A DNA stretch of 36,294 nucleotides from Bdellovibrionales bacterium (GTDB lineage Bacteria > Bdellovibrionota > FAC87 > UBA2466): contig SXPJ01000084.1 of assembly GCA_005776395.1 (NCBI GenBank), positions 1-36,294 of the forward strand. Direction: 5' to 3'. Below are positions 1 through 36,294 of this stretch, in pieces. A program made the position numbers and the translations under genes. The notes under the pieces were generated by a model that searched no databases, was not told the DNA's origin, and was given only the letters and a program-made list of their open reading frames with translations. Numbering within the stretch: the first letter of the stretch is position 1; each line of letters begins with the position of its first letter.

Positions 1-873
<873 letters not shown>

Positions 874-921
874 TTACAGTACCCCCAGAAAAAAATTAAC
901 ACATTAAGTCTAAGTGGGCTC

Positions 922-950
922 ACTATACTGTGTCTCGGGAAAAGAGTCAC
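922..950 (-). promoter_or_regulatory. Candidate sigma-70 promoter of mreB
   Basis: On the minus strand a -35-like GTGACT (945-950) is followed after exactly 17 bp by TATAGT (922-927), which matches TATAAT at 5 of 6 positions. Transcription would start near 914-915 and leave a leader of about 45 nt before the mreB ATG at 870. The -35 is only a fair match. No strong promoter for the divergent kinase was found in the rest of the 283-bp gap (871-1153), and I see no other gene in it. Confidence 0.45.
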
Positions 951-1153
951 TGGTCAAAATGAGTGAGAATGAGCGTTTTTTTGATTTGTGCAATGCATTA
1001 TATGTGAGCGGATTGAATCACAACATCGGCTTTGGGAAAGGGGCGACAAAGCGTATTGATTCATAAGTCGACCGGTATTAACAGGCTCTAAGCATTTCAG
1101 TTTAAAATACCGATAAGAAGCTGAGCAATATTAGAGAATTAATTGAGGAAAGA

Positions 1154-3397
1154 TTGGCAGATAAACCAGAAAGATTGAATGAGCGATACACACTATGGGA
1201 GAAAATCGCGAGTGGCGGTATGGCCGACGTGTATCGAGCGACTGAATATGGAGCAAAAGGTTCCAGTAAAACGGTTGCACTTAAGAAAATTCTATCTAGT
1301 TTCTCGAGTCATCCTGACTACAAGAAGATGTTTATTGACGAGGGAATAATTGGGTCACAATTAACTCATACAAACATCTGTCAAGTTAACCCCTTAATTG
1401 AAATTGATGACAATCTTTATATTCCAATGGAATTTATCGAAGGAAAAAATCTCCGTCAGGTCATCAATAAATATAAAAAGAAAAACAGTCCTAAGCCACT
1501 TCCACTTCCATTTACGCTCTTTGTGATCAATGAGGTTTTCAAAGGGCTCGACTATGCACATTCAGCTCAGTCAAAATCAGGTGATGATAGTGGTAAACTG
1601 CTCAATATTGTTCATAGGGATATGTCGCCTCAAAATATCATGTTGTCCTATCAAGGGGGCGTAAAACTTATCGACTTCGGAATTGCTAAAGCAAAAATTC
1701 TAACTAATGAAACTAAAGCTGGAGTGATCAAAGGTAAGTATAGTTACATGTCTCCCGAGCAGGCTATAGGGCAGTCCTTGGGTCCACAATCCGATATTTT
1801 TTCCACCGGAATCGTATTTTGGGAAATGTTAACTGGTGAAAGGCTTTTTCAGTCTGATAATGATATGGCGACGCTTAAAGCGATTCAGGACTGTGATTTT
1901 AAAAATCTGGAACCGATTAAGAAAAATCCAGAAGTAACTCCCGAACTCAATAAAATTGTAATGAAAGTGCTAACCAAAGATCTCTCATTAAGGTATAAAA
2001 ATGCTGACCTAATTCAGTATCACATTCAAAAGTATATCAACGAAAAGTTCAGCTCTTATTCCTCGAAGAATGTAAGGAGGTTTTTAGAGGAGCTTTTTGT
2101 TGAGGAAATAGTAGCCGAGCATAAAAAAGCGAAAGAGCTGTACGGAACAACGCTATCTAATTCGCAACAAAAATCGATATCAAGCAATAAAGACAATTGG
2201 GCAATTGAGAAAGCTTTGGAAGGCTCAATAACCAATACCGATATGAGCCAGTCGGTAGGCGTTACTCGAACTGACGTAAGTTTGCCCGAGAATTTAGAAC
2301 CGATTAATGCTGATTCAAGTATAGTTAAAGTTAATGAAAATGATTCTACTTTGCTAGAGATATCGCAGAAGACATCTGTTTCATTAGAACAAGATAAGTT
2401 TAAAATTCCATCTATTTTTAGTGAGGAAAAAAAGTTGGAAACTCCAGTTGAGAATTCAATTACAAAAACAGGGGCCGCTGAGGAACCGTTAATTAAACTG
2501 GACTTGCCGGTTGAGATGGATCCGTCTTTATTAAATCAAGAGAATTCAAATGCTAACGAAAATTCCTTTGGATCAGACTCTTGGAATTCTGTCGGGAAAC
2601 TAAAGTTAGATTCAGATTTTAATTCAAAGATAGAAATAACAGAAAGTGAAAGTCAGAATATTGGTTTGGATAATACGGGTACAGGAAATACACAAAACAA
2701 AGATGATTTGTCAGGCTTTGAGTACAACAGTTCACCTAAACAAAGTCAGCGCTGGGTTGCTTATGTAGCCGTGTTTTCCGTATTTGCAGCTGGTTATATG
2801 TATAAACTGATCTTCACTGGTAATATGGGTTCAATTTTTAATATATTTACTAATAGAGGGCCCACTGCAAATCCCCAGGTAAATCCAAAGAATATTGAAT
2901 CATTGAAAAATATTTCTGGTACAAAACCAACAAATTTCCAATGTCAAATTCAGGTTGAGACGGATCCCCCCGGAGCGAATATTGTTGGGGATAATTTTTC
3001 TGGAAGTTCTTCAACGGGTAATATTTTAGCTCCTTGCGATCAATCTGTGGTGTTACGAATAGAAAAAAACGGATATGAGATCTATAAAATTCCTGTTGAT
3101 ACGACAAACAAACCTAGACAGATAATCCCTCGAGTTAATTTACAACCCATAAGAGAAGGGGCTATTGTTTTGACCATAGACAATAATGCAAAACTTGAAA
3201 TAGATGGAAGACCTGCTGGAGAGGTGAAAGCAAATATTCCCACTGAATATCGCGTGGCTCCTGGTATCCGAAAATTTGTTTTTAAAAATGAGGTTTTAGG
3301 AATTCAGGCGGTAAAAGAGGTTCAAATTTTAGATAAAGAAAGAAAAGTCGAGAATCAAACTATTAAACTTACAGATATTGATTCCTCCCCAAGATGA
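1154..3397 (+). CDS. Transmembrane Ser/Thr protein kinase with a periplasmic PEGA-like domain
   Basis: Hanks-type kinase (747 aa) expected to phosphorylate Ser/Thr on unknown targets. The kinase domain covers about residues 10-300: glycine loop IASGGMADVY (18-27), catalytic lysine K44 in VALKK, HRD at 154-156 in VHRDMSPQNIML, DFG at 174-176, and MSPEQ (199-203) as the APE-like segment. All catalytic residues are present. A Ser/Asn/Glu-rich linker of about 200 residues leads to one membrane helix at about 534-555. The outside part has a PEGA-like unit (about 593-650, with ETDPPGA and VVLRIEKNGYE) and a second related beta segment. The start is TTG at 1154, chosen because GAGGAA lies at 1145-1150 just upstream. 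It is divergent from mreB, which raises but does not prove a link to wall growth. Confidence 0.93.
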   Translation: MADKPERLNERYTLWEKIASGGMADVYRATEYGAKGSSKTVALKKILSSFSSHPDYKKMFIDEGIIGSQLTHTNICQVNPLIEIDDNLYIPMEFIEGKNLRQVINKYKKKNSPKPLPLPFTLFVINEVFKGLDYAHSAQSKSGDDSGKLLNIVHRDMSPQNIMLSYQGGVKLIDFGIAKAKILTNETKAGVIKGKYSYMSPEQAIGQSLGPQSDIFSTGIVFWEMLTGERLFQSDNDMATLKAIQDCDFKNLEPIKKNPEVTPELNKIVMKVLTKDLSLRYKNADLIQYHIQKYINEKFSSYSSKNVRRFLEELFVEEIVAEHKKAKELYGTTLSNSQQKSISSNKDNWAIEKALEGSITNTDMSQSVGVTRTDVSLPENLEPINADSSIVKVNENDSTLLEISQKTSVSLEQDKFKIPSIFSEEKKLETPVENSITKTGAAEEPLIKLDLPVEMDPSLLNQENSNANENSFGSDSWNSVGKLKLDSDFNSKIEITESESQNIGLDNTGTGNTQNKDDLSGFEYNSSPKQSQRWVAYVAVFSVFAAGYMYKLIFTGNMGSIFNIFTNRGPTANPQVNPKNIESLKNISGTKPTNFQCQIQVETDPPGANIVGDNFSGSSSTGNILAPCDQSVVLRIEKNGYEIYKIPVDTTNKPRQIIPRVNLQPIREGAIVLTIDNNAKLEIDGRPAGEVKANIPTEYRVAPGIRKFVFKNEVLGIQAVKEVQILDKERKVENQTIKLTDIDSSPR

Positions 3398-3422
3398 TAT
3401 GCGCAGAGATAGTTTTTCTAGT

Positions 3423-3965
3423 CTAGTCCATCCAGGTTCTTACGCTGTTTTGTAAGGGGTGAAGAGCCCCCTTTTCTGTGTGTCTATCTAAGGTAATTAA
3501 CTTTCCCAGTTTTGTTTTTATAACTAAGCGCCAGTGGCCTCTTATATAATACTGGGGATCGGCATGATGGGCTGGGGCCACGTTAGCTGAAGGCCTTTGA
3601 TTCACTAATAAGACCTCTTCAATTTCCGATTTGTTTATTGTTTTGAAATTGAAATATTTATTGCCCAGAGAGTAACCTATAACTAAATCGGTATCCAAAA
3701 AGCGAATATATTTTCTGATCCAAAGAAGCTTGATACCTATCAAAACATAAATAGGAACTGAAGAGATAATACTTCCCACTAGCAATAAATCCAAATAATC
3801 TCCAGTGGTTAGTAATTGAAGCAATAATGAGTGGGCTGCAAGCCCCATACAGGTTAAGGCAAATCCAGCTAGTCCATAAAGGGTCCAAAAAACCTGAGGA
3901 GCCTTCTGTTCCTTAAATTCTTTTTCCACATTATCGGTCTTTTTAAGTTCGATATAAAAACCCAT
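3423..3965 (-). CDS. Small membrane protein of unknown function with two helices
   Basis: 180 aa, not recognised. Two hydrophobic helices lie at about residues 26-52 and 61-83, after a charged N-terminus (KKTDNVEKEFKEQK). The last about 95 residues are soluble and beta-rich, alternating hydrophobic and polar (RKYIRFLDTDLVIGYSLG, WRLVIKTKLGKLITLDRH). This resembles the general plan of membrane-anchored PH-like proteins, but that is only a resemblance in layout. It converges on the kinase (25-bp gap) and is divergent from the lptM-dap operon. Start ATG at 3963-3965, with a weak AAGG upstream. Confidence 0.7.
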   Translation of the reverse strand: MGFYIELKKTDNVEKEFKEQKAPQVFWTLYGLAGFALTCMGLAAHSLLLQLLTTGDYLDLLLVGSIISSVPIYVLIGIKLLWIRKYIRFLDTDLVIGYSLGNKYFNFKTINKSEIEEVLLVNQRPSANVAPAHHADPQYYIRGHWRLVIKTKLGKLITLDRHTEKGALHPLQNSVRTWMD

Positions 3966-3987
3966 GGGCCTTTCATGCTACCTTAGA

Positions 3988-4015
3988 TTGAAAAAATCAA
4001 GAAGATACCCAAAAT
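3988..4015 (+). promoter_or_regulatory. Candidate promoter of the lptM-dapFAB-dapL operon
   Basis: TTGAAA (3988-3993, 5 of 6 to the -35 consensus) is followed by a 16-bp spacer and CAAAAT (4010-4015, 4 of 6 to the -10 consensus). A strong ribosome site AGGAG at 4035-4039 then precedes the ATG at 4045 by 5 nt. The gap between the divergent genes (3966-4044) is only 79 bp, too short for a lysine riboswitch, and none is seen. Confidence 0.4.
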
Positions 4016-4044
4016 AGGCGCCATTTGCTAAGGTAGGAGCCCTA

Positions 4045-4269
4045 ATGAACCTTCGTATCCAGATAGCTAAATTCCTTGTACTGTTTACAGTGGTTATCTC
4101 TTTGGGGTGCGGAGTCAAAGGACCGCCTATTCCCTATGTAAGTATTGAGGGGGAGGATTTCAATGAAACCCGTAAAGTTCAAAAAGGGGTAGGGAGTGAA
4201 GCCCTACAGAACAAAGAGGCCAGCTCTAAATTGGATTCAATGAGAACGTTAGAAAAAGGGAAGAAATAA
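4045..4269 (+). CDS. lptM: LptM-like small lipoprotein encoded upstream of dapF
   Basis: 74 aa with a lipoprotein signal peptide: a short charged start, a hydrophobic core (FLVLFTVVISLG) and a lipobox LGC with the lipidated cysteine at residue 22. Directly after it comes CGVKGPPIPY, which matches the hallmark of the LptM/YifL family (E. coli has CGLKGPLYFP). The remaining about 45 residues are polar and probably disordered. In E. coli lptM sits immediately upstream of dapF, and the same order occurs here with a 3-bp gap to dapF. In E. coli LptM helps mature the LptD/LptE lipopolysaccharide translocon in the outer membrane. That role is carried over by similarity. The symbol rests on motif plus gene order. 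Confidence 0.78.
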   Translation: MNLRIQIAKFLVLFTVVISLGCGVKGPPIPYVSIEGEDFNETRKVQKGVGSEALQNKEASSKLDSMRTLEKGKK

Positions 4270-4272
4270 AGT

Positions 4273-5130
4273 ATGAGATTTCCGTTTCACAAGATGCATG
4301 GTTGTGGCAATGATTTTTTAATTTTGGATTATTTAGACGCTCGTGCTCCTGATTTTTTTCCCTCTGAAATAGTTTATCTTTGTGATCGTAATCATGGCCT
4401 TGGGGCTGATGGATTGGTCATTCTTCGTGATGCTAAAGAGGCCCATGCAGGATGGGATTTTTATAATTCTGACGGCTCTAGAGCTGAAATGTGCGGGAAT
4501 GCTGCTCGTTGCGTGATTCGTTATTTAGCTGAAAGACATTATCCGAGCGAGGTTCCCATTTCATTACAAACTGATGTGGGAATTATTAAGGGGAAAATGC
4601 TTGATATTCCCAACCATGTGGAAATCACTCTGAGCCCCAATTCCATACAACGAATCGAGTATGAACAAAAACTTGTAGTCGCAGGAGAAAACTCATTTGA
4701 TGTTTATTGTGTTAATACAGGGGTTCCTCATGCAGTGTTGGAAGTAAAAGATATTTCAACCTATCCAATTTTAGATGTGGGAAAGCGGTTATTAAAACAT
4801 CCGGCTTTTGGTGAGCAGGGAACCAATGTTACCTTTTTTCAGCGTCTTGTGGGTCAAAAGATTAAGACCACTACTTTTGAGCGAGGTGTCGAGCATGAAA
4901 CATTTGCATGTGGCACAGGGGTCGCAGCTGCGGCGATGATTTTTTCTGAACTCTACCTGCAACCTTTTCCCGTTGAAGTTGAAGCTCCAGGGGGAACATT
5001 ATTCGTTGATATAAGCCCTGTTTCAAAAATGATATTACTTCAAGGTCCGGCTGAATATGTTTATACGGTTGAGTTGGATTTAATTCCCCAAAATTTCATT
5101 AAGCCTTCTCTGTATAGCGATAGGAAGTGA
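4273..5130 (+). CDS. dapF: Diaminopimelate epimerase
   Basis: Cytoplasmic, cofactor-free racemase converting LL-diaminopimelate to meso-diaminopimelate, the direct precursor of lysine and of the cross-linking residue of peptidoglycan. 285 aa, normal for the family. Both catalytic cysteines are present: C74 in MCGNAARC and C213 in FACGTGVAAAA. The N-terminal signature FHKMHGCGNDF and the NHGLGADGLV segment also fit. It lies 3 bp after the lptM-like gene and 9 bp before dapA, so it is almost certainly cotranscribed with both. Confidence 0.97.
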   Translation: MRFPFHKMHGCGNDFLILDYLDARAPDFFPSEIVYLCDRNHGLGADGLVILRDAKEAHAGWDFYNSDGSRAEMCGNAARCVIRYLAERHYPSEVPISLQTDVGIIKGKMLDIPNHVEITLSPNSIQRIEYEQKLVVAGENSFDVYCVNTGVPHAVLEVKDISTYPILDVGKRLLKHPAFGEQGTNVTFFQRLVGQKIKTTTFERGVEHETFACGTGVAAAAMIFSELYLQPFPVEVEAPGGTLFVDISPVSKMILLQGPAEYVYTVELDLIPQNFIKPSLYSDRK

Positions 5131-5139
5131 GAGTTTTAA

Positions 5140-6027
5140 ATGAGTTTTAAAGGTGTTTTTATTGCTACAGTCACTCCATTTATCACGAAAACTGGAGGGG
5201 TTGATTTTAAATCTTATCAGTCTCACCTTAGGTGGCTTTCTGAATCTGGGGTTCAAGGGTTTGTTCCTTGTGGCACGACAGGGGAGGGACCGGTTTTATC
5301 AGAGGAAGAAAGAAGAGGTCTGATAGAGTTGAGCTCTGATGAGGCTAAACTTAAAGGATTGAAAGTGATTGCGGGATGTGGAAGTAACTCGACTTCATCA
5401 GCACTTAAAATGATTCTTGAGGCAAAAGAATCTGGAGCTGATGCGGCTTTGGTGGTTACTCCTTATTACAATAAACCTACACAAGAGGGGTTAATAGCTC
5501 ACTATGAATATTTAGCTGAACACAGTCCTCTTCCTATAATTCTCTATCATGTTCCAGGTAGAACGAACGTAACCTTTCAATTAGCAACTCTACAGAGACT
5601 TTTTCAGCACCCTAATATTATTGGAATTAAAGAGGCGAGTGGAAATCATGGATTTTGGATGGGAATGACTCAAGCGTTGGATTGGAAAATAAAAGATATT
5701 CTTGCGGGTGATGACGATGCTTTCGCCTTAATTCAACAGCTTGGGGGAAAAGGCATTATCTCTGCAAGTGCTAATGTGGCTCCCAAAGAGTTTGTTAAGT
5801 TATTTCAATTAACTGAGGCGGGCCGATGGTTAGAAGCCTTTGAACTACAGAAAAGATTATTACCTCTTATTCAAGCCATGTTTATAGAGACAAATCCATC
5901 TCCAGCAAAAGAGGCTCTGAAGCTTTTAAGTCGTATGGAAAATACGGTTCGATTACCTTTAGTTCCTGTATTGCCTAAAACGAGAGAAGTTATTTCACAA
6001 GCTTTAAAAGGATTGGGGCTTTTGTGA
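5140..6027 (+). CDS. dapA: 4-hydroxy-tetrahydrodipicolinate synthase
   Basis: Condenses pyruvate with aspartate 4-semialdehyde, the first committed step of the diaminopimelate pathway. 295 aa TIM barrel of normal length. The Schiff-base lysine is K164 in GIKEASG, the proton-relay tyrosine is Y136 in YHVPGRT with R141, and the GTTGE motif (45-49) carries the paired threonines. VTPYYNKP (106-113) is also typical. The related N-acetylneuraminate lyase group is less likely given the flanking dapF and dapB. The gene overlaps dapB by 4 bp (GTGA), showing translational coupling. Confidence 0.96.
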   Translation: MSFKGVFIATVTPFITKTGGVDFKSYQSHLRWLSESGVQGFVPCGTTGEGPVLSEEERRGLIELSSDEAKLKGLKVIAGCGSNSTSSALKMILEAKESGADAALVVTPYYNKPTQEGLIAHYEYLAEHSPLPIILYHVPGRTNVTFQLATLQRLFQHPNIIGIKEASGNHGFWMGMTQALDWKIKDILAGDDDAFALIQQLGGKGIISASANVAPKEFVKLFQLTEAGRWLEAFELQKRLLPLIQAMFIETNPSPAKEALKLLSRMENTVRLPLVPVLPKTREVISQALKGLGLL

Positions 6028-6743
6028 TCTGTAAAGTGGGTATTTGTGGGGCCTCTGGAAAAATGGGGCTGGAAATTGCTTCATTAATTCAGAAAGGATT
6101 TAAGTTTAAAGACGCTCAATTTGAGTTAGAGGATGCGGTTGCGGGTTCAAATAGTTTAAGGTTGATTGAAGGTGGGAATGTCAAAAGTATTAAAGATGAC
6201 TTGAGAGAATCGGTTCATGTTTGGATCGACTTTAGTCGCCCTGAGGGCACTCTTGAGTTATTAAAAAAAATTAGTACTCCTGTGGTCATAGGAACTACTG
6301 GATTCTCTGAAGAACAATGGAAAAGTGTCAGTCAATATGCTCTGAAGCATCCAGTTCTTTTTGCTCCTAATATGGCCCCTGGAATGAATACGCTAGTGAA
6401 AATGTTGGAAGAGAGTTCATTTTCCTCTTCGATAGGATTCGATGTTGTAGCCCAAGAGTCTCATCATAAACATAAAAAAGATTCTCCCAGCGGAACCATG
6501 AAGCGCTTATTAGTAACTTTAGAGACTTTGGGTTACCAGGATATTCCTGTTCAAGTTTCAAGAGTGGGTGAAGTGTTTGGAGTTCATACTTTGAAATTTA
6601 TTTCATCAGATGAAGAGATTACGATTGAGCATCGTGTCCTTAATCGCCGGGTATTTGCGAAAGGTGCTCTATTGGCGGCAAAGTTTATGAGTACACAAAA
6701 GAGAGCTAAACTTTATTCATTTGCAGAGGTGTTAGAGTCATGA
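6024..6743 (+). CDS. dapB: 4-hydroxy-tetrahydrodipicolinate reductase
   Basis: Reduces the DapA product to tetrahydrodipicolinate using NAD(P)H. The N-terminal Rossmann motif is GICGASGKMG (6-15), followed by VVIGTTGFS (87-95). The catalytic and substrate-binding block is SHHKHKKDSPSGTM (146-159), containing H147, H148 and K151. At 239 aa it is shorter than the E. coli enzyme (273), in line with short DapB forms. The start is GTG at 6024, overlapping the dapA stop as GTGA. The 3' end overlaps dapL in the same way (ATGA at 6740-6743). Confidence 0.95.
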   Translation: MICKVGICGASGKMGLEIASLIQKGFKFKDAQFELEDAVAGSNSLRLIEGGNVKSIKDDLRESVHVWIDFSRPEGTLELLKKISTPVVIGTTGFSEEQWKSVSQYALKHPVLFAPNMAPGMNTLVKMLEESSFSSSIGFDVVAQESHHKHKKDSPSGTMKRLLVTLETLGYQDIPVQVSRVGEVFGVHTLKFISSDEEITIEHRVLNRRVFAKGALLAAKFMSTQKRAKLYSFAEVLES

Positions 6744-7918
6744 AATGGATTGAACAGGCAAGACGACTTCAGGAGCTTCCACCCTATATTTTTAGTGAGA
6801 TAAACGCTATCAAAGCGGATGCCCAAAAGCGTGGAATTTCACTTTTAAGTCTCGCTATTGGGGATCCCGATCAACCGACTCCTGAAGCCATTGTAAGAAA
6901 GCTTCAAGAAGCAATGGCAAATCCGGAGAACCATGTCTATTCGCCTTACGAAGGAACGATGGCATTTAAACTCGCTGTAGCAGACTGGGTTAAGGAGAGA
7001 TTTAATGTGACTGTGAATCCAGAAACTGAAGTGATGGCCTTGATTGGTTCCAAAGAGGGCATTGCCCATTTTCCTTTGGCTTTTGTGAACCCTGGGGACA
7101 AATGTCTTTATCCCTCACCTGGATATCCCATTTTTCAAACGGCAATTAGTTTGGCAGGGGGAATTCCCATTCCAGTTCCACATCGAGTCGAGAATGGTTT
7201 TATTCCTGATCTTCATGAGCTGGAATCTCTACTAGTTCTTCATAAGCCCAAATATCTTTTAATTAACTTTCCATGCAATCCTACATCTGCAGTGGTTAAT
7301 AGAGAGTTTTTGACAGAACTTGTATTTTTAGTTCGCAAATATCAAACGATCCTTGTTTCTGACAATGCTTATAGTGAAATGTACTATGCGGAAGAGGATA
7401 AACCTTTAAGTATTCTAGAAATTCCGGGTGCGATGGATGTTGCCATTGAGTTCCAATCTTTCTCCAAAACATTTAACATGACAGGATGGCGTATTGCTTA
7501 TGCCATAGGTAATGCGAAGCTCGTGGCTGGATTGTTACGGGCTAAAACCAATATTGATTCCGGTCCATTGCTCGCAGTTCAAGAAGCTAGTATCTATGCT
7601 TTGAAAAATGGCAAAGTTCTCTGTGAGCCGATTCGCGATATTTATCGAAAACGCAGAAAGATTATTCTAGAGGGATTAGACAAGCTTGGGATTAAGTATC
7701 TCTATCCGAAAGCTACCTTTTTTATATGGGCTGAAGTTCCAGGTAGCGAATCTTCAATGGAGTTTACTAAACGACTCATTGAAAAAGAGGGACTTGTGGT
7801 CACTCCTGGTATTGGATTTGGAAAAGAGGGGGATAAGTATTTTCGACTAGCCCTTACGGTTCCCGATGATTCTCTAGAGAGTGCTATTGAAAGACTAGGT
7901 AGGGCTATTCATAAGTGA
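6740..7918 (+). CDS. dapL: Class I/II aminotransferase, probable LL-diaminopimelate aminotransferase
   Basis: PLP aminotransferase, 392 aa. The PLP lysine is K243 in QSFSKTFNMTGWR, with N180-P181 (FPCNPTSA), D208 and Y211 for cofactor binding and R251 following. SLAIGDPDQPTP near residue 38 is the usual N-terminal motif. Sequence alone would allow an aspartate or alanine aminotransferase. Its position as the last gene of dapF-dapA-dapB, with an ATGA overlap, makes DapL by far the best reading: it would convert tetrahydrodipicolinate straight to LL-diaminopimelate using glutamate, bypassing DapD, DapC and DapE. No dapD or dapE gene is in this window, which agrees but proves little. It converges on acs. 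Confidence 0.85.
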   Translation: MKWIEQARRLQELPPYIFSEINAIKADAQKRGISLLSLAIGDPDQPTPEAIVRKLQEAMANPENHVYSPYEGTMAFKLAVADWVKERFNVTVNPETEVMALIGSKEGIAHFPLAFVNPGDKCLYPSPGYPIFQTAISLAGGIPIPVPHRVENGFIPDLHELESLLVLHKPKYLLINFPCNPTSAVVNREFLTELVFLVRKYQTILVSDNAYSEMYYAEEDKPLSILEIPGAMDVAIEFQSFSKTFNMTGWRIAYAIGNAKLVAGLLRAKTNIDSGPLLAVQEASIYALKNGKVLCEPIRDIYRKRRKIILEGLDKLGIKYLYPKATFFIWAEVPGSESSMEFTKRLIEKEGLVVTPGIGFGKEGDKYFRLALTVPDDSLESAIERLGRAIHK

Positions 7919-7993
7919 CAGAACTCACAATAAAATAATATTCAATCGTTACTTATCAACTAATTACTAAAACTCACTATAGAGTGCCAGATA

Positions 7994-9946
7994 TTAAGAT
8001 TCAATAATTTCAATAAGCCCTGGATTCTCAAGAGTTGTTGTATCACCAGAGATCTCTTTTCCTGACGCCAGATCCTTTAGCAACCTTCTCATGATCTTTC
8101 CGCTTCTAGTTTTTGGAAGAGTCTTAGTGAATTTAATTTCATCGGGTCTTGCAAGGGCTCCAATTTCATTAACGACATGAGCCTTTAGTTCTTGGACTAG
8201 AATTTTAATATCCAGTTTTTCACCAGAATCTCTCGGAGTCACAAAGGCCACAATGCTTTGTCCTTTGAGCTCATCTGGACGACCTACGACAGCGGCTTCA
8301 GCAACTCTTGGATGGCTCACAAGAGCACTTTCAATCTCCATAGTTCCAAGTCTGTGACCCGAAACATTGATCACATCATCGACTCTGCCTTTAATCCAAA
8401 AGTACCCCTGTTCATCTCTATGGGCCCCATCTCCAGTAAAGTAGAGTCCTTTGAATCTAGACCAGTACCCCTCTTTATATCTTTCCGGATTTTTATGAAG
8501 GGTTCTTAACATGGAAGGCCAGGGATGACGGATGACGAGATATCCCCCTTCATTTGGAGCGCATGTTTTTCCCTCTTCGTTAACAATATCGGCCACAATG
8601 CCTGGAAAGGGTCTCGTGGCTGATCCAGGTTTTAGAGGAGTTACACCAGGAATAGGAGAGATCAAAATAGATCCAGTTTCCGTTTGCCACCAAGTATCAA
8701 CAATAGGACATTTTCCTTTTCCGACGATTTGGTGGTACCACATCCAAGCCTCTGGATTGATAGGCTCTCCTACACTTCCTAATAGGCGTAGACTTTTTAG
8801 AGAATGTTTTATGACGTACTCATCTCCTGCGCGCATGAAAGCTCGGATTGCGGTTGGAGCTGTATAAAGAATAGTTACTTTGTGTTTATCAATGATCTCC
8901 CAAATACGTCCAGCCTGAGGATGCATCGGAGCTCCTTCATAAATTAAACTGGTAGCTCCATTGGCAAGAAGTCCGTAGACGACATAACTGTGACCCGTGA
9001 TCCAACCTATATCTGCGGTACACCAGTAGATATCTTGATCCTTAAGATCGAAAATCCATTTAGCAGTTGTAGCAACGCCTAATAGATAGCCTCCAGAGGA
9101 ATGAACAATACCCTTAGGCTTTCCGGTGGTTCCACTAGTGTAAAGGTAGAATAGGGGGTGCTCTGAATCGAAGGGCTGGGCTTTGTGGGTTCTGGATTGG
9201 TCTGCTACAAAAGTGTTCCAGTCGATTTCATTCTTAGAGAGTTGTGTTGTAGGATCTCGTCTCAAAATCAAAGTGGTTTGGACTGAAGGGCATTCAGCAA
9301 CAGCTTCTCGAACGATCTTTTTTAAATCTAAAGTTTGTCCCCGACGATAACCCAAGTCAGCCGTAAAAATAATTTTACAGTCAGCATCTAAAACTCTGTC
9401 TTTTAGAGAGAGGGAGCTGAACCCTGCAAATACAATACTATGAGCTACGCCAATTCGCGCACATGCAAGCATAGCAATAATGGCTTCAGGCACTAGGGGC
9501 ATATAGATCGCAGCTGTATCACCAGGTTTGAGCCCCAATTTATTCTCTAGTGCATTAGCGAGTTGGGAAACCTCTTCATAGAGCTGTTGAAAGGTAAGTG
9601 TTCTGACTGAACCATCTTCCCCCTCCCAAATATAGGCTAACTTATCTTTCTGAGTGGGAAGGTGCCGGTCTAGGCAATTGTAAGCGACATTGATCTTTCC
9701 CCCCAGAAACCATCTAGAGAAGGGTTCTTTCCACTCATGAGTGGTGTGCCATTTTTCAAACCAGTGAAGTGATTCGGCCTCTTTCTGCCAGAATTTTTCA
9801 GGGTTTTTTTGAGATTCTTCCCATAGCTCTTGATAGGATTTGGAATCTTTTATGAGAGCCTGCGAAGTAAATTCAGTAGGGGGAGAGAAAACTCTAGTTT
9901 CCTTCATTACGGTTTCGATTGAACTTTTACTGGTTTTATTGTCCAT
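7994..9946 (-). CDS. acs: Acetyl-CoA synthetase (AMP-forming)
   Basis: Activates acetate to acetyl-CoA through acetyl-AMP. 650 aa, the normal length. The ANL-superfamily P-loop reads YTSGTTGKPKG; other matches are the WWQTETGS motif, the YFTGDGAHRDEQGYFWIKGR hinge region, and VSGHRLGTMEIESALVSH. The C-terminal KTRSGKIMRRLL holds K617, the position that is reversibly acetylated in Acs enzymes, so this control may operate here. I start it at ATG 9944-9946 because AAGGTGG lies 5 nt upstream; a GTG at 9955 in the same frame would sit inside that ribosome site. It is divergent from the receiver/kinase gene (76-bp gap). Confidence 0.95.
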   Translation of the reverse strand: MDNKTSKSSIETVMKETRVFSPPTEFTSQALIKDSKSYQELWEESQKNPEKFWQKEAESLHWFEKWHTTHEWKEPFSRWFLGGKINVAYNCLDRHLPTQKDKLAYIWEGEDGSVRTLTFQQLYEEVSQLANALENKLGLKPGDTAAIYMPLVPEAIIAMLACARIGVAHSIVFAGFSSLSLKDRVLDADCKIIFTADLGYRRGQTLDLKKIVREAVAECPSVQTTLILRRDPTTQLSKNEIDWNTFVADQSRTHKAQPFDSEHPLFYLYTSGTTGKPKGIVHSSGGYLLGVATTAKWIFDLKDQDIYWCTADIGWITGHSYVVYGLLANGATSLIYEGAPMHPQAGRIWEIIDKHKVTILYTAPTAIRAFMRAGDEYVIKHSLKSLRLLGSVGEPINPEAWMWYHQIVGKGKCPIVDTWWQTETGSILISPIPGVTPLKPGSATRPFPGIVADIVNEEGKTCAPNEGGYLVIRHPWPSMLRTLHKNPERYKEGYWSRFKGLYFTGDGAHRDEQGYFWIKGRVDDVINVSGHRLGTMEIESALVSHPRVAEAAVVGRPDELKGQSIVAFVTPRDSGEKLDIKILVQELKAHVVNEIGALARPDEIKFTKTLPKTRSGKIMRRLLKDLASGKEISGDTTTLENPGLIEIIES

Positions 9947-10022
9947 ACACACCACCTTAAAAAAAGGTTCAATTAAGATTTTAGTTCTATCTCAACCTGA
10001 ACGAGCTTAAAATACTTTTATC

Positions 10023-11108
10023 ATGGATCCTATTCTTATTGTCGATGACGAAAAGGATAACTTAGAGGCCTTAAGAAGAATGTTGCGGGGGCAATATGAA
10101 GTAAGTATTGCAGAATCTCCTTTTGAAGCCTTGAAGCTTATTCAAAATCAAATTTTTCATGTGATTGTATCTGATCAAAGAATGGCTGAGATGACAGGTG
10201 TCGAGTTTTTGGAGAAAGCAAAAAAACTTAGTCCTATGTCAACTCGCATTCTACTGACCGGTTATACTGATATTGAATCGGTAATCGATTCTATTAATCG
10301 TGGTCAGATCTATCGATACGTTTCTAAGCCTTGGGAACCTGAAGAATTTAAAATGACGCTCAGGCAAGCCAATGAAGCTTTTGTGCTGAGGAAAGAGCTT
10401 AAAGATAAAAATGAAAGTTTGGAAAAGGCTCTAGATGAGTTAACTGTTTTAGATAAAGCTAAAAATAGATTTCTATCCTTAATATCTCATGAGCTTAATA
10501 CCCCACTTACTATTTTGAACTCTTTTATTGAGCTTATTTCGGATAGAAAAAAAGAGTTGCCCGAAGATTTTACTAAAGCAATTAACTCGATTCATGGGGC
10601 ATCGAATCGGTTGGGTGAGATTGTTAAGGAGGTAATTGAATATGTTAGATTGCAATCTGAGCCCAATCTCATCAAAGAAAACGTAGAGCTCAGAGAACTG
10701 TTAAAATCTGTCATTGCTGAAATTAAATCTAAAGCAGATTCCAAAGAGGTAGGACTAAAACTTAGTGGTTTGGAAAGGTTGGTGCTCTCTTTGGATCATC
10801 ACAAAATGAGGACAGCTTTAATTTGTTTGGCGCAGGACACCTTAAAAAGAACACCTCAACGTACTCAGCTAGATTGGGTTCTAAGTGTTTCAGATAAAGG
10901 TGTGTCGATTGAGGTGATCCGAGAAGGGGAACCCATTAGTGAAGAGGCCTTTACTGTTTTAGAGACTGGACAATCTCCAATGCATCATCATCAAAATTTA
11001 GGGGTAGGTCTTGCATTATGTAAAACCATTGTTGAGCGACATTTTGGAACCCTTAGAATAGAAAAAAGAATGGATAAGACGGTTGTCGTTGTGAATTTGC
11101 CTAGGTAG
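10023..11108 (+). CDS. Receiver domain fused to a histidine-kinase core with degraded ATP-binding motifs
   Basis: 361 aa, soluble. Residues 1-115 form a receiver domain with the acidic pair D8-D9, phospho-acceptor D51 (IVSDQRM), T79 and K102; the RILLTGYTD and YRYVSKPW motifs resemble receivers of RpfG type. After a coiled linker (about 115-145) comes a HisKA dimerisation helix with phospho-histidine H156 in LISHELNTPL. The C-terminal HATPase-like part is abnormal: the N-box asparagine position is D272 (LAQDTLKRTP), the G1 DxGxG is replaced by REGEPIS near 300-306, and only the G2 segment NLGVGLALCKTIVE looks normal. It may be a phosphotransfer or scaffold protein rather than an active kinase. 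No ribosome site is obvious at the ATG. Confidence 0.85.
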   Translation: MDPILIVDDEKDNLEALRRMLRGQYEVSIAESPFEALKLIQNQIFHVIVSDQRMAEMTGVEFLEKAKKLSPMSTRILLTGYTDIESVIDSINRGQIYRYVSKPWEPEEFKMTLRQANEAFVLRKELKDKNESLEKALDELTVLDKAKNRFLSLISHELNTPLTILNSFIELISDRKKELPEDFTKAINSIHGASNRLGEIVKEVIEYVRLQSEPNLIKENVELRELLKSVIAEIKSKADSKEVGLKLSGLERLVLSLDHHKMRTALICLAQDTLKRTPQRTQLDWVLSVSDKGVSIEVIREGEPISEEAFTVLETGQSPMHHHQNLGVGLALCKTIVERHFGTLRIEKRMDKTVVVVNLPR

Positions 11109-11118
11109 TCAGATTTTT

Positions 11119-12507
11119 TTAGAAATCAAAATAGATAAATTCTGCCGAGTTTCCAGAGCTCATTATGAAGCTTACTCCTATTAAAAATAGGGCAATGGCA
11201 TAGATGACAAATTTCGGAAGTCTCATGCTCCAAAGTCTGTAGATTGAATGTTTGTCAATTCGATGTGTTAATACAAAACAGATAAAGATTGCGACCCCAT
11301 AAAAATAATCGGTAGGAAAGAGATTGAAACTCCAAGATTTCATTAGTAGCCCTTTTAATAGTTCGAGCGCAACAATGACTTTGGGAGCTCGAAATAGAAC
11401 CCATCCCACGGCTACGAAGTGCAGGGTTAGAGTCCAGCAAATAACTTTTGGAATTTTAAATTTGGGTAGAAATCGATGCATTGAATGGTTGCAAACGATT
11501 CCAAATGAATGAAAAAGTCCCCAAAGCACAAAGGTCCAGCTTGCACCATGCCATAATCCTCCTAATGCCATAGTGAGAGTGATATTTCTCATTTGGTTAA
11601 GCCAACCCCAACGATTACCTCCAAGGGGAATGTAAAGGTAATCTCGTAACCAAGTTGAAAGTGTTATGTGCCAACGTTTCCAGAATTCAACTATCGATGT
11701 TGAAATATAGGGGCTATTGAAATTACCAGGCAATCTAATTCCCAGCACCCATGAGAGTCCTAAAGCCATATCAGTATAGCCACTAAAGTCACAATAGATT
11801 TGTAGAGTGAAGCCATAAAAAGCCATCAGATGTGGCCAAACAGATAAACTGTTCGATAGACTTGAGTAGGCTTGATTGACATGCGTTGCGATTGAATCTG
11901 CAAAGACCAATTTTTTGAAAAGTCCAATAGAAAAGAGAAGTAACCCAAATTTAATCTTTGCACTTATTTGTGGGTTCCAATGTTTTAGTTGGGGCATGAG
12001 CTGAATAGGCCTAACGATAGGCCCAGCAATTAGGTGTGGAAAAAAAAATACAGCAGATAGCAGGTAAGAGAAATTATTTTCCGCTTTGAATTTTCCTCTA
12101 TAAACGTCGATGAGATAAGCTGCTGAGGTAAAAGTAATAAAAGAAATTCCTAATGGAAGTGGAAGATTGGGAGTGCTGATATTTATACTTGGGGTGACTA
12201 GTTTTATATTCTGAACTAAAAATCCAAGATATTTAAAAAGTATAAGTGGGAAAAATAAAAGTGAAACAAACACAAGTAAATGCTTTTTCTTGGAAGGAGC
12301 ATTCTCTGATCCGCTAATTTGAAGCCCTGCCCAGTAGGTGAAAATAACGAATACAAATGGCAGTGGAATAAACAGTGGATTCCAGTATCCGTAAAACACG
12401 GCACTGCCCAATACGACCAGTCCCATCATGAAATGACGTGGAAGAAATTGATGAAATAGGAAGTAACTTGAGAAAAAAAGAAAAAATATGGGGTCACTAA
12501 AAAGCAT
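11119..12507 (-). CDS. MBOAT-family O-acyltransferase (AlgI-like)
   Basis: 462-aa polytopic inner-membrane protein of the membrane-bound O-acyltransferase family. AlgI and PatA relatives move acetyl groups across the membrane for O-acetylation of alginate, peptidoglycan or other glycans. Diagnostic parts are FFPHLIAGPIVRP (155-167), YCDFSGYTDMALGLS (238-252), the conserved H280 in EFWKRWHITLSTWLRDYLY, and the catalytic-type H320 in GGLWHGASW. About 10-12 hydrophobic segments are visible. Its start overlaps the end of the upstream SGNH gene by 11 bp, so the two are translationally coupled. This matches known MBOAT plus SGNH-esterase pairs. The substrate cannot be read from sequence. Confidence 0.9.
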   Translation of the reverse strand: MLFSDPIFFLFFSSYFLFHQFLPRHFMMGLVVLGSAVFYGYWNPLFIPLPFVFVIFTYWAGLQISGSENAPSKKKHLLVFVSLLFFPLILFKYLGFLVQNIKLVTPSINISTPNLPLPLGISFITFTSAAYLIDVYRGKFKAENNFSYLLSAVFFFPHLIAGPIVRPIQLMPQLKHWNPQISAKIKFGLLLFSIGLFKKLVFADSIATHVNQAYSSLSNSLSVWPHLMAFYGFTLQIYCDFSGYTDMALGLSWVLGIRLPGNFNSPYISTSIVEFWKRWHITLSTWLRDYLYIPLGGNRWGWLNQMRNITLTMALGGLWHGASWTFVLWGLFHSFGIVCNHSMHRFLPKFKIPKVICWTLTLHFVAVGWVLFRAPKVIVALELLKGLLMKSWSFNLFPTDYFYGVAIFICFVLTHRIDKHSIYRLWSMRLPKFVIYAIALFLIGVSFIMSSGNSAEFIYFDF

Positions 12508-13522
12508 TGGGCTTTAAAGTTTTTTGAGAAGAAATAGATTTATTAAAAATTTCTTTTTCAAGTATTGGAACTATGGTCTCAGCCATTTTGCGATGACCAT
12601 ATCCATTGGGATGTGGATCTCCTGGCATTGACCAAACCTCCTCAGGTTTAAGACCTTTTAGAGAAGGATAAAGATCAACAAACTCATAACCCAGATCCCT
12701 GGAAATAATTTCCATTTGTTTGTGGATAAATGTAAATGGATAATTTATCAGGTTGTGCACATCAGGAGTTACAGCAAGATATAATCGGATATTATGATCC
12801 TTAGCATAGTGTCTTAGGCGTGTGAGTGCAGTAATCATTCTTTGGTGTCCGGGATGTGTTGGAGAATAAAGTTCCTTGTAACGTGACTCGACTGTAACAC
12901 CTCCTTTGGCCATAGCAGACTGTTGGTATAGATTCCATAGTGTTACAGCGAGCTGACTGTTTTTTAAGAGCCAATTTCCTCGGCCGGAGTCTAAAATTTC
13001 GGCATCTCTCAAAAAAAAGTGAACAACAATATCTGTAGGATTAATTTGTTTAAGTTTTGTTAGGAATAACTGAACATAGCGTTCACTATTGTAATTGCCA
13101 ATTCCCCCATTAAGTACAACCGCATCAAAGCCATTCTTTTTAAGTAACTTTTCAGTTTGAACTGCAATGGTTTCTTCTTCGGCTACTCCCCAGCCTAGAG
13201 TAATTGAACTACCCAAAAAAAGAATAGTTGGATTTTTAGAGTTGGCCGGAATTTGTGCTCCCCGCATTCCCAACTCATTAGTTCGTATGTTTACTGATTG
13301 GAGAACGGCAGATGACAAGTTTTTATGCTCATGACCAAGGATTAGGTCGGAGCTTGGAACTTTTAACTCCTTTGCGTACCGCCACATCTCTATATCGTAA
13401 TTTTTCATCGATATATTTTTTAGTCGTAAAGCACCTTCAAGAACTAAAAGGCTGAGGGGAATAGTTAGGAGAGAAACTAAGACGGAAAAAAGAACTGTTT
13501 TTGTTTGGTTTCTGTTTTTCAT
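12497..13522 (-). CDS. SGNH/GDSL hydrolase-like protein, membrane anchored, paired with the MBOAT gene
   Basis: 341 aa with an N-terminal signal anchor (about 9-30) and a periplasmic SGNH fold. Block I is FLGSSITLGWG with nucleophile S106; NGGIGN (138-143) gives the oxyanion glycine and asparagine; the catalytic pair is D302 and H304 in GDPHPNGYGH. All four hallmark residues are present, so it should be active. With the MBOAT gene it probably forms the periplasmic half of an O-acyl transfer system, in the manner of AlgJ/AlgX or PatB; esterase action is the alternative. The name is from motifs and gene pairing, not from recognition of a specific orthologue. Confidence 0.85.
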   Translation of the reverse strand: MKNRNQTKTVLFSVLVSLLTIPLSLLVLEGALRLKNISMKNYDIEMWRYAKELKVPSSDLILGHEHKNLSSAVLQSVNIRTNELGMRGAQIPANSKNPTILFLGSSITLGWGVAEEETIAVQTEKLLKKNGFDAVVLNGGIGNYNSERYVQLFLTKLKQINPTDIVVHFFLRDAEILDSGRGNWLLKNSQLAVTLWNLYQQSAMAKGGVTVESRYKELYSPTHPGHQRMITALTRLRHYAKDHNIRLYLAVTPDVHNLINYPFTFIHKQMEIISRDLGYEFVDLYPSLKGLKPEEVWSMPGDPHPNGYGHRKMAETIVPILEKEIFNKSISSQKTLKPNAF

Positions 13523-13550
13523 AGCACGGTGAAAGAAGAGTTAATTAGTG

Positions 13551-13592
13551 CTATAATATTATCAATTCTTAATTCGGTATTCAATTTATAAT
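13551..13592. promoter_or_regulatory. A+T-rich bidirectional promoter region between the two SGNH genes
   Basis: The 86-bp gap between two divergent SGNH genes contains the perfect 10-bp palindrome ATAATATTAT (13553-13562). It gives a TATAAT on the plus strand (13552-13557) and a GATAAT on the minus strand (13558-13563). A second plus-strand TATAAT is at 13587-13592. No good -35 boxes accompany them, so the exact promoters are uncertain. Confidence 0.3.
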
Positions 13593-13608
13593 CGGATAAA
13601 GGCACATT

Positions 13609-14682
13609 ATGAAAAAGTCGCGTGAGAAATTTTTTGCGAGCATTCTTTTTATTTTGGCAATAGGCTTCACAATTGGCCTCTCTGAAATAACTCTTCGAAT
13701 CAAACATAAGAAATTGAAACTTATCAATTACGTTGAAGAAAATTGGAACCTGGTTAGTTGGGAATTTCCGATTCAACATGATTCTAATTTAGGTTGGATA
13801 CCGAAAGTAAATAGTCAGGTTAAATCGGCTGATTCCAAGACCATTATGAATCTTATTGATTGGGGCATTAGATCGAATGGCGGAGTTTTTCCAGGTTCAA
13901 CTTCTAAAGACTCAATTTTAGCCGTTGGAGCGTCTCATGTTTTTGGATCTCAGGTTTCTGACTCTGATACTTGGCCAGCCATTCTTGAGAAAGAAAGTAA
14001 ATTTCGAGTCATTAATGGAGGAGTATTCGCCTATGGATTTGATCAGGTTATCCTTCGGATGGAGGATCTAGTTTCCAAGATTCACCCCGAAAGGATCATT
14101 ATTGGGGTTCATCCCGATAATCTGTCTCAGACAGTGATGAGTCAGAAGTACGCTAAAAAGCCCTATTTCGACATTTCGAATAACGAATTGGTTTTGAAAA
14201 ATACGCCTGTACCGATTACTAAGAAGGGGTTAAATCCCTATCAAGCCGTTATGGGTTATAGTTATTTAGTACATTATTTAATGACTCGTTTATCCCCGCA
14301 AGTGTGGCTTGAAAATCATGGTGAGATAAAAGCACATAACAAATCTCATGAGGTGAGCTGTCTTTTAATAAAAAGGGCAGACTATTTTTGCAGGAGCCAT
14401 AATATAAAATGTTCATTATTGTTTCAGTACTTTCATACGACTGCTCCCGAGGCTAGAGAGCAGGTAATTAAGCTCACTCCATGTATTAAAAATACCGAAA
14501 TTAATCTTTGGGATCCCTATGAGGCTCTTGAAGAATTTAAAAAAAATGACCTCAAAAGACACGAGACACTTTTTGATTTTCATATGACACCCCAAGGAAA
14601 TGCTTGGATGGCAAATTACGTTTTACAAAAGATCAATCATAAAAACAGATTGAGTAGTTTCGAATTAGTGCAGGGTGACTAA
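13609..14682 (+). CDS. Second SGNH-like hydrolase with an N-terminal membrane anchor
   Basis: 357 aa. A signal anchor at about 8-27 is followed by a periplasmic SGNH-like domain: block I AVGASHVFGSQ with S109 as nucleophile, block II INGGVFAYGFDQ (135-146), and D323-x-H325 in LFDFHMTPQGNAWMA. The block II glycine is present; I could not place the block III asparagine with confidence. It is only distantly similar to the SGNH protein at 12497-13522 and is divergently transcribed from it. The 3' end overlaps the convergent gene at 14665 by 18 bp. A role in acyl addition to, or removal from, an envelope glycan is inferred from the flanking genes. Confidence 0.78.
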   Translation: MKKSREKFFASILFILAIGFTIGLSEITLRIKHKKLKLINYVEENWNLVSWEFPIQHDSNLGWIPKVNSQVKSADSKTIMNLIDWGIRSNGGVFPGSTSKDSILAVGASHVFGSQVSDSDTWPAILEKESKFRVINGGVFAYGFDQVILRMEDLVSKIHPERIIIGVHPDNLSQTVMSQKYAKKPYFDISNNELVLKNTPVPITKKGLNPYQAVMGYSYLVHYLMTRLSPQVWLENHGEIKAHNKSHEVSCLLIKRADYFCRSHNIKCSLLFQYFHTTAPEAREQVIKLTPCIKNTEINLWDPYEALEEFKKNDLKRHETLFDFHMTPQGNAWMANYVLQKINHKNRLSSFELVQGD

Positions 14683-17391
14683 ATCGACCCATACAGCATG
14701 AGCTGCTGTAATGTCGTTTTTTAGGGTTTTGACAGATAGAATAAGTTCTCTCTCATTTCCATAGGCTATTCTAAAGTTTTGTTCTCGATTTTGGTTGTTA
14801 AGGGGAGAACTGGCAAATAAGATCTCTTTCGGGGTTCTAATTTGGCATTGAATATTTGCTCCATTGGCATAGTCCGGGTAACCGCATTTCCCTGACAAGA
14901 TTCCAGGGCTCTTTTTTAAACGAATTTTGATTTCAGAGTTGGCGTGAGTCCCTAGACCCGCGTGGTAGATGGTTCCTTTAACAATGATTGGGTTTTTATT
15001 CAGATCTTCATTTTTATGTAGAGTTCCCCAGTCCTGATGTGAGTTTATAATTTCAAAGTCTCTAAAATTGAGTTGCCTCCAATTCCAGAATAGAAATGAA
15101 TCGGTTTTTTGGCTTATAATAATGTAGCTACACGAAAAAAGGGCTAGAAGCCCCCAGAACCAGAATTTGCCTGCAAAATATTTTTTGTTTTCTGAATCAG
15201 TTTTTGCTTTAGCTGTTTTGATTTTGGGCACTGAATAAGATTGAGTATTATTTATACTGCTTGCGTCAGAAAGCACTTTGTTTTTAGTGGTTTTTCTTTG
15301 GGTGAAAATAATTATTACAATTAAAATAGTAGAAAAAATAGAAATCCATCTAAATAGAGCCCACTGCCAGGAGCTTCCAAAACTTAGTTTTACTGTTTCA
15401 GCTTGAGGAACAATTCCTAAAAATCCTGGGCTCACCAAAAATAGAGGCTCTCCGCCAGAGGAGGTGAAAGAGGGATGATAGGCATATTTTAAATAGTGCG
15501 CATAACCGGGGCAGTCTGTTTTTAAGTAAATCCCTGAGAAATCTACCGTAGTGGTGGGATGGCATTCACGACCGGGTATCCAGTTAGGGCTAGAGGGTAA
15601 ACTGGTTTCACTTTCTGCAGCAACAAGAAATACCTTCCCTCGTTCGTACTCTTTGAACCATCGCCAAGCTCTCTCTTTCCAATCATCTAATGAGACTGTA
15701 ATTGGAGGAGAACTAAATGTTTCGGCCATGGGAATGGATTTAACGGTTTCAAAAATAGTCCATGGGCCCGCAGCCATTCGCTTTCTTAAAAAAGGGGCCT
15801 CGGCAGCTGTTTTAAGAGAAATATCGGAGCTTAATATTAACTCTTTGATGCCCAGTAGCTCCATTCGTTCTTCGGCCTGTTTCAATCCAAATTTCATGCA
15901 AGGCCAATTATGAAAAGGGCAACTAGCGTTTTGGCTTATTTCAGAGGTGAAGCTATAAATCATGGGCGCAAGAATAGTTGATTGCAGGTACAAGCTTTCG
16001 GTTGTGGCTCGATTGGCAAAATAGGGCAACATCTCAAAGACTCGTTCGGTGCCTACAGAGTTGTTTTTGACATGATGTTCATAAGCCACTCTTGGTTCTG
16101 ATAAGTTTCCGTGGAGAGACTCAGATAATTTTACTAATTCTTGATATTTGGGCTTGGTTTTCCACCCTGAATAGTTCCAATTCATCCAGATAGGAAACTT
16201 TACAACGTGATAACCCTCCCATGGAAAAAGTAATCCAATGATTAGAATTATTACGGAGAGTTCTAGTTTCTTAGAAAGAGAGCTTAAAGCAGTTGCAACG
16301 AGAATTCCTGTAGTGATAGCCCAAAAGAGCTGAGTCTGAGGAATGGCTCTCACATCAACGAGTTTTAGCCACCGGAATACAAAAAAGAAACAAAGATAAA
16401 TAACTCCTGCCCCGAACCAAAACCAAGTGGCTCGAATAAGTAATTTATTTTTTGTTTTTAAACCCTGATAGGCAATTGCGAGAATCGATATTAGAGATAA
16501 AACTATGATTGGATCAAAGATTCGAGGAAGAACCTCTTGAGTCCAGTCCTGAAACACCCAAGAAAAAGAGTGGGGAGTGACCCAGAAGTTACTCAAAATC
16601 ATAGGGCCTAGAAACCAAATGGATAAAAGCGCTGAGATTAATCCGCTTAAACAACTTAACTTAAAGCGATGAATGAATGAGTCCATTGGATGTACAAGTG
16701 CTATAAGAAGGATGAGGAGTGGGATCCCAAAGTAAATATAACCATGAGAAAGTGCTACCGCAGAAAATAGAATGCCTGACTTCCATGGTAGTTCTCGTTT
16801 GTTGAGCTCGCGCCAAAAAACCCCTAAACCTAAAATTAAAAAGTTTAAAGCATACATGTGAGCAAATTGCCCGGCGAGTGTTGAGAGAGTATTCCCCCCC
16901 CACATGGAATAACCTTCATTTAATACGACCGCACTTGAGAAGATAGAGGCTAGGATAGGTGCAGGAAAGGGCAATGCCATAACCCGTAAACCTGCCCACA
17001 CAGAAATGGGTAGACTGACGACTGGAAGAATTGTTCCAAGATTGAAAGCAAGTCCCACAGGTATTAGATAGCTGAATAAGCCCATCAAAATAAAAGGCAG
17101 TGGAAAATAGTGAACAAGGAGACCTTCACCGCCGTTATTGCCGGGGTTCCAAGGACGTGCAACAAGATTTGGAATTCCGAAATCATGCAATACTTTTACA
17201 GGCCAGAAGTGCGAACCTGTGTCTCCACCTGTTGCCGGAAGATTGTTAAGCACGATAGCAGGAAGAAATTGGGCAATAACATAAAAGGCTGTGAAAACTG
17301 AAAAGATCTCACTTAAAAATGTTAATCTTTTAAGTGTTAGATTGGAAATTATTCTGCCGAATAAATTAATTATATTGTTTTTGTTTTGCAT
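14665..17391 (-). CDS. Large polytopic GT-C/PTPS-related-type membrane protein with a C-terminal NPCBM-like domain
   Basis: 908 aa. The N-terminal two fifths have about 10-12 hydrophobic helices. The first outside loop carries GGDTGSHFWPVKVL (near residue 55) and WNPGNNGGEGLLVHYFPLPF, the layout of GT-C-fold glycosyltransferases and of the 'PTPS-related' membrane family. A large periplasmic region follows (about 400-660), then two more helices, and a C-terminal beta domain (about 775-908) with GTIYHAGLGTHANSEIKIRL and HAVWVDLVTL, the pattern of the NPCBM carbohydrate-binding module. A glycosyltransferase using a lipid-linked donor is likely but unproven. It starts 4 bp after the GT2 gene, which probably supplies that donor. 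Confidence 0.8.
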   Translation of the reverse strand: MQNKNNIINLFGRIISNLTLKRLTFLSEIFSVFTAFYVIAQFLPAIVLNNLPATGGDTGSHFWPVKVLHDFGIPNLVARPWNPGNNGGEGLLVHYFPLPFILMGLFSYLIPVGLAFNLGTILPVVSLPISVWAGLRVMALPFPAPILASIFSSAVVLNEGYSMWGGNTLSTLAGQFAHMYALNFLILGLGVFWRELNKRELPWKSGILFSAVALSHGYIYFGIPLLILLIALVHPMDSFIHRFKLSCLSGLISALLSIWFLGPMILSNFWVTPHSFSWVFQDWTQEVLPRIFDPIIVLSLISILAIAYQGLKTKNKLLIRATWFWFGAGVIYLCFFFVFRWLKLVDVRAIPQTQLFWAITTGILVATALSSLSKKLELSVIILIIGLLFPWEGYHVVKFPIWMNWNYSGWKTKPKYQELVKLSESLHGNLSEPRVAYEHHVKNNSVGTERVFEMLPYFANRATTESLYLQSTILAPMIYSFTSEISQNASCPFHNWPCMKFGLKQAEERMELLGIKELILSSDISLKTAAEAPFLRKRMAAGPWTIFETVKSIPMAETFSSPPITVSLDDWKERAWRWFKEYERGKVFLVAAESETSLPSSPNWIPGRECHPTTTVDFSGIYLKTDCPGYAHYLKYAYHPSFTSSGGEPLFLVSPGFLGIVPQAETVKLSFGSSWQWALFRWISIFSTILIVIIIFTQRKTTKNKVLSDASSINNTQSYSVPKIKTAKAKTDSENKKYFAGKFWFWGLLALFSCSYIIISQKTDSFLFWNWRQLNFRDFEIINSHQDWGTLHKNEDLNKNPIIVKGTIYHAGLGTHANSEIKIRLKKSPGILSGKCGYPDYANGANIQCQIRTPKEILFASSPLNNQNREQNFRIAYGNERELILSVKTLKNDITAAHAVWVDLVTLH

Positions 17392-17395
17392 GGTT

Positions 17396-18355
17396 CTAAC
17401 TAGCTTTTTTCAATTCTTGATCTGATCTCGATTCAGGAAAGGTGTTTCGAATAACGTATTGGGGACGTCCTTTTGATTGCATGAATAATTTCCCCAAATA
17501 AATTCCCATGACTCCGAGAATGAGTAGTTGTACTCCACCGATCAATAATACACTTGCAATCAGTGAGGCCCAACCTGAAACGCTTTCATTAGTAAAGAGT
17601 TTGATTCCTAAAGTGTAAATTAAATAAAGAAAAGAGGTGGTGGCGAAAAAAGCCCCCAAATATAAGGCTAGATATAGAGGTTTGATGCTAAAGCTTGTGA
17701 TACCGGCTACAGAAAGCCTTATCATTTTTATAAGCGTATATTTGCTTTCTCCATGCTTTCTTTGGGACTGTTGGTACCCAATAGTTTTAGTTTTGAATCC
17801 TAGCCATGGGATAATTCCTCGCCAAAATAGTTCATTTTCGGTAATCGCTTTACAGACCTCAACCACTTTTTTATCAAGTAGTCTGAAATCTGCTGTTCCC
17901 GGTTCAACGGATGTTTCTGAAATTAGGTTTAAAAGAGTGTAAAAGATTCGAGAGGATATTTTTTTGAAGATTGGAAGTCTAGAGTTATTCTCTCTTTTGC
18001 AAATGACAACTTCAATTCCGTTTCTCCAGAGAGAGAGCATTTCCAATAAAATTTCAGGGGGATGTTCTAAATCGCAATCGAGAGATAGAGCACAATCTCC
18101 TCGAGCATAATCTAGTCCGGCTTTTAGGGCTGCTTGGTGACCAAAATTTCTGGAAAAAGAAATTCCTTTAACTTGGGGATAATTTTGAGAGAGTTTTTGT
18201 ATTTCGGCTGCAGTTTTATCGGTGCTGCCATCATCAATAAAAATAATTTCATAATCTTCTTTGAAAAGCAGGGTAGAGATCTTTTCAAATAAGAGACTAA
18301 TATTGGCTTCTTCATTGAATGCCGGAATGATAATAGAAATGGTGGGTTGCAACAT
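17396..18355 (-). CDS. Polyprenyl-phosphate-type GT2 glycosyltransferase (GtrB/ArnC/DPM1-like)
   Basis: 319 aa. The GT-A domain has SIIIPAFNEEANI at the start, the IDDGSTDKT loop (40-48), FSRNFGHQAALKAGLDYARG and the DxD motif at D93-D95 in LDCDLEHPP. Two helices near the C-terminus (about 226-253 and 263-292) are typical of enzymes that transfer a sugar from a nucleotide donor to undecaprenyl phosphate on the cytoplasmic side. The product would be flipped and used by a GT-C enzyme, which fits the large membrane protein 4 bp downstream. The sugar cannot be predicted. A related gene lies at 27860. Confidence 0.9.
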   Translation of the reverse strand: MLQPTISIIIPAFNEEANISLLFEKISTLLFKEDYEIIFIDDGSTDKTAAEIQKLSQNYPQVKGISFSRNFGHQAALKAGLDYARGDCALSLDCDLEHPPEILLEMLSLWRNGIEVVICKRENNSRLPIFKKISSRIFYTLLNLISETSVEPGTADFRLLDKKVVEVCKAITENELFWRGIIPWLGFKTKTIGYQQSQRKHGESKYTLIKMIRLSVAGITSFSIKPLYLALYLGAFFATTSFLYLIYTLGIKLFTNESVSGWASLIASVLLIGGVQLLILGVMGIYLGKLFMQSKGRPQYVIRNTFPESRSDQELKKAS

Positions 18356-18444
18356 AAGAAAGGTGCTCTTTCAACTTATCGGAATAAACTTCTAATTTCC
18401 CAAGAGCTTTCTAGCAGTTTTCAGGTGTTTGATGCGTGGAGTTA

Positions 18445-19620
18445 TTACGAGTGGAGAATGTTAATTTGTGAAAAAGCCTCATAGATTGATTCCGCAAATT
18501 GATCGGGACGATAGGCCTCTAAAACTTTCTTTCTGGCTCGTTCTCCTAACTCTTGTTGAAGAGTTCTGTTTTCTAATAGCTGGTTCACATATTTTAAGGC
18601 CGATTCTATTGATCCCACTTCATAAATGAAACCAGTTTGTCCATTATCCACTAAATCGCCTGCCGCTCCACAGGCACTGCTAACTAAAGCGGGTAATCCG
18701 CAACTAAATGCCTCATTGACGACCAGACCCCAAGTTTCAAATTCAGAAGGCACGACCAGAAGATCTGAAGCAAAATACCAGTCACGAGTTTCTGTTTGAT
18801 TTTGAAATCCTAACCAATGAAGTCTTGGCATCTCTTCGCAATAAGACTTTAATGAACTCTCCAAAGGTCCTGAACCTATGATGAGTGTATGAACTCGTCC
18901 GTTTTGAAGGAGCAGTTCATGAAGAGCGATTAGATCTTGAGGCCGCTTTCTTTCAAATAACCTCCCCACGAATAAGAGTACAAAATCTGTTTCCTTGATG
19001 TTGAGTTTTTGCCTGAGTTTAGTTCTTTTTAGCGAAGCAAAAGGCTCTTCTTTCTTAAAAAAATCGGTATCAATGCAGTAACGACCAGAAACAATTTTTG
19101 AGGGGGAAATTTTTTTGGATAGGTAGAAGGCTTCAGTTTTTTTACCAATAGATACGAAACGTTTGACTCCACGCAAGAAAAAAGTTTGAAGAGGAGTCGT
19201 TGCAAATCTTCGCAACCAAGAACTGTTTGAGGTGAAGGTCTCGCCTACAAAAATTAAAGGGATGTTCATTTGAGAACAGAGAAGTCTCAAAATCCAATGT
19301 TCTTTTAAGTAATAACCATAAACTAAAATAGCATTAGGTTGTTCGGTGATAAGAAGAGTTTTCAAACTCTTATAAATCTGAAGAATTTTTAATGTATCGG
19401 TGTTTAGGGTTTTATGAGAGTAACCTTCAGTAAGATTTATTCCCCAATCTAAAGATTTGGCTTTTCCCACCTCGTGAAACCACCATTTTCCGCCGTCAAA
19501 GTCAGAGTTGAAAAAGTAGACCCTAAGAGAAGAAAGTTTTTTTGCCAGCTCCCTAAAAACCGGGGCACGATATTGGATTGGATGGGTATCAAATATTAGT
19601 AGTTTGGGCTGATTTTCCAT
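18445..19620 (-). CDS. GT4-family (GT-B fold) glycosyltransferase
   Basis: 391 aa from the ATG at 19618-19620. The N-terminal half opens with KLLIFDTHPIQYRAPVFREL, a pattern common in GT4 enzymes. The C-terminal donor-binding half has LLFVGRLFERKRPQDLI, WLGFQNQTE, and an EX7E motif in SEFETWGLVVNEAFSCGLP. It likely transfers a hexose from a nucleotide sugar to a cell-surface glycan precursor in the cytoplasm. The frame stays open to an ATG at 19692, but that would overlap the divergent gene and adds residues unlike GT4 starts, so I reject it. It precedes the GT2 gene by 89 bp on the same strand. Confidence 0.9.
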   Translation of the reverse strand: MENQPKLLIFDTHPIQYRAPVFRELAKKLSSLRVYFFNSDFDGGKWWFHEVGKAKSLDWGINLTEGYSHKTLNTDTLKILQIYKSLKTLLITEQPNAILVYGYYLKEHWILRLLCSQMNIPLIFVGETFTSNSSWLRRFATTPLQTFFLRGVKRFVSIGKKTEAFYLSKKISPSKIVSGRYCIDTDFFKKEEPFASLKRTKLRQKLNIKETDFVLLFVGRLFERKRPQDLIALHELLLQNGRVHTLIIGSGPLESSLKSYCEEMPRLHWLGFQNQTETRDWYFASDLLVVPSEFETWGLVVNEAFSCGLPALVSSACGAAGDLVDNGQTGFIYEVGSIESALKYVNQLLENRTLQQELGERARKKVLEAYRPDQFAESIYEAFSQINILHS

Positions 19621-19682
19621 GGCGGCAACTTCTATTTTACCTCGTTCTCGACAAACTGCCAGCCGCTTTGTACACTCCTCGT

Positions 19683-19919
19683 ATGAATTCAATTCAAACG
19701 GCCAATATTGTGCTGATTTTTATAGGTCTAGTTCTTTTGGCTTCAGGGCCTTATATTTTGTATCGAACTATTTTCGGATTGATACAGTCTCGTCGGGAGG
19801 ATCCTACGGCTAACCTTCATTTTTTTAGTAATTTTTTGAATATTGTTATTGCGGTATTGTTTTTTATGGCAGGGGGATTGTTTATTATTAACAATCTTCG
19901 CGGAAACCCTCTTGGATAA
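19683..19919 (+). CDS. Small protein with two membrane helices, unknown function
   Basis: 78 aa from ATG 19683. Two hydrophobic helices, about 8-31 (IVLIFIGLVLLASGPYILY) and 50-70 (VIAVLFFMAGGLFII), are joined by a charged loop with QSRREDP. Not recognised. The frame is open further upstream to 19578, but the extra residues are unlike a signal or helix and would overlap the divergent GT4 gene, so the internal ATG is preferred even though no clear ribosome site precedes it. The 190-bp gap after it (19920-20109) holds no gene that I can see. Confidence 0.6.
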   Translation: MNSIQTANIVLIFIGLVLLASGPYILYRTIFGLIQSRREDPTANLHFFSNFLNIVIAVLFFMAGGLFIINNLRGNPLG

Positions 19920-20109
19920 AAACGATTAAGTATAAGTAATTATTGTTATAACTCGAAGTTCCATGGATCAGTGCTAAAACTTTGGTTTTGAAGTGTTTTT
20001 GCTTTTAGTTCTTTGGGACTTCAATGTTGTTTCCTTGTTGGCGACCCGTGGTTGGGATGATAGAAGTTTGGGGTTTTATTTTTGTATAGATAGATAGAGG
20101 AGTTGTTGC

Positions 20110-21060
20110 ATGCCAGTTGGATTAACACTTTTGGGAGCTATATTGGCGACCATTGGGTTTTTTATTACTATTTACGGATTCGTTATTCTTTTTACTGAAG
20201 GTAGGCGAGCTAAAGCAAAGCCTCGTTTGGGGTTAGCGCCAGGGGCTGGACCTGGAACTTTGAGTGTTTGGGTTAATTGGGATCCGAGTCTCTTTAATAT
20301 GCAAATTTACCGTTTGCGAATTTCTCATGTGAGCCCTGAAAGCAAATTAAAAGAGGGGACATTTACAGTTACTTTTGAAAGTCCTCAGACTCAACCCTTT
20401 ATTCAACCGATCGAAATGCCAAAATCTTTCAGAGAGATGCTTGAGAGAGAAGATAATGAGCGCTCATTATTAAGTTTTGAATTTAGAACTGTCGATGAAA
20501 TGTCTCTGTTCTTAAATTGCCACCTAAGAAAAGTGAAGAAAATTTATCAAGGGTTTAAAACTAAAATGCCCAAGATAGCTCATGTTCTTCCAGTGTTGCC
20601 ACAGGACGTTGCTACAGTTTTCTCCTTGGATTTTGAAGAGCTTCAGGCCCGAAAAAAGAGAATGAAGGACTTAGAATCTGCTGCTAAAGCAAAAGCTGCA
20701 AAAGCAGCTGCGGCTAAACCTGTAGTTGCACCTGCGGCTCCTGTAAAACCTGTCGCGGCTTCAGCTCCAATCACGTCTCCAAGTACCCCTGCACCTGTAG
20801 TTGAAACCAAAGTTGAAGTTAAAAAGGAGACTCTCGTCGCTCCAGCACCTGTAGTCGAAACCAAAGTTGAAGTTAAAAAGGAGACTCCCGTCGCCCCAGC
20901 ACCTGTAGTCGAAACCAAAGTTGAAAATAAACCAGAGGTTTCTAAAGTAGAGGCTCCTCAAGATAAATCTATGCCCCATCTTAAAGACGAGGTTCTAGCC
21001 GCTCCAGCTAAGTCGGTTAGAGATGTGGTTTCTGCAAGTAACAAACATCAACCTGAATAG
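20110..21060 (+). CDS. Membrane-anchored protein with an Ala/Pro/Lys/Glu-rich repeat tail, unknown function
   Basis: 316 aa, not recognised. One N-terminal helix (about 4-31) is followed by a soluble domain of about 150 residues (TLSVWVNWDPSLFNMQIYRL, TFTVTFESPQTQPF, SFEFRTVDEMSLFLNCHL) that looks folded and beta-rich. From about residue 180 the chain turns low-complexity: an Ala/Lys stretch, then repeats of APVVETKVEVKKETxVAP. Such Pro/Lys/Glu-rich tails often span the periplasm or the cell surface, but orientation is unknown here. The start has a strong site GAGGAG at 20097-20102. It is followed 8 bp later by the DUF1844 gene, so the two are probably cotranscribed. Confidence 0.75.
   Translation: MPVGLTLLGAILATIGFFITIYGFVILFTEGRRAKAKPRLGLAPGAGPGTLSVWVNWDPSLFNMQIYRLRISHVSPESKLKEGTFTVTFESPQTQPFIQPIEMPKSFREMLEREDNERSLLSFEFRTVDEMSLFLNCHLRKVKKIYQGFKTKMPKIAHVLPVLPQDVATVFSLDFEELQARKKRMKDLESAAKAKAAKAAAAKPVVAPAAPVKPVAASAPITSPSTPAPVVETKVEVKKETLVAPAPVVETKVEVKKETPVAPAPVVETKVENKPEVSKVEAPQDKSMPHLKDEVLAAPAKSVRDVVSASNKHQPE
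20791..20925 (+). repeat. 54-bp in-frame tandem repeat, 2.5 copies
   Basis: Copies begin at 20791, 20845 and 20899; the third is cut off after 27 bp. Copies 1 and 2 differ at only a few bases, mostly third positions. Each full unit codes for 18 residues, APVVETKVEVKKETxVAP, so gain or loss of a unit keeps the frame. This is a candidate length-variable site within the gene at 20110. Confidence 0.9.
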
Positions 21061-21068
21061 GAAATTTT

Positions 21069-21446
21069 ATGTCAGACAAAAAAGAAGAAACTTTTAAGGT
21101 CGTTGATAAACGGGCCAGTTCAGGCGCTCAAGACTCTACTGAAGAGAGTAAAAAATCACTGGGCGAAGGTTTTACGATGAAGAGTGAAAAGGAACAGGGG
21201 CCTGCAGAGATCGATTTTGCGACTTTAATCTATTCTTTTGCAACAGGGGCCCTTATTTCAATGGGATTAGCTCCAGATCCGCATACTAAAAAAGTTCAAA
21301 AGAATTTAACGATGGCTAAACAAAACATCGAGATCCTGACAATGCTTCAAGTAAAGACCCAAGGGAATCTTACTGAGGATGAAGCTAAATTTTTAGAGAA
21401 TATTTTGACCGAAGTTAGACTTAGGTTTGTAGAGACTTCTCGTTAA
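21069..21446 (+). CDS. DUF1844 domain protein
   Basis: 125 aa. A polar, probably disordered N-terminus of about 55 residues leads to a DUF1844 domain: IDFATLIYSFATGALISMGL, then PDPHTKKVQKNLTMAKQNIE, LTMLQVKTQGNLTEDEAKFL and ENILTEVRLRFVE. The family is common in deltaproteobacteria, acidobacteria and relatives and has no known function; it is mostly alpha-helical. A ribosome site AGGAAA lies 5 nt before the ATG. Its stop shares the four bases TTAA (21443-21446) with the stop of the convergent gene. Confidence 0.88.
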   Translation: MSDKKEETFKVVDKRASSGAQDSTEESKKSLGEGFTMKSEKEQGPAEIDFATLIYSFATGALISMGLAPDPHTKKVQKNLTMAKQNIEILTMLQVKTQGNLTEDEAKFLENILTEVRLRFVETSR

Positions 21447-22348
21447 AAGGCAAAGCCGACATCGACAATAATAGATGGAATAAATCCACCGAAGGACAGT
21501 CCTGTATTTGTTTTTGCGAATATATATTGGGCTCCAGCTCCAAATCCAAAGTTTAAGTTCTCATTTTTAAATATTCTTTTTCCAAAGCTTGCAGAGATCG
21601 CAGGAGCTATTCCACTGTCTTCTGCACTTTGATAACTGTACGAAAGCCCATAAAGTCCTAAGCCTGCTTTAACCCAATAGCCATTTAGATTGCCGTCGGA
21701 GTAATGGTGATAATTGACAAAACAGCCTGTTCCTTTAACCGCTCCATCACCGACTGAATAATTCATGAAGATTGGCATGACTCCGATTGCAGAGTAATCG
21801 GAAATAGTTTGTTGATATTCTAGAGTTGGAAAAATTAAGTTTACCCCACCCGAAAGATTACTCTCCGGCATGAATGGAGGTTGAAGGGTCAAGTGATCAT
21901 AAACATTCGTGATAATTTGTTTTCCTCCAAACTCTTTTTCAGCTTTCAATTCAGAAGCAATTTCACGAATACCTATACTGGGACTTTTATCGATCAATCG
22001 GACCGAGTCCCCTTTTTGAGGATTGGGAAATTCAAAGGTGAGTTGAACATAATCTCCAGCACTGTCCGATGCATTATCCGTAGAAACATTTTCGGACTGG
22101 GAGAGAATTTGAACTGTAGCTAGTTCATTGTCAGTCGCAATGACTATTCCACAGGCAATATCTTTTTTATCTCGAGTTATGCAGACGCTATCATCGAGGG
22201 TCCAACGGGAGGAGTTGTCGTGAGTGACACGAATCACTTTTTCTTTAAGGTTAACGGAAACCACCTCAGAGAAAGTTTGAGCGGGTTCTTCAGCTTTTAG
22301 ATCTGTTGCCCACAACAAGGCAGCCACAATTAAAATTCCCTTTTTCAT
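21443..22348 (-). CDS. Secreted, probably outer-membrane beta-barrel-like protein, unknown function
   Basis: 301 aa with a clear Sec signal peptide: MKKGILIVAALLWATDLKA then EEP, cleaved near residue 19. The first half of the mature chain contains acidic segments and a possible two-beta-strand module (VISVNLKEK-like and CGIVIATDNELATVQIL). The second half is alternating aromatic and hydrophobic strands (YWVKAGLGLYGLSYSYQ, FGFGAGAQYIFAKTN), and the protein ends in phenylalanine (VDVGFAF), as outer-membrane barrels do. Family not recognised. A barrel of about 8 strands is possible; a periplasmic protein is the alternative. Confidence 0.7.
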   Translation of the reverse strand: MKKGILIVAALLWATDLKAEEPAQTFSEVVSVNLKEKVIRVTHDNSSRWTLDDSVCITRDKKDIACGIVIATDNELATVQILSQSENVSTDNASDSAGDYVQLTFEFPNPQKGDSVRLIDKSPSIGIREIASELKAEKEFGGKQIITNVYDHLTLQPPFMPESNLSGGVNLIFPTLEYQQTISDYSAIGVMPIFMNYSVGDGAVKGTGCFVNYHHYSDGNLNGYWVKAGLGLYGLSYSYQSAEDSGIAPAISASFGKRIFKNENLNFGFGAGAQYIFAKTNTGLSFGGFIPSIIVDVGFAF

Positions 22349-22387
22349 AATCTACTTATCGAACAAAAACAGGGATTTATTGAGGGG

Positions 22388-23206
22388 TTATGGCAAATTT
22401 AACAGTTTTTTTGTCTCATGTGGACTCGCAATGTCACGTCCGACCTCTTTTGCGATGCGTGAAATTCTAGAAATGAGCTCAGCGTTACTTGAAGCAAGTT
22501 GGCCCTTTTTATAATAAATATTGTCTTCAAGCCCAACTCGGACATTACCGCCCATTAAGATGGCATGGACTGCCAAAGGAAGCTCAAAACGACCTATGCC
22601 GGCAACGCCCCAGGTCGAATTTTCTGGTAAATGCTCAACTAAGTAGACCAGTCCAGAAATATCGCCAGCCATGGCTCCTGGAACTCCTAAGACAAATTGA
22701 CAATGGTAAGGAGGCTCAACCCATTTTTCTTTAATCAGTTTTTTTAAATTATCAATGTGGCCTGCATCGTAAATTTCAAACTCGGGAACTACATTGTGTT
22801 TTTTGAAGGCCGCTGCTAAAGCTCGCATATCCGCAAAGGTATTAACAAAAATATCTTCACCAAAATTCATAGTTCCTAAATTAAATGAAGCCATTTCTGG
22901 TTTGAGTGCTAAGGACGCAATTCTGTTTTCCATCTTCTCTCCGACCGCACCCCCTGTAGAGAATTGAATGATGGGAGTCGGGCTACAGGATTTTTTGATG
23001 GCATCGACGGAGCGTTGAAAATGTTCCAGTTTTTGACTTGGATTATCTTGTTCATCTCTTACATGAAGATGAATAATGGAGGCTCCTGCCTCAATCGAAT
23101 CTTTGGAGGCCTGAGCTTGTTCCTCGGGAGTTGTGGGAAGAGCTGGACAGATTTTTTTATTGAGTTCAGCTCCCGTAATAGCTGCTGTAATGATCAGTTT
23201 TTCCAT
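22388..23206 (-). CDS. kce: Beta-keto-acid cleavage enzyme, probable 3-keto-5-aminohexanoate cleavage enzyme (Kce/BKACE family)
   Basis: 272-aa TIM barrel of the DUF849/BKACE family. Kce condenses 3-keto-5-aminohexanoate with acetyl-CoA to give acetoacetate and 3-aminobutyryl-CoA in lysine degradation. The metal site is visible: H46 and H48 in IIHLHVRDE, with E14 (TGAE) and an acidic residue in VGLEDN (E227) at the position of the third ligand. QFSTGGAVG near 81 and GVPGAM near 175 are also typical. BKACE members act on several beta-keto acids, so the substrate is not fixed by sequence. The kdd gene at 30842 in this window supports the lysine-pathway reading. Confidence 0.82.
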   Translation of the reverse strand: MEKLIITAAITGAELNKKICPALPTTPEEQAQASKDSIEAGASIIHLHVRDEQDNPSQKLEHFQRSVDAIKKSCSPTPIIQFSTGGAVGEKMENRIASLALKPEMASFNLGTMNFGEDIFVNTFADMRALAAAFKKHNVVPEFEIYDAGHIDNLKKLIKEKWVEPPYHCQFVLGVPGAMAGDISGLVYLVEHLPENSTWGVAGIGRFELPLAVHAILMGGNVRVGLEDNIYYKKGQLASSNAELISRISRIAKEVGRDIASPHETKKLLNLP

Positions 23207-23261
23207 GGATTCACTTTACACGAGTTGTTCAAAAGACGAAATCGCAAGGTTTTAAATCGAT

Positions 23262-23900
23262 TTAAGTTGGGGACATATTTTTAATGTGTTTTTGAAAGAT
23301 AGTGTCCAAGGCTTTATAAACTTTGGGAGTTTCATTTAAATGTTGAAGAGTGAAACTAAGACTCTCGATACTCGATAGACATTCAGGACGGGGTTGCTTT
23401 CTTAAAGAGCCCCAGTCGGATGGAGTCTGAGGATTTAAAATAATTCTTTTCAGTTTGAGTAACCAGGGATTTCTCCACCACAAAGTTTTTGATTGCTTCC
23501 AGTTACCATCTAAAATCACGATACCTTTAATTGAGTCTTGATTCACCGGGGTCCCTTTTTGGGTTACCACTTGGAAGGGGACTTTAGGGAGTTTTTCTGA
23601 GTTCTTAAGGGTTCCTAAAAAGAGAACAGCCCAATCCTTGGATTCAGTTGGAGAACCTAAAGCTGCAGATAAAGATCTCCAATTTAGTCCCACTTTATGA
23701 ACTGAATCCTTTAGGGTTCTTGAAGCCAGGCGGGCGCTGGTTAATGGATTTCTAGCCTCTTGAGGGTGTTGAAGGATCAACACCTGAACCCGAGTTGTGT
23801 GACTTTTAATCTCTGAGCACAGGCATAGATTCTTGACTCTCCAACAATCAGGGCATTTTGGGCTATTTTGAGTAGTTTCCATAAGTTCGGGCTGGTTCAT
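23262..23900 (-). CDS. DTW-domain protein, probable tRNA-uridine aminocarboxypropyltransferase
   Basis: 212 aa of the TapT/YfiP (DTW) family, which adds a 3-amino-3-carboxypropyl group from S-adenosylmethionine to a uridine in tRNA. The N-terminal cysteine cluster CPDCWRVKNLCLC (C16, C19, C26, C28) suggests metal binding. The DTW signature appears as LDGNWKQSKTL (D131, W134), and LRKQPRPECLSSIES matches the second conserved block. Two DTW subgroups exist; I cannot tell which position is modified. It lies upstream of kce on the same strand (55-bp gap) and divergent from typA. Confidence 0.85.
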   Translation of the reverse strand: MNQPELMETTQNSPKCPDCWRVKNLCLCSEIKSHTTRVQVLILQHPQEARNPLTSARLASRTLKDSVHKVGLNWRSLSAALGSPTESKDWAVLFLGTLKNSEKLPKVPFQVVTQKGTPVNQDSIKGIVILDGNWKQSKTLWWRNPWLLKLKRIILNPQTPSDWGSLRKQPRPECLSSIESLSFTLQHLNETPKVYKALDTIFQKHIKNMSPT

Positions 23901-23934
23901 AGCACGAAAAAAGAGGTTAACCCTAGTAATAATT

Positions 23935-23960
23935 TAACTCTAAAGAGTTAGGTTTATGAT
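23935..23960 (+). promoter_or_regulatory. Candidate typA promoter overlapping a perfect inverted repeat
   Basis: TATGAT at 23955-23960 (5 of 6 to the -10 consensus) lies about 37 bp before the typA ATG. Just upstream is a perfect inverted repeat, TAACTCT-AA-AGAGTTA (23935-23950), occupying the spacer and part of the -35 area, where only a weak TTTAAC is found. An 8-bp palindrome GGTTAACC is at 23915-23922. This is the layout of an operator, but no regulator is known. Confidence 0.35.
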
Positions 23961-23997
23961 ATACCATGCCCTTTCAATAAGAACACTTAAGGGATGT

Positions 23998-25839
23998 ATG
24001 CGAATTAACGAAAAAATTCGAAATATTGCGATTATTGCTCACGATGACCACGGTAAAACTACATTAGTTGACGGTATGCTTTGGCAGAGTGGAACTTTTC
24101 GCCAGAATCAAACGGTTGCCGAAAGAGCTATGGACAGTATTGATATCGAGCGTGAACGAGGAATTACCTTAGTCGCTAAAAATTGTACGATTAACTATAA
24201 AGGAACTCGAATTAATATCGTCGATACCCCTGGCCATGCCGACTTTGGTGGTGAAGTGGAACGGGGACTTCAAATGGTGGATGGAGCTCTGCTCTTGGTA
24301 GACGCAGCTGAAGGACCTCTTCCCCAAACTCGCTTTGTATTGAAACATGCTTTAGAAATGGACCACAAAATCATTGTGGTGATTAACAAGATCGATCGCC
24401 CAGATGCGAGATCTCAAGAAGTTTTAGATGAAATTTATAACCTATTTTTAGATCTAAACGTAAAAGATCATCAGTTTGATTTCCCTGTGGTCTATACAAA
24501 TGCCAGAAAACGAATTGCAGTGAAATCTCCCGATGACGTTGAGAATGGAAAAGATTTGAGTCTTCTTTTTGATACCATTTTGGAATACTTTCCTGGCCCC
24601 AAAGTGGAGGAAGAGGGCTTACAAATGCTCATCTCCAATACGAGCTATAGTGAATATATTGGTAGACTTGCGGCCGGTAAAATTCACTCAGGCAGTATCA
24701 AAGTAGGGGATAAGGTTGTTCTCTCCCAAGAAAAAGGGCTTTCCCCTGAGACTAAAATCACAGCACTTTTTGCTTACGAAGGACTTCAAACTGTTCCTAT
24801 TGAGAAAGCAGATGCTGGGGATATTGTGGTAGTTGCTGGAATTGATAATCTTAAAATTGGCGATTCTATTTGTGATGTTGCCAATCCAAGACCTTTGCCT
24901 CGAATTCAAATTGAACAGCCTACGATTTCTATCGAGTTGATTGTGAACAACTCTCCTTTCGCAGGAAAGGATGGCAATCGCTTAACTTCTCGCGTGTTGT
25001 GGGATCGAATAGAAAAAGAACTTCGAACCAATGTTTCTTTACAAGCTGAAAAAACCCAATCCTCAGATACAATTTTATTACGGGGTCGGGGAGAGTTACA
25101 GTTTGCAGTTCTTGCCGAGCAGATGAGACGCGAAGGTTATGAGTTCATGTTGGGCCGCCCTAAAGTTATTACTAGAGAAAATAATGGCCAAATGGAAGAG
25201 CCTTTAGAGCATGTAGTAATGGATGTACCTGAAACCTGTGTGGGTATTATTACTGAGAGACTTGGAACTCGAAAAGGGGAGATGACCAATCTTCAGAAAA
25301 TGGGTGCGGGTCGAGTGCGATTAGAATTCGATGTCGCTTCTCGGGGGCTCATCGGATACCGCTCTGACTTTTTAAATGATACTCGTGGAATGGGGCTCAT
25401 GAGTTCCTATTTTGCCGATTATGTGCCATTTAAGGGGCATATCATTGATCGAGTTAACGGAGCCATGGTGGCAGATCGTGCCGGAAAAACCACGGGTTAT
25501 GCCCTATTTAACTTAGAACCACGAGGAAGACTCATGGTTGCTCCAGGAGTTGAGGTTTACGAAGGCATGGTGGTGGGTCTTAATAGCAAGCAGAATGATA
25601 TTAACATCAATGTTTGCCGTGAGAAAAAACTAACCAATATTCGTGCTGCAGGGAGTGATGAAAATGTCATTTTGACACCTGTACAGCCCTTAACCCTTGA
25701 AGGCTCGATCGCTTGGATTGCCGATGATGAAGTTGTGGAAGTGACACCCAGCAACATTCGAATTCGAAAAAGAATCTTGGATCAAAATAAACGCTCTATC
25801 ATTCGTGCTCCTAAAGAGGACGAAGAAGTTGGTGCATAG
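23998..25839 (+). CDS. typA: Ribosome-binding GTPase TypA/BipA
   Basis: Translational GTPase of the EF-G/LepA group that binds the ribosome and supports 50S assembly and stress growth. 613 aa from ATG 23998, chosen because AAGGGA lies just upstream and families start with this [15 protein letters not shown] pattern; the frame extends to 23956 without support. G domain: P-loop AHDDHGKTT (14-22), IERERGITL switch [16 protein letters not shown] switch II, NKID. The C-terminal half matches TypA throughout ([56 protein letters not shown]). The residue after the P-loop histidine is Asp16 instead of the usual Val. Confidence 0.96.
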
Positions 25840-25871
25840 AGTCTTTTAATGACGATTTTATTGTGGGCGTC

Positions 25872-25900
25872 TTGCTTCCTAGATATTGGAATCCTATACT
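25872..25900 (+). promoter_or_regulatory. Candidate nagZ promoter
   Basis: TTGCTT (25872-25877) and TATACT (25895-25900, 5 of 6 to the -10 consensus) are separated by 17 bp and sit about 40 bp before nagZ. The -35 is weak (3 of 6). No terminator hairpin with a T-run was seen between typA and this site. Confidence 0.4.
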
Positions 25901-25942
25901 TAGAGTTCTAGAGTTTCCTTTACATCTATACCTAGGATGCTT

Positions 25943-27076
25943 ATGTCTCAGATTCAAGATCTCAAAACACTTGTCGGACAACTTTTTATTGTAGGTTTTG
26001 ACGGCTTTTCAGTTCCACAAGAATTTAAAAAGGCTATTCAAGAATACAAATTAGGTGGAACGATCTATTTCAAGAGAAATGTTCAGTCCTCGACACAACT
26101 CGCAGAACTTTCTAATGAACTTCAGTTTAGTTGTCGAAATCCTTCGTCCCCCTTTCTATTTGTTTCAATTGATCATGAAGGGGGAAAGGTAGATCGTTTA
26201 ATCAAACCCTTCACAAAATTTCCAGGCAGTGAAAATCTGGGAGAAATTAACTCCCCTAAAATGGGATTTCAATTTGGAAGCATTATCGCTAAGGAATTAA
26301 AAGCCGTGGGTATTAATTTGAATTTTGCTCCTGTGGTCGATGTTAATACAAATCCAAACAATCCAGTGATGAAGGAAAGAATGTTCTCCTCGGATCCAGA
26401 GATCTGTGGAAAGTTGGGTTCAGCTATTTGTCGAGGAATTCAAAAAATGGGAGTAGCCTCAGTGGCTAAACATTTTCCTGGACATGGAGATACGAAAGTC
26501 GACTCTCACTTTGATTTGCCTAGAATAGATAAGAGTCTTGAGGAGCTAGATAAGGTTGAGTTAATTCCCTTTAAACGCATGGTTAGAAGCAGGGTTGAAG
26601 GAATTATGACTGCTCACATCTTAAATGCAGCTTTAGATCCCGATTATCCAGCGACATTATCTGAAAAAACTATACAGCCGCTTTTAAGGCAATCCATGCG
26701 GTATTCAAAGCTTATTTTCAGTGATGATATGGAAATGAAAGCGATTACAGACCATTATGGTGCTGATGAGGCTGCTGTTTTAGCTGTTAAAGCCGGATGT
26801 GATGTTCTCATCTATCGAGGAGATAAGGGGGTTCCTGTCTCTTCTATGGAGTCGATTATCAAGGCTGTTGAATCTAAAAAAATTAGCAAGGCTCAAATTG
26901 AAGCTTCGGTCGAGAGAGTTTTAAATTGCAAGAAAGTATATGCCTTTCAGAAAGAAGCTATTGATGTCAAACAGGTAGATCAATTTATAGGACTCCCGGA
27001 GCATTTAAAACTGGCTGAAATGATCATTAACAAAGAAAAGGCTCCTGATACCGATTCTGGAAATACAGACTTTTAA
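25943..27076 (+). CDS. nagZ: Glycoside hydrolase family 3 beta-N-acetylglucosaminidase
   Basis: 377 aa GH3 enzyme, normally cytoplasmic, that removes N-acetylglucosamine from peptidoglycan fragments during wall recycling. Substrate and catalytic motifs (numbered from the first ATG at 25937): IDHEGGKVDRL (79-88), KHFPGHGDTKVDSH (178-191) with the mobile-loop acid/base histidine-aspartate dyad, and FSDDMEMKAI (261-270) containing the nucleophile aspartate. It lacks a signal peptide. I chose ATG 25943 because an AGG-containing site fits it; ATG 25937 would add two residues. About 35 residues longer than E. coli NagZ, mainly at the C-terminus. Confidence 0.92.
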   Translation: MSQIQDLKTLVGQLFIVGFDGFSVPQEFKKAIQEYKLGGTIYFKRNVQSSTQLAELSNELQFSCRNPSSPFLFVSIDHEGGKVDRLIKPFTKFPGSENLGEINSPKMGFQFGSIIAKELKAVGINLNFAPVVDVNTNPNNPVMKERMFSSDPEICGKLGSAICRGIQKMGVASVAKHFPGHGDTKVDSHFDLPRIDKSLEELDKVELIPFKRMVRSRVEGIMTAHILNAALDPDYPATLSEKTIQPLLRQSMRYSKLIFSDDMEMKAITDHYGADEAAVLAVKAGCDVLIYRGDKGVPVSSMESIIKAVESKKISKAQIEASVERVLNCKKVYAFQKEAIDVKQVDQFIGLPEHLKLAEMIINKEKAPDTDSGNTDF

Positions 27077-27088
27077 TTTCTTTGAGTT

Positions 27089-27850
27089 CTAACCTGTTCT
27101 TTTTTGTAATTCTTTTCCGGATGCTTGCTGATATTTTTCGTATAATTCCAAAATTGAGTTAATTAATTGAGGATAAGTTATCATCTCTACATCTGCAGAC
27201 AATCCGACTAGAACAGCCAATCCATTTCTTAGAATGGTTGAATCTAAGGCCTGAGTGGGTCTTAGATTTCCACTCTCAGCTCCTGGCCATACATTATGCA
27301 AAGTTTCTAATTGTTCATTTTTTTTGGTTAACTGATAGAGCACTTTATCTTGGCTAAAGTTGAGAGAAAAATTAGGCAATTTCTGAGAGTCTAATCCAAG
27401 CCATTCGATGTCTATAGGGATAGGTCCTTCAAAACTCAGATAATCTGGCAACTCGTCTTCAAAACCCTCCCGTTCCATTTTTTGTAAATGAGAAAGTGCG
27501 GCACCTGCTCTTATCCACGGAATAATCTCTTTAAGAAAAGATAAAACTTGAGTTTGTTCATGTGTTAACTGGTAGCCCACTTTATCAAGTGTCGAGTAGC
27601 GTTCCTCTATTTGACAGGTAATAAAGCGATCAAGAAAGTGAAGCTCAATGGTTTGTAGGGCGGAGGAGTTGGAAGCGGAAATTGTTTTTTTTGTATTAGT
27701 TGTGGGTTTTATAAATGGAGTTAAGCTCAATCCACCGTAAGAGATCTCTGTGACTACTCCGATTTTAGTTCCATTTCTAGAAACATAACAGAGACGGGGA
27801 TGGTTAATGATAAATCGATGATAGAGTCTTGAGTTTTCGTTAAGATCCAT
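27089..27850 (-). CDS. PilZ-like domain protein, candidate cyclic-di-GMP receptor
   Basis: 253 aa, soluble. The N-terminus has both parts of the PilZ signature: RLYHR (R8xxxR12) and, 23 residues later, EISYGG (E35xS37xxG40), where the usual Asp or Asn of [DN]xSxxG is Glu. The strand pattern around it (HPRLCYVSRNGTKIGVVTEI, then IELHFLDRFITCQIEE and KVGYQL) fits the PilZ barrel. The C-terminal about 130 residues are not recognised. It ends an apparent two-gene operon, 9 bp after the GT2 gene, which suggests control of glycan synthesis by the second messenger. PilZ call is mine from motifs and is fairly secure; ligand binding is untested. Confidence 0.72.
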   Translation of the reverse strand: MDLNENSRLYHRFIINHPRLCYVSRNGTKIGVVTEISYGGLSLTPFIKPTTNTKKTISASNSSALQTIELHFLDRFITCQIEERYSTLDKVGYQLTHEQTQVLSFLKEIIPWIRAGAALSHLQKMEREGFEDELPDYLSFEGPIPIDIEWLGLDSQKLPNFSLNFSQDKVLYQLTKKNEQLETLHNVWPGAESGNLRPTQALDSTILRNGLAVLVGLSADVEMITYPQLINSILELYEKYQQASGKELQKRTG

Positions 27851-27859
27851 ATTTTCTCT

Positions 27860-28912
27860 CTAGATAGAATGAGGCTGTTTAAAAATGGGAGGTTTGGACT
27901 GAACTAGGTAAAGGGGTTTTCCCATGGAGATTGATAGAATTAGACCAATATATTCAGCTAAAATTCCTATCGATAGCATGAGAATTCCAAACAGAAATGA
28001 GATCAGTATAAATAATGAGGTCCAACCTTGAACCGGAACATTGCCAGTGAACTTTTGATAAAGAGCGTAAGCAGTAAGTACGAAACTTAGAAAAATAGTA
28101 AAAACTCCCATAAGTGAAATAGCCCGTAGAGGGGTTCCTGGAGAAGATAGAACCATTCTTCGAAAATGGCTCAATAGACGAAAGGGGCTATAACTTTGTG
28201 AAGGACGCCACTCCTCTCTTAAAGTCACTGGGCATGTTCCTGAAGTTAATGTGACCCATTGAAGAGCTACATCTAAATAAACTCCGGCCCCACAATAGGC
28301 AGACAAACTCCTACCTACATCTCCTCGAATTAGTCTAAAGCTACTAAAATCGTTTCGATCTTCATTTCCGAGTATCGATTTAAACATCCAATGGGTTATT
28401 GCACTTGAAGCATTTCTCAAGGGATGATGTGGAGAGGGGGTTTTTGAGAGTCCATAGACCAACTGATGGTTTCCATTAACGGCTGTGCTAATTAAATCTT
28501 TAATGTCAAAAGGTGAGTGAAGACCATCTTCATCTAAAGTAGCTATCCAGTCTCCTCGCGATTTTGCAACTCCTGCGAGAGTAGCTGCGTGTTGTCCAAA
28601 GTTTCTTGAGAGCCAGATGTTTTTTATCAGTGGATTTTCTTCAGCTAACTGTTTCATCACCTCAGCTGAGTTATCCTGTGCCCCATCCCAAACCAATATA
28701 ATTTCTAAGATATGTAATTGCGTAAGATGGATTGGATTTTGAGAAGTGTTTAAGCTAATAATTTCCTGGACTAGTTTTTTTAAAGTTTTTTCGCCTCTAC
28801 ATACAGGAATTACCACGGAGAGGGTGTGGGGTTGAGGTTGATGTGAACTTATGTTCCGAGTTGCTCCCATTTGGGGTTGAGAGTTCGGGGATATAGCGTG
28901 AATTGGATTCAT
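27860..28912 (-). CDS. Membrane-associated GT2 glycosyltransferase (polyprenyl-phosphate type)
   Basis: About 350 aa. After a polar N-terminus of about 30 residues comes a GT-A domain: LSVVIPVCRGEKTL, LVWDGAQDNS, LSRNFGQHAATLAGVAKSRG and the DxD-type LDEDGLHSP (about residues 127-129). Two C-terminal helices (MGVFTIFLSFVLTAYALY and SLFILISFLFGILMLSIG) match the GtrB/ArnC/DPM1 plan, as in the gene at 17396. It probably loads a sugar onto undecaprenyl phosphate; the sugar is unknown. No GT-C partner is adjacent; instead a PilZ gene follows after 9 bp. Start taken as ATG 28910-28912, though GTG at 28918 is also open and the AAGGTGG site is oddly close. Confidence 0.85.
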   Translation of the reverse strand: MNPIHAISPNSQPQMGATRNISSHQPQPHTLSVVIPVCRGEKTLKKLVQEIISLNTSQNPIHLTQLHILEIILVWDGAQDNSAEVMKQLAEENPLIKNIWLSRNFGQHAATLAGVAKSRGDWIATLDEDGLHSPFDIKDLISTAVNGNHQLVYGLSKTPSPHHPLRNASSAITHWMFKSILGNEDRNDFSSFRLIRGDVGRSLSAYCGAGVYLDVALQWVTLTSGTCPVTLREEWRPSQSYSPFRLLSHFRRMVLSSPGTPLRAISLMGVFTIFLSFVLTAYALYQKFTGNVPVQGWTSLFILISFLFGILMLSIGILAEYIGLILSISMGKPLYLVQSKPPIFKQPHSI

Positions 28913-29034
28913 ATCCACCTTAAGTTGTAAAACGGGTGTTAAATAGAAGTTAGTGAACTGTAAAAAGAGATTATTTATTTAATGATATCGTTAATTGATC
29001 AGGCACTCAACCTACAGTGTGATAAATTGGGGTT

Positions 29035-29676
29035 TTAGCAGAGGTTGACGCGTCGTACTTCTTGAAGGGAGTTTTCTATTTTTGAACAGACGTAGCTAAA
29101 ATCTTCCTGCTTATTTTTAAAATCTAGACTATCCGCATTAACCACGAGAACCTTGCCAAGATCATACTGATTAATCCAATCTTCATAGCAGCGTTCTAAT
29201 AATTGTAGGTAGTCTAATGGAATGTTTTGTTCGAAAGTGCGGCCGCGTTCTTTAATTCGCTCCTTCAAACAAGGAACTGATCTCTTTACATACACGACTA
29301 GGTCCGGAGGGGTTAAAAACTGAGTCATGGTCGAATAGAGTTCAAAATAGTTTTCATAGTCTCTATCGTCCATCTGCCCCCCCTCTTTCAAGGCTCGTGC
29401 AAAAATATAAGCATCTTCATAAATTGATCTATCCTGAATGGCAGATATCTTAGAATTGGCAATCATCTGATGAGCCTGAAAACGCTTTGAGAGAAAGAAA
29501 ACTTGAAGTTGTAGGGACCAGCGATTCATGTCGCTATAAAAATCGGAGAGGTAAGGATTACTGGCTACAACTTCAAAGTGAGGTTCCCAAGAGTAATGAT
29601 CAGAGAGCATTCGCGTTAGAGTTGTTTTGCCTGAACCTATATTTCCTGCAACTGCAATGAATCGTTTTGATGTCAT
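29035..29676 (-). CDS. Deoxynucleoside kinase family protein (dAK/dGK-like)
   Basis: 213 aa. Phosphorylates deoxynucleosides with ATP for nucleotide salvage. The P-loop is AGNIGSGKTTL (10-20), the family motif QDRSIYEDAYIFA follows near residue 95, and RIKERGR-FE (LID arginines) near 137 fits. The pattern matches the bacterial deoxyadenosine/deoxyguanosine kinase group; which base it prefers cannot be told. It stands alone: no gene in the same direction follows closely, and the divergent leucine-type dehydrogenase starts 136 bp away. No ribosome site is obvious. Confidence 0.88.
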   Translation of the reverse strand: MTSKRFIAVAGNIGSGKTTLTRMLSDHYSWEPHFEVVASNPYLSDFYSDMNRWSLQLQVFFLSKRFQAHQMIANSKISAIQDRSIYEDAYIFARALKEGGQMDDRDYENYFELYSTMTQFLTPPDLVVYVKRSVPCLKERIKERGRTFEQNIPLDYLQLLERCYEDWINQYDLGKVLVVNADSLDFKNKQEDFSYVCSKIENSLQEVRRVNLC

Positions 29677-29811
29677 AAATGAATGAAATTTTTGTATCGA
29701 AACGCTCAGCAGAGGTCAAAGCTTTTAGATAAAACTTTTTGTAAAAAACTTATGTCAAATATTAATTTTCGAGTAGTAGCTAATAAATTTTGATGATACC
29801 AATAATGCTCT

Positions 29812-30855
29812 ATGGCATTAAATATTCAAGAGATCAAAAAACAGGATTTTGAAAGAGTTTTATTAGCTACAGAACCCAGAGCAGGTTTGTCGGCGATAAT
29901 CGCTATCCACAATACAAACTTAGGGCCCGCCTGTGGTGGAATTAGAATGCTACCCTATGCGTCGCAGCAAGAGTCGCTCTACGATGTTTTACGCTTGGCT
30001 AAAGGAATGTCGTACAAGTCAGCACTTGCAGGTATTAATTTTGGCGGTGGTAAAAGTGTGATTATTGGGGATCCCACTAAAAAATCCAAAGATCTCTTTC
30101 ATGCCTTTGGAGAGTTTGTTGAAACTTTTAAAGGGAAATATATTGCCGCTAAGGACATGAATATCGACAGCTTGGATTTAGCTCTTGTGAAAGAAAAAAC
30201 TCGGCATGTTCTGGGGGTTGAGGGGGAAGTGGGCACCAGTGGCGATCCCTCTCCCGTGACCGCTTATGGAATCTTTCGAGCCTTAGAAGCCACTGTGGAA
30301 TTCTTAACCGGCTCCCCAAAAATCGAAGGACTAAAAGTTGCCATACAGGGAATCGGACATGTGGGCTATTCTCTGGCCGAATATATAAAAAAAGCAGGGG
30401 GAGAAATTTGGGTCACTGACACCGACATGAAGACAGTTGAGAAAGCTCAGAAAGAATTAGGGGCCAAGTTTGTGGCACTCGAGGATATTTACGATCTAGA
30501 TTGTGATGTTTTTGCCCCATGTGCTAGAGGGGCCATCTTAAATGAGGTTACGATTCCTAAGTTGAAGTTCAAAGCCATAGTGGGTGCAGCGAACAATCAA
30601 TTGGCAACTCCGCAGGATGGAATTCGACTTCATGAGAGAAATATTTTGTATGCTCCAGATTATGCGGTGAACTCTGGCGGGATTATTAATATTTTTATTG
30701 AGTCTCAGGGTTACGATCGTAATAAAGCATTGAATAAAACCGAAGAAATTTACCGTACAATGAAAGAGGTTTTCGAAAGATCCAAGAAAACTGGAAGACC
30801 TACTTTCGAAGTGGCAGATCAACTTGCAGAAGAACGTCTTTATGGCAAAAAATGA
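29812..30855 (+). CDS. Glu/Leu/Phe/Val dehydrogenase family, probable leucine dehydrogenase
   Basis: 347 aa, close to leucine dehydrogenases (about 365) and shorter than glutamate dehydrogenases (about 420-450). It would oxidatively deaminate leucine, and probably valine and isoleucine, with NAD, or run in reverse for synthesis. Motifs: GPACGGIRMLPY (38-49), KGMSYKSALAGINFGGGKSVI (64-84, split here only by length) with the paired lysines K69 and K81, AKDMNID, and a Rossmann GIGHVGYSLAEY near 186. Phenylalanine or valine specificity cannot be excluded. The 3' end overlaps kdd by 14 bp, so the two are translationally coupled. Confidence 0.88.
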   Translation: MALNIQEIKKQDFERVLLATEPRAGLSAIIAIHNTNLGPACGGIRMLPYASQQESLYDVLRLAKGMSYKSALAGINFGGGKSVIIGDPTKKSKDLFHAFGEFVETFKGKYIAAKDMNIDSLDLALVKEKTRHVLGVEGEVGTSGDPSPVTAYGIFRALEATVEFLTGSPKIEGLKVAIQGIGHVGYSLAEYIKKAGGEIWVTDTDMKTVEKAQKELGAKFVALEDIYDLDCDVFAPCARGAILNEVTIPKLKFKAIVGAANNQLATPQDGIRLHERNILYAPDYAVNSGGIINIFIESQGYDRNKALNKTEEIYRTMKEVFERSKKTGRPTFEVADQLAEERLYGKK

Positions 30856-31903
30856 ACGTACAGAGAAGGGGCACCCCTTTGGAATTCATAGAGTTCTAGA
30901 TACGCAAGTAGTATTACCTCAAGCGGCCGAAAAAATAGATAATACTCTTCCTATTTATTCCAATGAGATTTTGTTATCGGTTGAAAAATTAAATATTGAT
31001 GCCGCAAGTTTTGTTCAGATGGAAAAGGAGACTGGTGGGGATAAAAATAAACTTGGAAATATCATTTTAAAAAGCTGTGAAACTCGAGGGAAAAAGCACA
31101 ATCGAGTGACGGGCAGTGGTGGAATGTTAATCGGAGAGGTAAAGCAGGTTGGTAGTCAATATAAAGGTCCCTTAAAATTAAAAAAAGGGGATCGGGTGGC
31201 CACTTTAGTTTCCCTTACTTTAACCCCACTTCACATTGAAGAAATAAAAAATATTGATCTTAAAACCCATCAGATAGACGTAAAAGGACATGCAATCCTT
31301 TTTGAAAAATCGATTGCAGCTCATTTGCCTAAAGATCTCCCAGAGGCTGTCTCGATGGCTGTCTTCGATGTAGCGGGTGCACCCGCTACTGTAAATTCTC
31401 TATGTCATTCAGGAGAAACTGTCGTAATCGTGGGTGGGGGCGGAAAAGCAGGTCTCTTATCCTGTTTAGCAGCTCGTAAGAAGGTGGGAAATAAGGGAAA
31501 GGTAATAGCTATCGAACCTAGTCCACGAGCCGCTGAGGCTTTAGCTTCTTTAAAGATTTGTGATTCCATTCTAGAAGTGGATGCAACTCATCCGATCTCA
31601 GTACTGACCGAAATTGAGACACTTACAAAAGGCAAGATGGCGGATGTGGTGGTGAATGTAGCCTCGGTGCCAAATACAGAGATGGGGTCCATCCTAATCT
31701 GTAAGCCCAAAGGGCAGGTTTTATTTTTTAGTATGGCGACTTCATTTACAAAAGTGGCCTTGGGGGCTGAGGGTGTCGCGTCAAGTGGCCGACTTATTTT
31801 TGGAAATGGTTATTTTTCTAATCATGCCGATTTTTCAATTAATTTACTTAGGAATCATAAAGCTATTAAGGAACTTTTCTTAAAGCGATATCAAGTTGCC
31901 TAG
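30842..31903 (+). CDS. kdd: L-erythro-3,5-diaminohexanoate dehydrogenase
   Basis: 353 aa. Kdd oxidises 3,5-diaminohexanoate to 5-amino-3-ketohexanoate with NAD, the step before Kce in the lysine 2,3-aminomutase fermentation route. Family features recognised: HPFGIHRVLDTQVVLPQAA, DAASFVQMEKE, VTGSGGMLIGEV, RVATLVSLTLTPLHIEEIK, AVFDVAGAPATV, and a Rossmann VIVGGGGKAGLLSC. The start is ATG 30842, which overlaps the dehydrogenase by 14 bp; a TTG at 30824 is in frame but adds nothing family-like. No kamA or kamDE gene is in the window, so the upstream aminomutases must lie elsewhere if the pathway is complete. Confidence 0.88.
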   Translation: MAKNERTEKGHPFGIHRVLDTQVVLPQAAEKIDNTLPIYSNEILLSVEKLNIDAASFVQMEKETGGDKNKLGNIILKSCETRGKKHNRVTGSGGMLIGEVKQVGSQYKGPLKLKKGDRVATLVSLTLTPLHIEEIKNIDLKTHQIDVKGHAILFEKSIAAHLPKDLPEAVSMAVFDVAGAPATVNSLCHSGETVVIVGGGGKAGLLSCLAARKKVGNKGKVIAIEPSPRAAEALASLKICDSILEVDATHPISVLTEIETLTKGKMADVVVNVASVPNTEMGSILICKPKGQVLFFSMATSFTKVALGAEGVASSGRLIFGNGYFSNHADFSINLLRNHKAIKELFLKRYQVA

Positions 31904-31991
31904 TCGCAGTAAGTTACTATTTTCAACTGTTCCGTGGTAAAATAAAAATGTAGTTAAAGTTCAAATATCTAATCCATTAAAAGGTATCATT

Positions 31992-33092
31992 ATGAAAGTT
32001 CCACTCCTTCGCATTGTGGCAGTGGGTGAGTTTTCTCCATGGGCAAAGCAATTTTTAAATTCCTTTGAAGAGAAGGAGATTATCGAAGTTACAATAGAGC
32101 CAAACATCGATAATTTTTGTCAATCTCTCGTTCCATTAAATAAATCAACCGTAGTTTTTATCGACCACAACACCGATAGTCACAAGAATATTCAAAAAAT
32201 CTGCGGTAGCGGTAAGCCCACCTATATAGTTTGGCTAGGAAAACTTTTTACAAAAGAGGATTTGCATACAGCATTTGAACAAAGAATTTATTGCATATTT
32301 GAATCCACTAAAATTAAAGAAAATGAGGTTGTTTCTAAACTAAGAAATCTTTCTCAACTATTGGATTCCGATGGGCAGTTTCAACAGATTCTTAGGGCAA
32401 TGAAAGCTATCTTATTACAGACTGAAGCTGAGTTTCCAGAGATTCCCATGGTTACTGAGCTAAGAACTGCGGTTAAAAAACTCGAGAGCCATGGACTTAA
32501 AAATGAGCTTAATCATTTTAATCGTCAGCCATCATCTGATTCCTCGGAAAACATCTTTCACAAAAATCAAAATTTGGGAGAGGCTCTTCTTACCATCAAT
32601 GAACTCGAGCGAACAGGATCGCTTTGGGTTCGAGGTAATGGGACAGATCAAGAAGGAAAAGTTGATTTTCTTCAAGGGAAAATAACTCAGACTACTTCCG
32701 GTGGATGTGAAGGGATAAAAGCAATTTTTAGAATGTTTCTTTGGGATAAACCCAGATTTCTTTTTTATCGAAGAGATCCGAGGGAGGCATTAATAGCCGA
32801 GCCTATGGATCTAGATATTTTACAGCTAGTAAAAACTGGAGCGATCTACAAAGAAAAGTTTGAAAAAATACGAAAAGAGATTCCAGCCGAAGGGTTTAAA
32901 CTTGAAATAAATCCGGGGAACTTAAATGGAGATGTTTCCTTAACTCGAAATGATTTTTCTACATTATCTAGCGTAATAGAATTTGGTACTGTGGCTACCA
33001 TTGTTGATTTCAATGCTCTTGCTGATGTTGAGATTTATGAATCCCTGATTAATTTACGAAGAAATAATATGATTCGCAAAGTCGCCCTATGA
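31992..33092 (+). CDS. Pseudo-receiver plus DUF4388 (PATAN) domain protein
   Basis: 366 aa, soluble. The first about 120 residues have the strand-helix rhythm of a receiver domain (LLRIVAVGEFS, TVVFIDHNTD, PTYIVWLGKLFTKEDL, IYCIFEST) but lack the normal acidic pair near the start, so phosphorylation is doubtful. A central segment (about 195-260) has the DUF4388 pattern: NLGEALLTINELERTGSLWVR, GKVDFLQGKITQTTSGG, GIKAIFRMFLWDKPRFLFY. The last 100 residues are unassigned. DUF4388/PATAN proteins are signalling adaptors common in deltaproteobacteria and Thermus. A ribosome site AAAGGT lies 7 nt before the ATG. The preceding 88-bp gap shows no strong promoter. Confidence 0.78.
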   Translation: MKVPLLRIVAVGEFSPWAKQFLNSFEEKEIIEVTIEPNIDNFCQSLVPLNKSTVVFIDHNTDSHKNIQKICGSGKPTYIVWLGKLFTKEDLHTAFEQRIYCIFESTKIKENEVVSKLRNLSQLLDSDGQFQQILRAMKAILLQTEAEFPEIPMVTELRTAVKKLESHGLKNELNHFNRQPSSDSSENIFHKNQNLGEALLTINELERTGSLWVRGNGTDQEGKVDFLQGKITQTTSGGCEGIKAIFRMFLWDKPRFLFYRRDPREALIAEPMDLDILQLVKTGAIYKEKFEKIRKEIPAEGFKLEINPGNLNGDVSLTRNDFSTLSSVIEFGTVATIVDFNALADVEIYESLINLRRNNMIRKVAL

Positions 33093-33133
33093 ACTCTATT
33101 TCTTTAGACCTAACTTCCTGGTAAATACTGCAC

Positions 33134-33904
33134 ATGAAAGCCTTTTTTGGAAAAGCCATTTCTAAAGCTCTAAATGCTACTGGCATTTCAAAAGAGGACG
33201 TAGCCTATAAAGTCTTGCCCCATTTTCTTCTTGAAATCTTTACTAAGTATTTAAGGGTCAGCTCTGAAGGGGAGGAACACCTATTAAAACGAGGGCCATT
33301 TATTATTGTAGCTAATCACAGCGGTTTCATGGGATTTGATGCTTTAATGATTGGACATCAGATTTATCTTCATACCAAGAGAGTTCCACGAATTATTGCT
33401 CACAAACTTTGGTTTCTAAGACCTGAGATTTCGGTTCATGCAAAAAAACTTGGGCTCATTCCAGCGACTCTAGGTAATGGATTAAAAATTCTAAAAAAAA
33501 GACAGGGTCTTATATTGTTTCCTGAAGGGGAAGAGGGAAACTTTAAACCAACCAAATATCGTTATCGGTTAAGAAGATTTCGTCGTGGATTTGTACGATT
33601 AGCTTTGCAAACAGGTGCTCCCATAGTCCCGGTGGCAGTGATTGGAGCTGAGGAAACTAATATTACGATTTCTCAGATTCGATGGGCTAAGCAACTTTTA
33701 GGAGTTATTATTCCTGTTCCTCTTAATGTCATTCCACTTCCAGTCAAATGGCATATCAAATTCATGGAACCTATTTATTTAGAAAAGAGTGAAGAAAAAG
33801 CAAATGATATGGAGTATGTAACCAGAGTGACTCGACAAATTCGTATTAAATTACAGCGCGAGTTACATGCCCAACTAAAAAAAAGAGAACGAATCTTTTT
33901 ATAA
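33134..33904 (+). CDS. PlsC-like lysophospholipid acyltransferase family protein
   Basis: 256 aa. The active-site block reads VANHSGFMGFDALM (59-72): H62 and D69 are seven apart, giving HX6D rather than the classical HX4D, a variant found in one PlsC-like subgroup. The second block is LFPEGEEGNFKPT (129-140 region), and GAPIVPVAVIGAEE the fourth. It should transfer an acyl chain to a lysophospholipid or another polyol at the inner membrane. A basic segment (RYRLRRFRRG) could contact phospholipid. Whether it is the main 1-acylglycerol-3-phosphate acyltransferase is unknown. Confidence 0.85.
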   Translation: MKAFFGKAISKALNATGISKEDVAYKVLPHFLLEIFTKYLRVSSEGEEHLLKRGPFIIVANHSGFMGFDALMIGHQIYLHTKRVPRIIAHKLWFLRPEISVHAKKLGLIPATLGNGLKILKKRQGLILFPEGEEGNFKPTKYRYRLRRFRRGFVRLALQTGAPIVPVAVIGAEETNITISQIRWAKQLLGVIIPVPLNVIPLPVKWHIKFMEPIYLEKSEEKANDMEYVTRVTRQIRIKLQRELHAQLKKRERIFL

Positions 33905-33985
33905 GAGATAGTGAGTCCCTCGTTAGAAGAGGCGTGCTTCCCACCTGATAGGTTCTATTTCAAGAAACCATGCTAAGTATTTTGC

Positions 33986-35506
33986 ATGATAACAAAAACT
34001 TTTAGTGCAACCCTGGATGGAATTCAGGGGGCTCTTGTTCAAATTGAGGCCATTTCTCTAAATTCTCTTCCCCAGATATTGGTCACAGGTCTTCCTGGTG
34101 AAGTTGTTAAAGAGAGTCGTGAACGAGTTCGTGCTTGTTTAGTTAATTTGGGGTTTGATTTGCCAAGCGGAAAAATTATAGTTCATCTTTCTCCTGCAAA
34201 TATTAAGAAACAGGGAAGTCATTACGATTTAGCGATTGCCTTAGCAGTATTGTCGGCTGAGTCAAAGCTTATTGAAACCAGATTAGAAGAGATGGGTTTT
34301 GTGGGTGAGCTTTCTTTGGAGGGAAGACTCTGTCCAGTAAAAGGAGCCCTTCCCCTAATTGAAGTTTTAACTAGAAAACCTGCTATAAAAAAAATTATCA
34401 TTCCCAAGGAAAATGAAAAGGAGGGGGCTTTATTACAAAGCTCTAAGATTTATTTAGCTGAAGATCTTGGTGAAATTATAGATTTCTTAAAAGGCAGAAA
34501 AGATCTTCCCCAGTGTTCGAATTCGAAATTTGTTACATCAGACTCTTCTCGAAATATTTTCGATCAGGTTAAGGGGCAGCCCTTAGCAAAACGGGCCTTA
34601 CAAATTGCAATGGCTGGAAGACATCATCTTCTTTTGGTGGGGCCGCCTGGAGTGGGAAAAAGTATGTTATCGGCATCGGCTCTGGGTTTAATGCCCCTAC
34701 TAACCCAAGATGAATTTATTGAGGTCCTTAAGATTTATAGCGCCTCAACGGTTGAGATTGATGACCTATTTTCTAATCGAGAACGGCCTTATCGAGCACC
34801 CCATCCCAGTGTCTCTGCGAGTGCTCTTTTGGGGGGAGGGGCTGGAACGGTGATTCCAGGGGAGGTGAGTTTAGCCCATCATGGGATCTTATTTATGGAT
34901 GAGTTTCCAGAATATCGTAGAGATGCTCTAGAGGGGCTTCGAGAGCCTTTACAGTCAGGATCTTTGCACCTGAATCGGGTGGGGAGGACACTTTCGTTAC
35001 CAGCTCAGTTTACTTTGATTGCTGCTATGAATCCTTGCCCTTGTGGAATGTATTCACAAGCTGACAATCGATGTCGTTGCACTAGTGAGAAAAAGGCTCA
35101 ATACAGAAAAAAATTATCAACCCCTATTTTGGATAGGATGGCTCTTATGGTGCAGATGAATCCTGCAGATCTTTCACAGGACTTCTCTGCGGAACAGATT
35201 TGTTTTTCTGAAGTTAAGGATTCAATTGCAAGGACTTATGAAATCCAAACCCAACGGATTAAAAATGCGGGTTCCGATGGGGATAGGGAAATAAATCTTC
35301 AATCATCCGATTTTAATTTGAGTTCTGAGATTGAAGATTGTCTTAAACAATACCAAAAACAGACTCGTATTAGTTTCAGAAGAACTAATCAGATCATTAG
35401 GGTTTCTAGAACTATTGCAGATTTAGAAGGAAGAAAAATGATTGAGTTGTCTCATTTTAGAGAAGCTTGGAGTCTCCGGTGTTTCGATTTCTATCAAATA
35501 TCTTAG
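33986..35506 (+). CDS. comM: ComM/YifB family Mg-chelatase-like AAA+ ATPase
   Basis: 506 aa, full length. ComM is a hexameric helicase that helps branch migration during natural transformation; the wider YifB family is present in many non-transformable bacteria. An N-terminal ChlI-like fold (LVTGLPGEVVKESRERVRACL, LPSGKIIVHLSPANIKKQGS) precedes the AAA+ domain: Walker A GPPGVGKS near 219-226, Walker B LFMDEFPEY near 301, and a zinc-binding-like MNPCPCG...CRCT. The C-terminal Mg-chelatase helical bundle (ISFRRTNQIIRVSRTIADLE) is intact. The gene overlaps comF by 28 bp. The 81-bp gap upstream (33905-33985) holds no clear promoter or gene. Confidence 0.94.
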   Translation: MITKTFSATLDGIQGALVQIEAISLNSLPQILVTGLPGEVVKESRERVRACLVNLGFDLPSGKIIVHLSPANIKKQGSHYDLAIALAVLSAESKLIETRLEEMGFVGELSLEGRLCPVKGALPLIEVLTRKPAIKKIIIPKENEKEGALLQSSKIYLAEDLGEIIDFLKGRKDLPQCSNSKFVTSDSSRNIFDQVKGQPLAKRALQIAMAGRHHLLLVGPPGVGKSMLSASALGLMPLLTQDEFIEVLKIYSASTVEIDDLFSNRERPYRAPHPSVSASALLGGGAGTVIPGEVSLAHHGILFMDEFPEYRRDALEGLREPLQSGSLHLNRVGRTLSLPAQFTLIAAMNPCPCGMYSQADNRCRCTSEKKAQYRKKLSTPILDRMALMVQMNPADLSQDFSAEQICFSEVKDSIARTYEIQTQRIKNAGSDGDREINLQSSDFNLSSEIEDCLKQYQKQTRISFRRTNQIIRVSRTIADLEGRKMIELSHFREAWSLRCFDFYQIS

Positions 35507-36189
35507 ATCTATTTTTAAGTATTTGGTTTAGTCCTGTCTGCCCGATCTGTTTCAATTCGGCCTCTTCAACTGGATTGTGCCAGAATTGTAATCCATTGGT
35601 TCCTATTATTGGCAGAGTGTGCGAGCGTTGTGGAATCCCTTTAACAGTAAAGTTGGATGTTTGTGGTGAATGCGATTTATTAAAGGGAAACCAAGTTGAT
35701 AAAATAAGATCTCTGTTGTGGTTCACTGATGAAGCCAAAATAATTATTCATTTAGTTAAATTTAAAAACCGATATGAGTGGCTAGAAATTTTTGAAGATT
35801 ACTTAAGAGGGATCACTTTTCCATTTATTGAGGAAGGGTTTACTTTAATTCCGGTGCCTATTCATCGCCGTAAGTTTCTTAGACGTGGATTTAATCAATC
35901 TGAAATATTGCTTGGAATTATTGGAGAGAAGTTACAACATCCAATAAGTTTTGATTTAAAAAAAATTAAAGAGACTAAACCTCAGAGTTTGTTGGGGGGC
36001 TTAGAACGTAAAGTGAATTTGTATGGTTCATTTGAATGGGATTCCAAAGAGCCTGTTCCATCCAAAGTAATAATTATCGACGATATTTTTACAACAGGAG
36101 AGACCTTAAAAGCTTGTGCTAGGGTTTTAAAAAGTAGGGGAGCTGAGGTGGTTTATGCTTGGACTTTATTTAGAACTCTAGATTTGTGA
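35479..36189 (+). CDS. comF: ComF-family phosphoribosyltransferase-like protein
   Basis: 236 aa from GTG 35479. Competence-associated cytoplasmic protein (ComFC/GntX family) acting in uptake and processing of transforming DNA. Two CxxC pairs form the N-terminal zinc module (CPICFN...CQNC, then CERCG...CGEC). The PRT domain has LIPVPIHRRKFLRRGFNQSE and the PRPP-binding loop VIIIDDIFTTGETLKA, both canonical. I choose GTG 35479 because GGAG at 35469-35472 sits 6 nt upstream; the frame is also open to a TTG at 35467, which has no good site. Translation would be coupled to comM. Confidence 0.92.
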   Translation: MFRFLSNILDLFLSIWFSPVCPICFNSASSTGLCQNCNPLVPIIGRVCERCGIPLTVKLDVCGECDLLKGNQVDKIRSLLWFTDEAKIIIHLVKFKNRYEWLEIFEDYLRGITFPFIEEGFTLIPVPIHRRKFLRRGFNQSEILLGIIGEKLQHPISFDLKKIKETKPQSLLGGLERKVNLYGSFEWDSKEPVPSKVIIIDDIFTTGETLKACARVLKSRGAEVVYAWTLFRTLDL

Positions 36190-36207
36190 ACTAATTAGTA
36201 AAGGGGC

Positions 36208-36294
36208 TTGATATCTACAGCAGTTCTCGGTGAGCTACAGGGCATGATAAAAAATGGAGTTATTCAAGACTTTGGATATGAAAGTGGGGCTATC
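36208..36294 (+). CDS. Possible start of a further gene, cut by the right edge
   Basis: A frame from TTG 36208 (or ATG 36244) stays open to the window edge and reads MIKNGVIQDFGYESGAI from the ATG. AGGGG lies next to the TTG (too close) and AGGG is just upstream of the ATG. With 17-29 codons visible there is too little to name a family, and it could be chance. Confidence 0.3.
   Translation, partial: MISTAVLGELQGMIKNGVIQDFGYESGAI

Follow-up and report, generated by a model that had tools for sequence, protein, structure and literature searches.

A predicted periplasmic NPCBM module fused to a PTPS_related-type, GT-C-like membrane protein in a Bdellovibrionales bacterium

A membrane protein encoded by a Bdellovibrionales bacterium (GCA_005776395.1) carries at its C-terminus a domain that, judged by its profile match, is a true NPCBM, while its core, judged by its homologues, descends from the PF10131 (PTPS_related) lineage and is thus GT-C-like by descent. 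The gene lies in the 36,294-nucleotide stretch of DNA that was analysed here (contig SXPJ01000084.1, 1..36,294; hereafter, the window), and it is coupled to a GT2 gene. We consider it probable that the product is a periplasmic GT-C glycosyltransferase of the PF10131 lineage, which is fed by the GT2 enzyme and whose NPCBM holds the acceptor glycan near the active site. No description of an NPCBM on a GT-C enzyme was found in the open-access literature, as far as its texts were available; subscription papers lay outside the scope of that search.

Table 1. Positions of the fusion gene, its parts and its neighbours in the window
Feature	Position	Strand	Basis or remark
PTPS_related-type (GT-C-like) membrane protein with fused NPCBM	14665..17391	-	908 aa, internal stops absent
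GT-C-like core, residues 1-400, predicted helices 1-11	16192..17391	-	hydropathy of 5 homologues
Residues 52-64 PATGGDTGSHFWP, first predicted outer loop	17200..17238	-	alignment A4; loop placed by hydropathy
Predicted periplasmic domain of 280 residues, residues 398-677	15361..16200	-	alignment A4 and hydropathy
Basic linker, predicted cytoplasmic, residues 697-741	15169..15303	-	least conserved stretch
Last predicted helix, residues 742-760	15112..15168	-	hydropathy
NPCBM (PF08305), residues 777-903, predicted periplasmic	14683..15063	-	Pfam, phmmer, Foldseek on model
GT2 gene resembling GtrB/ArnC/PgfS, 4 bp upstream of fusion	17396..18355	-	PF00535 E 6.9e-31
GT4 glycosyltransferase gene	18445..19692	-	Pfam; homologue upstream in L003 (68%), fragment in L020
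GDSL/SGNH-type esterase-like gene	12497..13522	-	below Pfam cut-off (31.2 of 32.9 bits)
MBOAT (DltB-like) O-acyltransferase gene	11119..12507	-	PF03062 E 9.6e-27

Domain structure of the fusion protein

The original prediction had placed an NPCBM at about residues 775-908, and this assignment was borne out by a Pfam match spanning profile positions 6-133 of 137 (E 1.1e-15; 58.3 bits vs a cut-off of 23.9). A phmmer search with the domain found alpha-1,3-galactosidase B (8pvs, E 2.4e-7) and, weakly, the CBM51 entries 2vmg/2vmh (E 0.33-0.37). Single-sequence AlphaFold2 prediction of residues 741-908 gave a weak model (mean pLDDT 61, pTM 0.58) with 10 strands, in which the first 35 residues, the expected last helix, formed a low-confidence coil. 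Foldseek returned 18 matches to this model at E <= 0.001, a few of them non-CBM proteins. The best was a CBM4 entry (1.3e-4), and the CBM51 structures 2vmi, 7js4, 2vmg and 8pvs followed at 1.4e-4 to 4.1e-4 with TM-scores of about 0.5 (for 2vmi: E 1.4e-4, TM 0.50/0.57, rmsd 8.4). The domain is thus modelled, at modest quality, as a beta-sandwich like that of solved CBM51 modules; neither the lack of a jelly roll nor the lack of NPCBM similarity that would have counted against the original prediction was seen in this weak model. The solved CBM51/NPCBM modules of 8pvs, 2vmg and 7js4, which belong to the same family by profile and, on the weak model, by fold, differ from the module described here in that they sit on glycosidases or a peptidase rather than on a polytopic membrane protein. 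An NPCBM-like module that is linked via a helix to a membrane-associated domain also occurs in VanZ/Skillet-3 proteins, where that domain is a lipocone and not GT-C (PMC12419801, available text).

In the membrane part, the window protein itself had no Pfam match, PF10131 included. This model was matched by 7 of the 20 aligned family members (best E 1e-26), the window protein being below detection. Among the matching proteins are those of the relatives G009 (8.5e-19) and G039 (7.7e-14), to both of which the window protein is 38% identical (E 8e-153 and 5e-161, respectively). PF10131 is listed in the GT-C clan CL0111 (PMC7801869, available text), and the description of the membrane part as GT-C-like is upheld in this way. 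A full-length AlphaFold2 model built from two sequences (P0001 and L003) was of too low confidence (pLDDT 35.7) to show a GT-C fold, and a profile of the 20-member membrane alignment, searched against the PDB, found no solved GT-C protein and a single irrelevant match (E 0.59). Within this alignment (A4), D57 and H61 of the first predicted outer loop were at least 90% conserved in the 20 rows, and residues 52-64, which include them, are a candidate catalytic or donor site. C491, C498, C610 and C627 of the predicted periplasmic domain were near-invariant in the same rows.

When hydropathy was averaged over five full-length fused proteins, about 13 helices were predicted at a threshold of 1.1, so that the 14 helices proposed originally were not reproduced; the window protein alone gave 10 at a threshold of 1.5. 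The linker at residues 697-741 contains on average 11.0 K/R vs 1.4 D/E, and this charge bias places the NPCBM on the predicted periplasmic side, as had been proposed. By its position, the helix at residues 742-760 would be the counterpart of the single helix in stand-alone NPCBM proteins.

Distribution and divergence of the NPCBM

Only genomes of the window's genus were found to carry the fusion, all six of them (intact in five and partly visible in the sixth). G009, which represents a sister genus, encodes the orthologous NPCBM as a single-pass protein of its own; the gene lies right beside that of the same membrane protein, and the gene order is opposite to that of the pieces in the fused protein. 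In the NPCBM tree, fused and split domains formed one branch (100/97), and the fused domains alone formed another within it (99/96), which shows the orthology of the two forms. This tree included eight of the nine plasmid-derived domains, L037 being left out. That the two parts are fused in one genus and encoded by separate neighbouring genes in a relative suggests that the NPCBM helps choose the sugar acceptor.

NPCBM was found in only 8 of the 368 genomes of the phylum. All eight copies found in the window's family are either fused to or adjoin a PTPS_related or DUF2079 gene, and the window's genome has just one further NPCBM, C6, a single-pass protein whose gene adjoins a DUF2079 membrane-protein gene. 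In the 15 genomes from outside the family in which the membrane protein occurs, no NPCBM was found, so the domain does not appear to be needed for the core function. To our knowledge, no function is known for either of the membrane families PF10131 and DUF2079, and we found no description of DUF2079 in the open-access literature (subscription papers lay outside the scope). DUF2079 is putatively GT-C-like. A profile comparison of the 20-member membrane alignment with nine DUF2079 proteins gave a score of 33 (P 0.0066, probability 5.7%), the scores for six polytopic control sets being 12.6 to 25.8.

Beyond these genomes, a contig scan with the window protein, which recovers close relatives only, yielded one relative, L003, whose contig is apparently that of G003. 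A plasmid collection held no match to the whole window protein and 28 records that matched the C6 protein. Eight of the nine records that we viewed carry an annotated NPCBM protein, and the ninth (Nonomuraea) is unannotated in that region. With 0 to 3 hydrophobic stretches each in translation, none of these eight proteins is strongly polytopic; two of them are truncated at the region end.

The PTPS-linked NPCBMs, six fused and one split, also differ from the solved CBM51/NPCBM modules in sequence. All seven have Pro in place of the first Asp in the GVDD-type motif and Val in place of the Asp in the ADW-type motif, two positions that are acidic in most other rows; the Asp before His is missing in all six fused domains. 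The seven also have in common a cysteine pair that is missing at those positions in the other 14 rows. Thus, as the replaced acidic positions indicate, membership in the NPCBM family does not fix the ligand, and because two or three of the usual acidic positions are changed, sugar binding by the PTPS-linked domains is putative. These acidic losses and the gain of the cysteine pair would be explained if the NPCBM were no lectin but a structural or docking domain, with a role in stabilising the transferase or in binding a partner protein. We regard this as unlikely, since the PTPS-linked domains retain the GLGTHAN-type motif and one of the Asp residues in the GVDD-type motif, the Asp before His is still present in the split domain of G009, and the stand-alone form in that genome indicates that the domain can exist as a separate protein. 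Moreover, the NPCBM is under purifying selection in G002/G005, the closest pair and the one that is unsaturated (dN 0.071, dS 0.358).

Partner genes and a proposed mechanism

The GT2 gene is predicted to encode a polyprenyl-phosphate-sugar synthase; its matches to the PgfS (E 2.9e-78, 263 of 500 bits) and ArnC (1.4e-40, 139 of 529 bits) models were below the cut-offs. It lies 0-4 bp upstream of the fusion in all five loci of the genus with visible upstream sequence. Neighbourhoods were viewed in 21 of 22 genomes (G261 was left out), and a GT2 homologue was near the membrane gene in 13 of them, two of these (G244 and G367) being distant matches. Homologues of the GDSL/SGNH-type and MBOAT genes were found in L003 only, and by association both may act in O-acylation of a polymer. 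Promoter and terminator scans gave signals no better than those in shuffles. As a separate observation, the G005 locus includes GalE (TIGR01179, 433 bits vs a cut-off of 262), which hinted at a hexose donor; it is the only stretch viewed in the genus that shows GalE.

In the mechanism that we infer, covering catalysis, donor, flipping and acceptor binding, the GT2 enzyme would load a sugar onto polyprenyl phosphate in the cytoplasm, and a flippase would turn the lipid-sugar over the membrane. On the periplasmic side, the GT-C core would then pass the sugar to a glycan or glycoprotein of the cell surface, while the NPCBM, held on that side by a helix of its own, would bind the acceptor glycan and keep it near the active site. 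The flipping step is without a GtrA candidate: a search of the window's genome (98% complete) with PF04138, which was positive in 8 of 14 genomes in a control search, gave no match at E <= 0.01.

Two known systems resemble this arrangement. In mycobacteria, the arabinosyltransferases EmbA/B/C and AftD likewise have a GT-C core and, outside the cytoplasm, a carbohydrate-binding module (PMC3044687, available text; EmbA/B and AftD as cited in the available text of PMC11127046), but by their descriptions both the GT-C family and the module family differ from those of the window protein. The C-terminal domain of EmbC binds acceptor analogues, and Trp substitutions in it lower acceptor binding and LAM extension (PMC3044687, same text). 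In the three-component system of Citrobacter youngae, a polyprenyl-phosphate-sugar synthase is paired with ORF12, a GT-C transferase whose C-terminal CBM binds O-polysaccharide and was not required for catalysis under the test conditions; unlike the window protein's NPCBM, this CBM is described as immunoglobulin-like, and unlike the window's genome, in which no GtrA-type flippase was found, the system has an assigned flippase, ORF14 (available portion of PMC11127046). The original prediction had offered processive or acceptor-anchored transfer. By analogy with EmbC and ORF12, and from the split and fused gene pair, acceptor-anchored transfer is plausible, whereas processivity is unsupported.

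It is quite improbable that the membrane part acts instead as a flippase or polymerase, or is a GT-C-like subunit without activity. That no GtrA flippase was found would fit such a role, and the GT-C clan includes members without activity, such as PIG-U (PMC7801869, available text), but the Asp/His signature of the first loop persists in 20 aligned rows of diverse homologues, as would be expected of an active site, and a GT2 partner gene adjoins the membrane gene. That the NPCBM, rather than anchoring the acceptor, acts as a checkpoint, recognising a polymer once it is finished or terminally modified and controlling its release or export, as does the CBM of Wzt ABC transporters (PMC11127046, in the portion available), is very improbable: the nearby GT4, GDSL and MBOAT genes in the window and L003 make polymer modification plausible, but a Pfam search of 30 window proteins revealed no ABC exporter or chain-terminating enzyme.

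To return to an NPCBM that anchors the acceptor for an active transferase, we tentatively suggest that single-pass NPCBM proteins might be interchangeable acceptor-recognition subunits for different GT-C families (PTPS_related and DUF2079), a bacterial counterpart of the accessory subunits of oligosaccharyltransferases, the window protein being one such pair of enzyme and subunit joined in one chain. A lectin-type module that is fused here and detached in a sister genus offers a soluble handle on the PF10131 and DUF2079 families, and the isolated NPCBM could serve to find the envelope glycan on which these transferases act. With this protein, the GT-C enzymes known to carry binding modules would no longer be limited to those of mycobacteria and Citrobacter.

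The NPCBM domain and its membrane core

The C-terminal domain of the fusion protein, a 908-aa product, is an NPCBM. Pfam matched this family (PF08305) at residues 777-903 (E 1.1e-15), and the range proposed in the original prediction, 775-908, was correct. Among PDB sequences, the domain matched alpha-1,3-galactosidase B (8pvs) at E 2.4e-7; its matches to the CBM51 entries 2vmg and 2vmh were weak (E 0.33-0.37). Residues 741-908, modelled from the single sequence (pLDDT 61, pTM 0.58), contained 10 predicted strands. A Foldseek search with this model gave 18 matches at E ≤ 0.001, the top one being a CBM4 entry, followed by the CBM51 entries 2vmi, 7js4, 2vmg and 8pvs (E 1.4e-4 to 4.1e-4, TM-scores of approximately 0.5); a small number of matches were non-CBM proteins.

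Residues 1-776 matched no Pfam or NCBIfam model at limits of E 1 and 0.1. In a membrane-part alignment of 20 members, which included the window protein, 7 members other than this protein matched PTPS_related (PF10131) with a best E of 1e-26; at E ≤ 0.01 it was the only family to appear. By this sequence comparison, the core is homologous to the PTPS_related lineage. PMC7801869 counts PF10131 among the families of the GT-C clan CL0111 and describes HHpred matches of human TMTC proteins to it. According to that paper, TMTC, STT3 and Glyco_transf_22 proteins carry the DD motif of their active site in the first outer loop. In our alignment, G55, G56, D57, S60 and H61 were kept in at least 90% of the 20 rows; these residues fall in the loop predicted to follow helix 1. 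Because a profile search with the membrane alignment matched no solved GT-C structure, and the full-length structure model had a pLDDT of 35.7, GT-C membership is assigned by descent, not structure.

The mean hydropathy profile of five full-length fused proteins (threshold 1.1) predicted 13 helices, 11 within residues 25-397 and the others at 678-696 and 742-760. The window protein alone, at a threshold of 1.5, gave 10. The count of 13 may shift because the charge signal near helix 6 was not clean. The N-terminal tail (4.8 K/R, 0.8 D/E) and the linker at 697-741 (11.0 K/R, 1.4 D/E) look cytoplasmic, which would place both the 280-residue domain at 398-677 and the NPCBM in the periplasm.

Orthology of fused and split forms

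The fusion is real and conserved. A whole-protein search covering the window's genome and 58 relatives, 59 genomes in total, gave matches in 9. All six genomes of the genus carried the fusion, G001 only in its C-terminal part, where a contig starts. In G009, from another genus of the same family, two genes encode a 262-aa single-pass NPCBM protein and, separately, the membrane protein (758 aa). With the longest ORF, the overlap between these genes is 8 bp; the true start of the 758-aa protein may lie further in, because its first 40-50 residues align poorly. The soluble N-terminal part of the split NPCBM protein (~90 residues) had no Pfam match and is missing from the fused form. In a 21-row NPCBM tree, the fused and G009 domains formed a single branch (100/97), with the six fused domains nested inside (99/96), and they are therefore taken as orthologous. 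Since the split form has the NPCBM gene first and the fusion has the NPCBM last, the fusion was not a simple stop-codon loss.

In all seven PTPS-linked domains (six fused, one split), Pro replaces the first Asp of the GVDD-type motif and Val the Asp of the ADW-type motif, while the second GVDD Asp is retained. The Asp before His is absent from the six fused domains and retained in G009. A cysteine pair was present in all seven and, with near-invariant cysteines aligned in the predicted periplasmic domain, would fit a periplasmic location. For the closest pair, G002/G005, the one pair used because the remaining nine were saturated, dN/dS was ~0.11 in the core, 0.14 in the periplasmic domain, 0.59 in the linker and 0.20 in the NPCBM, which is under selection in this pair.

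Across 368 genomes of the phylum, NPCBM (E ≤ 0.001) was found in eight, namely G009, G043 and all six members of the window's genus. Eight copies belong to the family of the window: six fused to the PTPS_related protein, one adjoining it (G009) and a second copy of the window's own genome (G000:C6). The gene for this last copy and a DUF2079 gene are separated by 1 bp (longest-ORF start); upstream lies a GT2-methyltransferase gene, and another polytopic protein is encoded downstream. With approximately one such gene per genome, we infer that chance adjacency in both G009 and G000 is very unlikely. The membrane-part profile matched 22 of the 368 genomes, four weakly (G261, G323, G366, G367), and none of the 15 matched genomes outside the family had an NPCBM at E ≤ 0.001. 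The five copies in G043 occur in four proteins, all of other kinds and mostly secreted-looking; three are at or near contig ends. One is a fragment at a contig end with a C-terminal hydrophobic stretch, faced on the opposite strand by an 8-helix 514-aa protein.

In G039, the membrane protein lacks an NPCBM, and the next gene encodes a 289-aa protein that matched no Pfam family and has a hydrophobic stretch at each end. A relative of the latter (E 1.5e-6) lies near a distant membrane homologue in G255, and a relative of the G255 protein is present in G182. Related proteins at three loci (L017, L079, L080) are a possible alternative accessory subunit; those of L079 and L080 had weak Ig-like Pfam matches, below cut-off. 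Tandem pairs of diverged PTPS_related-like genes lie near a GT2 gene in L073 (G118), L075 (G120) and L076 (G119), and G117 has a run of PTPS_related, GT2 and DUF2079. The G244 gene or its assembly is broken, because the membrane-protein homologue occupies two overlapping frames.

Locations of the fusion gene and of related or neighbouring features
Feature	Location	Strand	Remark
Fusion gene	window 14665-17391	minus	
GT2 gene	window 17396-18355		4 bp upstream of fusion
Two GDSL-like genes and MBOAT (DltB-like) gene	window 11119-14682		adjoin fusion; kept in L003
Split NPCBM protein (G009)	L016:9404-10192		residues 1-90, soluble N-terminal part
Second NPCBM of window's genome	L015 (G000:C6) 7009-7671	minus	220-aa single-pass protein
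DUF2079 membrane-protein gene	L015 (G000:C6) 5079-7007	minus	PF09852, E 1.4e-64
Polytopic protein	L015 (G000:C6) 3352-4743		
NPCBM fragment (G043)	L034:6245-6964	minus	
Related proteins with C-terminal hydrophobic stretch	L017:11518-12387, L079:9163-10005, L080:8847-9521	plus	near PTPS_related-like genes without NPCBM
Broken homologue (G244)	L074:6019-6477, 6431-8260	plus	
GalE-type epimerase (G005)	L020:1276-2259	minus	over cut-off

Gene coupling and neighbourhood

The fusion gene is coupled to a GT2 gene, with a spacing of 0-4 bp in all five genus loci with visible upstream sequence. Of the 21 genomes viewed, 13 had a homologue of this GT2 close to the membrane gene (the window, a close relative's locus, L003, and 11 of 19 others), the G001 stretch stopping at a contig edge; it is on the opposite strand in some genomes, and G244 and G367 gave distant matches. 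Among 208 ORFs of 20 compared loci, 13 matched this GT2, 11 of them adjoining the membrane gene, a weak control because the loci were centred on that gene. The best named models were below cut-off, PgfS with 263 bits against a required 500 and ArnC with 139 against 529, so that polyprenyl-phosphate-sugar synthase is a prediction for GT2.

Near the fusion are a GT4 gene, an MBOAT gene and two genes of GDSL-like type, and the same set recurs in L003. The GDSL-like and MBOAT genes look like an O-acylation set; their homologues were absent from the stretches viewed of G001, G002, G004 and G005. In G005, the GT2/fusion pair is separated from a GT4 fragment by the GalE-type epimerase gene. The remaining window is mostly housekeeping (e.g., lysine/DAP synthesis, acetyl-CoA synthetase, BipA).

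A proposed mechanism

GT2 would make a polyprenyl-phosphate sugar, which would be flipped across the membrane by a flippase. A GtrA flippase was not found in the window's genome by a search that was positive in 8 of 14 control genomes; one Wzy_C-type gene was over cut-off elsewhere in the genome. The GT-C core would then transfer the sugar in the periplasm via D57, with the NPCBM holding the acceptor. The processive transfer also suggested for this protein found no support in this analysis. In its proposed way of working, the fusion resembles known GT-C enzymes with binding modules. Experimental precedents in which the module contacts the acceptor are described for the mycobacterial arabinosyltransferase EmbC and for ORF12 of Citrobacter youngae (PMC3044687, PMC11127046), the ORF12 CBM being reported as dispensable under the test conditions (PMC11127046). 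The fusion differs from these enzymes in its transferase lineage, its module and its detached sister form. Its unusual aspect is a detachable NPCBM protein that adjoins two different membrane-protein families.
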